NCBI GenBank assembly: GCA_963555705.1
Contig: OY743176.1
Location: forward strand, 38,362,497 to 38,426,496
Source of the DNA: Ligustrum vulgare
Taxonomy: Eukaryota; Streptophyta; Magnoliopsida; Lamiales; Oleaceae
Reading direction: 5' to 3'
Length of the DNA stretch: 64,000 nt
Shown: in pieces, positions 1 through 64,000 of the stretch
Layout of the letters: every line of letters starts with the position of its first letter
Numbering within the stretch: the stretch's first letter is position 1
The notes under the pieces: generated by a model
What the model saw: the letters and a program-made list of their open reading frames with translations, nothing else
Told to the model about the DNA's origin: nothing
The model's database searches: none
Program-made: the position numbers and the translations under genes

Positions 1-620
1 TATAGACATCAAAGATCATAAATTTATAATTGATAATAACATTCACATGAATATTACGTGAAATCTAAAATTGCGTACAAGAACTAACTACCTCGAAATT
101 CGTTCCCAAATGCACAATTTTCGATGTAGAATCCAACGCACAATGAGTGGAATATATCGGATTGGATATCAATTCCACACATCTATGATGCTCCGGAGCC
201 AATGGTAGTGATTGTAGACCAAAATTCGCATCAGAACCCGCTTCCTCGGAATGTGTGCCAAATGTACGTTTCCCAATGTTGAATTACGCTCAAAAGTAAT
301 GGAATCCGGGACTACCCTAGGGTAATATGGGGCCTCTGAAACCAATGGCACAGGTCCCATAACCAAATTTTGGTCAGAACATTTCGAAATCAAGGGGGAA
401 GATTCGGGCACGCTTCCCAATGTGTTGTTTCCGGATGAATTGGATTTAGAGGAGGCTACCCCGTGGGTTTTTGGGTGTTTTAAGATCAATGGCACAGGTC
501 CCAGAATCAGAATCGAAGCATAACATCCTGAATTGGAATCCTCTAAACCCGAGCCTAGGGTTTCATGCCAAACCATAGGAGCCGAACATCTACAAGGGAC
601 TGTTGGAGGGCTATATGGGG
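1..620. other. Unassigned left edge
   Basis: No gene can be supported here. The minus strand has an open stretch without recognisable domains that contains two short similar phrases (GPVPLI and GPVPLV), suggesting decayed internal sequence of a retroelement. It could be the continuation of the proline-rich ORF at 621-896 after a frameshift, or Athila internal sequence. Neither can be decided from the sequence. Confidence 0.3.
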
Positions 621-896
621 CTAGTAAGAGGCATGTTGTGGGGCGTTTTGGTGAGGTGGAGACGAAGGTGGTGGTGGATGATCGGGATAATCAACGACGG
701 GGCCGGAAAAGTGTCCAATTGTGTACGGGTTTAGGGAGATGTTTGGAGGATGTATGTAGCTAATTGAGGGGGCAGAGTTGGATGAAATTTGGAGTGGTTG
801 GGATGCTTGGAAAGAGGAAGGAAATCCGGTGGCTATGGAGGAAGCCGCCGGCGGTAATGGTGGCGGGTCCACCGGCGGTGGAGGAGGTGGGTCCAT
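621..896 (-). CDS. Proline-rich ORF, possible start of a retroelement ORF1
   Basis: A 91-codon minus-strand ORF begins in a good plant start context (gccgccATGG). It opens with a run of prolines (MDPPPPPPVDPPP) and stays Pro/Ser-rich to its end. I recognise no domain. Plant LINE ORF1 proteins and some gag proteins begin with Pro-rich tails, so a non-LTR or gag-like ORF broken soon after its start is possible. It lies left of the Athila gag remnant on the same strand, but the frame does not join that gag. It could equally be a chance ORF in GC-rich sequence. The assignment is weak. Confidence 0.2.
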   Translation of the reverse strand: MDPPPPPPVDPPPLPPAASSIATGFPSSFQASQPLQISSNSAPSISYIHPPNISLNPYTIGHFSGPVVDYPDHPPPPSSPPHQNAPQHASY

Positions 897-1213
897 GGCG
901 GCAAAATTGTTTGATCTTATTTATGAATTTGAATCTTTAAAAGTAGATGTTTGATCTTCGAATCAAATGATATTTCTGTTCTAATTTTTGCCTCTTCTTC
1001 TCCATGATACAAGTCGAGTCCTAGATGTAGAAATATAAGAATATTCGGAACAGTCGATGTCGTGCTCTATCAAAACGAAATTTCTATTCAATGCAAAATG
1101 GAAGTATGATAATTTTTTGATAATTCCCTACTGAAAACATATCTAAATAATAGATATCTGTGTAACAATTTCTTTTGTGGGATCATTTTCCCACGAGAGG
1201 TAATGAGAAGAAT
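897..1213. other. AT-rich decayed sequence left of Athila gag
   Basis: No ORF or domain is visible. The stretch follows the end of the recognisable gag reading and probably holds decayed Athila internal sequence joined to something else near position 900-1100. I see no clear junction or target duplication. Confidence 0.3.
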
Positions 1214-2078
1214 TATAGAATCATACTGACCTTTTGGATTAGGAACAAGTTGACTTGGAAATTTTCCTTTTTCTCATTCAGCTATTGCAGTTACAAGTTA
1301 ACCTAGTTGTGTTTCAATTTTTAAAATGGATTGAGAATTTGATTGTAAAGATTGTTGGGTCGATTTCATGAATTGTTGTAAACTATCTTCCAAGGAAGGT
1401 TTATTCTGAAGCGGTGCAGAAATTTGTGTAACATTTTGAGGATGTGATGGATTAAAAGTGGCAATATTTTGATTTGGCATGTTGAATTGATACCCTCCTT
1501 GGTTATTTTGAGGTTGATTATGTCTCGATGAGAAATTTGGATGATTTTCTCCAGTTTGGGTTATATGTCTGAGAAAAAGGGCTAATGGATGTTTTCCCTT
1601 AAGAATGAAGTGCGTTGGCTTCTTCAGAAAAAGTTTCTTGGTAGTTTGGTGGTGAAGGACATGATTCACGAGTATGAGAAGAATTTTGACACATGGCACA
1701 TACCTCATTTCGATTTATAGTTTGGTTAAAGACTAATGCTTCAACTTTCTTAGTCAAATTGGCCAGAGTGGTTTTTACATCTAAGTCATCTTTCACCTTA
1801 CAAATGCCTCCCTTCTTAGGTGCATTTGGGTTTACTCTAGAATCTAGACAATTCCATTGTTGAGAATTAACAGGTAGTGTTTCAATAGATTCCGAAGCTT
1901 CTTGCCCTCGTAGGTACAAGAATTTTCCACCATGCATGGGTTATATTAATTGATGATTTGAAGGGGTCAAACCATCATAAAAATACTTTACAATTCTCCA
2001 AATTTCAAAACCATGATGGGACACTTTAAAATTATATCATTAAATCTTTCCCAACACTCGTACAATTCTCAACACTCT
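1214..2078 (-). pseudogene. Athila-type gag, C-terminal half (broken)
   Basis: On the minus strand the sequence runs from the insertion junction into gag C-terminal coding. It includes ELYECWERFNDIILKCP, then at 1937-1599 a frame with a CCHC zinc knuckle, CAMCQNSSHTRESC (C-X2-C-X4-H-X4-C). After a frameshift near 1640-1700 comes a Gln/Asn-rich tail (1708-1298) with ...SLEDSLQQFMKSTQQ and ...KIETQLG, continuing past a stop as EKGKFPSQ-V-PNPKGQ. This order (capsid end, knuckle, Gln-rich tail with a short coiled segment) is that of Athila/Tat gag. Several stops and at least one frameshift make it non-functional. The N-terminal half is at 16274-16816 and in the tandem copies. Confidence 0.8.
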
Positions 2079-2138
2079 TGATGTGATCCAGACCACGAAT
2101 ACAAGCCCGCACAAAGATCCATTGAAGATCAAAGGAGG
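2079..2138 (+). mobile_element. Stub of a first CRM-like copy (internal 3' end and PPT)
   Basis: Sixty bases closely match the 3' internal end and polypurine tract of the CRM-like element (compare 15420-15477). They directly follow the duplication actct, and the first bases, TGA, fit the start of that element's LTR (TGACTCG). The simplest reading is that the insert was originally LTR-internal-LTR-internal-LTR, and that nearly all of the first LTR and internal region has been deleted. Confidence 0.7.
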
Positions 2139-2143
2139 ACCAA

Positions 2144-3150
2144 TGTAATACCTCTTTTTCATTTTTACGTGCAACCTTAAATTTCACGTAATAATTATTT
2201 TAATGTTATTATAAATTTTAAATTTAATGATATTTTAATGTCGATAATATGAATTATTTTGCAGTGGAAGGACTTGGATGTCGTCTCGATCAATGTGCCA
2301 ATTAAAATGTTTATAAATTGTTTATGTACAATTCTATGTCTAATTGTTTGTTTTATTTGTTAAACTTGTTGATTTCTATGGTTATTAAGTGGTAAGTAAC
2401 CTAAATTGCATAAATTGAAGTTGGAAAAGGTTTGGTGGCACTATGAAATTTATTTATGAGTTGTGGACTTAAATTTCCAAATTTAGGAGCCTAGGGACTA
2501 AACTTGCAATTTACAAAAGAAATCAAATTTATAACCCTAACCCCCCTCCCACACCCGACTCAACCTCTCGGACTCCTCACTCTCACGCTCGGCTCTCGTC
2601 TCTCCCTCATCTCTCAGCCACTCTCGCGACTCACCCGCACACCTAACACTCGACTTCTCTCTCTCCGCCCTTGCGGCGCGCCACCGGCGGCCACGACCTC
2701 GACCACCACCTATCGGTGAGGCCTCCCACCCCTTTTTCCCTCACACTGCCACACGGGTTTGCACACACACACCCGCTCACACACACACAGATTTATATGC
2801 TGAATTTTATATATAGGTTGATGTATAAATGGATTTAATGTAAGTATATATGTATTTTCTCACATTTTCAGATTTTGGTTTTTGGTTGATTTTCGAATTT
2901 TACCATAAATTAAGGATTTAATGATGGTTATGTGTGTGAGTATTGATGTATGGGAATGTGTATATTATTGTGTATGTATAGGTGTACGTAAATATGTAGA
3001 TTTTGGATTTTTATGTGGGAATATGTATAAATTCAGATTTTTAGGTTGTATGATTCAATTTTCAGATTTCGAAAATGGATGCATTAATTTGGTTAATTGA
3101 TATATTTTTAGTTTAATTCTTATATAATAATCATAAATTCAGATTTGGGG

Positions 3151-3200
<50 letters not shown>

Positions 3201-3353
3201 ATAGCCATATCTAATGTATTGACTTACATGCTGAAATTCGGATTTTGAAAAAAAAAAATATAGAGTTAATTCCAGAATTTTCAAATTTATGAAAATTAAT
3301 TTCAGGTTTTCGAATTTTGTAATTGAAAATCAAATGTGTATGTTATATATGGG
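2144..3353 (+). repeat. Tekay-like 5' LTR, truncated
   Basis: The first ~1.2 kb aligns closely with the start of the 3' LTR at 4913-~6100, including the GC-rich CT-box leader near 2520-2720. The match stops at ~3353, so the remainder of the LTR and the PBS are deleted. The 71-codon ORF at 2504-2719 recurs in the other LTR (5273-5488) and is LTR leader sequence, not a gene. Confidence 0.75.
3153..3202. repeat. (AT)n/(GT)n microsatellite
   Basis: A long AT dinucleotide run passes into GT repeats within the truncated 5' LTR. The sister LTR near 5925 has only a short version, so the run expanded after insertion. Confidence 0.9.
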
Positions 3354-3949
3354 AAAGTTTATGATAGTACATACCATGAAATTGTGGAGATTATTATTGA
3401 TGGTATCTTGATTCAAAAATAAGAAATGAAATTTTAGGCAATTGTCCTTGTGGATAGGATTTGTGGAAAATGAGAATAAGACTCACAATGATTATTTATT
3501 ATGGAGTAGTGTGCAGAAAGAGTGACAATGGCAGAGTCCAAGATTTATTGAGTTTGAGAGATTGATATAAAATCTTAGTGAGTATATTGACGTAAAAGGT
3601 TCGTGTGAAGGATATGATGGTTATTATGTTGTAATCTTAGAGAGATTGATATGATTACTTGAGGTCAGTTGTGGGACTTTTACTTATAATGGGATTGTAT
3701 CTTTGGATTAAATAAACTTGATGATGAATCCTATATGAATCGCAAAGGTCTTATTCATTGGTGATAGGTTAATGATTTATTTATAAAATACTTGGTTAGA
3801 GTATTGTTGTTATGATGATTTTGAAAGCATGGATTCTTAAATTAGTACATTGGCTTTAGTTTTAAGATGAGTGTATGATACTGAATACTTGATTACAATA
3901 TATAAGTATGGGTTACAGGATTTAAGTTGATTCTTCGATTTTAAAAGAA

Positions 3950-4875
3950 ATGTCAGCATGTTTAGAAAGGATTTTGTTTGTAAATCTTTCCAGAAAGATT
4001 CTGTCAAAGTTTTAGTATTTCTACTGTATATTTTGGTATGGACGTCAAGTTTCACTAATGCTGGATTATAAAGTCTTATTCTGGTCAATCTTCTTGATTT
4101 TAGTTTTAAGAATGTGATCAATCAGTATATATATTAAGGTTTAGACATTAGAATAGATCCTATGAAAGGCTGAAAATAGAAAGTTAGTGAATGGGTTCAT
4201 AAGTGGGATAATGTCGGTTGATGGTCTCTTACAACAATAGCTATCAAACTTCGATCCGTATTGAGTACTATATGATAGGAAATGTAGATTGCCAGTTCAT
4301 TGGGATGAAGTAGGAGAAAGAAAGTTATTGGGTCCAGAAATAGTGCAATAGACAGTAGCAGTTGCTGAAAAGATTCGTCAACGAATGAAAATTGCAAGGA
4401 ATAGACAGAAAAACTATGTAGACAGAAGAAGAAAAATCATTAGAATTCGTTGCATGTGATATGATCTTTTGAAGGTAGCTCCTATGAAAGGAGTTATGAG
4501 ATTCGGGAAGAAAGGAAAGTTAAGCCTATGTTTTGTCGACCCTTCTGAATTCTTGAAAGGGTAGGTGGATTTAGATTATCGGGTTGCATTGCAATTGGCA
4601 CTATCAGGAGTACATAATGTTTTCGTGTCTCTATGTTGAGGAAGTATATTTTAGATTCCTCTCATATTCTCAGCCATGAATCACTGGATTTGCGTGAGGA
4701 TCTAACTTATGAGGAACCAACTGTGGAAATCCTAATGAAAGTAAATAAAGAACTTAGAAGAAAGATGATTATATTAGTTAAGGTTCTTTGGAGGAATCAT
4801 GCAGTAGAAGAGGCTACTTTGGAATGCGAAGACGAAATGCGTGCCAAGTATTCACAACTTTTTGGTAAATTTTAA
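3950..4875 (+). pseudogene. Tekay-like integrase C-terminal remnant
   Basis: Scattered plus-strand frames read as the end of a gypsy integrase. Weak core similarity lies near 3980-4060. At 4220-4430 there are YNNSYQTSI, ERKLLGPEIVQ and VAEKIRQRMKIARNRQKNY, the conserved stretch after the catalytic core. At 4633-4875 an 80-codon ORF reads SMLRKYILD...REDLTYEEPTVEIL...LVKVLWRNHAVEEATLE...KYSQLF, the classic C-terminal end of this lineage. Multiple frameshifts and stops separate the pieces. The last ORF ends directly before the PPT, as expected. Catalytic residues are not preserved, so this is a fossil. Confidence 0.75.
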
Positions 4876-4889
4876 TTTCGAGGACAAAA

Positions 4890-4912
4890 TTTCTTTTTAG
4901 GGGGTAAGGAAT
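4890..4912 (+). other. Polypurine tract of the Tekay-like element
   Basis: The stretch TTTTTAGGGGGTAAGGA lies directly before TGTAATACC, just after the pol terminator, where the plus-strand primer of a gypsy element is expected. Confidence 0.75.
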
Positions 4913-7900
4913 TGTAATACCGCTTTTTCATTTTTACGTGCAACCTTAAATTTCACGTAATAATTATTTTAATGTTATTATAAATTTTAAATTTAATGAT
5001 ATTTTAATGTCGATAATATGAATTATTTTGCAGTGGAAGGACTTGGATGTCGTCTCGATCAATGTGCCAATTAAAATGTTTATAAATTGTTTATGTACAA
5101 TTCTATGTCTAATTGTTTGTTTTATTTGTTAAACTTGTTGATTTCTATGGTTATTAAGTGGTAAGTAACCTAAATTGCATAAATTGAAGTTGGAAAAGGT
5201 TTGGTGGCACTATGAAATTTATTTATGAGTTGTGGACTTAAATTTCCAAATTTAGGAGCCTAGGGACTAAACTTGCAATTTACAAAAGAAATCAAATTTA
5301 TAACCCTAACCCCCCTCCCACACCCGACTCAACCTCTCGGACTCCTCACTCTCACGCTCGGCTCTCGTCTCTCCCTCATCTCTCAGTCTCTCTCGCGACT
5401 CACCCGCACACCTCACACTCGACTTCTCTCTCTCCGCCCTTGCGGCGCGCCACCGGTGGCCACGACCTCGACCACCACCTATCGGTGAGGCCTCCCACCC
5501 CTTTTTCCCTCACACTGCCACACGGGTTTGCACACACACACCCGCTCACACACACACACAGATTTATATGCTGAATTTTATGTATAGGTTGATGTATAAA
5601 TGGATTTAATGTAAGTATATATGTATTGTCTCACATTTTCAGATTTTGGTTTTTGGTTGATTTTCGAATTTTACCATAAATTAGGGATTTAATGATGGTT
5701 ATGTGTGTGAGTATTGATGTATGGGAATGTGTATATTATTGTGTATGTATAGGTGTACGTAAATATGTAGATTTTGGATTTTTATGTGGGAATATGTATA
5801 AATTCAGATTTTTAGGTTGTATGATTCAATTTTCAGATTTCGAAAATGGAAGCATTAATTTGGTTAATTGATATATTTTTAGTTTAATTCTTATATAATA
5901 ATCGTAAATTCAGATTTGGGGCAATATATATATAAATATGTGTATAGATGGATCTAATGTATTGACTTACATGCTGAAATTCGGATTTTGAAAAAAAAAA
6001 TATAGAGTTAATTCCAGAATTTTCAAATTTATGAAAATTAATTTCAGGCTTTCGAATTTTGTAATTGAAAATCAAATGTGTATGTTATATATGGGAAATT
6101 CTTGAATTTAAGATTTTAGGTTATGTTTGATTAGTTTTAAGTTTAATTGAAACCTTATTTTGAATGTTTTCAGATTTTAAAAAAGTTGGAATTTTAATGG
6201 AACATTTTTTTGTAAAGTTCGACTAAGTTATAATTTAGTTTGAGATTTGAGTAAATGGATTAGTACAATTCGTAAGTTGCATGAAATTAAGTCCCTTATT
6301 TCAAATATGATTTTTTTTGTGTGAACGTGAGTAATAATTATAATTACTAGATTTTGAGAAAATTGTAAAGTCGTGTACATTTTTCAAACTTTGGTTTGAT
6401 TTAAGTACCTTAATAGTTAAGCTTATAATGTTGTGTCGAATGTTTAATCTTTTGCTTTCGAGTATGGTATGGAAGTATTTAATATATCTTAATTCCTTGT
6501 TTGGAATAAATGATCACAAGAAAGAAAAAGGGAAAGAAGATGCATTGTTTTAACTTGTTTAATGTAATGTTAAAAGAATGATGAATATATCAATTTGAAC
6601 TGAAAGTATATTTTACTAAATGAATAGATGCAACTAAGATTTTGGTACATTGACGACACGGGCAGTCGAAGCTCCTCCACTTGCAAATTCAGATAACGGT
6701 AAATGCTAAGGACGTCAAGTAAGTAAACTTCCCCCTACTTTCATCAAAGTTGAATGTTAATGTGGAATTAATGTGCTTAATTGACATTCGTGTTAATTAC
6801 GGAATTTTAATGCTTTTGGTCTACCATATGCAATTATGTGTAGTTAAGGAAATATTCAAGCATGCACGTTACATGTCATTGCATCATCAAGCATGCATTG
6901 GCATCGAAATGGGAAAGTCAAATGTTTTAATGAAAGGAATGTGTCAAAGTGCAATTTTTGTCAAAAATTATGTATCCCAAGTTTTTGAAAGAATGGGTGT
7001 ACTTCTATGTCATGAAAGATGCGAGTGGGAAATGGGGCGCGGGGGACCGGCGTACCCGAATGTAATGAGCCGCTTTGCGGTGGAATGAAGGGAATGAGCC
7101 GCTTTGCGGTGGAATGAAGTGAATGAGCCGCTTTGCGGTGGAAATGTGAAAGTTAATCTGGTTCCAAATAAGAGTTGTCCACTGTTATCTGATTGACTAG
7201 AAGTTACATCAAGTGAGCTCACGATGGAATGAAGTGAAAGTTTGAAATGTTAAGTGAAAGTTTTGAAATGTTAAGTGAAAGTTCGAAATGTTGAAAGTTT
7301 GAAAGGTTAAAGTGAATGGGGATACATATTTCAAAGTTTAAAGCATTTCATGTCATAAGCATGCATTCATGCATAAAGTTTACTTACTGAGCTTTATCTC
7401 ACCCCAATCCCTCCCCAACATTTCAGGTGATGAAAGTTAGGTGATCCGAGGAGAACATTTGGCGGCTGACTCAGACAGTACCCGCTGTCGACATTATTTA
7501 ATAAAGTTATCATTTGAATTTATTCCTTAATTCATTATTATTGAGAATTGTTTGGTTGAAGTTAGTTTTGATTAAGTATGGGCGACGTATTATGAGTTAA
7601 GTTACCTCTTATTTCATTTGTCAATACTTGTTGATATTTTGGAAAAAATCTTATGATTGAGGAGTTTGGGAAATGCATGAATTGGTTTTGGAGATGATGA
7701 ACGTGATTGAGATGTGGTGGATGTTTTAAATTTTTAAAATGGTTTTTGATGTCCCTCTACAGGTTGGCTATGTCCAATTTATAGAGGAGACTCTGCCGAA
7801 ATTTCGGTAAAATTTTATAGTAGATAAATGAACATTTTAGTTGTGTAAATGATTTAATTCCGCGTTTAATGTGAATGGAAGTTGAGTCACGCCTCAAGTG

Positions 7901-9450
7901 CTTCTTCCTCGATCATCTGGTAAGCTAAATTTTGTTTAAATTATGAAATGTTATTTGATGTTCCAATTATTGTAAATTCTTGCATGCTAATGTGTAATGT
8001 CGGAAAGTGAAAGGTTAAGAATGTTGTCAGTGAATATGACGAGTATATCTTGGTTATGTAAATGAGGAAGTGAGAAAGTAATGGTTATTAAAAAATTTGG
8101 GTGTCGTTTATTAGATCTTTTTGTGAAATAAGAAATGGATATGAATGGTATATCGGCACGAGAGTATACAATGTCCAAACGAGAAGTTGAGAAGTCATCG
8201 AACTTAGTATTAAGCACTTATTGTGTTTGATCTCGGGACTACCCACTCATTTGATAGTGCAACAGTTATAGGAAAATTGATTTACCCATCTCAGTAGCTG
8301 GAGACCAAGTTTATATTGTCAACGCCATTTGAAGAATTGTTGAACTAAAGTTATGCCTTGAGAAATTTCCCCAACCATGGTGAATGGGAAGGAGTAGATG
8401 ATGATCTCATAACACTGAATACCCACAAACTTGATGTCATACTAGGAATGGAATGATTATTGCGGTATAAGGTTTCAATCACTGGCTACGTTAAGGTGGT
8501 ATTTAAACCTTCAAATGTAACCCTTTTCGCTTTGTTGAAGTAAAGGCGAAACTTTCTATTTCGATATTATCTGTGGTGAAGGCTCGTCAATTGATGAATA
8601 AGAGTTATTAAGCCTACCTGGTTGCAATAATTGAAGCGTTTAAGGTGAATACTTCTCTCGAACAAATTTCTGTTATTCGAGAATTACTAAAGATGTTCTC
8701 AGAAGATTTTTGTGATTTATCGCCTAAAGGAGAACTTGAATTCGTCATCGATTAAGTGCGCAACTCTAGTATCTAAGGTATAATATCGGATGGCTCCTTC
8801 GTAACTTAAAAGAGCTCAAAGTGCAACTATAGAACCTCATGGACAAAGGTTTTGTTCTAGCTTTTTGCCATGGGGTGCTCATGAGCTATACATGAAGAAG
8901 AAAGATGATTTTATGAAACTTTGCATAATTGATTTTAGACACGGCAAAACCAGTTTTATGAAGTTGTGATGAGATGTTGAGATTATGAGTGATATGATTT
9001 TATTGAGACTTCTATGAGAAAAATTAGGAAATTTGAGATTTAAAAATTTGATTCTTAATTATTGGGAATTAAGGAATGGATATTGTGTTTAAGGAATTAA
9101 GGAATGGGCGACGTATTATGAGTTAAGTTACCTCTTATTTCATTTGTCAATACTTGTTGATATTTTGGAAAAAATCTTATGATTGAGGAGTTTGGGAAAT
9201 GCATGAATTGGTTTTGGAGATGATGAACGTGATTGAGATGTGATGGATGTTTTAAATTTTTAAAATGGTTTTTGATGTCCCTCTAAAGGTTGGCTATGTC
9301 CAATTTATAGAGGAGACTCTGCCGAAATTTCGGTAAAATTTTATAGTAGATAAATGAACATTTTAGTTGTGCAAATGATTTAATTCCGCGTTTAATGTGA
9401 ATGGAAGTTGACACGCCTAGGTTTTAGACTCTTAAACTTGGGGTGTTACA
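4913..9450 (+). repeat. Tekay-like 3' LTR (~4.5 kb) with internal rearrangement
   Basis: The LTR starts TGTAATACC after the PPT and ends ...GTGTTACA before the target duplication. It has a GC-rich leader with CT boxes (~5300-5480), a trio of short tandem segments containing GAATGAGCCGCTTTGCGGTG (7060-7140), and a 317-bp segment present twice (7578-7894 and 9104-9418). Between these two copies lies a decayed pol fragment. The LTR is therefore not simple: another element piece was inserted, or an unequal exchange trapped internal sequence. Confidence 0.65.
8225..8960 (+). pseudogene. Decayed gypsy protease-RT fragment inside the LTR
   Basis: Frames on the plus strand preserve landmarks in the correct order: a protease-like FDLGTTHSF (~8230), the downstream DVILGMEWLLRY block (~8430-8470), a linker ISVIREF...MFSEDF (~8660-8710), LEFVID (~8740), then RT-entry sequence resembling the -LKELKVQL- region and a KK-D-FMKLCI-DFRHG stretch (~8890-8945). 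Stops and frameshifts are frequent. The fragment lies between two copies of an LTR segment and so is probably a remnant of a related gypsy internal region. A homologous scrap is at ~52710-52790. Confidence 0.6.
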
Positions 9451-9632
9451 ACCAATGACTCGACTGCAAACAAAAAGGGCCAACGAAGCAATGGACAAGC
9501 TAGTTCAAGGAACAATGGCCAAAACAATGTTCGTGTCATCAAAAGAAGCAAGTTCCATGTTTGGACCGAGCCAAAACGACGAGTGGATCAACCTCATTCA
9601 AGCCGTCGAAGAAGATTGTCAAAATTCAAGAA

Positions 9633-9868
9633 TTACGGCCGTAACCCATAATCCTTACGGCCGTAACGAGCCCACTGATGAAAACTGTGATTTTGAAGAA
9701 AATTGGATTTACGGCCGTAACTCAGATTTGTCACGGCCGTAACACAGCCTCAGAATAAGAACAAGATTTTCAGAAAATAAGATTTACGGCCGTAAAGAAT
9801 TATGTCACGACTGTAACTTTTAAACAGAAACCAAGTTACGGCCGTAAAAGAAGGTTCACGGCCGCAAA
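9633..9868. promoter_or_regulatory. Cluster of ACGGCCGT palindromes in CRM-like LTR
   Basis: Eight copies, exact or with one change, of TTACGGCCGTAA/TCACGGCCGTAA. The core A lies at 9635, 9657, 9711, 9733, 9786, 9807, 9838 and 9858. Spacings are 22, 54, 22, 53, 21, 31 and 20 bp, all near multiples of ~10.6 bp. The cluster lies ~100-330 bp upstream of the TATA-like site, so it is a plausible enhancer. The binding factor is unknown. Confidence 0.6.
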
Positions 9869-9963
9869 AGCCTATACGCGTAAATTTTAGGTTTTTATTT
9901 ATTTCCTTATTTTTAGCTAGTTGTTTCCTAGTATAATTAAAACTCTTAACCTAGGTTTTGACC

Positions 9964-9973
9964 CTATTTATAG
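9964..9973 (+). promoter_or_regulatory. TATA-like box of CRM-like 5' LTR
   Basis: CTATTTATAG in an AT-rich setting ~300 bp before the LTR end, downstream of the palindrome cluster. The position fits an LTR promoter; the same site recurs at ~15967-15976 in the 3' LTR. Confidence 0.5.
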
Positions 9974-10271
9974 GGATGTAATTTTCATTATCCAACAGAC
10001 AACTTTGTTATTATTATTGAGTGACAATTTGCTTTCAAACCTTATTCTTTATTGAATAAAATCCGAACTTGCGAGTTAATCTTGTTTGTTCAAATCTTGG
10101 GTGAGATTTATTTTCATTGTGATCAAGAGGTCAGCATATCTATTGATTGCGTTGGTTGCTTGGTTCAGTTAATTTGAATCAATCTCGAAATCGTGATTCT
10201 TTGGCGTTCTTGGGTCGATTCCAATAATTTGTGGGTTGCGTAACTACAATTGCTACGTGGTTTGCATCATC

Positions 10272-10283
10272 TGGTATCAGAGC
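10272..10283 (+). other. Primer binding site, tRNA-Met type
   Basis: TGGTATCAGAGC begins two bases after the LTR end. It is complementary to the 3' end of initiator tRNA-Met, the usual primer of CRM and many other plant retrotransposons. Confidence 0.9.
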
Positions 10284-10832
10284 TTAGGCTCCAAAAATCA
10301 AGGTTATATCTTTATTTTATTTCTTGAGTTCCTTAATTTTGTTCTTTGTGTTCTTCAAGTTCTTGAGTCTTCAATCCAAAAAAGTGTCACAAAAAATTCA
10401 AAAGTCGTTATTCCCTTCGTTTGGTATCCAAATTAAATTCCGTTTGTTTCGTTAGTCTCGTAGTTGAATTTTCAAAAAAAAAAAATGAAAAATTCTCAGT
10501 CCAATAAAAAATAGTTGATATTTGATTTCAAGAATTATTTTCTTGAAACAATCTTAGTTTCCATAAAAGTGTCGAGTCCTTTATAGAGTCATATTACATT
10601 CTTTCAAGGTCTTCTCTGAGTTTTTCCAACAAGTTGATAACTTCTCACTCGTATTCGGTTTGAGTCATTCAAGTTTAAACTTGTTTGAGTTCGGATTCGT
10701 TCTTTGAAGCAATTGGGGTAAAAGCCATTGAGTGGGAAAAGGCTAGAGAGGTGAGATCAATATAGGGAAAAAGCCAAAATTTAGTAATACATAAGTGAAA
10801 TACACGTGAGACATATAATATTTAGTTTTAGG

Positions 10833-13800
10833 ATGTCTGAACAATCTTCTACTACAAAAAATAACGATCGATCCATGACGGAGGAGATGGTACAACGGTT
10901 TGAGCGGTTGTTTGGGGATGTGTTAGGTAGGTTAGAAAGGCTTGAGCAACCTCGGGAAGTGCCTAATGTCCGCAGGTAAGGTGGGCGAGGTCATAGAGTA
11001 GAGGGAGTCGATGAGAATGAAGAAGGTAGTGATTTTGACGATGGGGCAATTGTGGATAGAGTAGTTAGGCATGGAAGAGGGGATAGAGATCTTGGTGGCG
11101 ATAGAATGGATGGTAGTATGAGCAACATCAAAATGACAATTCCGTCATTCAAGGGTGGGAGTGATCCGGAAGCATACCTAGAATGGGAAAAGAAGATGGA
11201 ATTAATTTTCAATTGCTACACTTATTCGGAAGAGAAAAAGGTTAAGGTAGCTGTACTTGAATTCTCCGATTACGCTATTACTCGGTGGGATCAATTGGTG
11301 ACTTCTAGGAGGAGGAATCGCGAGAGACCCATTAGTACTTGGGATGAATTAAAATCTATCATGAGAAAGAGGTTCGTTCCTAGTCATTACCATCGGGAAC
11401 TTCATCAAAAATTATAAAGTCTATACCAAGGATCAAAGAGTGTGGAGGATTATCATAAGGAGATGGAGATGTTGATGATTAGAGATAATGTAGAAGAGGA
11501 TAGGGAGGCTAGGATGGCTCGATTTTTGAATGTGTTGAATAGGGATATAGCTAATGTGGTTGAACTACAACATTATTTGGAGATGGAGGATATGTTGCAC
11601 ATGGCTATAAAGGTGGAGAAGCAATTAAAGAAAAAGGGAACAACAAGGTATCAACCAGGTTCTAATTCTTCTTGGAAGCCGAAGTGGAAAAGTAAAGGAG
11701 ATGGGCCTGTTTCAAAAGGGAAGTTTGAAGCACCAAAAGGGAAGTTTGAGGCACCAAAAGGGAAGGAGGAACAAGCTAGTAAACTCGCACCTAAAGGGGA
11801 ACCTCAACCATCTAGGAGTAGAGACATTCAATACTTCAAATGTTTGTGGAGAGGACATGTGGCATCTCAATGTCCTAATAGGCGAGTGGTACTTGTGCGA
11901 AAGGATGGAACCATGGAGAGTGATAGTGAGGAAGAGGATTATAGCGATATCCCGGCATTGGAGGAAATATGTGATGATGAGGATGTATTATCCGGGGAGC
12001 ATGGCGAGTTATTAGTGGCAAGGCGAGCTCTTAGTGCTCAAATCAACACGGATGATTTGGAATAACAATGGGAGAACATATTCCATACAAAGTGTCGTAT
12101 TAATAACAAGGTATGTAGTATGATTATTGATGGTGGTAGTTGCACTAACGTTGCTAGTACTATGCTTGTTGAAAAATTAGGATTACCTTTACTAAAACAT
12201 CCTAAACCTTATAGGCTTCAATGGTTAAATGATAGTGGAGAAATTAAGGTGAATAGGAGGGTGTTGGTGAGTTTTTCTATTGGTAGCTACGTGGATGATG
12301 TTATGTGTAATGTGGTTTCTATGCATGTCGGGCACATTTTGTTGGGTAGACCTTGGCAATATGATAGGAAGGTAATGCATAATGGGTATAAAAATAGGTA
12401 TAGCTTTACCAAAGGGGGAAAAAACATTACACTTGCACCATTGACGCCGTCACAAGTGTATGAAGATCAAATAAAATTGAAAAATGATGAAGAAAAAAGA
12501 GTGAGGAAAAATGAGAGAAAGAGAGTTGAGGCCACGACCTCAGAAAAAGGAGAGGAAAAGAGAGTTGGAGCCACGACTCCAGAAAAGGAGAGGCGAGAGA
12601 AAAAAGGAGTGTTGGGGTACATACCTCAGAAAAAGGAGAGGGAGCAAAGAGTGTCAGAAAAGAAAGAAAAATGAGTTTCTACGCAAAAAGGAGTGAAGTC
12701 AAGAAAGCATTTATGGAAAAACGACCGATGGTCCTTTTATTGTACAAGGATTCATTCCTTGCCTTTGATGAAACTAACAAATCACTCCCTAGTTTGGCTA
12801 TTTCTTTATTGCAGGAATTCGAGGATGTGTTTCCAAATGACATACCTAGTGGGTTACCACCCATTCGAGGTATTGAACATCAAATTGATTTTGTACCTGG
12901 AGCAGTCACCGCCCCACTTATCGAAGTAACCCCGAGGAGACGAAGGAGCTTCAAAGGCAAGTGGAGGACTTGATGAGTAAAGGGTATATAAGGGAAAGTA
13001 TGAGTCCATGTTCCGTCCCAGTGTTACTTGTACCCAAAAAGGACGGGACTTGGAGAATGTGTGTTTATTGTAGGGCCATCAACAACATAACGGTAAAGTA
13101 TCGTCATCCTATTCCTAGGTTAGATGATATGTTGGATGAATTGCATGGCTCTAGCATATTTAGTAAAATTGACCTTAAGAGTGGTTATCATCAAATTCGA
13201 ATGAAAGAAGGAGATGAGTGGAAAACTGCTTTTAAAACTAAGTATGGCCTGTATGAATGGTTAGTAATGCCTTTTGGACTTACTAATGCACCTAGCACTT
13301 TTATGCGTTTAATGAATCATGTTTTACGTGCATTTATAGGTAAATTCGTTGTAGTTTACTTCGATGATATCTTGATATATAGTAAAACTTTGAATGAGCA
13401 TGTGGAGCATGTTAGGTGTGTGCTTGTGGTTTTAAGACAAGAGCAAATTTTTGATAATTTTAAAAAGTGTAATTTTTTCATGGAAAAAGTTGTGTTTCCT
13501 GGCTATGTGGTTAGTGCTAAAGGGATAGAAGTAGATGAAGAGAAAGTCAAAGCTATTAAAGAATGGCCAACACCTAAAAGCATAACTGAGGTTAGGAGAT
13601 TTCATGGCTTGGCTAGTTTTTATAGGCGCTTTGTTAAAGATTTTAGCACGATTGCCGCACCACTCACAGAAATTGTCAAAAAAAGTGTAGGGTTTAAATG
13701 GGGTGTAGAACAGGAGCATGCATTTGATACTATCAAAAATATGTTATGTAAAACACCGGTTTTATCACTTCCTAACTTTGACAAGGCTTTTGAGATTGAA

Positions 13801-15762
13801 TGTGATGCCTCAAGGCTAGGCATTGGAGCTGTTTTAATGCAGGATCGAAGGCCAATCGCCTATTTTAGCGAAAAGCTAAAGAGGGCTGCTCTTAATTACC
13901 CCACATATGACAAGGAGTTATACTCACTTGTGCGCGCTTTGGAGACATGGCAACATTACTTGTGGCCACGGGAGTTCGTGATACACATTGATCATGAATC
14001 CTTGAAGCATTTGAGGGGTCAAGCTAAACTGAGTAAGAGACATGCAAGGTGGGTAGAGTTCATCGAAACATTTCCCTATGTCATCCGGTACAAACAAGGT
14101 AAGAAAAATGTGGTGGCAGATGTATTGTCTCGAAGGTATGTTCTTTTAAATTCTTTAAATTCTAAATTGCTTGGATTTGAATACATTAAGGACATGTATG
14201 CTAATGACCTGGACTTTTCTAATATTTATGAATCATGTGGTAAAGGGGCTGTGGATAGGTTCTTTAAACATGATGATTATTTATTTCGAGAAAATAAATT
14301 GTGTGTCCCTAGGTGTTCAATGAGAGAGTTACTTGTGAGAGAGGCCCATAGTGGAGGCTTAATGGGTCATTTTGGGGTTAAAAAGATCATTGAAATCCTA
14401 AGTGAACATTTCTATTGGCCTAAGATGAAGATTGATGTGGTTCGGGTTTGTAATAGATGCATTACTTGTAAGAAGGCTAAATCTAGGATTAAACCCCATG
14501 GGTTATATATGCCTTTACCCGTCCCTAGTAAACCTTGGGTCGATATCTCTATGGATTTTGTTTTGGGACTACCTAGGACTAAGAAGGGAAGAGATTCAAT
14601 TTTTGTGGTAGTAGATCGCTTTAGTAAAATGACACATTTCATACCATGCCACAAAACTGATGATGCTACTAACATAGCTGAAATTTTCTTTAGGGAAGTC
14701 GTGCGCTTACATGGAGTTCCTAAGAGTATAGTCTCAGATAGGGATGTTAAATTCCTTAGTCATTTTTGGAGAGTCTTGTGGAACAAACTAGGAACAAAAC
14801 TACTTTTTTCTACAACTTGTCACCCACAGACCGATGGACAGTCCGAGGTAGTAAATAGGACAATGATTCAATTGTTGCGCACCATAATCAATAAAAATTT
14901 GAAAAATTGGGAAGAGTGTTTACAATTTATTGAATTTGCATATAATAGGGCTATACATTCTACTACTTCTTGTTCACCATTTGAAATTGTTTATGGTTTT
15001 AATCCGCTAACACCATTGGATTTAATTCCTTTACCTGTGAATGAACGTAGTAGCTTAGATGGAAAGAAAAAGGCTGAAATGGTTAAATCACTCCACGACA
15101 AGGTGAGGTTGGCGATTGAAAAGAAAAATGAACATTATGCTTCGCAGGCTAACAAAGGGAGAAAGGGCGTTATATTTGAACCCGGTGATTGGGTTTGGGT
15201 ACACTTGAGGAAGGAGCGGTTTCCCGAACAACACAAGTCAAAGTTACAACCACGAGGGGATGGTCCATTCCAAGTGACTGAAAGGATCAACAACAATGCC
15301 TATAAACTCGATCTTCCTCGTGAGTATAATGTTTCGGCTTCATTTAATGTTTCTGATCTATCTCCGTTTGATGCAGGTACAGATTCAAGGTCGAATCCTT
15401 TCGAAGAGGGAAGGGATGAGGTGATCCAGACCACGAATAAAAGCCCGCACAAAGATCCATTGAAGATCAAAGGAGGACCAATGACTCGACTGCAAACAAA
15501 AAGGTCCAACGAAACAATGGACAAGCTAGTTCAAGGAACAATGGCCAAAACAATGTTCGTGTCATCAAAAGAAGCAAGTTCCATGTTTGGACCGAGCCAA
15601 AACGGCGAGTGGATCAACCTCATTCAAGCCGTCGAAGAAGATTGTCAAAATTCAAGAATTATGGCCGTAACGAGCCCACTGATGAAAACTGTGATTTTGA
15701 AGAAAATTGGATTTACGGCCGTAACTCAGATTTGTCACGGCCGTAACACAGCCTCGGAATAA
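10833..15762 (+). pseudogene. CRM-like gag-pol polyprotein, few lesions
   Basis: Reading starts at ATG 10833. Gag, protease and a spacer stay in one frame to ~12674 with nonsense codons at 10977, 11415 and 12063, and a stop at 12672. Two frame changes follow (~12670 and ~12913). From 12961 a 933-codon ORF is open: RT with YFDD (residues 133-136), RNase H (ECDAS, ~275), integrase zinc domain ([10 protein letters not shown]...CITC), the D-D-E core with [17 protein letters not shown] and DGQSEVVNR, and a C-terminal tail with PRGDGPFQV and NVSDLSPFD. Gag has the usual FKGGSDPEAYLEWEKKME start. Its knuckle is damaged: the first Cys is Tyr in [14 protein letters not shown]. The protease motif IIDGGSCTNVAS is present. 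The last 93 codons lie within the 3' LTR. The element cannot make an intact polyprotein, but RT to integrase is remarkably preserved. Confidence 0.85.
15462..15481 (+). other. Polypurine tract of CRM-like element
   Basis: GAAGATCAAAGGAGGACCAA precedes the LTR start TGACTCG and lies inside the open pol frame. The same tract at 2119-2138 is where the Tekay-like element inserted. Confidence 0.75.
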
Positions 15763-16273
15763 GAACAAGATTTTCAGAAAATAAGATTTACGGCCGTAAA
15801 GAATTATGTCACGGCCGTAACTGTTAAACAGAAACCAAGTTACGGCCGTAAAGGAAGGGTCACGGCTGTAAAAGCCTATACGCGTAAATTTTAGGGTTTT
15901 ATTTATTTCCTTATTTTTAGCTAGTTGTTTCCTAGTATAATTAAAACTCTTAACCTAGGTTTTGACCCTATTTATAGGGATGTACTTTTCATTATCCAAC
16001 AGACAACTTTGTTATTATTATTGAGAGGCAATTTGCTTTCAAACCTTATTCTTTATTGAATAAAATCAGAACTTGCGAGTTAATCTTGTTTGTTCAAATC
16101 TTGGGTGAGATTTATTTTCATTGTGATCAAGAGGTCAGCATATCTATTGATTGTGTTGGTTGCTTGGTTCAGTTAATTTGAATCAATCTTGAAATCGTGA
16201 TTCTTTGGCGTTCTTGGGTCGATTCCAATAATTTGTGGGTTGCGTAGCTACAATTGCTACGTGGTTTGCATCA
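15482..16273 (+). repeat. CRM-like 3' LTR
   Basis: 792 bp, ending TTTGCATCA directly before the duplication actct. It carries the ACGGCCGT palindromes (~15660-15870) and a TATA-like site. From 15978 onward its sequence is also the first segment of the 1,121-bp tandem repeat. Confidence 0.85.
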
Positions 16274-19200
16274 ACTCTTTTTGATAAAATTCGGATATTT
16301 CTCTCCTAAGATGATCCCTTTTTGACACGGGAAAAAAATTTCGTCAATAATTTTTTAACCATTTGTTTCCAACTGTTAATTGTTCTTGCAGGAAGAGCAT
16401 TACCAAACTTTTGCTTTATCTTTTAGAGAAAATGGGTATAATCTAAGCCTAACTGACTCATCAGATAAGTTTTGAAAACGAAAAGTGGAATAGATTTCTA
16501 GAAATTCCTTAACATGCATGTATGGATCCTCTCTTTCTAAACCATAAAATGATGGTAAAAGTTGAATTGTAGATGGTTTTAGCTTAAAATGCGTTGCAGT
16601 AGTTTGTTATAAAACTATACAAGATGGAGAATTATCTGATATTTGAGAAAAGTATTCAAGAAGTGTTTTCTCTTGTACTTGAACATTTTCTAAATTTTCC
16701 AGATTTTCAATATGATTGTCCATTTTGATTTGAATTTCACTCAAGCATAAATTTCTCCTAATCAAACGTTTGTTTGAATCTGGTTCCCAAGCAAGTACAC
16801 CAAAAACTAACTTCAATTTTTTTTTTTTGTCAAGTGTAGTAAAATCGAATATTGTGTAACTAGTTAAGCTTCTTGTAAAGTGGAGAGGTCACTGTTGTCC
16901 TACTTAAAACCCGCTTTCCTTAGACATGTTAATAGTCTCTTTGTCAAAGCCCTTACAATATTGCAAATATTCAAATTACGACACAAATTAAAAAAAAAAT
17001 TAAATTTATTATTTTTCAATTTTTTTTTTTTTGATTTTTTTAACTAAAAACTATTGGAAGTAATAAAGCTATAACTCAAGTAACTAATAAAGCTATAGGG
17101 ATGTACTTTTCATTATCCAACAGACAACTTTGTTATTATTATTGAGAGGCAATTTGCTTTCAAACCTTATTCTTTATTGAATAAAATCAGAACTTGCGAG
17201 TTAATCTTGTTTGTTCAAATCTTGGGTGAGATTTATTTTCATTGTGATCAAGAGGTCAGCATATCTATTGATTGTGTTGGTTGCTTGGTTCAGTTAATTT
17301 GAATCAATCTTGAAATCGTGATTCTTTGGCGTTCTTGGGTCGATTCCAATAATTTGTGGGTTGCGTAGCTACAATTGTTACGTGGTTTGCATCAACTCTT
17401 TTTGATAAAATTCGGATATTTCTCTCCTAAGATGATCCCTTTTTGACACGGGAAAAAAATTTCGTCAATAATTTTTTAACCATTTGTTTCCAACTGTTAA
17501 TTTTTCTTGCAGGAAGAGCATTACCAAACTTTTGCTTTATCTTTTAGAGAAAATGGGTATAATCTAAGCCTAACTGACTCATCAGATAAGTTTTGAAAAC
17601 GAAAAGTGGAATAGATTTCTAGAAATTCCTTAACATGCATGTATGGATCCTCTCTTTCTAAACCATAAAATGATGGTAAAAGTTGAATTGTAGATGGTTT
17701 TAGCTTAAAATGCGTTGCAGTAGTTTGTTATAAAACTATACAAGATGGAGAATTATCTGATATTTGAGAAAAGTATTCAAGAAGTGTTTTCTCTTGTACT
17801 TGAACATTTTCTAAATTTTCCAGATTTTCAATATGATTGTCCATTTTGATTTGAATTTCACTCAAGGATAAATTTCTCCTAATCAAACGTTTGTTTGAAT
17901 CTGGTTCCCAAGCAAGTACACCAAAAACTAACTTCAATTTTTTTTTTTTTGTCAAGTGTAGTAAAATCGAATATTGTGTAACTAGTTAAGCTTCTTGTAA
18001 AGTGGAGAGGTCACTGTTGTCCTACTTAAAACCCGCTTTCCTTAGACATGTTAATAGTCTCTTTGTCAAAGCCCTTACAATATTGCAAATATTCAAATTA
18101 CGACACAAATTAAAAAAAAAATTAAATTTATTATTTTTCAATTTTTTTTTTTTGATTTTTTTAACTAAAAACTATTGGAAGTAATAAAGCTATAACTCAA
18201 GTAATTAATAAAGCTATAGGGATGTACTTTTCATTATCCAACAGACAACTTTGTTATTATTATTGAGAGGCAATTTGCTTTCAAACCTTATTCTTTATTG
18301 AATAAAATCAGAACTTGCGAGTTAATCTTGTTTGTTCAAATCTTGGGTGAGATTTATTTTCATTGTAATCAAGAGGTCAGCATATCTATTGATTGTGTTG
18401 GTTGCTTGGTTCAGTTAATTTGAATCAATCTTGAAATCGTGATTCTTTGGCGTTCTTGGGTCGATTCCAATAATTTGTGGGTTGCGTAGCTACAATTGCT
18501 ACGTGGTTTGCATCAACTCTTTTTGATAAAATTCGGATATTTCTCTCCTAAGATGATCCCTTTTTGACACGGGAAAAAAATTTCGTCAATAATTTTTTAA
18601 CCATTTGTTTCCAACTGTTAATTGTTCTTGCAGGAAGAGCATTACCAAACTTTTGCTTTATCTTTTAGAGAAAATGGGTATAATCTAAGCCTAACTGACT
18701 CATCAGATAAGTTTTGAAAACGAAAAGTGGAATAGATTTCTAGAAATTCCTTAACATGCATGTATGGATCCTCTCTTTCTAAACCATAAAATGATGGTAA
18801 AAGTTGAATTGTAGATGGTTTTAGCTTAAAATGCGTTGCAGTAGTTTGTTATAAAACTATACAAGATGGAGAATTATCTGATATTTGAGAAAAGTATTCA
18901 AGAAGTGTTTTCTCTTGTACTTGAACATTTTCTAAATTTTCCAGATTTTCAATATGATTGTCCATTTTGATTTGAATTTCACTCAAGGATAAATTTCTCC
19001 TAATCAAACGTTTGTTTGAATCTGGTTCCCAAGCAAGTACACCAAAAACTAACTTCAATTTTTTTTTTTTGTCAAGTGTAGTAAAATCGAATATTGTGTA
19101 ACTAGTTAAGCTTCTTGTAAAGTGGAGAGGTCACTGTTGTCCTACTTAAAACCCGCTTTCCTTAGACATGTTAATAGTCTCTTTGTCAAAGCCCTTACAA

Positions 19201-22200
19201 TATTGCAAATATTCAAATTACGACACAAATTAAAAAAAAAAATTAAATTTATTATTTTTCAATTTTTTTTTTTTGATTTTTTTAACTAAAAACTATTGGA
19301 AGTAATAAAGCTATAACTCAAGTAACTAATAAAGCTATAGGGATGTACTTTTCATTATCCAACAGACAACTTTGTTATTATTATTGAGAGGCAATTTGCT
19401 TTCAAACCTTATTCTTTATTGAATAAAATCAGAACTTGCGAGTTAATCTTGTTTGTTCAAATCTTGGGTGAGATTTATTTTCATTGTGATCAAGAGGTCA
19501 GCATATCTATTGATTGTGTTGGTTGCTTGGTTCAGTTAATTTGAATCAATCTTGAAATCGTGATTCTTTGGCGTTCTTGGGTCGATTCCAATAATTTGTG
19601 GGTTGCGTAGCTACAATTGCTACGTGGTTTGCATCAACTCTTTTTGATAAAATTCGGATATTTCTCTCCTAAGATGATCCCTTTTTGACACGGGAAAAAA
19701 ATTTCGTCAATAATTTTTTAACCATTTGTTTCCAACTGTTAATTTTTCTTGCAGGAAGAGCATTACCAAACTTTTGCTTTATCTTTTAGAGAAAATGGGT
19801 ATAATCTAAGCCTAACTGACTCATCAGATAAGTTTTGAAAACGAAAAGTGGAATAGATTTCTAGAAATTCCTTAACATGCATGTATGGATCCTCTCTTTC
19901 TAAACCATAAAATGATGGTAAAAGTTGAATTGTAGATGGTTTTAGCTTAAAATGCGTTGCAGTAGTTTGTTATAAAACTATACAAGATGGAGAATTATCT
20001 GATATTTGAGAAAAGTATTCAAGAAGTGTTTTCTCTTGTACTTGAACATTTTCTAAATTTTCCAGATTTTCAATATGATTGTCCATTTTGATTTGAATTT
20101 CACTCAAGGATAAATTTCTCCTAATCAAACGTTTGTTTGAATCTGGTTCCCAAGCAAGTACACCAAAAACTAACTTCAATTTTTTTTTTTTGTCAAGTGT
20201 AGTAAAATCGAATATTGTGTAACTAGTTAAGCTTCTTGTAAAGTGGAGAGGTCACTGTTGTCCTACTTAAAACCCGCTTTCCTTAGACATGTTAATAGTC
20301 TCTTTGTCAAAGCCCTTACAATATTGCAAATATTCAAATTACGACACAAATTAAAAAAAAAATTAAATTTATTATTTTTCAATTTTTTTTTTTTTTATTT
20401 TTTTAACTAAAAACTATTGGAAGTAATAAAGCTATAACTCAAGTAACTAATAAAGCTATAGGGATGTACTTTTCATTATCCAACAGACAACTTTGTTATT
20501 ATTATTGAGAGGCAATTTGCTTTCAAACCTTATTCTTTATTGAATAAAATCAGAACTTGCGAGTTAATCTTGTTTGTTCAAATCTTGGGTGAGATTTATT
20601 TTCATTGTGATCAAGAGGTCAGCATATCTATTGATTGTGTTGGTTGCTTGGTTCAGTTAATTTGAATCAATCTTGAAATCGTGATTCTTTGGCGTTCTTG
20701 GGTCGATTCCAATAATTTGTGGGTTGCGTAGCTACAATTGCTACGTGGTTTGCATCAACTCTTTTTGATAAAATTCGGATATTTCTCTCCTAAGATGATC
20801 CCTTTTTGACACGGGAAAAAAATTTCGTCAATAATTTTTTAACCATTTGTTTCCAACTGTTAATTTTTCTTGCAGGAAGAGCATTACCAAACTTTTGCTT
20901 TATCTTTTAGAGAAAATGGGTATAATCTAAGCCTAACTGACTCATCAGATAAGTTTTGAAAACGAAAAGTGGAATAGATTTCTAGAAATTCCTTAACATG
21001 CATGTATGGATCCTCTCTTTCTAAACCATAAAATGATGGTAAAAGTTGAATTGTAGATGGTTTTAGCTTAAAATGCGTTGCAGTAGTTTGTTATAAAACT
21101 ATACAAGATGGAGAATTATCTGATATTTGAGAAAAGTATTCAAGAAGTGTTTTCTCTTGTACTTGAACATTTTCTAAATTTTCCAGATTTTCAATATGAT
21201 TGTCCATTTTGATTTGAATTTCACTCAAGGATAAATTTCTCCTAATCAAACGTTTGTTTGAATCTGGTTCCCAAGCAAGTACACCAAAAACTAACTTCAA
21301 TTTTTTTTTTTTGTCAAGTGTAGTAAAATCGAATATTGTGTAACTAGTTAAGCTTCTTGTAAAGTGGAGAGGTCACTGTTGTCCTACTTAAAACCCGCTT
21401 TCCTTAGACATGTTAATAGTCTCTTTGTCAAAGCCCTTACAATATTGCAAATATTCAAATTACGACACAAATTAAAAAAAAAATTAAATTTATTATTTTT
21501 CAATTTTTTTTTTTTTTATTTTTTTAACTAAAAACTATTGGAAGTAATAAAGCTATAACTCAAGTAACTAATAAAGCTATAGGGATGTACTTTTCATTAT
21601 CCAACAGACAACTTTGTTATTATTATTGAGAGGCAATTTGCTTTCAAACCTTATTCTTTATTGAATAAAATCAGAACTTGCGAGTTAATCTTGTTTGTTC
21701 AAATCTTGGGTGAGATTTATTTTCATTGTGATCAAGAGGTCAGCATATCTATTGATTGTGTTGGTTGCTTGGTTCAGTTAATTTGAATCAATCTTGAAAT
21801 CGTGATTCTTTGGCGTTCTTGGGTCGATTCCAATAATTTGTGGGTTGCGTAGCTACAATTGCTACGTGGTTTGCATCAACTCTTTTTGATAAAATTCGGA
21901 TATTTCTCTCCTAAGATGATCCCTTTTTGACACGGGAAAAAAATTTCGTCAATAATTTTTTAACCATTTGTTTCCAACTGTTAATTTTTCTTGCAGGAAG
22001 AGCATTACCAAACTTTTGCTTTATCTTTTAGAGAAAATGGGTATAATCTAAGCCTAACTGACTCATCAGATAAGTTTTGAAAACGAAAAGTGGAATAGAT
22101 TTCTAGAAATTCCTTAACATGCATGTATGGATCCTCTCTTTCTAAACCATAAAATGATGGTAAAAGTTGAATTGTAGATGGTTTTAGCTTAAAATGCGTT

Positions 22201-22693
22201 GCAGTAGTTTGTTATAAAACTATACAAGATGGAGAATTATCTGATATTTGAGAAAAGTATTCAAGAAGTGTTTTCTCTTGTACTTGAACATTTTCTAAAT
22301 TTTCCAGATTTTCAATATGATTGTCCATTTTGATTTGAATTTCACTCAAGGATAAATTTCTCCTAATCAAACGTTTGTTTGAATCTGGTTCCCAAGCAAG
22401 TACACCAAAAACTAACTTCAATTTTTTTTTTTTGTCAAGTGTAGTAAAATCGAATATTGTGTAACTAGTTAAGCTTCTTGTAAAGTGGAGAGGTCACTGT
22501 TGTCCTACTTAAAACCCGCTTTCCTTAGACATGTTAATAGTCTCTTTGTCAAAGCCCTTACAATATTGCAAATATTCAAATTACGACACAAATTAAAAAA
22601 AAAATTAAATTTATTATTTTTCAATTTTTTTTTTTTTGATTTTTTTAACTAAAAACTATTGGAAGTAATAAAGCTATAACTCAAGTAACTAAT
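15978..22693. repeat. Six tandem copies of a 1,121-bp chimeric unit
   Basis: Copies begin with GGGATGTAC at 15978, 17098, 18219, 19340, 20461 and 21582; the last ends at 22693, where unique Athila leader resumes. Each unit joins ~296 bp of the CRM-like LTR end to ~825 bp of Athila gag/leader on the minus strand. The unit therefore spans the insertion junction and must postdate the insertion. The two ends share only the short sequence TATAGGGATGTAC or a subset, so the first duplication was probably microhomology-mediated. Copies differ by private or shared changes: GTTAATTGTTC in copies 1 and 3 against GTTAATTTTTC in the others; GCATAAA only in copy 1; poly-T differences in copies 4 and 5. Confidence 0.9.
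16274..16816 (-). pseudogene. Athila-type gag, N-terminal half (also in each tandem copy)
   Basis: On the minus strand a 69-codon open start (MDNHIENLENLENVQVQEKTLL, then EYFSQISDNSPSCIVL) passes a stop into FKLKPSTIQLLPSFYGLEREDPYMHVKEF, SDESVRLRLYPFSLKDKAKVW, then after a frameshift NALPARTINSWKQMVKKLLTKFF and, in another frame, SKRDHLRREISEFYQKE. This is the Retrotrans_gag capsid region of Athila elements in correct order. Corresponding ORF starts recur at 17955, 19058, 20179, 21300 and 22421 in the tandem copies. Only the copy at 22212-22421 is next to the true 5' leader. All copies carry the same frameshifts, so gag was already dead before amplification. Confidence 0.8.
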
Positions 22694-22960
22694 TTAAGAT
22701 AAGAAAAAAAAAACGCCGATACAAAGTTGTTTGTCATGTCTTTGAATGTCGAGGAGCTTTTCTATCAGTCAAATCCAATTGGTCTAACTATCCTTTCCTA
22801 AAAGAAATAACACAAATAATAATACAATCTAAGTTAGAAATTTATATATACACACAAAATAAAAAGAAGATTGATTTTTTTTTTTAAACAAAATCAAAAT
22901 CTAAATTATAACTAGTCAAGAATAAAATTAACTAAGGTTGAATTAACTTTCAAATGCAAT
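22694..22960 (-). other. Athila 5' untranslated leader
   Basis: AT-rich, gene-free sequence between the tandem array and the PBS. It is the unique remainder of the Athila leader. Confidence 0.6.
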
Positions 22961-22978
22961 TCCCCGGCAATGGCGCCA
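22961..22978 (-). other. Primer binding site, tRNA-Asp type
   Basis: The minus strand reads TGGCGCCATTGCCGGGGA, matching the 3' end of tRNA-Asp at 17 of 18 positions. This primer is characteristic of Athila elements. It lies six bases inside the LTR end. Confidence 0.85.
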
Positions 22979-22984
22979 AAAACT

Positions 22985-23550
22985 TGTTTTGTGAAAACTT
23001 AGAACATAATCAAATTAGAACAAGAAAAATAGATAAAACCCGTCATTGAAGATGTATGTAGAAAGCCTTTCTCTTATTTCTCTCTTCTCTTCTCTTCATT
23101 ATCTCTTATTTTTTGTCCTCTCAACTCTTCTCAACTCCCTTCTATTTATAGCCAAGAATTCATCAATTTTTTTATCATTAATCATTCCCTCCACTATCTC
23201 CATTATCTCCACTCATCCAACATTATCTCAACTCATTCAACATTTTCTCTCTTTTTCATCCTCTATCACTCTTTTCCATACACTATCATTTTTTATTCAT
23301 CCACTATTATTTCCATTGTCTCTACATTATTTTAAATTTTCAATCCGTCATCTTCTTTTGCAATTTGGTCCTCCAAGTTCAATTTCTTCAATTGTTGGTC
23401 CTCCAAGAGCAATTTTTGTTTGATTCATCTCCAAATTGAGATTCTACCTAAAGAACACAAAACACGCAATATTAATACTAAATTTTGCTCCGCTTCTAAT
23501 AATTTGTACATTTAGGAAATAAAATTAGTATATAAAATATACTTATCACA
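22985..23550 (-). repeat. Athila 5' LTR
   Basis: On the minus strand it begins TGTGATAAGTATATTTTATA and ends CACAAAACA just before the PBS, ~566 bp. It includes a TATA box (23142-23150) and a pyrimidine-rich leader. The 125-codon plus-strand ORF across it is an artefact of the CT-rich strand. Confidence 0.8.
23142..23150 (-). promoter_or_regulatory. TATA box of Athila LTR
   Basis: The minus strand reads GGCTATAAATAGAAGG, a consensus plant TATA box placed in the 3' third of the LTR, as expected for the retroelement promoter. Confidence 0.65.
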
Positions 23551-23731
23551 CATCATCGACCAATTTCATCATCGTGTTTATACATCTTTTACATGGACAT
23601 GGAATCATCCCCCTATCATTTTCTAGTGGTCTCACCATGTTTATGAACTGTTTCATACCATTCCAAAAATCTACAGACTTTGCCCGTCTTCTATTTTGCT
23701 TTATCCAACTCTTATCGATTTTCATTTTCAC
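23551..23731 (-). pseudogene. CACTA transposase-associated domain fragment, cut by Athila
   Basis: A minus-strand frame reads MKMKIDKSWIKQNRRRAKSV, then FWNGMKQFINMVRPLENDRG and IPCPCKRCIN. This is the N-terminal transposase-associated domain (Transpos_assoc) of CACTA/En-Spm Tnp2 proteins, with its Cys-X-Cys-X2-Cys zinc-like cluster. It closely resembles the copy at 42824-43084. The reading stops exactly where the Athila 5' LTR begins (23550), so Athila inserted in this exon; the rest should lie beyond Athila's other end, outside the window. Confidence 0.8.
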
Positions 23732-23868
23732 TTCAGGTTTGTTGGAAAACCAAAAAAATAATTAAGTGCAGTATATAAGTGACGTGAGAATGTCCTAACA
23801 CCTTATCTATTTTATTTATTTCTGCACTCATTTAGACTTGATACTAATTGATTGAAAAATGTTAGGTA

Positions 23869-24420
23869 TTGTATGTTGACAATGTTGATCCTCACGTTAA
23901 GAAACTGGTTGGGGGACCTAATCACTGGGTGCAACATTGGAAGACAATGAACAGTGGTGTTTCTATTTTAGGGAGTTGTTACAATGATTTCGACCATGAC
24001 TATTATGGTTTGCTCCCAGAGATTGTTGAGTTGCAATTTTTTGGGCTGGGGAATGCAGTTACCTTATTCAAATGCGATTGGTTTGATAATGAACATGGTG
24101 TTCCTGTGGATCAACAATTCAACTAGGTAGAGGTCAATTTTAAAAAGAAATTAGTTTCTTCCGATATCTTCATACTAGCTCAACAAGATCAACAGGTTTA
24201 CTACACTAGTCTTCCTTCACGGCGTAGAGATAAAATTGATTGGTGGGCAGTTGTGAAGATAAAAGCTAGACATCTCACCAAAGTGGATGGAGTCGTGTCA
24301 ACAGATCAAGATATCAACTTATGGATAGATCTTGCATTTCAAGAGGACCGTCCTTCGAATTCTCTTAAACATGTATTTAATAATACTTTGGAGCTAGATG
24401 TGGAACCGTAAATATAAAAC
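23869..24420 (+). pseudogene. CACTA transposase C-terminal fragment (DUF4216-like)
   Basis: The 85-codon ORF reads ...DHDYYGLLPEIVELQFFGLGNAVTLFKCDWFDNEHGV. After a stop, NFKKKLVSSDIFILAQQDQQVYYT...WWAVVKIKAR follows. This is the DUF4216-type C-terminal module of Tnp2 CACTA transposases: the YYG-L--I-EL and F-CDWFD blocks and the later -LA-Q--QVYY block are in order. A stop at 24124 and others make it non-coding. It is on the opposite strand to the adjacent transposase-associated fragment, so the two are either different copies or a rearranged one. Confidence 0.75.
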
Positions 24421-25531
24421 GAGGTCTACCCTGAATAAGTAGACATGGTAGAAATTACAAATGGGGGCATTGACGATGATAATGAAGACTACACATGAAT
24501 ATGAACAAGAAACCGATGCAAATGACATAGAGGAGGTATTAGCTTCATTTTTTTGGGTGTTTGTTACATTGCTGGATCCTGTGTTTTACTCTCTCTCTCT
24601 CTCTTGGTGCTTTTATTAATGAAAATTTTTCTTGACTGTAGGACGACTTGTAATCGATGGGCTTGGAAAAATGGAGTTAGTAGTCAAAACAATGAACAAT
24701 GGCATATTTCGTACATTCTACAATTTTTGGGTGTTTTTGGAGATATATTAGGCTCCGTTTGATAGTGAGTGTGGAATTAGGATAGAAAAGAAATTATTTC
24801 CAATGAATTGAATTCTTGGAAATTCAGTTTCCTGGGAACATGGAGTTTAATGTGTTTGATTGGTTTAATTTTCTAGGTAGAAAGTGATAATTTTTTAAGT
24901 TTTTTCCTGATATTGACATTATTTTTCATAGAAAATTTCCCCCCAACACTCATTTTCAAATACACATATTTATGATACCCACAATTTTCATAGTTTTCAA
25001 CCTCTTTAAAACCACACATTCTCCCAAAATCTCTTACACCAAGTGGGTTCTAAATCTACAATTTTTTTCAACACAAGAACGCGTCATTATATTATTATTA
25101 TTATAGCACCAGTTTTAAAATTTCCTGAAAATTCGAGCAGTAATACAGATCATTTTCCCGAGATTCAATGGAATTGTTCAGTCTTATTTTCTAACAAAAT
25201 CAGAATAACTTTCCCAAAATCAACTCTATCTCTCTCTCTCTCTCTCAACGAAATGAAACGAAACGAAAATTTCATCAAAATCAATTCTTCCCCTATTAAT
25301 TCCTCACCAAAGTGGTCGGCTTCATTCTTGAAAGAAATTTCCAAGTTCTTAATGAAATGGTAAGATGTGAATTGATTGAATTATTTTAGTTCATTTATTT
25401 GTGTCAACTTTTACATATTTAGTTCTTGAGTAATTATAATGGGATTTTAGGAGTATGAACTGATACAACTTTGAAATGGATTGTTTCATTCATGAAAATT
25501 AATATTGGTTGAAGCTAGATTGGAGGATTTT
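24421..25531. other. Gene-free stretch with possible MITE-like start
   Basis: It holds decayed acidic tail sequence of the CACTA fragment (to ~24760), short CT repeats (~24589-24604 and ~25228-25247), and from 24749 sequence beginning AGGCTCCGTTTGATAG. That looks like the terminus of a small DNA transposon, but I find no matching inverted end. No gene is supported. Confidence 0.35.
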
Positions 25532-26650
25532 TGATGAGAACCCGGGAGGGGGTCCTCATCGTAGCTCGCGGAATAACGCTTGGAAAGTTCCGAATCCAGG
25601 TTGGAACGGACGATAACAATGCAACCCCGACCTCACGACGCAAGAACCAGGGGTATATTAAACCCGAGACCCGTTACGATGCGGAGATAAGAACCACAAA
25701 GGGGGAACGCCACAAGAAATGTCCAGATCCTTGATAAGTTCAATTGATTTGAACGCCACAAGATTTCAATCTTGATAAGTTCGATGTTTAAAGGGAAAAT
25801 CCTCACCTTTAGAGAGAGTAAAAACACTCAATAATTTTATTCATCAAAAGTATTCTGTTTTTACATTGAATGGAAAAGCATATAAATAGGCAAAATAAAA
25901 CATAATCGCTAACTGACTCTGAATAGAATTCTAATTAGGCTAAAATACCTAAAATAACTAGAATAACAAAATAACCAAAATTACCAAAATTGGAAAAGAA
26001 TTAAAAACTAAAAATAACCAACTAAACCCTAGCCGCAAAACAAAGCCCAAAAACGCGTTACTTGAATTACGGCCGTAACAATTGTATTTACGGCCGTAAT
26101 AGCCTCTCGGATCAAAATGTGGTTTAGTTTGTTACGGCCGTGAGAATTTTAATTACGGCTGTAAGTCTTTTACATTTACGGTCGTGAGATGATATTTACG
26201 GCCGTAAAGGCCATTCTGTCCAAATTCGCCATATTGATTTTACGGCCGTAAAAATGGGTGTTACGGACATTAATTGATCTGATTGAATCTCGACTCAAGC
26301 CCAACATGAAACTTGTTCATTTTCCCGTGTAGAATATTTTTGAATTGCCCGTATCTTGATTTCTCATTTTTGACGCCTTCTACGGATCACATCATCCCCT
26401 CTTGCTTTAAGATGATTCGTTCCGAATCATAACATTGTTCTTAACTTCTTTTCCGGAACACATCATCCCCTCTTCCTTTAAGATGATTCGTCCCGAATCA
26501 TAAAGCTGTTCTTGGCCTACTCACTTGGTTTAGCCACGAACCTTCTTCGTACAAGCAATGTTTGATCTTTGACGTTCTCCGAACCTGATTGAATTCTTCT
26601 TTTGGCTTGAATTATAGATTTTCCCGTCAAGCCCACCCTGATTCGTACCA
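25532..26650 (-). repeat. 3' LTR of the non-autonomous gypsy element
   Basis: 1,119 bp. The minus strand begins TGGTACGAATCAGGG and ends TTCTCATCA. It lacks ~38 bp present in the other two LTRs near the last palindrome. It carries eight ACGG-core palindromes at 26069-26263 and short repeats of GATTCG/CGAATCAT near 26390-26500. Confidence 0.8.
26066..26270. promoter_or_regulatory. Cluster of ACGGCCGT palindromes (3' LTR)
   Basis: The core A lies at 26069, 26090, 26134, 26155, 26178, 26198, 26242 and 26263, giving spacings of 21, 44, 21, 23, 20, 44 and 21 bp. Some copies are mutated (ACGGCTGT, ACGGTCGT). Confidence 0.6.
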
Positions 26651-26667
26651 TTCCCTCCTTCTTTAGG
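26651..26667 (-). other. Polypurine tract
   Basis: The minus strand reads CCTAAAGAAGGAGGGAA directly before LTR start TGGTACG. Confidence 0.7.
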
Positions 26668-26842
26668 ATGATTCATCCCGAATCATGGTGTTGTTCTTGA
26701 AAAATCAAACTGTACCTCCTGGATCAAAAGGAAAATTATGGACTCCATGACATGAATTCAATAGATGATGCTCCTCCAATTTGTAGAAAAGAAGGTATTG
26801 AAACACGAGGGGAATTGACCAATGTTGATGTAAATCAAAATT

Positions 26843-27991
26843 TCATGCACAATAAACCTGCAAGAAAGATTTAAAAAAAATGGGGAGGGAAATGTTAGAT
26901 TCTCCATGCACAAGGTATGGATCCTTGTACTCATGATACAAAACCTCCACAACTTTTTTTCCCACCATGAGGTCCTCCTTGTCGCCTCCAAAAGTCAATA
27001 TACTTTCTTGCTCATTCTCTTCTTTTTTCTCAACCACTTCTTCCAATTGTTCACATTCAACCACCTTTTCAATATTTTTATTGACAATTTCAACATTCAA
27101 TTGTTAAACTTCTACCCTAACTTCCAATTTATTCCTATCATTGTCAACAATGTTATTTTCAATCTCCTCTTCCACAATTTGATTCTCTACTTCAAGACTC
27201 GGAGTTTGATCAACTACTTCAATTTCTTTTTTCGCACACTCAACCTCCACTTCTAAATTTATGGGCTCAATCACCTCTCCTAATTTCTCATGCTTTTGCT
27301 CATGCACCTCCTCATAAATAATTTTATCTTCTAACTCGTTCCTCAAGTCTCCCTCCTTCTTCTTAACAATCATATCCAAAGGCTTTTCTTGTAATTTAAC
27401 TACTTCCTCTCTTTCCCTTTCTCTCTCTTGCGACTCGGCTAACTTTTTTCTAGCCTCTTGTGCCTTTATCTCTTCATTTAACTGTATTAATTTCTTGGCC
27501 ATCTCCCTGAATTCATCCTTCATACTCCATTCATCATCTCCGAAGTTTCTTTGCTCATTCCTCTTTTCTCGCAATACTTTCTCTTCAAGTATTTGTTCCG
27601 GGGTTAACGGCATAAGCTTAATACTTTTCCCATCCTTAACAAATTTATATATATTCCTGCGCTTATCATAGACTGCTTTCCTCTCATGCTTCCACGATCT
27701 ACTCAACAAGATGTCACACGATTCTAGAGGCACCACATCACACCACAGTTCATCGCTATATCTTTCAAGTGTCAATTTCACCATAACCCCATGGGTTGCA
27801 TTTACCTGCCCACACTCCTTTAACCACGTCAGCCTATAAGGATTGAGATGTGGTAGTAAAGGTAAGCCCAACTCCTCAACCATGGTGGTACTAGCCAAAT
27901 CGCAATAATACTCCTTATCAATAATAATATTGCACACTTTACTGCCCACATGACACCTAGTCTGGAAGGTAGGATCGAACTCATAATTCAT
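26843..27991 (-). pseudogene. Protease-like ORF with long acidic coiled tail, active site lost
   Basis: A 295-codon ORF (27991-27104), extended in the same frame through one TAA (27104) for 85 more codons to 26843. Residues ~15-130 align by eye with the retropepsin region of the CRM-like element: shared ASTTMVEELGLPLLPH, NPYRLTWL, CDVVPL, ILLSRSWKHERKAVYD, GKSIKLMPLTP. The active-site signature D-G-G/D-S-G is replaced by IIIDKEYYCDLAS, so catalysis is not expected. From ~130 on the chain is Glu/Lys-rich with heptad-like stretches (ELEDKIIYEEVHEQKHEKL) and probably forms coiled coils. The tail after the stop ends ...YHEYKDPYLVHGESN. It has no zinc knuckle and no RT. It could be a structural gag substitute or a decaying remnant. 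Confidence 0.65.
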
Positions 27992-28111
27992 CCCTTTATG
28001 TAGCTTTCAAAAATTTGAGAGATTCAAAATAAGAGGATCTAAATATTGACAAATATCAAGAAGGAATTTAATGTTGACTCGAAAAGGAAAACAATATCAA
28101 GAATTTTAAAG

Positions 28112-28296
28112 AAATTCAAGAAAGTGGTTCTTGAATTTGACTCGAAAGAAAGAATATCAAGAATATTGTAGAAATTCAAGAAAGTGGTTCTTGAATTTTG
28201 ACTAGAAAGGAAAGAATATCAAGAATTTTAATTTGACTTGGAAGGTAAGGAATTATCAAGAACTTAAGGAAATTCAAGAAAGTGGTTCTTGAATTT
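28112..28296. repeat. Three copies of a perfect leader hairpin
   Basis: An inverted repeat with 11-base arms (AAATTCAAGAA / TTCTTGAATTT) and loop AGTGG occurs at 28112-28138, 28172-28198 and 28270-28296. The copies lie between the PBS and the ORF, in the position of a packaging or leader region of the minus-strand element. Confidence 0.75.
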
Positions 28297-28648
28297 CGGA
28301 GTGACTTTTTTTTTTTTTTTTTTGAATTATGATGAATTTTCGGAATTAATAAAATTAAAAAAAAAATTAATTTTTTTTTTTAATAAAATCCGAAAATTCG
28401 ACACGAATGCAACAAAACAAACAGTACTGGATTTGGATGAAAAAAGAACAAGAAAAACACTTTTGATTTTTTTGGGACTGACTCTTATGGATCAAACTGG
28501 AAAAAAAATTTACTGGCAAGAAGAACAAGAAAAATTGAAAACAAAGACTCAAATAAAAAAAATAGGATATGGATGATTTTTATGGGACTCGACGATAAAC
28601 ATAAAAATCAAACTGGATAAAAAAAACAAAACCTGAATTCAGAGTCCA

Positions 28649-28660
28649 GCTCTGATACCA
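28649..28660 (-). other. Primer binding site, tRNA-Met type
   Basis: The minus strand reads TGGTATCAGAGC, two bases inside the LTR end. This fixes the element's orientation as minus. Confidence 0.85.
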
Positions 28661-28662
28661 TA

Positions 28663-29634
28663 TGATGAGAACCCGGGAGGGGGTCCTCGTCGTAGCTCGC
28701 GGAATAACGCTTGGAAAGTTCTGAATCCAGGTTGGAACGGACGATAACAATGCAACCCCGACCTCACGACGCAAGAACCAGGGGTATATTAAACCCGAGA
28801 CCCGTTACGATGCGGAGATAAGAACCACAAAGGGGGAACGCCACAAGAAATGTCCAGATCCTTGATAAGTTCAATTGATTTGAACGCCACAAGATTTCAA
28901 TCTTGATAAGTTCGATGTTTAAAGGGAAAATCCTCACCTTTAGAGAGAGTAAAAACACTCAATAATTTTATTCATCAAAAGTATTCTGTTTTTACATTGA
29001 ATGGAAAAGCATATAAATAGGCAAAATAAAACATAATCGCTAACTGACTCTGAATAGAATTCTAATTAGGCTAAAATACCTAAAATAACTAGAATAACAA
29101 AATAACCAAAATTACCAAATTGGAAAAGAATTAAAAACTAAAAATAACCAACTAAACCCTAGCCGCAAAACAAAGCCCAAAAACGCGTTACTTGAATTAC
29201 GGCCGTAACAATTGTATTTACGGCCGTAATAGCCTCTCGGATCAAAATGTGGTTTAGTTTGTTACGGCCGTGAGAATTTTAATTACGGCCGTAAGTCTTT
29301 TACATTTACGGTCGTGAGATGATATTTACGACCGTAAAGGCCATTCTGTCCAAATTCGCCATATTGATTTTACGGCCGTAAAAATGGGTGTTACGGTCTT
29401 GAGTCTGCTTCTGTCCAATTTTCTGATCCTTTGACATTAATTGATCTGATTTGAATCTCGACTCAAGCCCAACATGAAACTTGTTCATTTTCCCGTGTAG
29501 AATATTGTTGAATTGCCCGTATCTTGATTTCTCATTTTTGACGCCTTCTACGGATCACATCATCCCCTCTTCCTTTAAGATGATTCGTCCCGAATCATAA
29601 CATTGTTCTTAACTTCTTTTCCGGAACACATCAT
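28663..29634 (-). repeat. 5' LTR, truncated
   Basis: It matches the other LTRs from the TTCTCATCA end inward for ~970 bp and then stops abruptly at CACATCATCG. The first ~200 bp of the LTR are absent. The inverted complete LTR starts after about four further bases. Confidence 0.8.
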
Positions 29635-29638
29635 CGAA

Positions 29639-30795
29639 TGGTACGAATCAGGGTGGGCTTGACGGGAAAATCTATAATTCAAGCCAAAAGAAGAATTCAA
29701 TCAGGTTCGGAGAACGTCAAAGATCAAACATTGCTTGTACGAAGAAGGTTCGTGGCTAAACCAAGTGAGTAGGCCAAGAACAGCTTTATGATTCGGGACG
29801 AATCATCTTAAAGGAAGAGGGAATGATGTGTTCCGGAAAAGAAGTTAAGAATAATGTTATGATTCGGGACGGATCATCTTAAAGGAAGAGGGGATGATGT
29901 GATCCGTGGAAGGCGTCAAAAATGAGAAATCAAGATACGGACAATTCAACAATATTCTACACGGGAAAATGAACAAGTTTCATGTTGGGCTTGAGTCGAG
30001 ATTCAAATCAGATCAATTAATGTCAAAGGATCAGAAAATTGGACAGAAGCAGACTCACGGCCGTAACACCCATTTTTACGGCCGTAAAATCAATATGGCG
30101 AATTTGGACAGAATGGCCTTTACGGCCGTAAATATCATCTCACGGCCGTAAATGTAAAAGACTTACGGCCGTAATTAAAATTCTCACGGCCGTAACAAAC
30201 TAAACCACATTTTGATCCGAGAGGCTATTACGGCCGTAAATACAATTGTTACGGTCGTAATTCAAGTAACGCGTTTTTGGGCTTTGTTTTGCGGCTAGGG
30301 TTTAGTTGGTTATTTTTAGTTTTTAATTCTTTTCCAATTTTGGTAATTTTGGTTATTTTGTTATTCTAGTTATTTTAGGTATTTTAGCCTAATTAGAATT
30401 CTATTCAGAGTCAGTTAGCGATTATGTTTTATTTTGCCTATTTATATGCTTTTCCATTCAATGTAAAAACAGAATACTTTTGATGAATAAAATTATTGAG
30501 TGTTTTTACTCTCTCTAAAGGTGAGGATTTTCCCTTTAAACATCGAACTTATCAAGATTGAAATCTTGTGGCGTTCAAATCAATTGAACTTATCAAGGAT
30601 CTGGACATTTCTTGTGGCGTTCCCCCTTTGTGGTTCTTATCTCCGCATCGTAACGGGTCTCGGGTTTAATATACCCCTGGTTCTTGCGTCGTGAGGTCGG
30701 GGTTGCATTGTTATCGTCCGTTCCAACCTGGATTCGGAACTTTCCAAGCGTTATTCCGCGAGCTACGACGAGGACCCCCTCCCGGGTTCTCATCA
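29639..30795 (+). repeat. Complete inverted LTR copy
   Basis: 1,157 bp, TGGTACGAATCAGGG...TTCTCATCA, in plus orientation, i.e. opposite to the two other LTRs. It carries eight palindromes with core A at 30057, 30078, 30122, 30142, 30165, 30186, 30230 and 30251 (spacings 21, 44, 20, 23, 21, 44, 21). These are less mutated than in the other LTRs. A TATA-like CTATTTATAT is at 30438-30447. No PBS or internal sequence follows. Confidence 0.85.
30055..30260. promoter_or_regulatory. Best-preserved ACGGCCGT palindrome array
   Basis: Seven of eight sites keep the perfect ACGGCCGT core. Spacings are one or two units of ~21.6 bp, i.e. even numbers of helical turns, so all sites face the same side of the DNA. 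It lies ~180 bp upstream of a TATA-like box. Confidence 0.6.
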
Positions 30796-31166
30796 CTTTT
30801 GGATGGGAATCTGACAAAATAACGCAGTGAAGAGGGAAGAGACCAACTTGGGTATGTTGATTGTAATTCTTTTGGGATTACAGATTGTTTTACATAATTT
30901 ATGGGTGTTTGTTTCTGTAGTATCTCCCTAAATGGTGTTTGTAAATAAAAGTAATCCATGGATAACTAATGTATCGATTGAGAATCTTATAATTTTCTAC
31001 TTCTGGTACATTTTTGAAAATTTAGCTATTTGACAATGATTTTGGCTACTTTTGGGTAGTTTGTATAGAAGGAAACTCTAGAACCTTGAAGAAAAGAACA
31101 ACTGTTTGGTCACGAAAATTCAATCTTGGGTTACAAATTGATTCTTTCGTATTTCATTGTTTCAGT

Positions 31167-31740
31167 CACTACAAGAAAATTGAGCGACTAATCTTTCATT
31201 TTTTTGCAACGAAAATATTGTCGTCACAACTGTAAGACTATTTGCGACGACAATTAGAGACGAAAAATTGTCGTCTCTATTTTCATAGGAATTAGAGACC
31301 ACAATTTTTCGTCTCTAACACCGATTCGTCTCTATTTCCCTTTCGAAGAAGCGAGATATTTTCCCGCATTTTCTATTGGACAATAGAGACGACATTGTCG
31401 TCTCTATTTCCTTCGGTATTAGGGACGACAATTTTTCATCTCTATTTTCCTAGGAATTAGAGACCACAATTTGTCATCTCTAATACCTAAGGAACCTTTG
31501 GAAGAAGCGGGAAATTTTCCAGCATTTTCTGCTGGCCAATAGAGACGACATTGTCGTCCCTATTTCCTTTGGCATTAACGACGACAAATTGTGGTCTCTA
31601 TTTTCCTAGGAATTAGAGACCACAATTTGTTGTCTCTAATACCGAAGGATTGGAAGAAGCGGGGAGTTTTCCCGCATTTTCTGAAGGCCAATAGAGACGA
31701 CATTGTTGTCTCTATTTCCTTCGGTATTAGAGATGACTAT
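31167..31740 (+). mobile_element. CACTA terminal fragment (TIR plus subterminal repeats)
   Basis: It starts CACTACAAGAAAATTG, the standard CACTA terminus. About 550 bp of subterminal motifs follow: TTAGAGAC-ACAATTTGTCGTC-like palindromic units in both orientations with spacers. The sequence then switches, within a subterminal motif, to a Harbinger transposase fragment. No opposite TIR (ending TAGTG) is visible before 40295, so only one end survives or the other has decayed. Confidence 0.75.
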
Positions 31741-31747
31741 TTGTTGG

Positions 31748-32385
31748 AGTGGTACACCAACTATTGTCTTAGAGGCTGTAGCGTATTATGATCTTTGGAT
31801 ATGGCACCCATACTTTAGCATACCAGGTTCAAACAACGACATCAATGTTTCAAAGGCCTCCATCTATCGCCAACCTCGCGAAAGGTATTGCTCCCTCTGC
31901 TAATTACGTCATACAAGGACGCAAATACAATATAGATTACTATTTAGTTGATGATATATATTCGAAGTGGGCCACTCTTGTGCAAAAAATTCATGAGCCA
32001 CATGGGCTGAAGAAAAAATATTTCTCAATGAAATAAGAAGGTTGTAGAAAAGATGTTGAACGAGCATTTGGGGTTCTACAACCTAGGTTCGCAATTGTTG
32101 CAGGGCCGTCATGATTTTTAAAAAAATACATCTTACATGATATCTTGATTGCATGTATCATTATCCAAAACATGATCATAGAGGATGAATGTGATGCTGA
32201 AGCGCCGATTCGAGAGTGGGTTGAAGCGCCTAGCCAACATGTTGAGATGATTGTAGATGAAAATGCTCGTTTCTAGTAATTCCTCGCTTGTCACCTTTAG
32301 ATTAAGGATAAAGAGGCTCACATTGCACTATGAAATTCTTTAATTGAACATTTGTGGGAACAATATACAAATTTTGAGGATTAAA
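31748..32385 (+). pseudogene. PIF/Harbinger transposase fragment
   Basis: Plus-strand frames give PTIVLEAVAYYDLWIWHPYF, then in the next frame YVIQGRKYNIDYYLVDDIYSKWATLVQKIHEPHGLKKKYFS, then KDVERAFGVLQPRFAIVAGP and DILIACIIIQNMIIEDE. This is the DDE nuclease region of plant Harbinger transposases (DDE_4/plant transposon protein family), covering its C-terminal two thirds. Frameshifts near 31810 and 32035 and a stop near 32115 disrupt it. The Myb-like partner and N-terminus are absent. It directly abuts CACTA subterminal repeats. Confidence 0.8.
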
Positions 32386-33400
32386 TGACAGAAATAAATA
32401 TATTTGATATATTTCTCGTTTTAATTTAATGATGAAATAAATATTTGAAATAAAATAATAGTAATAAAAAGTATGTTAAAAAAGTAAAATAAAAATTTTA
32501 TGTTTTAAAACATCTTATTTTCAATACCAGATTTCACTAGATTTAGTAGTCAGCCCCCAAAGATATTTAAAACATATGAGTTAGCCCAATAGCATTCAAA
32601 ATCATTTGTTTCGGTCCCAACTCTTTTAAAATCCCAACTATGTTTTATTTTAAATTTAATCCCTAAAACTTTTATTCTTCTTTTAAAACTTTAAATTCCA
32701 AAATACTAATTTAAGATTTATTTTCTATTTGGCTAGACGAGGCATTTGAACGTTTAGAAGATTGACTTTTTTCCGCTCGACTTGAACTCGTTAAATTTAA
32801 AGTAGGTTCGTATTCAGAAAACTCTTTCTTTCAATTGCACAATATTAAATAAATTACTATTGTAAATTTCTACATGTTATTATGTGATTTATGAGAATTA
32901 CTTGTCTTTGGACATGAGACTACTTGCCTCCGGACATGAGACTACTTGCGAATTTGCTTGAAACTGTACTTGCTTAATGCATGAGAATTTAGAACTTAAA
33001 TTGCATCATTATATGTTTTATTTATGATATAATTTATTTAATCTTGCGCTGAGCCTATTGAGTATTTCTATGAAATGCTCACCCCTTCTTTCAATTTACA
33101 AATTCTAGATTACGGAGTTGGCGATGGAGTGTACGATAGTGGCTATTGAAATAATCATTAAATATGGCTTTGAAATAATAAATTAATTACATTTAAATTT
33201 TGAGATCTCAAATTCCTTATTAATGTCTAAGTTATTTTTGAACGTTTAGATTATTGTCCATTGAGTTTTTAAATGAAATTGAATTTTTAATACTTCCGCT
33301 CAATTTTTATTTCAAATTTGAAATGTCATTGTTGGAATCATTTTTATAAAATAATGCAATTGAATTTCAGTTATTTTCCACTCAATCATTATTTTTGAAA
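32386..33400. repeat. Decayed gypsy LTR remnant
   Basis: Gene-free AT-rich sequence. The part with CAGCCCCCAAAGATATTT... and the block near 33050-33140 (TGAGTATTTC...CTCACCCC...GATTACGGAG) resemble the old LTR half at 58198-59961, which has the same phrases in the same order. It is probably an old relative of that LTR. Confidence 0.45.
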
Positions 33401-33469
33401 AATAGTTGAAAGGGTGACGTGACGTTCCATGATGAACTCATGGAATTGAATTGAAAATGTTGGAAAGTA

Positions 33470-33860
33470 CTAAATTCAGATGATAAGATCTTGACCCAAG
33501 CCTTACGACGTAAGGACTTAAGATATAGAAATCTTAAACCCATTACGATGCGAAAACAAGATCCAAGATTGTCGAATGCCACAAAGGCTATCTAATCCTT
33601 TGATAAGTTTTATGTCGAACACCACAAATATTGGATCTTTGATAAGTTCTATGAAAAGTTCAATGAAGAAGAAGTTAAAAGAGAATTCTATTTCTAAACA
33701 TTTTTACCTTGAATGGAGGGAGGGACGGAGCTCCCTTGTCGCTAGTATCCTATCTAAGACGCTAGAAATCAATTAGGTGTGATCCCACTACATGTACAGA
33801 CAGACACCATGAAGATAAGGGATAAATCAATGCGCCTAAAACCCTTTTTATTTCTTTATT
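33470..33860 (-). repeat. Diverged LTR end related to the 25.5-30.8 kb element
   Basis: The order of phrases (GATAAGATCTTGACCC, CCTTACGACGTAAGGAC, CCATTACGATGCG, repeated CACAA...TTTGATAAGTT) parallels the LTR end at 25532-25800, but at low identity. No palindrome array is seen. Confidence 0.45.
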
Positions 33861-34389
33861 AGGGCTCTATTTCAAAATATTGATTGTAGTTGACTATGTG
33901 TCTTGTTTTGTTCATATTATAACCAAAAATCTTGAAATTAATTTAATTGTTGTCGCATATCAAGAACATCTCAAGAAAAGAGGATCTGTAAATTTTATAT
34001 AATTTTGATTTTTTTTCAAAACGGCCATCATGGAGTGACCACTGACCAGCAGCTGACTATCAAGGAGTCGCTCATTTGTCCCCATCATATTAAATTGACA
34101 CTCATCAATGTAAATGCAAAACTTCAATTCAGTAAGTCGATATAACCAGCTGAATAACAATTATTAAATCATCCAAGATATCAGTTTTACATAATGCTGC
34201 TAAATATATCATATTGGCACAATATGATTTTTTTAATTGCTATTTTTCTTCATCATTATTTTTTATAATTATTTTTTTTTTCTTCATCTGACCTTTCTCA
34301 TGAGATCCAAGAATCGCCTCAGCATCCCACGTTTCCACCACAATTATTTTCAGGGATACAGAAATATTTGAGGTCAATACTATTTCAAC

Positions 34390-34765
34390 ACTTTATTAAT
34401 GGCGTTTGGAGGTTAAGTGCCAGCTTCAAGGAAAAATCCCCACGAGCTGCTACTTTGAACCCACCATTCCATGTGTGAATTTTGAAGATCAGTTAATTTG
34501 GACTTGTACTCCTAGCGATGAGGTCACTTGCACAGAGATTTACTGTTATTTCCAATTGCCGAATACATCTTTGGAGTGGGAAAAAAAAATTTGGTCAGAT
34601 TGTATTCCTCCATCCCGTACTTTCTATATACGGCGTATATTGTACAAAAAGATTCATACTGACGATATATTGTGTAAGCATGGCCTACACATTGTCTACA
34701 GATGCTGGCTTTGTGGCTGGAACTCCGAAAGCTTGAACCATCTTTTCTCCAGTTTGCCTTTGTGA
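34390..34765 (+). pseudogene. LINE reverse-transcriptase C-terminal zf-RVT remnant
   Basis: A 119-codon ORF contains DQLIWTCTPSDEVTCTEIY, then KKIWSDCIPPSRTFYIRRILYKKI, then CWLCGWNSESLNHLFSS. This matches the layout of the zf-RVT domain at the C-terminus of plant L1-type LINE polymerases, including the CWLCG-x-ESLNHLF zinc-ribbon block. No RT or endonuclease domain precedes it and no poly(A) tail is clear. It is a short fossil. Confidence 0.7.
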
Positions 34766-34811
34766 ATGGTATTTGGGACTATATCTCTACTTCTTTCGAC
34801 CAACAGTTGGA

Positions 34812-34822
34812 CAGGACAGGAC

Positions 34823-34861
<39 letters not shown>
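34812..34861. repeat. GGACA/(GA)n microsatellite
   Basis: Short GGACA units lead into a pure GA run of ~36 bp. Confidence 0.95.
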
Positions 34862-34864
<3 letters not shown>

Positions 34865-35045
34865 CATTGTGATGTGCAAATCATGTGCATGTTAACCTCT
34901 TATGGATTTCAATGGATATAAAAAATGTTAATATATACATAATCGAATTAATCCAGTAACTTAATCAAATTTTTAACCTCATTAGAGTGAATTCATCGTA
35001 TCACACAGATTATGTAATCACTACTGGATTTAGAAACTGAGCTAA

Positions 35046-35861
35046 AGATGCAGTCTTTGAGGACTGAGTTTTTGGGTGTTGATTCTGCTCAGGGATTGTA
35101 CAGGATTATGGAATTGTTTGAACATCCTCAGATAATTGTCGCTGAAGGGATTTATCAGGATTACCAACCAAGATGCTCGGTGAAGAATTCTGTATCGATT
35201 GGCTATAACGATCCATCTAGTGTTGGAGGTTCAGAATCTAGATGTCGTAGATTTGAAGAAAGATACAGAAATGCTGCTAACTCCTCTTGGTTAAGTTACC
35301 AATCCAACGCAGAGATCAAGAGAATGATTGGTTTACTAAAAGATGATAACACAATTGATCGTCTATTTCGAAATGGCACAGATTGAGATCTAGAGACGCT
35401 CAAAAATTAGATAGCCAAAATGAAAATGACCTCCAATCGCCATTTTTGAAGCCAAGTGATAATTTCTCAAGTTCAGATAGTCCAATTATGAAAGCTTTCA
35501 AACAATTGGTGTCAAAATATGGTACTTTTCTGGAGATGGAGAGAATCGACTCTTTAAAGAAGCAAGATAAGATGGAAAAAGTAGTTGCTGAATCCAAAAT
35601 GTACAGATGTACGTGCTTATCTGCCATAAGACCTCCTTTAACAAGATAGAGCTTAAAGAGCATAATGGAAAATGTGATGTAGCGGCATCTTCATCGAAGC
35701 CAGTGGTTTTTAAAGCTTCTGATGTTCTAAGACAACTTAAAATCAATATACTGGATATGTATGCTGCTCTTCCTGAAAAAGCTCTTAGATCATCAAAAAG
35801 GGGCTTTGGCAGGAGATGTGCCTGGCATGCCTTTGTAAAATGTACGAGCACCATATATGAG
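35046..35861 (+). pseudogene. Captured fragment of an MBD9-like chromatin gene
   Basis: Three consecutive plus-strand frames read as one exon of a plant gene. The first part (35048-35386) has LRTEFLGVDSAQGLYRI and WLSYQSNAEIKRMIGLL. The second (35383-35649) has ESKMYRCTCL. The third (35607-35861) has CHKTSFNKIELKEHNGKC and LKINILDMYAALPEKALR...CAWHAFVKCTSTIYE. From family knowledge this order (WHIM-type GVD motif, Cys-rich EHN-GKC finger, LLDMDAALPEEAL block) belongs to methyl-CpG-binding-domain protein 9-like proteins; RLT/DDT-type proteins share some of these motifs and are an alternative. Two frameshifts (near 35380 and 35610) disable it. A splice-acceptor-like AG precedes it and a GT donor follows (GAG|GTCAGT), so genomic DNA, not cDNA, was captured. 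Confidence 0.65.
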
Positions 35862-37786
35862 GTCAGTCACGTTCGAATGATTGTTTCATGAAAAAATATT
35901 TTTCTTGTTAAACAAAATGTGAAAATTTTATTGCATAACATTATTCGAGAGTGGAGATTTCATCCTTTATTATATTTGACTCCAGTGCAGCACAATACAA
36001 GCCAGGTGTCGACAAATCTATGGAAAAGAAAAAAAAAATCTAAAAGTATTCCCAAGACAACCTAAACAAAAAAATTGCAGTTTTCAGGATAATTGAGATG
36101 AGATTAATGTGACTTCTATTTATCAAATCATATCCGCACGCATCATTTGGTGACCTTTGGATTAAAAAAATTGAAAACTAAGCTAACTGTCGATAAACAA
36201 ATTTCTATCTCGTAGTAAATCCCATATAAAATGAAAGCTTTACATAAAAAAATTAATAAAAAACAATAAATCAAAGAATCACTTTGAATATCCATAAGAA
36301 AATAAGAACTTCCATGTAATTAATGGATTTAAAATTTTGTCCAAACAAGAAGAATTTAAGCCCTGAGTTTGGGGCCCACTTTTGATAACTCCTTAAATAT
36401 CCATTTCTTCGATCAATCAATCCAAGAATTTTGGTTCGCATTACAAAATTTATGAATATAAAGGGCCATGTCTATTTCTTCTCGTTTCATGTTACTGATC
36501 AATATAAGTAATTATATATTATTTTTCTCCAAAATAAACATTTATTGCATGATTGCTCACGTATTCAAGTTTATTATTGCTTGTTTTAAAGTGTTTTCTT
36601 TTATATGTGTAGTTGCTTGAACAATTAACAAAGCAAATTCTATGAAATACATGTAGGCACGTAACAACATGAAGACGTGCAAAGCATCACCATAAATTGC
36701 ACGATTGTTCATAAACACGAGATTATGGTTGCTTGTTTTAACATTATGTAACATTCCAATGTCGTGGAATGATAAATAGGCAATTAACTAGTAACAGATG
36801 AAGTGATCTGCTTCAATTGCCAACAGCTTATTCAGCATGCCATCCAAAATCATACAATCATCGTCATCAGAATCATCTGCATTTATTTTGCATTTGCCTC
36901 AACATCTCAACCAGCATAACAACTTTCTTTTCTGGTCTCTCCGAAATTAGGCTCTTCACCGGAGGTTATCTTAAGTATTACTCGGTCTGGATTTTCCACA
37001 CAAATGATTTTATTAATAAAACTAGTCTGACGCACGTGCAATGCAGGTGCTGGATTATGCAAATGTTATATTAAAACTCGTTGTACTGTTTGTGTTTGAG
37101 AATATGTATACAAGTTACAGTATGAGGCGGTGCAATAAAATGGAGGGAAGAATCATATGCAATTTAGATTGTAAAATAGTGCGTATCATAGTAAAGGAAA
37201 TAAATAAATGAAATGAAATGACTAAAAATCTATCAAAGTCCTATTTGTTAAATAGCTTGCTGTGAATAGTTAAAATTAACCTGAAAGTTCCATGCAAATA
37301 AAATGAAAGTTCAACCATTAGAAATGCATATTAAAAGAAAGACAAATAGCAGTGTCGATGGCATTCACAAGATAAACAGCATAAAAATGATATCCCCTTA
37401 ATTTGCATCACTTTGAAATACAAAGGTCAATCCTCGAGATGTAAAGTGCAAAAGTGAAGGGGAAACATTTTGACAAAGATAAGGAACACACATGAAGGAA
37501 ACCAAAGCTACAAACAAAAACAAAGACAAAACTTGCTGTTTATGCATTATTTACATTAGATGGCAATTTTTTTTATAACGAACATTCAATTTATAGCTTT
37601 GATATTACGTTTAAAAAAAAGAAAGAAAAAAGAGAAAGCATTATCATTCAAGCTTTCTTTTACACGTTGCACGTTCAGTGGAGGGGTGTGTCCCAGACAT
37701 TTATTTTTCACATTTAATGCTGGGAAGGTGTGCATCTTCTGAACTCTCGAATAAGGCTGTTTTTGCATATGGAGGCTTGATCATTT
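35862..37786. other. Gene-free AT-rich stretch
   Basis: No coding domain is seen. The first part may be intron captured with the MBD9-like exon. ORFs here are short and without recognisable motifs. Confidence 0.35.
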
Positions 37787-37925
37787 CTGTCTCAATGATG
37801 GGACATCAAGGACAAAGACTACTTCATACTTATATTGAGTAGTATTTGGTTCAAACTGCATCTCTTTGATGTAGAAAACATGTTCTTCACTACCAATAGT
37901 AACAATTCCATCAAGTTGTGGACTG
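37787..37925 (-). pseudogene. Possible captured terminal exon, family unknown
   Basis: On the minus strand, after a possible acceptor (GGGAACAG|TC), an open frame reads QLDGIVTIGSEEHVFYIKEM, QFEPNTTQYKYEVVFVLDVP, SLRQK, then a stop. Its composition is that of a real globular protein end rather than a random ORF, and no retroelement matches. I do not recognise the family. A downstream region rich in T/A could be the 3' UTR. It may be another host-gene scrap like the one at 35046. Confidence 0.3.
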
Positions 37926-37986
37926 TTCCCCAGTATGAAGTGTGTAAATTAATACTTAACATACAGTAAGAAAACATGTGGTGAGA

Positions 37987-37987
<1 letters not shown>

Positions 37988-38018
<31 letters not shown>
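37988..38018. repeat. (TG)n microsatellite
   Basis: About 15 TG units. Confidence 0.95.
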
Positions 38019-38020
<2 letters not shown>

Positions 38021-38990
38021 ATGATCAAGTAACATCTATAATTAAGATACATAAGATGCAGATAAATGTGTCATTGTTACTGTATCACATAGCCTGGTAC
38101 ATGATTTATAATCTTAAAAAAAAAAAAAAAAGGCAATTGAATGCAAACAGAAGATAATGACGACAGAATATTTACATGAATGTATCAGACATTGTCTGGG
38201 CAATGTTAGACACGTATATTTTCGAGAAATACCATTAAGATTTCAAGGGGAACTATAGTTGTAGCATAGAATCAAGATATGATCTTTCTTGTTAAGTTAG
38301 AATGATCTGATCAATGGCAACAAAACAACGATGAATCTGACTATTATAGAAAAACAATTGCCCTAGAATGTCCTTGCTTTAATAAAACAGTAAACGTTTC
38401 CGCTAGAAAGGATGTGTTAAAGAATGTAAAATGTGCACTTATTGATCTGTTCAGCTTCATTAAATTCTCAGCAGTCCCAGGGGCGGACCCAGGACTTTTG
38501 TTCAGTGTAGGCGGAGGTGGACATTCCGGGTTTCCACCCCCGATTTTTTTTTTTTTTTTTGAATGAATAGAGCCAAAGCCTTAGGCATGGGGCAGTAGAG
38601 TGGGTGTAATCACGATTTTGAATCTCAACTTTCACATTTTACGTTTGGAACTTTGGGTGAGAATTAGGTGTAAAGTATAAATTTAGAGTTTGTTTGCTCT
38701 ATAAAGACTTTTTACCAAAAATTTTCAAACTCAATCTCAATCATTCATCCTTAGTCAAGCCCACAATTTTTTATTTTTCAAACCAATCTAAACCACACAT
38801 CCATTAAAAAACACAAAAAAATCACAGAAACCAAATCTTTTCCATGGACCAAACAGGCTCTTAGTTAATTTAAATTGAGCCAATTATTTAGTCCATTTCA
38901 ATTGTTCTTTTAGATTAAATGGACTTCAAAGTTCAAAGGACTGACAGCAAAATTGGTCCATTTAAAAAAAAAAAAAAAAAAAGAAAAATA
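38019..38990. other. Gene-free; possible small DNA-transposon end at ~38477
   Basis: Contains CAGGGGCGGACCCAGGA (38478-38494), a phrase common at ends of small plant DNA transposons, but its inverted partner is not found. Two homopolymer T/A runs (38547 and 38965) are present. No gene. Confidence 0.3.
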
Positions 38991-40294
38991 AATGGGCTGA
39001 ACAGAATTTGAGATGAGAGTGTAACAATTTGTTGCTTTTTCGAACTACAAGTAAATCCTGTATCTCCCATGAAGAATGTAAATCCTGTTGTGATTTTTCT
39101 TTCATCCAAGTCTCCGGCCCAATCGCTATCACTATGGCCAACAAGTTTGAAGTTGTTAGAAGAAGAATAAAGTAATCCATAATCAATGGTACCTTTGATG
39201 TAACGAAGTATCCTCTTTGCAGCTTTCATATGTGTATCTGTTGGTGACTCCATGTAACGGCTTACAAGACCAACTCCATAGAGAATGTCGGGCCGTGTGC
39301 ATGTCAAGTACCACAAGCTTCCTACAAGACTTTTGAAACTTGTAGGATCCACCTTTTCTTCTTCTTCATTTCTTCATAACTTGGTTCTACAATCAACGGG
39401 TGTGTTTATCGGTTTGTATTCTCCTATGTTGAGTTTCTTTAGAACATCTTTTGTATAGCCTTCTTGTGAAATAAAAATTCCTTCATCATTTTGCCTCACT
39501 TCTATCCCAAGATAATATTCCATCAATCCAAGATCGGACATTTCAAATTCTTTTGTCATGTTCCTTTTGAACTCCTCGAACATTCTCGGATTATTCCCAG
39601 TAAAGATCAAATCATCAACATATAAGCATACAATCAACATATCACCATTTTTACTCACTTTGACATAAAGAGCATGTTCATGTGGGCACTTAACAAAATC
39701 ATTTTCTTGAAAATATTTGTCAATTCGGCTACACCATGCTCTCGGTGCTTGTTTTAATCCATATAAAGCTTTTTTCAATTTTAAGACTTTATTTTCTTCT
39801 CCTTTCACTTCGTAACCAAGTGGTTGTCCAATATAAACTTCTTCTTCAAGATAGTCATTTAAAAAGGCGGATTTCACATCCATTTAATTAATTTTCCATT
39901 TATTTTGAGCGGTCAATGAAATAATTAATCTTGTGGTTTCTAAACGAGCAAAGGGAGCAAATACCTCGTCACAGTCAATGTCAGGTCTTTGGTTGTATCC
40001 TTTGGAAACCAACCTTGCTTTGTATCTCTCAACTTCTCCTTTAGCATTCTTCTTTGCTTTAAGTCTTCTTGAACACTTGCTTGTGGTGAAGATGGTGGGG
40101 TTGTATGCTCTTGCATTTCCTTCCTTCCTTTCTTCTTCTTCTTCTTCGGTATATGATGGGAATGTGCAGTCATTCTCTTGTATCTCCCATCTCCATGAGT
40201 CTTCTTCATTAAACTCAACATCTTGAATAATAAAGACCTTCTTTGTGCTTGTATTGTAGAGTTTGTATCCTTTAGAACTTGAATCATAACCAAT
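38991..40294 (-). pseudogene. Ty1/copia pol fragment (RT-RNase H), cut by CACTA
   Basis: Three stretches in one minus-strand frame: FLVVIGYDSSSKGYKLYN through ARLVSKGYNQ (40294-39884), MDVKSAFLN...KALYGLKQAPRAW...VCLYVDDLIF...MSDLGLMEYYLGIEV (39883-39374), and SLVGSLWYLTCTRPDI...SDSDWAGDLDERKITTGF...SSKKQQIVTLS (39352-~39000). These are the linker after integrase, the RVT_2 domain with its YVDD catalytic motif, and the copia RNase H with SDSDWAGD. Two in-frame nonsense codons (39884 and 39374) separate the parts. The right end stops exactly at the CACTA terminus (40295), so CACTA inserted into copia. Gag, protease and most of integrase should lie beyond the CACTA. Confidence 0.85.
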
Positions 40295-40317
40295 CACTAC
40301 AAGAAACATCAGCGAAT

Positions 40318-40890
40318 AAGACGGAAATTAGCGACGACGCATTTTGTCGTCAATAAAACTTCAATTTTTAGCGAAGACAATATTGTCGTCGCAGTTGCTG
40401 TACTATTTACGACGGAAAATAGAGACGACTTTTTGTCGTCTCTAATAATTAGGAATTAGAGACGACTAATTTGTCGTCTCTAACATTGAGGAAATAGAGA
40501 CGACTTAGTCGTCTCTATTCTCAAACTATTACAGACGGAAAATTTTGTCGTCTCTAATTTCTTATAATAGAGACGACATTATCGTCTCTATTACCTTTAT
40601 TAGAGACGACATTTTGTCGTCTTTATTTCTTGTAAATAGAGACGACAATGTCGTCTCTATTGGCCACCAGGAAATATGGGAAACTTTCTCACTTTATCTG
40701 ACGGACATTAGAGATGACGGAATCGTCTCTATTCCAACTCATTAGAGACGACAAATAGTCGTCTCTATATTTAGGACATAGAGACGACAAATGTCGTCTC
40801 TACTAAGAGATAAATAGAGACGACATATTTGTCGTCTCTATTTATCTGTTATTAGAGACGATAAAGGGTCGTCTCTACTGTCTACGTTGT
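40318..40890. repeat. CACTA subterminal repeat region (left)
   Basis: More than a dozen short inverted units of the type AGAGACGACA...TGTCGTCTCT with short variable spacers, often directly palindromic. In En/Spm such subterminal motifs bind the TnpA-type protein; here that role is inferred from family knowledge. Confidence 0.85.
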
Positions 40891-41022
40891 TCTTGGAGTT
40901 TAAAGTGGTTGCTTGATAGAAGTTGAAAAGTGAAAAATTTAAGTTATTGGTAAGTTATTTTTATTTAATTTTAATTTCTTGTTAACGTTTTTTTACACTT
41001 AATTGCATTTGAATTGAACTTA

Positions 41023-42136
41023 GAGCATCTACAATGTACATGTTAAACTACATATTAGTGAAATAAAGTAGTTAGATGTTGAAAAATGGTGTACAATTTG
41101 ATAAGTTAAATTACATGTCAAGTGAATATTTTTTTACACATGTTATCTATTTTGTTAAATTTGGCTAGCAATTTAGTGAATAACATGACAATGTTAAATT
41201 GAAAAATTCCCCAAAAATCTTATTATTTTTTCTTTTGTTCTTTAAATTTTTTAATATTAATAAATAATTTTTTTTTCATTTCATATTATATAATTTAATT
41301 CAATCTTCAAAATGATTACCATATTAAAATTTAAATTTTCCTATTTTAAAAATAAAATAGTATTTTACCCATGCGATGCTCAGAAGTTATTATCCACAAT
41401 ATCGATTTCAATAAGTATTCGTAAAATTTTAATGCTTATACATAATCAACACATATATAAATGCATAAAAAAGAATTCTCTATTACAAATTTATTAGAAT
41501 TTAAAAAATAATATAAGTAATTCAAATTATTAAAAAATTCTTTGAATAGTAAACGTCAATTTATATATTTAAATAATAAATTATTATTGATTTCAATAAT
41601 TTTTATGAATTATTAATAACTTCATTGACAATGTAAATTTAGTAGTTTTTTAATGATATATCATATTTGATATAATATTATGTGGCATGAATATTGATGC
41701 ATGTGAAAGGTATTAGCATATTTCTCATAACTTTTACAATTGCCTCTCGTATTTAAAGTACTTTTTAATTTTCATTCAGAAACATCAATCACAATAATTC
41801 AAAAAGAAATAGTCAAAATATTTGAATTTAACCAATAAAATTTTATTTGAAAAAATAAGTAGTCAAAATAATAATTTTGAAAATCTAGCAATTATCATGA
41901 TACGACAATCGAGTAAAGCTGAAGATTAAAACAATTAATATATATTTTAGGAAATATGATTTGTAATATTAAAGATAACAAATTATTCGATCATTAATAA
42001 TTAAAACACTATTTATTTATTGATGGCTACGCATAGGATTTATAATAAGAACAACAAATAAATAAAAAAATCAATGCTAAAATAATAATTTTAATACTGA
42101 TAATTAAAAATATGATTGAACTCATTCAATACTAAT

Positions 42137-42169
<33 letters not shown>

Positions 42170-42358
42170 TATAACAAAAATATACAAATAACAATAACAT
42201 CATATTAACGATGCAAATTCTGTAATTTTTTAATTATATATCATATTAGATGTAATATTATGAGTACAAATATTGATATTTGTTCAAGATATAAATATAT
42301 TTATTATAATTTCTACATTTGCCTTACATATTTAACTTTTTCTCCATTGCGGATGCTC
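41023..42358. mobile_element. MITE-like element with TTA duplication (Harbinger type)
   Basis: Terminal inverted repeats GAGCATCTACAATG (left) and CATTGCGGATGCTC (right) are flanked by TTA on both sides (41020-41022 and 42359-42361). The interior is AT-rich and non-coding, with (AAT)n at ~42132-42170. TIR sequence and TTA duplication fit a Tourist/PIF-Harbinger-derived element, though 1.3 kb is long for one. Confidence 0.7.
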
Positions 42359-42361
42359 TTA

Positions 42362-42823
42362 GAGTACCGTTTCAAGATTAGTTTATCAAGCACACACGTC
42401 CAGGACTGTTTGATATTTATAAAATAATCCTTGAATTGTCCCATTATTGGACAGTTTGATATTGATTAGTGAGTTACGAGTTGTGTAATTCGATATTTTT
42501 TTCCTGCGACTATTTCGTTATTCGCGAGTAGATTTGAATGGCATCTCCTAAAATATTATCTGGGTGTGGACTACGTTTAAAGTAGTGCTAGCACTTAGGA
42601 CAATAGTAGGGAGATGTTGGCAAAATTTATGCGTGACGTAGAAGTAGTAACAGGAAAAAAATGACACAACTCGCTACTCGCGAGTCATTGTTGAATGGTT
42701 AGGACCCGTACCATGAATTTTTTATTATTGGAGCGATAAGGGGTTAGCACATGTTCACATCACTCTAACTTTTCAGTTATATGTGTTTTTTTTTTTAACA
42801 GTGGAAACGAAGTACAGATACAT
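42362..42823. other. CACTA 5' region before the transposase
   Basis: No ORF. It probably holds the promoter, 5' UTR and first intron of the Tnp2 gene; a polypyrimidine tract with AACAG acceptor (42785-42801) precedes the coding start. Confidence 0.4.
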
Positions 42824-45800
42824 ATGGACAAGAGTTGGATAAAACTGAACAGAATACGGGGCAAGTCCATCGAATTTGCAAATGGAGTTGCAGCATTTAT
42901 AAGAATGGCCACGCCATTGGAAAATGACAGGGGGATGATTTCTTGTCCATGCAATAAGTGTATAAACAGAGCAAAACAATTAGTAAGTGTTGTAGATGAC
43001 CACATATTTCGATATGCTTTTTCAAAACATTACGAAAGATGGATTTATCATGGAGAACCAATGGAAGTGCTCATAGACACATAGATACAGGAGAAGCCAG
43101 TAGTTTCGAGAGATGAGATGACAGACATTCTGCATGATGTGGTAGGGGAGAACCGATGGAGGCAAGAGCTAGCGTTGAGTATGACAACTTGTTTGAGGCA
43201 TTGCAGTCAGAGTTGCATCCGGGTGTCTCTTCATTCTCGTCATCGAATTTTTTGGCTAAGTTGATGCATATTAAAGTGATGAACAAGTGGACCAACAATT
43301 CGTTCGATGACCTGCTTAAACTATTGAAGTTGGCACTTCCCAATTTAAATCTTGTGGATTCACATTATGAAGCTAAGAAGCTAATGAGTAAGTTAGGGCT
43401 TGGCTATGAGTCAATTCACGTCTGCAAGAACGACTGTCCACTGTTCTGGAAGGAGAATGCCGATAAACAGATCTGTCAAATATGATCTGAAAGTCGATGG
43501 TCTCAAGTGGTAGGGAAGTCGTCTGGTAAGAATGTCCCGCATAAGGTGTTACGTTATTTTCCGCTGGCTCCCAAGCTTAAGCGTATGTTCGCTACTGCGC
43601 ACACTGCGGAAAATATGAGGTGACAAATTACTGGTCGTTCGATGGACGAAGATGAAATGGGGCATCCGGTTGATGGACAGGCTTGGAAGTATTTTGATAA
43701 AGCACACCCTGATTTTGCATGTGAAATTTGTAATGTTCGATTGGGTCTCGCAGCTGATGGCTTTAATCTGTTTGGAAACATGAGTCTATCTTACAGCATG
43801 TGGCCAGTGGTTTTATGTACCTATAACCTACCTCCGTGGTTGTGCATGAGGGAAGAAAATTTGATGCTTACTCTATTGATACCTGGCCCGCGATCACTAG
43901 GGAAAGACATAGATGTTTTTCTACGCCCACTAGTTGATGAGCTGAAAGAACTATGGTACACAGGTCTTGACTCACACGACGCAGGAAATAATAATGAAAT
44001 TTTTCGAATGCGTGCAGCACTGTTGTGGACCGTCAGTGATTTTTCGGGAAGAAGTAGTCTTTCTGGGTGGAGTGGACAGGGTTATGGAGCATGTCCAACT
44101 TGCAATGTTGATACTCCTTCTGAACGCATTTTGGGGAAAACATCTTATGTGGGACATCGACGCTTTTTGGGTACTACTCATAGTTGGCGCAGAAGTCGTG
44201 ATTTCAATGGAAAAGTCGAGACTGGTGAGCCTTCCGAAAATTTAGCTGTACAGATGTAATGCAACAGCTCAATGATGTGACAAATGGAATTCCAGGGAAG
44301 CACCCACAGTTTGGAGGTTGCAAAAGAAAACGAGATGCAGGGAAACTCAATTGGAGAAAGAAGAGTATTTTTTACGAGCTACCTTACTGGAGCACTATCG
44401 AGTTGAAGCACAATCTCGATGTAATGCACGTAGAGAAAAATGTGTGTGACAGCTTGCTCGGTACTATCCTATGTGATCCCCACAAGCCTAAGGACACGGA
44501 CAATGCGTGACGTGATTTGATGGAATTAGGTATAAGACAAGAGTTGCACTTGTATCACGACGGGAGTCGATTGATGAAACCCGCGGCAGAATACACACTT
44601 ACTGATGTCGACCGTCGAAGATTTTACGATTTTATCAGATCAATAAAGTTTCCTGATGGTTTTGCATCTAACTTGAAAAAGAATGTCGATGAGAGTTGCA
44701 GTCGCATCACTGGACTAAAGTCACATGATTGTCACATCATTATGCAGCGTTTGTTGGCTGTTGGATGCAGAGCATACTTGAACAAGAATATCTCATCTAC
44801 CACTTTCTTCAAGAAGCTTTGTGCCAGGTCAATAAAGAAGAGTGACATGGAGAATGCCGAGGAACAACTAATCTTGATACTGTGCAAGCTTGAACGCATA
44901 TTCCCTCCAGCATTTTTTGACATTATGATCCACCTTGTTATGCATTTTTCGGAGGAGCCAATCTTGGGAGGTCCTGTGTATATGCCCTGGATGTATCCAT
45001 TTGAGAGGTACCTCAAGAAATTGAAGGACTATGTTAGGAATCCAGCAAAGCCTGAGGGTTCCATTGCAGAGGGGTATGTTGCAGAAGAAGCCTTAACATT
45101 TTGTTCGAGGTATTTTGATGACATCGACACATGTTTCAATCGACCTGAGAGGAACGACAATGCTTTTTACCAAGATGCAAATCTATCAGTGACACTTGAT
45201 CATCAGACACAGAACCAAGCAGAGTTTTACATCCTCAACAATTGCCCTGAAATTGAGGAATATTTGACGTAATTAGTATTCAACTTTAATAATAAATTAA
45301 AGTTAAATTTTTGAATAATGTTTTTAACTACATTGTCATGTAATGATTTGTTTCATTTGAGTAGTGAACACAAGAGAGAATTGTATTCGCGTGGTGTGGA
45401 CAATGTCGAGCAATTTCACAGGAAAGAGTTTGTCGACTGGTTTCACACGAAGGTACGTTTACATTTTACTGATTACATGATTATGTATTTTATTTTTATT
45501 GACTATTGAATTACCTAATTAACATTATCATTCGTCGTGATAGATCTGTAATCTGCATCAACAGACCCCTTCGGCTGTCACAACGGAAGTACTGGCTCTT
45601 GCATCTCGCGCTTCACATAACATCCAGTCTTATTCGGCATGTATCGTTAACGGTGTTCGATTCCCAACTGTTGATCGTGACATCAGACGAATCACTCAAA
45701 ATAGTGGCGTGAGTGTGCCAGGGATAGGAGGCGAAACATTCTATGGGCAGTTGCAACAGGTACTTCAGCTGTCGTATATTGGTGGCTTTTCAGTCGTGCT

Positions 45801-46156
45801 TCTCAGGTGTAAATGGTTTAGGACGCAAGGCAAAAGAACTGTAATAGAAAACAATATTTAGTGCCGAGGCGTACAAGGATGACCAATTCATACTGGCTTC
45901 TCAAGCGCGACAAGTGTTTTATATAAATGATCCTATAAGGGGTCCCAATTGGCGAGTTGTCCAAGAAGTAAATCATCAAAGAGCTTGGGAGCTACCTAAG
46001 ACGGTTATTACCGGGACTGATTTAGTCCAAGGTGACACATCAACGATGTTTTCACTGTTCGTGGATCTAGGCCCACTAGATGATATCAATCTACGTCGAA
46101 TGACTGGTGGGGATGTTGAGGCCTCAGTGGATGCCAGGGAAGGACAGTCGGCATAA
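42824..46156 (+). pseudogene. CACTA Tnp2-type (TnpD) transposase, damaged
   Basis: Order of modules: transposase-associated domain (MDKSWIKLNRIRGKS...CPCNKCIN, 42824-43084); the Transposase_21 catalytic region (43156-44259) with HIKVMNKWTNNSF, GLGYESIHVCKNDCPLFWK, VRLGLAADGFNLFGNMS, WPVVL, GPRSLGKDIDVFL; continuation (44259-45268) including a DUF4218-like GGPVYMPWMYPFERYLKKLK...EGYVAEEALTFCSRY; then, after an intron (45269-45364, which joins codon EYLT|EHKREL) and another (45453-45543), a DUF4216-like end (GGFSVVLLRCKWF...ILASQARQVFYI). Lesions: stop at 43082, frameshift ~43140, TGA at 43483 and 43621, frameshift ~44250, CGA-to-TGA type stop at 44508, TAG at ~45859 with a frameshift. It acts on CACTA ends in active relatives; this copy cannot. 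Confidence 0.85.
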
Positions 46157-46847
46157 CAATAGTGATTCAAATTACATGATGTACAAACTGCATATTTTTG
46201 TTAGTATTAAATGTATATCACAAATAGACTCTTTTGTAAGGGATTCATTTAATGGAAAACTACTCATGTTTTAACGTAAAAATTGAAAAATTGACCTTCA
46301 ACTAAAAATAGAAGTAATAAAACCTGAAATCGTTCGACCTGAAAGAGGCAATTGATTTAGGTCAGAAGATTGAATCGGGTTTAATTGGGGTCGAATCAAT
46401 TTTAATTGAAAAAAAATAATCATTTCAAAGATCAGAAATTTTATTTTAAAGAAACTATTTTACAAATAAAACGAAATAACTTATTTAAAGCAAATATAGA
46501 TTTATATATGGTTGTTAATTTTATTTAAAAATAATTTAATATAAAAAAAATAAAAAAATAACTTATTTAAAAAAATAAAGTTTAACAAACAAAAAAATAA
46601 ACTATTTTTTAAAAGCAACGAACAACTTAAAAAAATCTTATAATGATCAAAATATTTTTTTTTTATTCGTTATGTAAATGTTGCATTTCCTATTCTGATT
46701 ACTTTTTTTTTTTTTTTTTTTTTTTTAGTTTTGAATTCAATAATATTTTAGTATTAAAATGTTATTGCACTATGGTTTTATTTGACATGATTGTACAGTT
46801 AATATAATACCATAGATTTTGATCGAAACCATTATCACAACTGTATT
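46157..46847. other. AT-rich gene-free stretch
   Basis: No ORFs or domains. It contains long poly-T/poly-A runs and phrases that recur at 47040-47400 (GTCGAATC-ATTTTAATTG, TTTATATATGGTTGTTAATTTTAT), i.e. two copies of one AT-rich repeat. Confidence 0.4.
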
Positions 46848-46876
46848 CTCGTGCATCGCACGAGTGAAAAAACTAA
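46848..46876 (+). mobile_element. Helitron-like 3' end (copy 1)
   Basis: Perfect hairpin CTCGTGC-ATC-GCACGAG (46848-46864), then AGTGAAAAAA and CTAA, followed by A-rich sequence. A GC hairpin a few bases before CTRR is the 3' signature of Helitrons. The 5' end (TC) is not identified. Confidence 0.45.
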
Positions 46877-47459
46877 ATTAAAAAAAATAAGTTAGATAGT
46901 GTCACATTTTTTTTTTAAAATTTGACTAAATTAAAAAAACAAAAAAAAAAAGTGACAACAATGCTTTAAAAATGTTGCACTCAAAATGTGCACAGTATTT
47001 TTTCACTAGAAGTTTTGAAAAAGTTGTTCTGTAATTGATAAAAAATTAAGGATATTTGGGTTGAACTCAAGTCGAATCGATTTTAATTGGAAAAAATATT
47101 TATTTCAAAGATGAGAAAATTTTCTCGAAAAAAATTGTTCAACCAATAAAACGAGCTTTACTCATTTAGAGTAAAATTAAATAAACAAAAAAAATAACAA
47201 CATATTCTTTACCAATTCAAAGCAAATATAAATTTATGGTTGTTAATTTTATATATTAACTTTTATTTCAAAATAATTTAATATATCAAAACAAAAACAA
47301 AAAAAGATAAATGTTGCATTTCCTATTTTGATTATTTTTTTTAGGTATTGCTTTCAATCATTTTTGATATGTAATTGTAATATATTTTTATTTTATATAA
47401 TTATATGATTAAAATTGTTTTATAAATTTTGATCGAAAACATTATCAAAATTATATTTC

Positions 47460-47486
47460 CGTGCATGTCACGAATGAAAATACTAG
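47460..47486 (+). mobile_element. Helitron-like 3' end (copy 2)
   Basis: Hairpin CGTG-CATGT-CACG (47460-47472), AATGAAAATA, then CTAG followed by T. The ~60 bp upstream (TTTTGATCGAAA-CATTATCA-AA) matches the sequence before copy 1, so the two ends belong to one family, possibly a nested or tandem pair. Confidence 0.5.
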
Positions 47487-47499
47487 TTAAACAAAATAG

Positions 47500-48409
47500 T
47501 CTTAAAAATTTCACTCCCTCCATTTATCAATCGCGCGCGGGAGCTAATTTCTCTAACCCTGAAATAGAACCCAAGGATCTGCTCTCTCCATTCTCCCAGC
47601 CCAAATTCTCTCTACGCCCTCTGTCTCGCTACCGGTCGCTGCTCTCTCCGGTCTACCGTCACCGCCGCCGCCCTCTGCTCCCCCGTCACCGTTAAATGCT
47701 TCGGTTTATGCTTCGATTATTGTTGTAATATTTTGGACCAGTTCTCCAATATCCCTCGTCTCGTATTTGTTAAATTTTCATACTTCATTTTTACTTGTTG
47801 CTTAACATTTTTGGTGACCCATATGAAATTTATGCTTAATTATTTACTTTAATTTGTTTTATGATTATAAATACGTGGATGAACAGATTGTAGTCATTCT
47901 TGTTTGGATTTGTCAATGATTTTTATTGATTCTAATTTTTTTTGTTATTCTCCCAAATGCCTTTCAATTTCATCCGGCTATATTGCAAAATATGCATATT
48001 ATTCTGTTATGTGGGGTTTTGGGGCAAGAAAGAGGGCGAAATGTGCAATCAGTTTTCTCACAGTCCAAGTTTAACATGTATGTTGGTGTGAACGTTTACA
48101 TGGCCTTGAGAATTGCTATATATTAGGCAGTGGAGTGGTTTGAGTGCTATCTGTTGTGAACCCATTTGGTCATTAAAACAGTAGATTCTGTTTCAGCTTT
48201 CCGAGACTTCATGTAAGTGTGTCTATGTGTGTGAATATCCTCTCTCTCTCTGAAATGTACCATTGTTTCTATTTGGGCAGAGGATACGGCAGCATATTAC
48301 TTGTTGTTACAGAAATTGTAAACTGGCAAAAAAAATCACCAAGACCTGTCAACAACCAGTCTGCCGTTAGTTCTTTTATGGAATCCACAAATGCCTTCTT
48401 CAAATAAAC
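47500..48409. other. GC/CT-rich leader-like block, then gene-free sequence
   Basis: 47520-47700 is CT- and CG-rich (CGCGCGCGGG, repeated CTCTC, CCGCCGCCGCC), unlike its AT-rich surroundings, and resembles a plant 5' UTR or first exon or an LTR leader such as 2520-2720. The ORF here (to 47695) has no recognised domain. 47700-48409 shows nothing further. Confidence 0.35.
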
Positions 48410-49551
48410 TGTAGCGACTCAGAATTTTTACGCAATAAATAATTATTTTAATATTTAGAAAATTGTGTCGCTACTATTTCACCCATTATTTTGAAGTTAA
48501 CGCCGCGACGGATTCGTCTAGCCAAGTCAAGAAATATCGAATTTGTTCGATTTTAAATTTAATGTCCGAATTTCTAAAATTATATTATTTTAATTATTTA
48601 TTCAAAGTATTATTTTCAAAATCATTTTTCAGTCCAAAATATATCAGTTTTAAATACTTTTCTTGATCGAAGTTAGTCAAAGTTTTAGTTGATTACCTTA
48701 AATTAATCCTACCATCATTTCCATAAGATTCAAAAAAAAACATCATCATTATATATATATAATTTTGTATCTATTTTCTATTTCATATTCCATCTCTTTA
48801 TACATCAACCCCACCTCCACGTTCAGCTTCAATAATGCAGAAATTCCCTTCAATCACACAAAGTATTTCCAACTCATCTTGACCCAATTTCATCATCAAA
48901 TCCACATCAAACAATTATGATGTTTTCCACCCTCTCACATTACCTAATTCTCCACTATCTTACTTAATTAGCCAGCAAAACATATCATTATTATAAATTC
49001 TGATATCCTGCACCACCAATGCCTGCACCCAACTCCATCATCTTCAATAACCACAGCCATTCCAAGAAACTGCTGCCTATCACCATACACTACACCATCG
49101 ACTTGCAACCAAGACAACCATTTCAATAACCATCGCCCCACCAGCTCACTGCCAATCAGATTATCACCGGAAATTCATCACTGCATCAATGCCAATTCAA
49201 ATCAAAACCCAAAACTGAGAAGAATCGAAGCCTAGAACCTTACCTTGATTCGACCTAGCTCTGGCCTGATTTCCACCGGAAGAACCGCGAATTTAAGCCT
49301 CGTTATTTGACTTGGTTCGCACACAAACTCGCACCCAATCCTCTCATAAACCTTAACCACTTCTTTGCCGCCGTTCACCGCACAAATCGTCGGCGAAACC
49401 GTCGGATAGGGACCGGCTGTAGCCCGGACTTCACCCTCCATCGCCAGCTTCATCTCCTCTCTCGCCTCTCTCTCTCTTCGATTGTAATCTGATTTGAGAA
49501 GAAAGAGAGATCTGAGGATATTAATATTAATTTTCAGAATTTGCACTTAAA
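48410..49551 (+). repeat. Older gypsy LTR, left part (split by young element)
   Basis: It starts TGTAGCGACTCAGAATTT and is related to, but clearly diverged from, the LTRs at 49552 and 56276. It probably continues at 58198-59961 after the young insertion. Candidate target duplicate taaac (48405-48409) faces tacac at 59962-59966. No internal region is associated, so it looks like a solo LTR. Minus-strand ORF 49232-49546 is leader sequence. Confidence 0.55.
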
Positions 49552-49883
49552 TGTAGCGACCAAGAATTTTTACGCGATTAATAATTATTTTAATAGAAAA
49601 TCGTGTCGCTACTATTTCACCCATTTTTATTAAGTTAACGCCACGACGTATTCGTATAGCCAAGTCAAGAAATAATCGAGATCGTTCGATTTTAAATTAA
49701 ATTCCGAATTTCTAAAAATATCTCCATTCTCTTGATTTAAAGTATATTAAGTCCAAGTACTTAATTCAATGTTATCCCAATATTTATTTATACAAAAATT
49801 ATTTTTATTATTGAAATTAAGAAAATATATGCAAGCATGAGAGGTTCCATTATATATAATAATTATGAGAATCTTAATTTAAT

Positions 49884-50333
49884 AAATATGGAAAAGTATA
49901 TGAATGAATTATATACTCCATTATATGTAATCATGAAGAGCATAATATTTGTATAAATATGGAAAAGTATATGAATGAATTATATACTCCATTATATGTA
50001 ATCATGAAGAGCATAATATTTGTATAAATATGGAAAAGTATATGAATGAATTATAGACTCCATTATATGTAATCATGAAGAGCATAATATTTGTATAAAT
50101 ATGGAAAAGTATATGAATGGTTGATAAGATTCCATTATATGTAATCATGAAGAGCATAATATTTGTATAAATATGGAAAAGTATATGAATGGTTGATAAG
50201 ACTCCATTATATGTAATCATGAAGAGCATAATATTTGTATAAATATGGAAAAGTATATGAATGGTTGATAAGACTCCATTATATGTAATCATGAAGAGCA
50301 TAATATTTGTATAAATATGGAAAAGTATATGAA
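49884..50333. repeat. 71-72 bp tandem repeat, ~6 copies
   Basis: Units start AAATATGGAAAAGTATATG at 49884, 49955, 50026, 50097, 50169 and onward. Early units have GAATTATA, later ones GGTTGATAAGA. The array is repeated in the 3' LTR at ~56608-57057. Confidence 0.9.
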
Positions 50334-50560
50334 TGGTGCTTTACTTTAAGAAAATGATGTGTTAAAATTAATAGAATTGAATGATTATGTTTACAATATG
50401 ACAACTTTATACATCTATTTAAACCCATCTCTTTTACACACAACTCTACACATATACACTTATTTCCAATCTCTTGACAAAATCCACAAGTAAGAGAAAT
50501 TCAAGGTGGTCAAGAAAGTTTTGGTCCATTTACTACTACACTTCATTTTAATCTTTTAAA

Positions 50561-50965
50561 AGGTAAGTATATCTTATGTTTTTATGAAAAGTAAGTATGT
50601 TTTTATGAAAGGTAAATACACCTTATGTTTTTATGAAAAGTAAGTATGTTTTTATGACAAGTAAGTATATCTTATGTTTTTATGAAAAGTAAGTATGTTT
50701 TTATGAAAGGTAAATACACCTTATGTTTTTATGAAAAGTAAGTATGTTTTTATGACAAGTAAGTATATCTTATGTTTTTATGAAAAGTAAGTATGTTTTT
50801 ATGAAAGGTAAATACACCTTATGTTTTTATGAAAAGTAAGTATGTTTTTATGACAAGTAAGTATATCTTATGTTTTTATGAAAAGTAAGTATGTTTTTAT
50901 GAAAGGTAAATACACCTTATGTTTTTATGAAAAGTAAGTATATCTTATGTTTTTATGAAAATGTT
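50561..50965. repeat. 98-bp higher-order tandem repeat, ~4 copies
   Basis: Each unit is 28+21+28+21 bp, built on GTAAGTAT(ATCTTAT)GTTTTTATGA; members alternate in a fixed order, a higher-order structure. It lies just downstream of the TATA-like site, in the transcribed leader, and is rich in GTAAGTAT, identical to a consensus plant 5' splice site. Copy in 3' LTR: 57285-57689. Confidence 0.9.
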
Positions 50966-51475
50966 TGGATCATTGCTATGAAATCAATCTCACAAGATTG
51001 TTATGGGTTCCATATGATATGTTTATGATTATGCTAAGGGGACCGGAGTTTAGTAGCGCTACACATAAGAATTCTTGCCATTTAAGTTCGGTAAAATTCT
51101 TGTGTCTCCCTATGTTTATGAGTATTTCGATCCTATCCTATGTTATGATGAAAATGATCCATATGCTTTCAAAAGAAAATTTATGCTTGGTATACTTACT
51201 GAGATTTTATAAATCTCACTCCACGATATTTACCATTTTCAGATAATTGAAGGTTCGAGGCGGTCAACATGGAAGTGGCAAAAGTGGTTAAGATTGATGA
51301 GATAATTATGTTGAACTTTATGTAAGAAAATTATGTTCTATTTTTATTCACAAATAAAATTATGGGATTCTAATTATTCTTTTGAATAATTTTACATTTC
51401 TATTTAAGTCTCGATAATATGATATGAGTCACTTTTAGTGGCACTCGAATGGTCGAGAATTCGGGTCGTCACAGT

Positions 51476-51487
51476 TGGTATCAGAGC
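51476..51487 (+). other. Primer binding site, tRNA-Met type
   Basis: TGGTATCAGAGC, two bases after the LTR end. Confidence 0.9.
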
Positions 51488-53517
51488 AAAGAGTTTTAAA
51501 AACGATTCTGTAGATTTTTGAAATTTTATTTCTTTAATAAAAAAATAAAAAATAAAAAAAAAATCACTATTCACGTGAACAGTAAAACGACGTGCTATTC
51601 ATGATGAACAGTGAACGAAATCACTATTCATTATAAAAAAAAAAAGTTGAATTTTCACATGTCAAGTATGGTTATGATTTTGAAAAGCATGATGAAATTT
51701 GATGTGCGAATTTCAAGGACAAAATTCATTTTAAGCAAGGGAGTTTGTAATGTCCTGAAAATTTTATGGAATATAATTAGTTAGTGATATGATGTTTATA
51801 TTGATGTCTTTGATAAATTTCTAGAAGTTCGGGGACTAAAGGAAAAATAAGATTTGACGATAAATTTTATTTGGGTTAAGTTATTAATTATTGATGGGGA
51901 GATAATTACTATATCGATATTGGATTTGTTTTGAAGACTGTGATTAATTAGGAATTATGATTCAAGAAAATGTTGATTTGGATGCAACCACATTAAATTA
52001 TTGTTGATTAAAGGAAAATAAGATTATATGAAATATTTTAACTCATCACTCTACTATGTCACTCTCCACGTATTGACTCCTCGAACCAGGTATGTTATAT
52101 GCTTTGCAAGTCATTTACGATTTTATTAAGACATGTTAAGTATGAAATCTTCATATGTTATGAATCTTTATGTGTTACACATAATATACATGTCAAGTAT
52201 GATATAAATTGATAGAAGACTCAATTTTTTTATTCTTTTCAATGTAGAATCATGAGACAGAGAGGATATTTATATGAATTTTGGTGCATATTAAGCTTAG
52301 TAAGATTGACTCAATTAGAAATTAAGTTGGGTTGTAACTTTTGCCCAAAATATATGGAATAATATATTAAACAAACAAAATTGATAATGAATTAGTACAA
52401 TAATTTATCCCTTTATCACTACCTTTGTGTAAAAACAAGGGAAAAACTGTGGATGGTTATTAGTACTTCCTCTTCAAGTTTCAATTTTCGGTTCAATAAT
52501 TTATCCCTTTATCACTACCTTTGCTTAAAAGTAAGGAAAAACTGTGGATGATTATTGGTACCACTCTTCAAGTTTCAATTCTGAAAAAAAAAAAAAAAAA
52601 AATTCAGAAAGAAAAGAAAGAAAGAGAACGGGTGTTGAGCATAATGGGAATAATATGACTTAAGAATGATTTTCAAAATAATTGTTGTCCTCGAGTTTAG
52701 AAATGATAAACCTTAAATGGACTTTGCATAATTGATTTTAGACATGGCATTAAGTATGAGAAGTCAACAGAAATGATTAGAAATATGTTCAGATTATCTA
52801 TCATTTAGATTTAATGAGAAATAGCGAGCCAATTTTATGAATTTTTATGAGATGTTAAGATTATAAGTGATATGATTTTAATGAGACTTTTATGAGAAGC
52901 ATTATGAAGTTAGAGATTTAAAGATTTGGTTATTGGGAATTAAGTAATGGATATTATGTTGAGTAAGTGAATTATGCCTCTATATTGAAGAGAAATTTAT
53001 TATGAACTTTGGCCTTGTGATTAAATTTTGGGAATATGATTTATGACTTATAAATATAAGTATGAGTAATCTTTTGAGCCAATTAAGGTATTGAAGGAAG
53101 TGATATTGTGATATTGACGACTATGATTTGAAATTTCTATGTTGAGGAATTATGAATTGATTTTCTGGAATATTTTTTTATGATATTGAAGTTTGATGAA
53201 ATTGTGGTCAATTTTTAGATCGTTGTGATCAAATGTGGAATTATTTATTATTGTGAGTTATGAAGTATGCTTACGGTTTGAATAAGTCCAAATTTCAAAG
53301 GAAACTCTGCTTAGAATTTTATCGTTTGGAATTAAGAGCATAGTATGGTATGCAATCACTAAGAGAATTGAGGTTAGACATGTAAATTCATTTACATCAC
53401 AAACGAGATTTAGTAGATGATAACAGAGATATTTATTATTTTCTCGTAAGGAGAACACACAAGAGTCACATTGGAAAGAAATACATGAAACACGCAAAAT
53501 CAAAAGAAAGCAACATG
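51488..53517 (+). other. Degenerate gypsy interior
   Basis: No intact ORF. It contains a PPT-plus-LTR-start-like phrase of another element (GGACAAAATTC...AAGGGAGTTTGTAATGTCC, ~51717-51756), a ~95-bp tandem duplication (52400-52492 and 52494-52580), and sequence at 52710-52960 matching 8905-9085 that includes the RT-like ACTTTGCATAATTGATTTTAG. So the interior is a mosaic of related gypsy remains. Confidence 0.55.
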
Positions 53518-53757
53518 GAAAATTCCTCAAATTGAGAGATGTGTTTCCGGAGTAGCCGTATCCTACCACCTCTGACCTTTTGAGGAAATAAAGAAACCTT
53601 CAAAGAGGTGTGTTTCGAGAGTAAGAATACTCCGTAATCTACCACCTGGAACCTTTGAGGTACACACAAGATTTAAACATTAAGGAAATCCTAGGAAATT
53701 AGAGGGGTGTCTCGAGAGTAAGAATACTCCGTACTCTACCCCCACCTATTCTAAGAT
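53518..53757. repeat. Three diverged ~75-bp direct repeats downstream of LOG-like ORF
   Basis: Each unit has GAG-TGTGTTTC-GAGAGTAAGAATACTCCGTA and CTACCACCT-GACCTTTGAGG, with variation. They begin immediately past the LOG-like stop codon (in its 3' flank). Inverted GAGTAAGAATACTC is a short palindrome in each. Confidence 0.7.
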
Positions 53758-54411
53758 TCATAAAGTTAAGTTTACATTAACCGGACTCCATTTTCGCTTG
53801 ATTCCCCTTCCTTGCGACCAATCTATCTTAACCCCTGCTGGATCTTGTATTGAGATATATGACTGCAGCTTATCCAGTAGTTCATCAATAGTAGGAGCAG
53901 AAATAAGGAGTCTTCTGGAAAATGGAGAGATGAATCCCTGTTCCACAGCATAATCAAGAAAGGTTAACAAGCCATCAAAGAAATTGTTAACATTCAGAAG
54001 CCCAATAGGCTTAGTATGGAGATCTAGTTGAGCCCACGAGGTAATGTTAAAGATTTCTTCTAAGGTACCAAAACCTCCGGGCAGGGCTATAAAGGCATCA
54101 GAACCATATAGCATACAAGTTATGCGTTCATGGATGGATAAGGTTTGAACTTCATGCCCTCGTGTTTTTCCTGCAACATCTACCAAAGGGACAGGTATGA
54201 CACCGATTACTTTTGATTTCTCTGCAAGAGCAGATTGGGAAACACAACCCATTAGACCACTGCTACCACCCCCATACACAAGAGTGATACATTTTTCCCC
54301 CAGTTTCTTTCCAAGATCTACGGCCGCTTCTAGATAACTGAAGCCTTTCCCCACTTTTGATCCACAAAATACACAAATAGTTTTGATCTGTCGAAGTTTT
54401 GGTGCTTCCAT
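53758..54411 (-). CDS. LOG-like cytokinin riboside 5'-monophosphate phosphoribohydrolase
   Basis: A 217-codon uninterrupted ORF, full length for the LONELY GUY family. In plants LOG enzymes release active cytokinin bases from nucleotide precursors in cytosol and nucleus. Landmarks: Rossmann start KTICVFCGSKVGKG (residues 10-23), VYGGGSSGLMG (45-55), VIGVIP (68-73), HERITCM (94-100) with the conserved Arg96, the signature PGGFGTLEE (111-119, PGGxGTxxE), TSWAQLDLHTKPIGLLN (124-140) and the C-terminal SAPT. The HERxxxM block is altered: the usual Lys-Ala after Arg is Ile-Thr, so activity or substrate may have changed. Host LOG genes have several introns; this copy has none, which suggests a retrocopy. 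It lies antisense inside a gypsy element, with its own TATA-like box (54488-54496) and 5' leader. No lesion is visible. Confidence 0.85.
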   Translation of the reverse strand: MEAPKLRQIKTICVFCGSKVGKGFSYLEAAVDLGKKLGEKCITLVYGGGSSGLMGCVSQSALAEKSKVIGVIPVPLVDVAGKTRGHEVQTLSIHERITCMLYGSDAFIALPGGFGTLEEIFNITSWAQLDLHTKPIGLLNVNNFFDGLLTFLDYAVEQGFISPFSRRLLISAPTIDELLDKLQSYISIQDPAGVKIDWSQGRGIKRKWSPVNVNLTL

Positions 54412-54486
54412 CTTTGATAGTATAGAAGAGAAAACTTACGAAGAAGATGTGATTTTGGGATGCCTGAACTATGAAATATGTTTGGC

Positions 54487-54496
54487 TATTTAAAGC
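54487..54496 (-). promoter_or_regulatory. TATA-like box upstream of LOG-like ORF
   Basis: The minus strand reads GGCTTTAAATAGCC, about 75-85 bp before the ATG. If functional, the ORF carries its own promoter, not just coding sequence; this would be unusual for a simple retrocopy. Confidence 0.45.
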
Positions 54497-54604
54497 CGGA
54501 AAAAAAAACTTACTGTTTTTCATTGATTCTGAAAAAGTAAAGATTTACTTTTGACAAAATCGGCCAACTTTTGACTGTTTTACCAAATATATCACCTTTC
54601 GGTG

Positions 54605-54735
54605 ATTTATTTCCAGCTTTATCAAACCTCGAGAAAGGAAAATATATTTATTTCCAGCTTTATCAAACCTCGAGAAAGGAAAATATATTTATTTCCAGCT
54701 TTATCAAAACTCGAGAAAGGAAAATATATTTTATT
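54605..54735. repeat. 41-bp tandem repeat, three copies, upstream of LOG-like ORF
   Basis: Units begin ATTTATTTCCAGCTTTATCA at 54605, 54646 and 54687 and each contains a CTCGAG site (one CTCGAG per unit). They lie between the two cargo ORFs, ~200-320 bp upstream of the LOG-like start. Confidence 0.85.
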
Positions 54736-54793
54736 TCCAAAACGCGTGAAAGAAAACAGCAAAATATTTTAAATGTGTATCAAGAGATTTACC

Positions 54794-55345
54794 TTATATC
54801 ATTGATGAACTGCCAGAAGCCTCATTTTGTAAAACAGACTGGCAAACAGGATCTTTTGCTATTATATTTTGGAGACTATAACGATTTTTGTCCCCGTTAA
54901 ACTGAGCGTATAAGGAGAAAAGTTCACGTTGCACATAACCACTTGGGTGCGTCTCAAGAGTCAGTCGAATATCATCCAAAGACTCCTTACTCAGTCCACC
55001 CTTTATGAATTTGATTTTATCATCCCGATTAGTAGAAGAATATCCTACTGTTTTGCAACGAGTATCACAGTTCCAACGAGCACATTTGTAGCAACCATTC
55101 AGCCTTTTTGCTCTTCGTTTCTTTGCGAAGGTGCTTTTGCCTAAACCAGGCATGTGCTTTGGAAATGTCATAGGTAATTCACCAGATAGTCGAACATTTG
55201 CTTCGATCAACCAGCGAACATCTTCTGAAACACCATGAGCCATCAGCAACCTCAATCTTTCGAGTCTTATTCGATAAATTTTCCTCAGATCATTCATTGG
55301 AAGATTGGAATAATACTTGCGAATGTTTGTAAGAATGATATCCAT
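54794..55345 (-). CDS. Cys-rich basic protein resembling viral nucleic-acid-binding proteins
   Basis: A 183-codon uninterrupted ORF. An N-terminal helical, Arg/Leu-rich part (residues 1-60) is followed by a basic stretch STFAKKRRAKRL (71-82) and a four-Cys cluster, C85-X2-C88-X4-C93-X3-C97. Then come DKIKFIKGG (109-117) and a C-terminal SKESLDDIRLTL...GYVQRELFSLYAQF. A KKRR-type basic run just before a compact Cys cluster, followed by a K-x-FIK-G phrase, is the layout of Cys-rich nucleic-acid-binding proteins of carla-like flexiviruses. This copy is longer than those proteins, and an unknown plant zinc-ribbon protein is an alternative. It stands upstream of, and on the same strand as, the LOG-like ORF (382 bp apart). 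It could be an endogenised viral gene or captured host gene. Confidence 0.5.
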   Translation of the reverse strand: MDIILTNIRKYYSNLPMNDLRKIYRIRLERLRLLMAHGVSEDVRWLIEANVRLSGELPMTFPKHMPGLGKSTFAKKRRAKRLNGCYKCARWNCDTRCKTVGYSSTNRDDKIKFIKGGLSKESLDDIRLTLETHPSGYVQRELFSLYAQFNGDKNRYSLQNIIAKDPVCQSVLQNEASGSSSMI

Positions 55346-56252
55346 GTTTTGATGGATCTAACCTCTTCCCAGCATGAACTATTTAAAAGCATTAAGGATC
55401 GGAGGAAATCCGCGTGATATTGATTCCAGCAAGAAAGCGCGGAATAGAATAATGGAAAAGAGGGAACAAGAGTTATGCGCCGTTTACTTTCTTGATAAAA
55501 GGAAGATTTGATGATGACGGGATTTGAGATATGGAATATTTTCTTGGATTTTGGGTACTGATATTTTGATATAATAATCAAGGTATAGAAATAATACGGG
55601 GATACGTGAAAGTGAAATAAGGACTGTATTGAATCAGGATTAATAAGTTTGTGCAAGTGAAAGGAATACCTTACGGGAAATGTTATGATATTTGAGTTAA
55701 GAATTTTAATTATTTGGGAGATATTTGTTTATTGAATTTTGCAGAAATTTTGGGTTACAAATATTGGAAAGATAAACTGATGATTATGTTGATATGTGAA
55801 TAACATGTTTGGGTATATTACATAGAGAATATTCAGGTAATCGTTTTAATTATTTTGGGATATTTGGTGATAAGAAGAAATGACAAATTATTATGGTATG
55901 ATATGTTAGTAAAGATTTATTGAAATTTTAGAGATATTAATACGAATATTTGAGGTTACATGATACGATGATAAGTGACAGGTTACATGAGTACTACAAG
56001 ATATGATGAAATATCACATACGATTGGGAATTTTCATTTTGATTCAGAAGAATTTATTAGTAGACATATGTCTATTATTGATAGAAAAGTTCATGTCTTA
56101 AGAAAACAAATTGATGCATTTAGTCAAAGTCCAGTGGGTTAAATATGGTTGGGTTAAATATGGTAGCGATGATGCTACATAAGAAGAAGAAGAAGAGATT
56201 CTGATTAAGTGTTCAGAAATCATAAGATCAAGTAAGTTTAATTTCGAGGACG
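55346..56252. other. Interior without intact gene
   Basis: Mostly AT-rich. A TATA-like CTATTTAAAAG at 55379-55389 (plus strand) has no partner ORF. At ~56110-56260 the frame with KVQWVKYG and FEDEIIL resembles the worn end of a gypsy integrase. Confidence 0.4.
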
Positions 56253-56275
56253 AAATTATTTTAAGGGGGTAAGTT
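56253..56275 (+). other. Polypurine tract of young gypsy element
   Basis: ATTATTTTAAGGGGGTAAGTT lies directly before LTR start TGTAGCG. Confidence 0.75.
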
Positions 56276-58197
56276 TGTAGCGACCAAGAATTTTTACGCG
56301 ATTAATAATTATTTTAATAGAAAATCGTGTCGCTACTATTTCACCCATTTTTATTAAGTTAACGCCACGACGTATTCGTATAGCCAAGTCAAGAAATAAT
56401 CGAGATCGTTCGATTTTAAATTAAATTCCGAATTTCTAAAAATATCTCCATTCTCTTGATTTAAAGTATATTAAGTCCAAGTACTTAATTCAATGTTATC
56501 CCAATATTTATTTATACAAAAATTATTTTTATTATTGAAATTAAGAAAATATATGCAAGCATGAGAGGTTCCATTATATATAATAATTATGAGAATCTTA
56601 ATTTAATAAATATGGAAAAGTATATGAATGAATTATATACTCCATTATATGTAATCATGAAGAGCATAATATTTGTATAAATATGGAAAAGTATATGAAT
56701 GAATTATATACTCCATTATATGTAATCATGAAGAGCATAATATTTGTATAAATATGGAAAAGTATATGAATGAATTATAGACTCCATTATATGTAATCAT
56801 GAAGAGCATAATATTTGTATAAATATGGAAAAGTATATGAATGGTTGATAAGATTCCATTATATGTAATCATGAAGAGCATAATATTTGTATAAATATGG
56901 AAAAGTATATGAATGGTTGATAAGACTCCATTATATGTAATCATGAAGAGCATAATATTTGTATAAATATGGAAAAGTATATGAATGGTTGATAAGACTC
57001 CATTATATGTAATCATGAAGAGCATAATATTTGTATAAATATGGAAAAGTATATGAATGGTGCTTTACTTTAAGAAAATGATGTGTTAAAATTAATAGAA
57101 TTGAATGATTATGTTTACAATATGCCAACTTTATACATCTATTTAAACCCATCTCTTTTACACACAACTCTACACATATACACTTATTTCCAATCTCTTG
57201 ACAAAATCCACAAGTAAGAGAAATTCAAGGTGGTCAAGAAAGTTTTGGTCCATTTACTACTACACTTCATTTTAATCTTTTAAAAGGTAAGTATATCTTA
57301 TGTTTTTATGAAAAGTAAGTATGTTTTTATGAAAGGTAAATACACCTTATGTTTTTATGAAAAGTAAGTATGTTTTTATGACAAGTAAGTATATCTTATG
57401 TTTTTATGAAAAGTAAGTATGTTTTTATGAAAGGTAAATACACCTTATGTTTTTATGAAAAGTAAGTATGTTTTTATGACAAGTAAGTATATCTTATGTT
57501 TTTATGAAAAGTAAGTATGTTTTTATGAAAGGTAAATACACCTTATGTTTTTATGAAAAGTAAGTATGTTTTTATGACAAGTAAGTATATCTTATGTTTT
57601 TATGAAAAGTAAGTATGTTTTTATGAAAGGTAAATACACCTTATGTTTTTATGAAAAGTAAGTATATCTTATGTTTTTATGAAAATGTTTGGATCATTGC
57701 TATGAAATCAATCTCACAAGATTGTTATGGGTTCCATATGATATGTTTATGATTATGCTAAGGGGACCGGAGTTTAGTAGCGCTACACATAAGAATTCTT
57801 GCCATTTAAGTTCGGTAAAATTCTTGTGTCTCCCTATGTTTATGAGTATTTCGATCCTATCCTATGTTATGATGAAAATGATCCATATGCTTTCAAAAGA
57901 AAATTTATGCTTGGTATACTTACTGAGATTTTATAAATCTCACTCCACGATATTTACCATTTTCAGATAATTGAAGGTTCGAGGCGGTCAACATGGAAGT
58001 GGCAAAAGTGGTTAAGATTGATGAGATAATTATGTTGAACTTTATGTAAGAAAATTATGTTCTATTTTTATTCACAAATAAAATTATGGGATTCTAATTA
58101 TTCTTTTGAATAATTTTACATTTCTATTTAAGTCTCGATAATATGATATGAGTCACTTTTAGTGGCACTCGAATGGTCGAGAATTCGGGTCGTCACA
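56276..58197 (+). repeat. 3' LTR of young gypsy element
   Basis: 1,922 bp, apparently identical to the 5' LTR except for one substitution (57125). It contains the same two tandem arrays (~56608-57057, 57285-57689). Confidence 0.9.
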
Positions 58198-59961
58198 TAA
58201 AGCCCCCAAGTTTTGAAATGTTTCAAATCAGCCCCTATGGTTTTAAAATAATCCGATTCAGTCCCTTTTAGTTTCAAAGGTTTTCAAATCAGTCCTTTCA
58301 GCTTTTAAATTTAGCAATTTCAGCCCTTAAGTTTTAAATGAGATTTAATCAGCCCTTTCATTTTAAAAATCTGATCAATTCAGTCCCTGCTGATTTACTT
58401 TATTTGATTTTAAGCTCAACTTTCAAAAGTATTCATTTTAGTCCCTCAACTTTCAAAACATCAATTTTAGTCCTCAAAATATAATTTATCATTTTGAACT
58501 ATATATTCGATAGACTAAAGTGACTTATTGGCTAAGACGAAGCGTACGGAGAATTTAAAGAAATTGAAGTCATTCCCGCTCAACTTTGCACTCGTCGGAT
58601 TTGAGGTAGACTCGCACTTATTAATTGATATAAATTATGATTTCATATAAATGTCATGTGACTTGTGAAAGTCAATTTTTAAGAAAAGCAAGTATGTTTT
58701 TATGAAAGGTAAATATACCTTATGTTTTTATGAAAAGTAAGTATGTTTTTATGAAAAGAAAATATACTTTATGTTTTTACGAAAAGTAAGTATACCCTAT
58801 GCTTCACGAAAATGTTTTTTTGGATCATTGCTATGAAATCAATCTACCAAGATTGCTATGGGTCCCATATGATAAGTTATGATATGTTAAGGGGACCGGA
58901 GTTTTAGTAGCGTTACACATAAGAATTCTTGCCACCTAAGTTCGGTAAAATTCTTGTGTCTCCATATGTTATGAGGATTTGCCACCTAAGTTCGGTAAAA
59001 TTCCTATGTTTCCATATGTTTATGAGGATTTGCCACCTAAGTTCGGTAAAATTCTTGTCTCCATATGTTTATGAGGATTTCGATCCTATCCTATGTTATG
59101 ATGCAAATGATCCCTATGAATTTCAAAAATTATGCTTGGTATACTTACTGCATAAGAATTCTTGCCACCGAAGTTCGGTAAAATTTTTATGTTTATGAGG
59201 ATTTTGATCCTATCCTATGTTATGATGAAAATGATCCATATGCTTTCAAAAGAAAATTATGCTTGGCATAATTAAAATGTTTTTATAAGTATATGGTTTT
59301 CAAAGAGATATTTTCAAAGAGCTGTTTTCAAAGAACTGTTTTCAAAGAGCTGTTTTCAAAGAGCTGTTTTCAAAGAACTGTTTTCAAAGAGCTGTTTTCA
59401 AAAAGCTGTTTTCAAAGAGCCTACTTTTCAAAATATGTCCCGTGCTGTAATGCACAATATGAGATTTATCAAGAGCCGTTTTATAAAGAAGCCCTATCAA
59501 TGCCCGTTTTACAAAGAGCCGGGATTTATGTGTTTAATCATCTTATAAATTAATTAATTTGCGATGAGTCTACTGAGTATTTCCCCCATGAAATACTCAC
59601 CCTACTTTTAACAGTTTTGCAGATTTCGGAGACGGTGGCGAGCGATGAATGATGGTGGTAATAATCGTTAAACGGTTGAAAGTTTGACATTAATGATTTC
59701 CGTATTTTCCAAACAATCGAATAATTTAGAGAAGTTCATTTATTTGAGAAATTATGACATTGGCAATTTCTTTACAATATTAATGGTTCGATTTACTATT
59801 TCAAATGGTTTCATAAATGTTTTCAATTTTATCAGCCATTGCAGTTTATTAAATGTTGCCAAAAATGAATTTCAATTATTTCTTCCGCAAAAATATTATT
59901 CGAAAAAATTTAGACAGAAAATGACGTAGTGAACCGGGTATACGGAACTCGGGGCGCTGCA
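58198..59961 (+). repeat. Older gypsy LTR, right part
   Basis: It continues the LTR begun at 48410. It has the same signposts as the young LTR (GTATGTTTTTATGAAAGGTAAAT near 58690, GGGGACCGGAGTTTTAGTAGCG near 58895, repeated CCACCTAAGTTCGGTAAAATTC at 58940-59180), then TGAGTATTTC...CTCACCC near 59570-59600, and ends GGGGCGCTGCA. The ORFs inside are repeat-derived. Confidence 0.55.
59298..59420. repeat. 14-bp tandem repeat, ~8 copies
   Basis: Unit AAAGAGCTGTTTTC with AAAGAACTGTTTTC variants. Because 14 is not a multiple of 3, the open frame across it reads a 14-residue protein repeat over three units; no function is implied. Confidence 0.85.
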
Positions 59962-61654
59962 TACACATTTCGGAAATATATCATGTATACTTAGTTGAGA
60001 TAATTAAGGAATAAAAAATCTTATAATAATATGTATGGCAGTTACAAAAAAAAAAAAAATGTAACTGCCATGCTAATCTTATTTCTATTGAACGTGGGAC
60101 TCCAATTGATTACTTGATATCTATAGTTGATGCATTTAATGTTGGTTCAGAGAAATTTCACAGAGGGTCACAGATTTTTGTTGGGCTTACATAGATTTGA
60201 ACATTTCAAGAATCAAGACCTAACAAAGGTACATTTCTTCCTTTTTTAACATTTATAAACTGAATATCCCATAAGGCATTTGCAAGAAAAATAGGAAAGA
60301 TTTATGAGTTATCATCAATCATTTTTTTAGATATGATTACTTTAAAGATTTATGAGTTATCAGCAATCTTAATTTCATTGTACACTTATCACTTAATTTT
60401 TCTCACTGTGATTCACGAAGAAGTATTGTATTTTGACTTCTTTTAATTTGACTAGTCTATTTGGGCACACGTTGCTTGCAATTTGACCGTGTCTGAATTT
60501 CTTTGTATTTCTAAAATCGTAGGTTGAGTTTCTATTTGGGGAGTGATAGACTGACCACACTTGTGCTAGCAAAAGTCAATATAGGAGCATATGTAAGAAC
60601 TCAGGCTATAAAATCAGATTATGTAGCATTAATTAAAACATAAGAAATTAGAAGATACCTTAGTTAAGCTGACAACTTCCTTGATTTGCAATAATAAATA
60701 ATCCATAATAATCCATGTGATATCCTAATAAATGTCTGGAATAGCCAACACTGTAGGGAATGGGGTGCAAAGCTTGTCATTCTATGGTGTGGAATGAAGC
60801 TTACTAATGATAATAGAGCATATCTTAAACAAGGATAACCTTCCAGTGAAGCCTTTGTAAAGAAATGTACCATAAGTACATGTTTTCTTTGTTATGTACT
60901 GGTGAAAATTTATTGAATTATTAAAAAATAAAAAAAAAATTGTGAATATAAATTAACATTATTGTTTGGTTATTTATGAAAATTATGTTGTAAAAATGTA
61001 AATAAAGACGGCGTGGGGCTAGATGCTTCTTAAATCATGTTGAATTTTTATGTTTGAGACTTTATTTTCTGGGGAATATATGAGTTATTTTGAACTTTCC
61101 CTGAAAGATTCTGCAAATGTCACGTAGTTGTGGTAGGCTACTTGCCATGTTACTAAACTATTAAAAGTCACCAAATCTTGTGTAGGAGATACAGAGGGTT
61201 GGTATCCAAATTTTACATGCTAGATTTTGTTAAATTTGATTTTACGTGAACTAATTGAAAGATTTTTCTCATCAAATCATCCTTTTTAAAGCCACCATCA
61301 CCTAACGACATCAGCAGTTGATCCACATGTACGAGCTAGCTATCAGCTGTTGTGGCCATTTCATAACCGGAGTGGCAAACTAGATAATTTAGTCATAGGA
61401 TGAATGATCTACAAATAAATTACAAAATAGCTTCACTTTATGAGAAAAGAAATGCTTGAACTTGAACTAATATACATTGTTGTTAATTTGTGTTTGCAAG
61501 TCTCATGCATGTTTATAAACCATTGAGTTTCTTTGCAGTGTGATTTCCAATTATTCCATTCCAAGATTACAATGCTTTGATTATTAAGTTGAAAAATGTT
61601 CTTGGTGGTCAGTTCAGATAAAAAGTCTTTGATCAGCAGTATAGCCATCAAAAT
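59962..61654. other. CACTA interior, gene-free
   Basis: AT-rich, no recognisable coding domain. It holds a poly(A)-looped hairpin (60035-60075) and short unrecognised ORFs (e.g. minus strand 60664-60873). It is probably CACTA intergenic or intron sequence between the two transposase genes. Confidence 0.4.
60036..60073. repeat. Hairpin with A-rich loop
   Basis: ATGGCAGTTAC ... GTAACTGCCAT: 11-base perfect arms around an A14-T loop. It could be a tiny inverted-repeat element or simply a cruciform-prone site. Confidence 0.75.
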
Positions 61655-63438
61655 ATGACCGATGTTATGTCCTATGGAGGGGACGGGGGTAATCAGGACC
61701 CCGATAGAGGGGGATGTCGTTTTCCGCCTCCTTGTGAGTCAGGTATTTATTCCTTAATTACAGATAATGATTTTTGTATTACTTATACAATAGTAAAGAG
61801 TTTTATTGATTTCCTATCAGCGCCACCACCAAAGAGATGTGGCAAGTCCCGAATGCTAAATGTTGAGAAGTGGTTCAGGGACAATGGCAGTATTCCACTA
61901 CCAATTGACTTTGACTTGGATATAGAGAGGACAATTCGTCCTATTGGTCCAAATGAGTCAGAGTTCATCCGCTTCCTGGGAACGACGGTTCGTCAATTCA
62001 TTGTCCCCAAGTACACAGCATGGAGCAAGGTTCCAGAACATCTGAAGGATCTTGTTCGTGTCGAGGTTGAGGTACGAGATTTGACACTATTTTAAAGTTT
62101 CATCATATTTAAATTATATATGTTTCATTAAACGTTGAAATCTTTTTTTTTTTTTTTTTGTAGAAATATTTTAACACTAAGGGAAATATTCCACCCGAGA
62201 AAGGTCATTGGATTGATAAGGGGATTGACAAGAGCACTTCTGAGCGCTATAAAGAGTACAAAGGTAAAGCCCATAAACACTACAAAATAAATGGCCGCAC
62301 AAAACCCTTTGACGACATTGACATGGTCGAGTGGGATAACTGGGCGGACTTGTTCGAGAGTGCATCCTTTAAGGTATAATTAATGATTTAAATCTTATTT
62401 GTTAATTTATAATTATTTTCATATTTAATTTATTATTTTGTGTTTTTTAGGCTGCGTCGCAAAGGAATGCAGCCAATCGGGCAAAACTCCCTTATCAAAG
62501 TTTGCAAGGGTCTAAGAGTATCGTGGCAACACGTCACGCCAACGTAAGTAGTAAAATGATTGGATTTAGTTTTGGATCAAGTCATTTAGATTTTATTAGT
62601 AGTTAATTTAAGTCCTACTTAGTTAGATGAATGTTATTGATTTAAATTTCTTATTGTTGTGGAATTTGATATTAATATGAATTATTTTTCCACTTAATGT
62701 TAAAAATAGTTAACGCATCTAGGTTTATTTATCGTTATTATTATTTACTAGTTATTGATTTTTCATTTTTTTTTGGTAGAGGGATCCTGATACGCAAAAA
62801 TGGCCTTCTATTTTGGATACGTGGAAGTCCGTTCATACACGAATTACTGACCAAGGGGAAGTCTGGGTCAGCGAGCAGGCCGAGCGCCAACACGTAAGTA
62901 TTATTTAATGTTCATTTTTTTTATTTTAAAAAAAGGGTTGATACAATTTCAAATTTTCAGTTTAGCTTACTCATTTTATTTTTTGAATATTCAATATGAA
63001 ATGCTCCAAACAAAGGAGACGCAGACACAGTAGGCCAGCTTATCGGGGACACAATTCGATGAGCACAATGTCGTACAGGAGGTGCTCGGAGATAGGCAAG
63101 GCCACGTTCGTGGAGTTGGTCAGACGGTCCCCGGCTTCTCCAGTTCGGCATCGTCGACAGCGACTTCACCCGCTGTTGGAGAGTCAACGCGTGTGACGGA
63201 GCTCGAGCATGAGATGGCCGAGACAAAGTCCGAGCTAGCTTAAACAAAGTCCGAGCTGGTCGAGACAAAGTTCGAGCTTGCTCGAGTTAATGTTGTGTTA
63301 GAACAGATATTGGAAAAGATATCAGGGTCAGCCATGACCACATCATGTGGTGTTGGATCCTCGGCTCATGTGGATGGAGATGGGGACGACGACGACGACA
63401 TCGAATATTACGAGAACGACGACGACGAAGATTCTTAG
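61655..63438 (+). pseudogene. CACTA second gene, Transposase_24 (TnpA-like), damaged at 3' end
   Basis: Five exons can be traced with GT-AG introns: 61655-62071, 62164-62373, 62451-62543, 62780-62893 and ~62995-63438. Exons 1-4 are open and in phase (139+70+31+38 codons). They include KYFNTKGNIPPEKGHWIDKG, the SQRNAANRAKLPYQSLQGSK motif and WKSVHTRITDQGEVWVSEQAE, typical of the plant Ptta/En/Spm Transposase_24 family. Such proteins bind CACTA subterminal repeats. Exon 5 lacks a clean AG acceptor and has stops at 63031 and 63241. It encodes a Ser/Thr-rich linker, three near-repeats of ETKSEL forming a coiled coil, and an acidic tail (DGDGDDDDDIEYYENDDDEDS). A shortened protein may still be made; the full one cannot. 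Confidence 0.8.
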
Positions 63439-63724
63439 GGGTTTTTCTTACGACTTTTTTGTATTGCAACTTTTGTTATTTAATGTGTTACTACTGTTTT
63501 TTATTAATAATATAATCCGTTAATTAATATTTTGATTTTTGTTATTAATTAACTACACTAATTAATAAAAAGAAAAATTATTTTTTATTACAATTAAATA
63601 AGGTAGAATGATTAACAAAAATTTTATTTATTAGAATTATATTAATTAATAATTAATTTTAAAAAATTGAATAATTAGAGAAATATAGTTGTCACATTTC
63701 AAAAAAATTCAATTCATTTTTAAT
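63439..63724. other. 3' flank of the CACTA second gene
   Basis: AT-rich, no ORF. Probably 3' UTR and spacer before the subterminal repeats. Confidence 0.5.
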
Positions 63725-64000
63725 CATTTACGACGCTGCATTAACAAACAGAGACGATGTTCTGTAGAGCCTATCAGAGACGGCTATAGTCGTCTCTAAC
63801 AGTTAGAGACAACTTTAGTCGTCCCCACCAGTTTGAGACGACATTAGTCGTCTCTAAAGGTTAGAGACGACAATATGTCGTCTCTAAGTTTTAGAGACGA
63901 CAAATGTCGTCTCTAATGATCAACTGCCACGGATCTAGAGAGACCACATTTTGAGACGACTTTTTCGTCTCTATTTCCCAACAGAGACGACTTTCAGGCT
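63725..64000. repeat. CACTA subterminal repeat region (right)
   Basis: About ten GAGACGAC/GTCGTCTC units in both orientations, the same motif as 40318-40890. This shows that both ends belong to one element. The closing TIR is beyond the window edge. Confidence 0.85.

Follow-up and report, generated by a model that had tools for sequence, protein, structure and literature searches.

The interval 53518..55345 of the window, by which we mean the whole 64,000-nucleotide stretch of Ligustrum vulgare DNA analysed, is probably cargo carried by a non-autonomous LTR retrotransposon that exists in many copies and has moved recently: an antisense cassette of two ORFs, NABP-like and then LOG-like, whose products would act in trans and, through an effect on the host, would lead to retention of the family. 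We hold the anatomy of the element and the selection on its genes with high confidence, and the trans-acting mechanism of NABP and LOG, proposed from sequence comparisons, as tentative. The element (Table 1) is present in many copies, some of them recently inserted, and both ORFs are conserved amid a diverging background. The cassette is the only conserved coding content detected in the family, and its NABP is a basic, cysteine-containing protein of the betaflexivirus type.

Table 1. Features of the element, with positions in the window
Feature	Position	Strand	Remarks
5' LTR	49552..51473	+	1,922 bp; TG...CA ends
PBS gTTGGTATCAGAGC	51474..51487	+	directly 3' of the 5' LTR
5' interior	51488..53530	+	no coding domains detected
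Block just downstream of LOG	53531..53752	-	three imperfect repeats of about 45 nt
LOG-like ORF	53758..54411	-	217 aa; PF03641
Intergenic region	54412..54793	-	TATA-like box and 41-bp tandem array
NABP-like ORF	54794..55345	-	183 aa; PF05515 and PF01623
Presumed promoter region upstream of NABP	55346..56260	-	
PPT TTAAGGGGGTAAGTT	56261..56275	+	adjoins the 3' LTR
3' LTR	56276..58197	+	1,922 bp

Anatomy of the element

The LTRs run from TGTAGC to GTCACA and, as the initial annotation had stated, differ at one base in 1,922, the single mismatch lying at 50401; tandem arrays of 72-bp and 49/98-bp units were found inside the 5' LTR. The patterns of the PBS, which we take to be of the initiator-Met (iMet) tRNA type, and of the PPT occur once each in the window, both in this element, and so pointed to no autonomous partner in the window. 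The only repeat common to its two flanks is 4 bp long (TAAA). Target site duplications (TSDs) were compared in nine clean-ended elements, namely this one and eight of 20 copies fetched from the genome, and measured 5 bp in seven and 4 bp in two, with the window element in the latter pair. Paired LTRs with TG...CA ends, a PBS, a PPT and a TSD together identify an LTR retrotransposon; its membership of Ty3/gypsy is hinted at by the PBS type and the 5-bp TSD, sequence features that are only suggestive. Pieces of an older related LTR flank the element (48410-48583, 58676-58980 and 59151-59288), and since they lie on both sides, insertion of the element into an older relative is probable. The window gave no match in Rfam (gathering threshold) or tRNA scans, and as RNA the repeats 3' of LOG folded no better than shuffled sequences (z 0.09).

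Neither gag nor pol was detected in the window element, either by comparing 10 interior ORF pieces with Pfam or by tblastn with the gag and pol of the window's own gypsy element plus a copia piece as queries. The element therefore lacks, as far as these searches detect, the combination of gag and pol that marks an autonomous element. Pol had initially been described as rubble; "no pol detected" is the better wording. The LOG-like ORF was found as first described, a single uninterrupted antisense frame of 217 codons, with a match to PF03641 (E=1.3e-33) that exceeds the curated cut-off. Likewise present upstream of it are the 41-bp repeat array (54605-54739, 3.3 copies) and a putative TATA-like box, TTTAAATAG, spotted by eye 5' of the LOG ATG.

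Copies in the host genome

Searches of the host assembly (1.385 Gb in 51 contigs) returned 9,447 first-pass candidates for LOG, 8,800 for NABP and 8,911 for an AtLOG3 query. In lists of the best 150 matches, which by construction favour intact copies, all those to LOG were full length and 147 free of stops, and all those to NABP were full length and none contained a stop. The best 150 matches to AtLOG3, at 49-52% identity, were single frames of 210-254 codons, 144 of them stop-free, and look like copies of the element; no intron-split host LOG gene, which would score lower there, was among them. As judged by eye, no place on contig C2 is common to both LOG lists, which brings the verified copies to more than 150, and the further copies that the initial annotation had proposed to look for do exist. 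At least 13 places, picked by eye from the best-150 lists, are common to LOG and NABP, on the same strand and 340-385 bp apart.

Twenty copies chosen by LOG similarity were fetched from many contigs, and every one contained both ORFs in the same arrangement. A repeat pair consistent with LTRs was present in 19, with identities of 94.7-100% (100% in five), although several of these pairs reach the edge of the fetched stretch or resemble tandem arrays, that of copy L037 measures only 381 bp, and L021 has none. Searches of the 20 copies for gag and pol, with the window's gypsy element as positive control, gave no hit. Against the window LTR, five divergent copies matched over 620-785 of its 1,922 bp (81-87% identity), and the remaining 15 each had one or more almost complete LTRs that matched at 91-99%. 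That the ORFs came to lie between LTRs through an assembly error, the objection that the initial annotation had itself raised, or through chance nesting has no point in its favour that we could find, and the uniform arrangement of the 20 copies, their 19 LTR pairs and the TSDs of the nine clean-ended elements reduce it to a negligible probability.

Of the 20 copies, 17 have an open LOG frame, and the remaining three (L037-L039) share the same TAG. The LTR pairs of L038 and L039 are 100% and 99.95% identical despite this stop, which argues that LOG is not needed in cis. NABP has the window length without stops in 15 copies; it is 174 aa long in L029, cut by a stop in L030, and in three further copies forms a frame of 181 aa with a different C terminus. 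Among four copies other than the window that were chosen by NABP, LOG was stop-free in three.

Conservation and selection

Across the five divergent copies, identity to the window reaches 97-99% in the LOG bins and 87-97% in the NABP bins, falls to 61-78% in the two intergenic bins (54474-54773), the least conserved of the cassette, and amounts to 74-87% upstream of NABP (55374 to 55973; 74-81% in the part nearest to the ORF), where some of the sequence is unaligned. The first kilobase of the 5' interior is unaligned in these copies and alignment is then patchy to about 52,970, and the stretch at 53574-53723, downstream of LOG, is 96% identical.

LOG-chosen copies gave a LOG omega of 0.05, a figure biased by that choice. 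A second set, on which we rely instead, was chosen by non-coding intergenic DNA, 14 copies being fetched out of 41 matches, and LOG was open in 13 of these. Six divergent copies of this set differ in LOG by 66 synonymous and 16 nonsynonymous changes and eight near copies by 6 and 15, counts that are not independent, as all refer to one reference, and that were split into near and divergent after they had been seen. With a site ratio of 3.18, the overall omega is 0.13. The excess of synonymous changes in the six divergent copies indicates that LOG has been under selection. For NABP, omega was 0.26 in comparison with the five divergent copies, 0.27 with the three intermediate ones and 0.44 with the twelve near ones. 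Selection on source elements followed by near-neutral decay after insertion would give such a pattern. If instead both ORFs were neutral passengers, intact merely through the youth of the insertions, the almost neutral counts of the near copies and the LOG stop common to three copies would be expected; this is very unlikely in the face of the 66 to 16 changes in the divergent copies, of LOG bins so much better conserved than the intergenic ones, and of a LOG clade conserved from rosids to asterids. The initial proposal that a non-autonomous retrotransposon spreads the LOG frame is thus upheld by the many copies, the identical LTRs of some of them and the purifying selection between lineages.

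The LOG-like protein

The LOG of the element belongs to a deep, separate clade with an altered base pocket and a clade-wide basic and LxLxL tail. Its closest solved structure is AtLOG3, to which the model of the window LOG was matched by Foldseek with a TMt of 0.94 (2a33_B); over the aligned part it is 52% identical to AtLOG3 and 43% to AtLOG8. It retains the catalytic R96 and E119 and the motif PGGFGTLEE, and so has the fold, motif and catalytic residues of a type I LOG, without the pocket Lys and Glu of that type: I97 and N122 occupy the positions of K100 and E125 of CgLOG. When 116 mobile-clade proteins were compared with 97 canonical LOGs, the catalytic Arg was found kept in 94% of the former and the catalytic Glu in 98%, and the PGGxGTxxE residues in 96-100%, as against 4% for the pocket Lys (beside the Arg) and 3% for the pocket Glu, the Lys being mostly replaced by M, I or L and the Glu by Q, H or N.

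The Lys and Glu positions are reported to line the adenine and prenyl sites of CgLOG, where Ala at crucial residues nearly abolished AMP hydrolysis (PMC4979012, PMC5379747), and in CgLOGII the Lys156Ala change is reported to have abolished it (PMC5379747). With both residues lost from the window LOG, hormone (cytokinin) activation by this protein is doubtful on sequence grounds. According to the same report, prenyl-pocket residues differ among active LOGs, and cytokinin is still made by CgLOGII, whose pocket differs but retains the Lys (PMC5379747), so a loss of activity is not certain. The substrate of the window LOG may be a different nucleotide, or its role may by now be mainly that of an adaptor.

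In a tree of 30 mobile-clade and 23 canonical plant LOGs, the two groups are split by one branch with a support of 100/100. The mobile side is deep and includes Populus relatives (e.g. P0060), which group with the window LOG. Of 6,754 relatives the best 120 were listed, and the named ones include proteins of Populus, Xanthoceras, Diospyros, Reevesia, Diplodiscus, Primulina and Parasponia, which we take to cover both rosids and asterids. We call this clade mobile because of its linkage to NABP, its copy number and the published gypsy cases, mobility itself being seen in the present genome. A separate deep clade implies that the capture is old, and that the element does not carry a host LOG on the move.

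According to the initial annotation, a host gene for a cytokinin-activating LOG had recently been transduced and could be spread as a working hormone enzyme. An intact ORF, the LOG fold with its close match to AtLOG3, the retained catalytic Arg, Glu and PGGxGTxxE, and the reported pocket variation of active LOGs (PMC5379747) would all suit such a history. We consider it unlikely, as the clade is deep and apart from canonical LOGs, identity over the aligned part is 52% to AtLOG3 and 43% to AtLOG8, the pocket Lys and Glu are almost never kept in the mobile clade, Ala at the equivalent Lys of CgLOGII reportedly leaves no AMP hydrolysis (PMC5379747), and LOG is paired with a virus-like NABP. The old capture of LOG as cargo of the element remains the preferred reading.

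The C-terminal tail was compared between 121 mobile-clade LOGs (the best 120 of the 6,754 relatives plus the window) and 120 canonical ones, the listed matches nearest to AtLOG3 or AtLOG8, a sample that covers only part of the LOG subfamilies. A strict LxLxL tail was found in 92/121 of the former vs 0/120 of the latter, and a basic cluster in the tail in 106/121 vs 2/120; in the protein body LxLxL is rare in both sets (4 mobile-clade and 6 canonical occurrences). With the window left out, 23 of the 29 mobile-clade LOGs of the tree have the strict tail. The window LOG itself, whose tail is KRKWSPVNVNLTL, reads VNVNLTL and does not have the strict C-terminal LxLxL. Such a tail is presumably an EAR repression motif, a contact for TOPLESS-type corepressors. 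In the structure model of the window LOG, the fold is predicted with confidence, whereas the tail (residues 200-217) is disordered.

The NABP-like protein

The second ORF matches PF05515 (Viral_NABP; E 9.8e-8, 32.7 bits with a cut-off of 23) and PF01623 (Carla_C4; E 1.9e-5, 25 bits with a cut-off of 20.9), and contains a basic stretch and a C-x2-C-x4-C-x3-C cluster. Its predicted structure is of low confidence (pLDDT 58.5). Of 29 relatives, 26 match PF05515 and 24 match PF01623 at E<=0.001. At E<=1 there are 264 relatives, and among the best 120 of these many are about 182 aa long, those with names being gene models of Orobanche, Striga, Populus, Xanthoceras and Acer. The ORF had not been mentioned in the initial annotation, and its start codon is the exact end of the interval 53518..55345.

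In three predicted proteins of Orobanche, NABP and LOG domains are fused. Furthermore, when 80 of the 120 LOG and 119 of the 120 NABP matches were compared, 10 fell on contigs of equal size vs a mean of 3.0 at shifted sizes, and above 1,500 bp the figures were 5 vs 0.47, one of the five being a 22-Mb chromosome, uninformative on linkage; the equal-sized contigs include ones of 1.6, 2.1, 4.5 and 8.7 kb. These contigs and the three fused gene models suggest a linkage of NABP and LOG in other plants.

The cassette might also be the fossil of an RNA virus with NABP and LOG that was reverse-transcribed into the element. The Pfam NABP family is named for plant-virus proteins, CRPs are reported in Alphaflexiviridae and Betaflexiviridae (PMC12172455), and the two ORFs stand in tandem on one strand, which would agree with such an origin. 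Scans of IMG/VR returned 5 pattern matches for NABP, 4 for LOG and 65 for a profile of NABP, and among them no confirmed relative of either protein; further viral domains were absent from the 10 interior ORF pieces, and the named relatives among the listed matches are plant gene models. A viral fossil is therefore improbable, to about the same degree as a recently transduced host LOG. With its best 150 matches in the host assembly and no relative confirmed in IMG/VR, NABP is not to be classed as virus-encoded, and we continue to regard it as cargo of the retrotransposon.

A possible mode of action

Viral NABPs are described as silencing suppressors, and p12 of CVB as a transcription factor that causes hyperplasia (PMC12172455), activities that fit a retrotransposon which has to pass silencing in dividing cells. 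In the mechanism that we propose, antisense transcripts would give rise to the NABP and LOG proteins, and these would be nuclear and trans-acting. NABP, a binder of nucleic acid in this scheme, would weaken silencing or change transcription, activities reported for carlavirus NABPs; LOG would keep an active site of the phosphoribohydrolase type but with a different base specificity, and its tail would, for most members of the clade, engage TOPLESS-type corepressors. Host cells would thereby be made permissive, leading to retention of the family, while a separate autonomous element would supply gag-pol. A more speculative version, rather unlikely as it stands, would see a two-protein kit for host manipulation kept across eudicots, made up of a viral-type silencing suppressor or transcription regulator and a nuclear, TOPLESS-recruiting LOG that no longer activates cytokinin and would target some other adenine nucleotide, perhaps a defence signal, either by acting on it or by sequestering it.

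That a virus-like and an enzyme-like gene, both recognisable, are kept under selection in a family with no further gene detected makes the question of retrotransposon cargo directly testable. If the proposed action on silencing or on TOPLESS corepression is true, very many copies of the element could affect the host, and LOG would be a natural enzyme with a rebuilt pocket. The data suggest that a very abundant element may act on its host beyond copying itself.

Relation to known systems

Extra ORFs in plant retrotransposons have long been known, mostly without recognised domains, and Steinbauerova et al. in 2011 reportedly described Athila-like elements with similarity to LOGL4. Ty3/gypsy elements with a YgdH/LOG domain are reported from Citrus and Populus by Alvarado-Marchena et al. 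(2022; PMC9289625), who cite Steinbauerova et al., and antisense ORFs close to 3' LTRs have been reported too (PMC11963269); both features are therefore already known. The Citrus and Populus elements resemble ours in having a LOG-type domain as extra coding capacity of an LTR retrotransposon, but they were found via their reverse transcriptase, whereas the window element has no detected gag or pol and carries NABP beside LOG; the description of those elements, in the portions available, mentions no NABP, tail or pocket, and it is by description that they are set apart (PMC9289625). The antisense ORFs of the Retand lineage (such as TRP28) likewise lie close to the 3' LTR and have conserved domains, and tandem arrays and some non-autonomous members occur in that lineage as well; the available portions of that paper have no mention of LONELY GUY, cytokinin, NABP, nucleic acid binding or carlavirus (Vicient 2025; PMC11963269). 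In a review of extra sense and antisense ORFs, YgdH, LOG, lysine decarboxylase, carlavirus and nucleic acid binding are absent. The open-licence literature, mostly at the level of listings, yielded neither the NABP-LOG pairing nor an EAR tail on LOG, the pocket change or a two-gene family of this kind.

At the protein level, type-I LOGs (AtLOG3, AtLOG8, CgLOG) share the fold, PGGxGTxxE and the catalytic Arg and Glu with the mobile clade, which differs from them in the mostly replaced pocket Lys and Glu and in the basic and LxLxL C-terminal tail. Carlavirus and allexivirus NABP/cysteine-rich proteins such as CVB p12 likewise have Viral_NABP and Carla_C4 matches, a basic stretch and a Cys cluster, whereas the proteins related to the window NABP are encoded in a chromosomal retrotransposon family and are about 182 aa long. 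A further parallel is offered by gypsy elements of orchids: their AlkB RNA demethylase is likewise an extra gene of a kind found in Betaflexiviridae, but the gene is a different one and those elements, as reported, are 25-kb long and contain gag and pol (PMC9289625).

The LOG reading frame and the arrangement of element copies

A single TAG within LOG is common to three of the fetched element copies (L037, L038 and L039), despite which the LTRs of L038 and L039 are 100% and 99.95% identical, respectively. LOG is therefore not required in cis by the element. Many copies in the host assembly (G000) lie on one strand at a spacing of 6.4–7.1 kb, as expected of head-to-tail arrays with common LTRs. 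In the window, the LOG element has fragments of a related but older LTR on both sides and was thus probably inserted within an older relative.

The first branches of the mobile-clade LOGs are P0044 and two Xanthoceras proteins, P0092 and P0117, all retaining HERK. Both Xanthoceras proteins end in KKRRLA without the EAR-like LxLxL motif, possibly an intermediate state.

Other elements and repeats

The PBS and PPT patterns of the LOG element were absent from the gypsy-type element in a pattern search, and the gypsy-type pol/gag had no match in the fetched LOG-element copies. Conservation of the ~45-nt repeats almost equals that of coding DNA; RNA folding of this block was no better than that of shuffles. 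Six marks recur every ~1,121 bp, which suggests tandem copies of a 1.1-kb unit, and the near-palindromic clusters are built from TAGAGACGACAA and its reverse complement.

Coordinates of features in the window and host assembly
Feature	Location	Remark
Closely spaced copies	e.g. C2:75232644, 75239375	G000
Closely spaced copies	e.g. C10:39634817, 39641274, 39647731	G000
Older related LTR, pieces	48410–48583, 58676–59288	both sides of LOG element
Gypsy-type gag and pol	10980–15762	long reading frames
Six marks	17003–22646	
Three imperfect ~45-nt repeats	53531–53752	directly downstream of LOG
Near-palindromic repeat clusters	31253–31744, 40417–40877, 63776–63916
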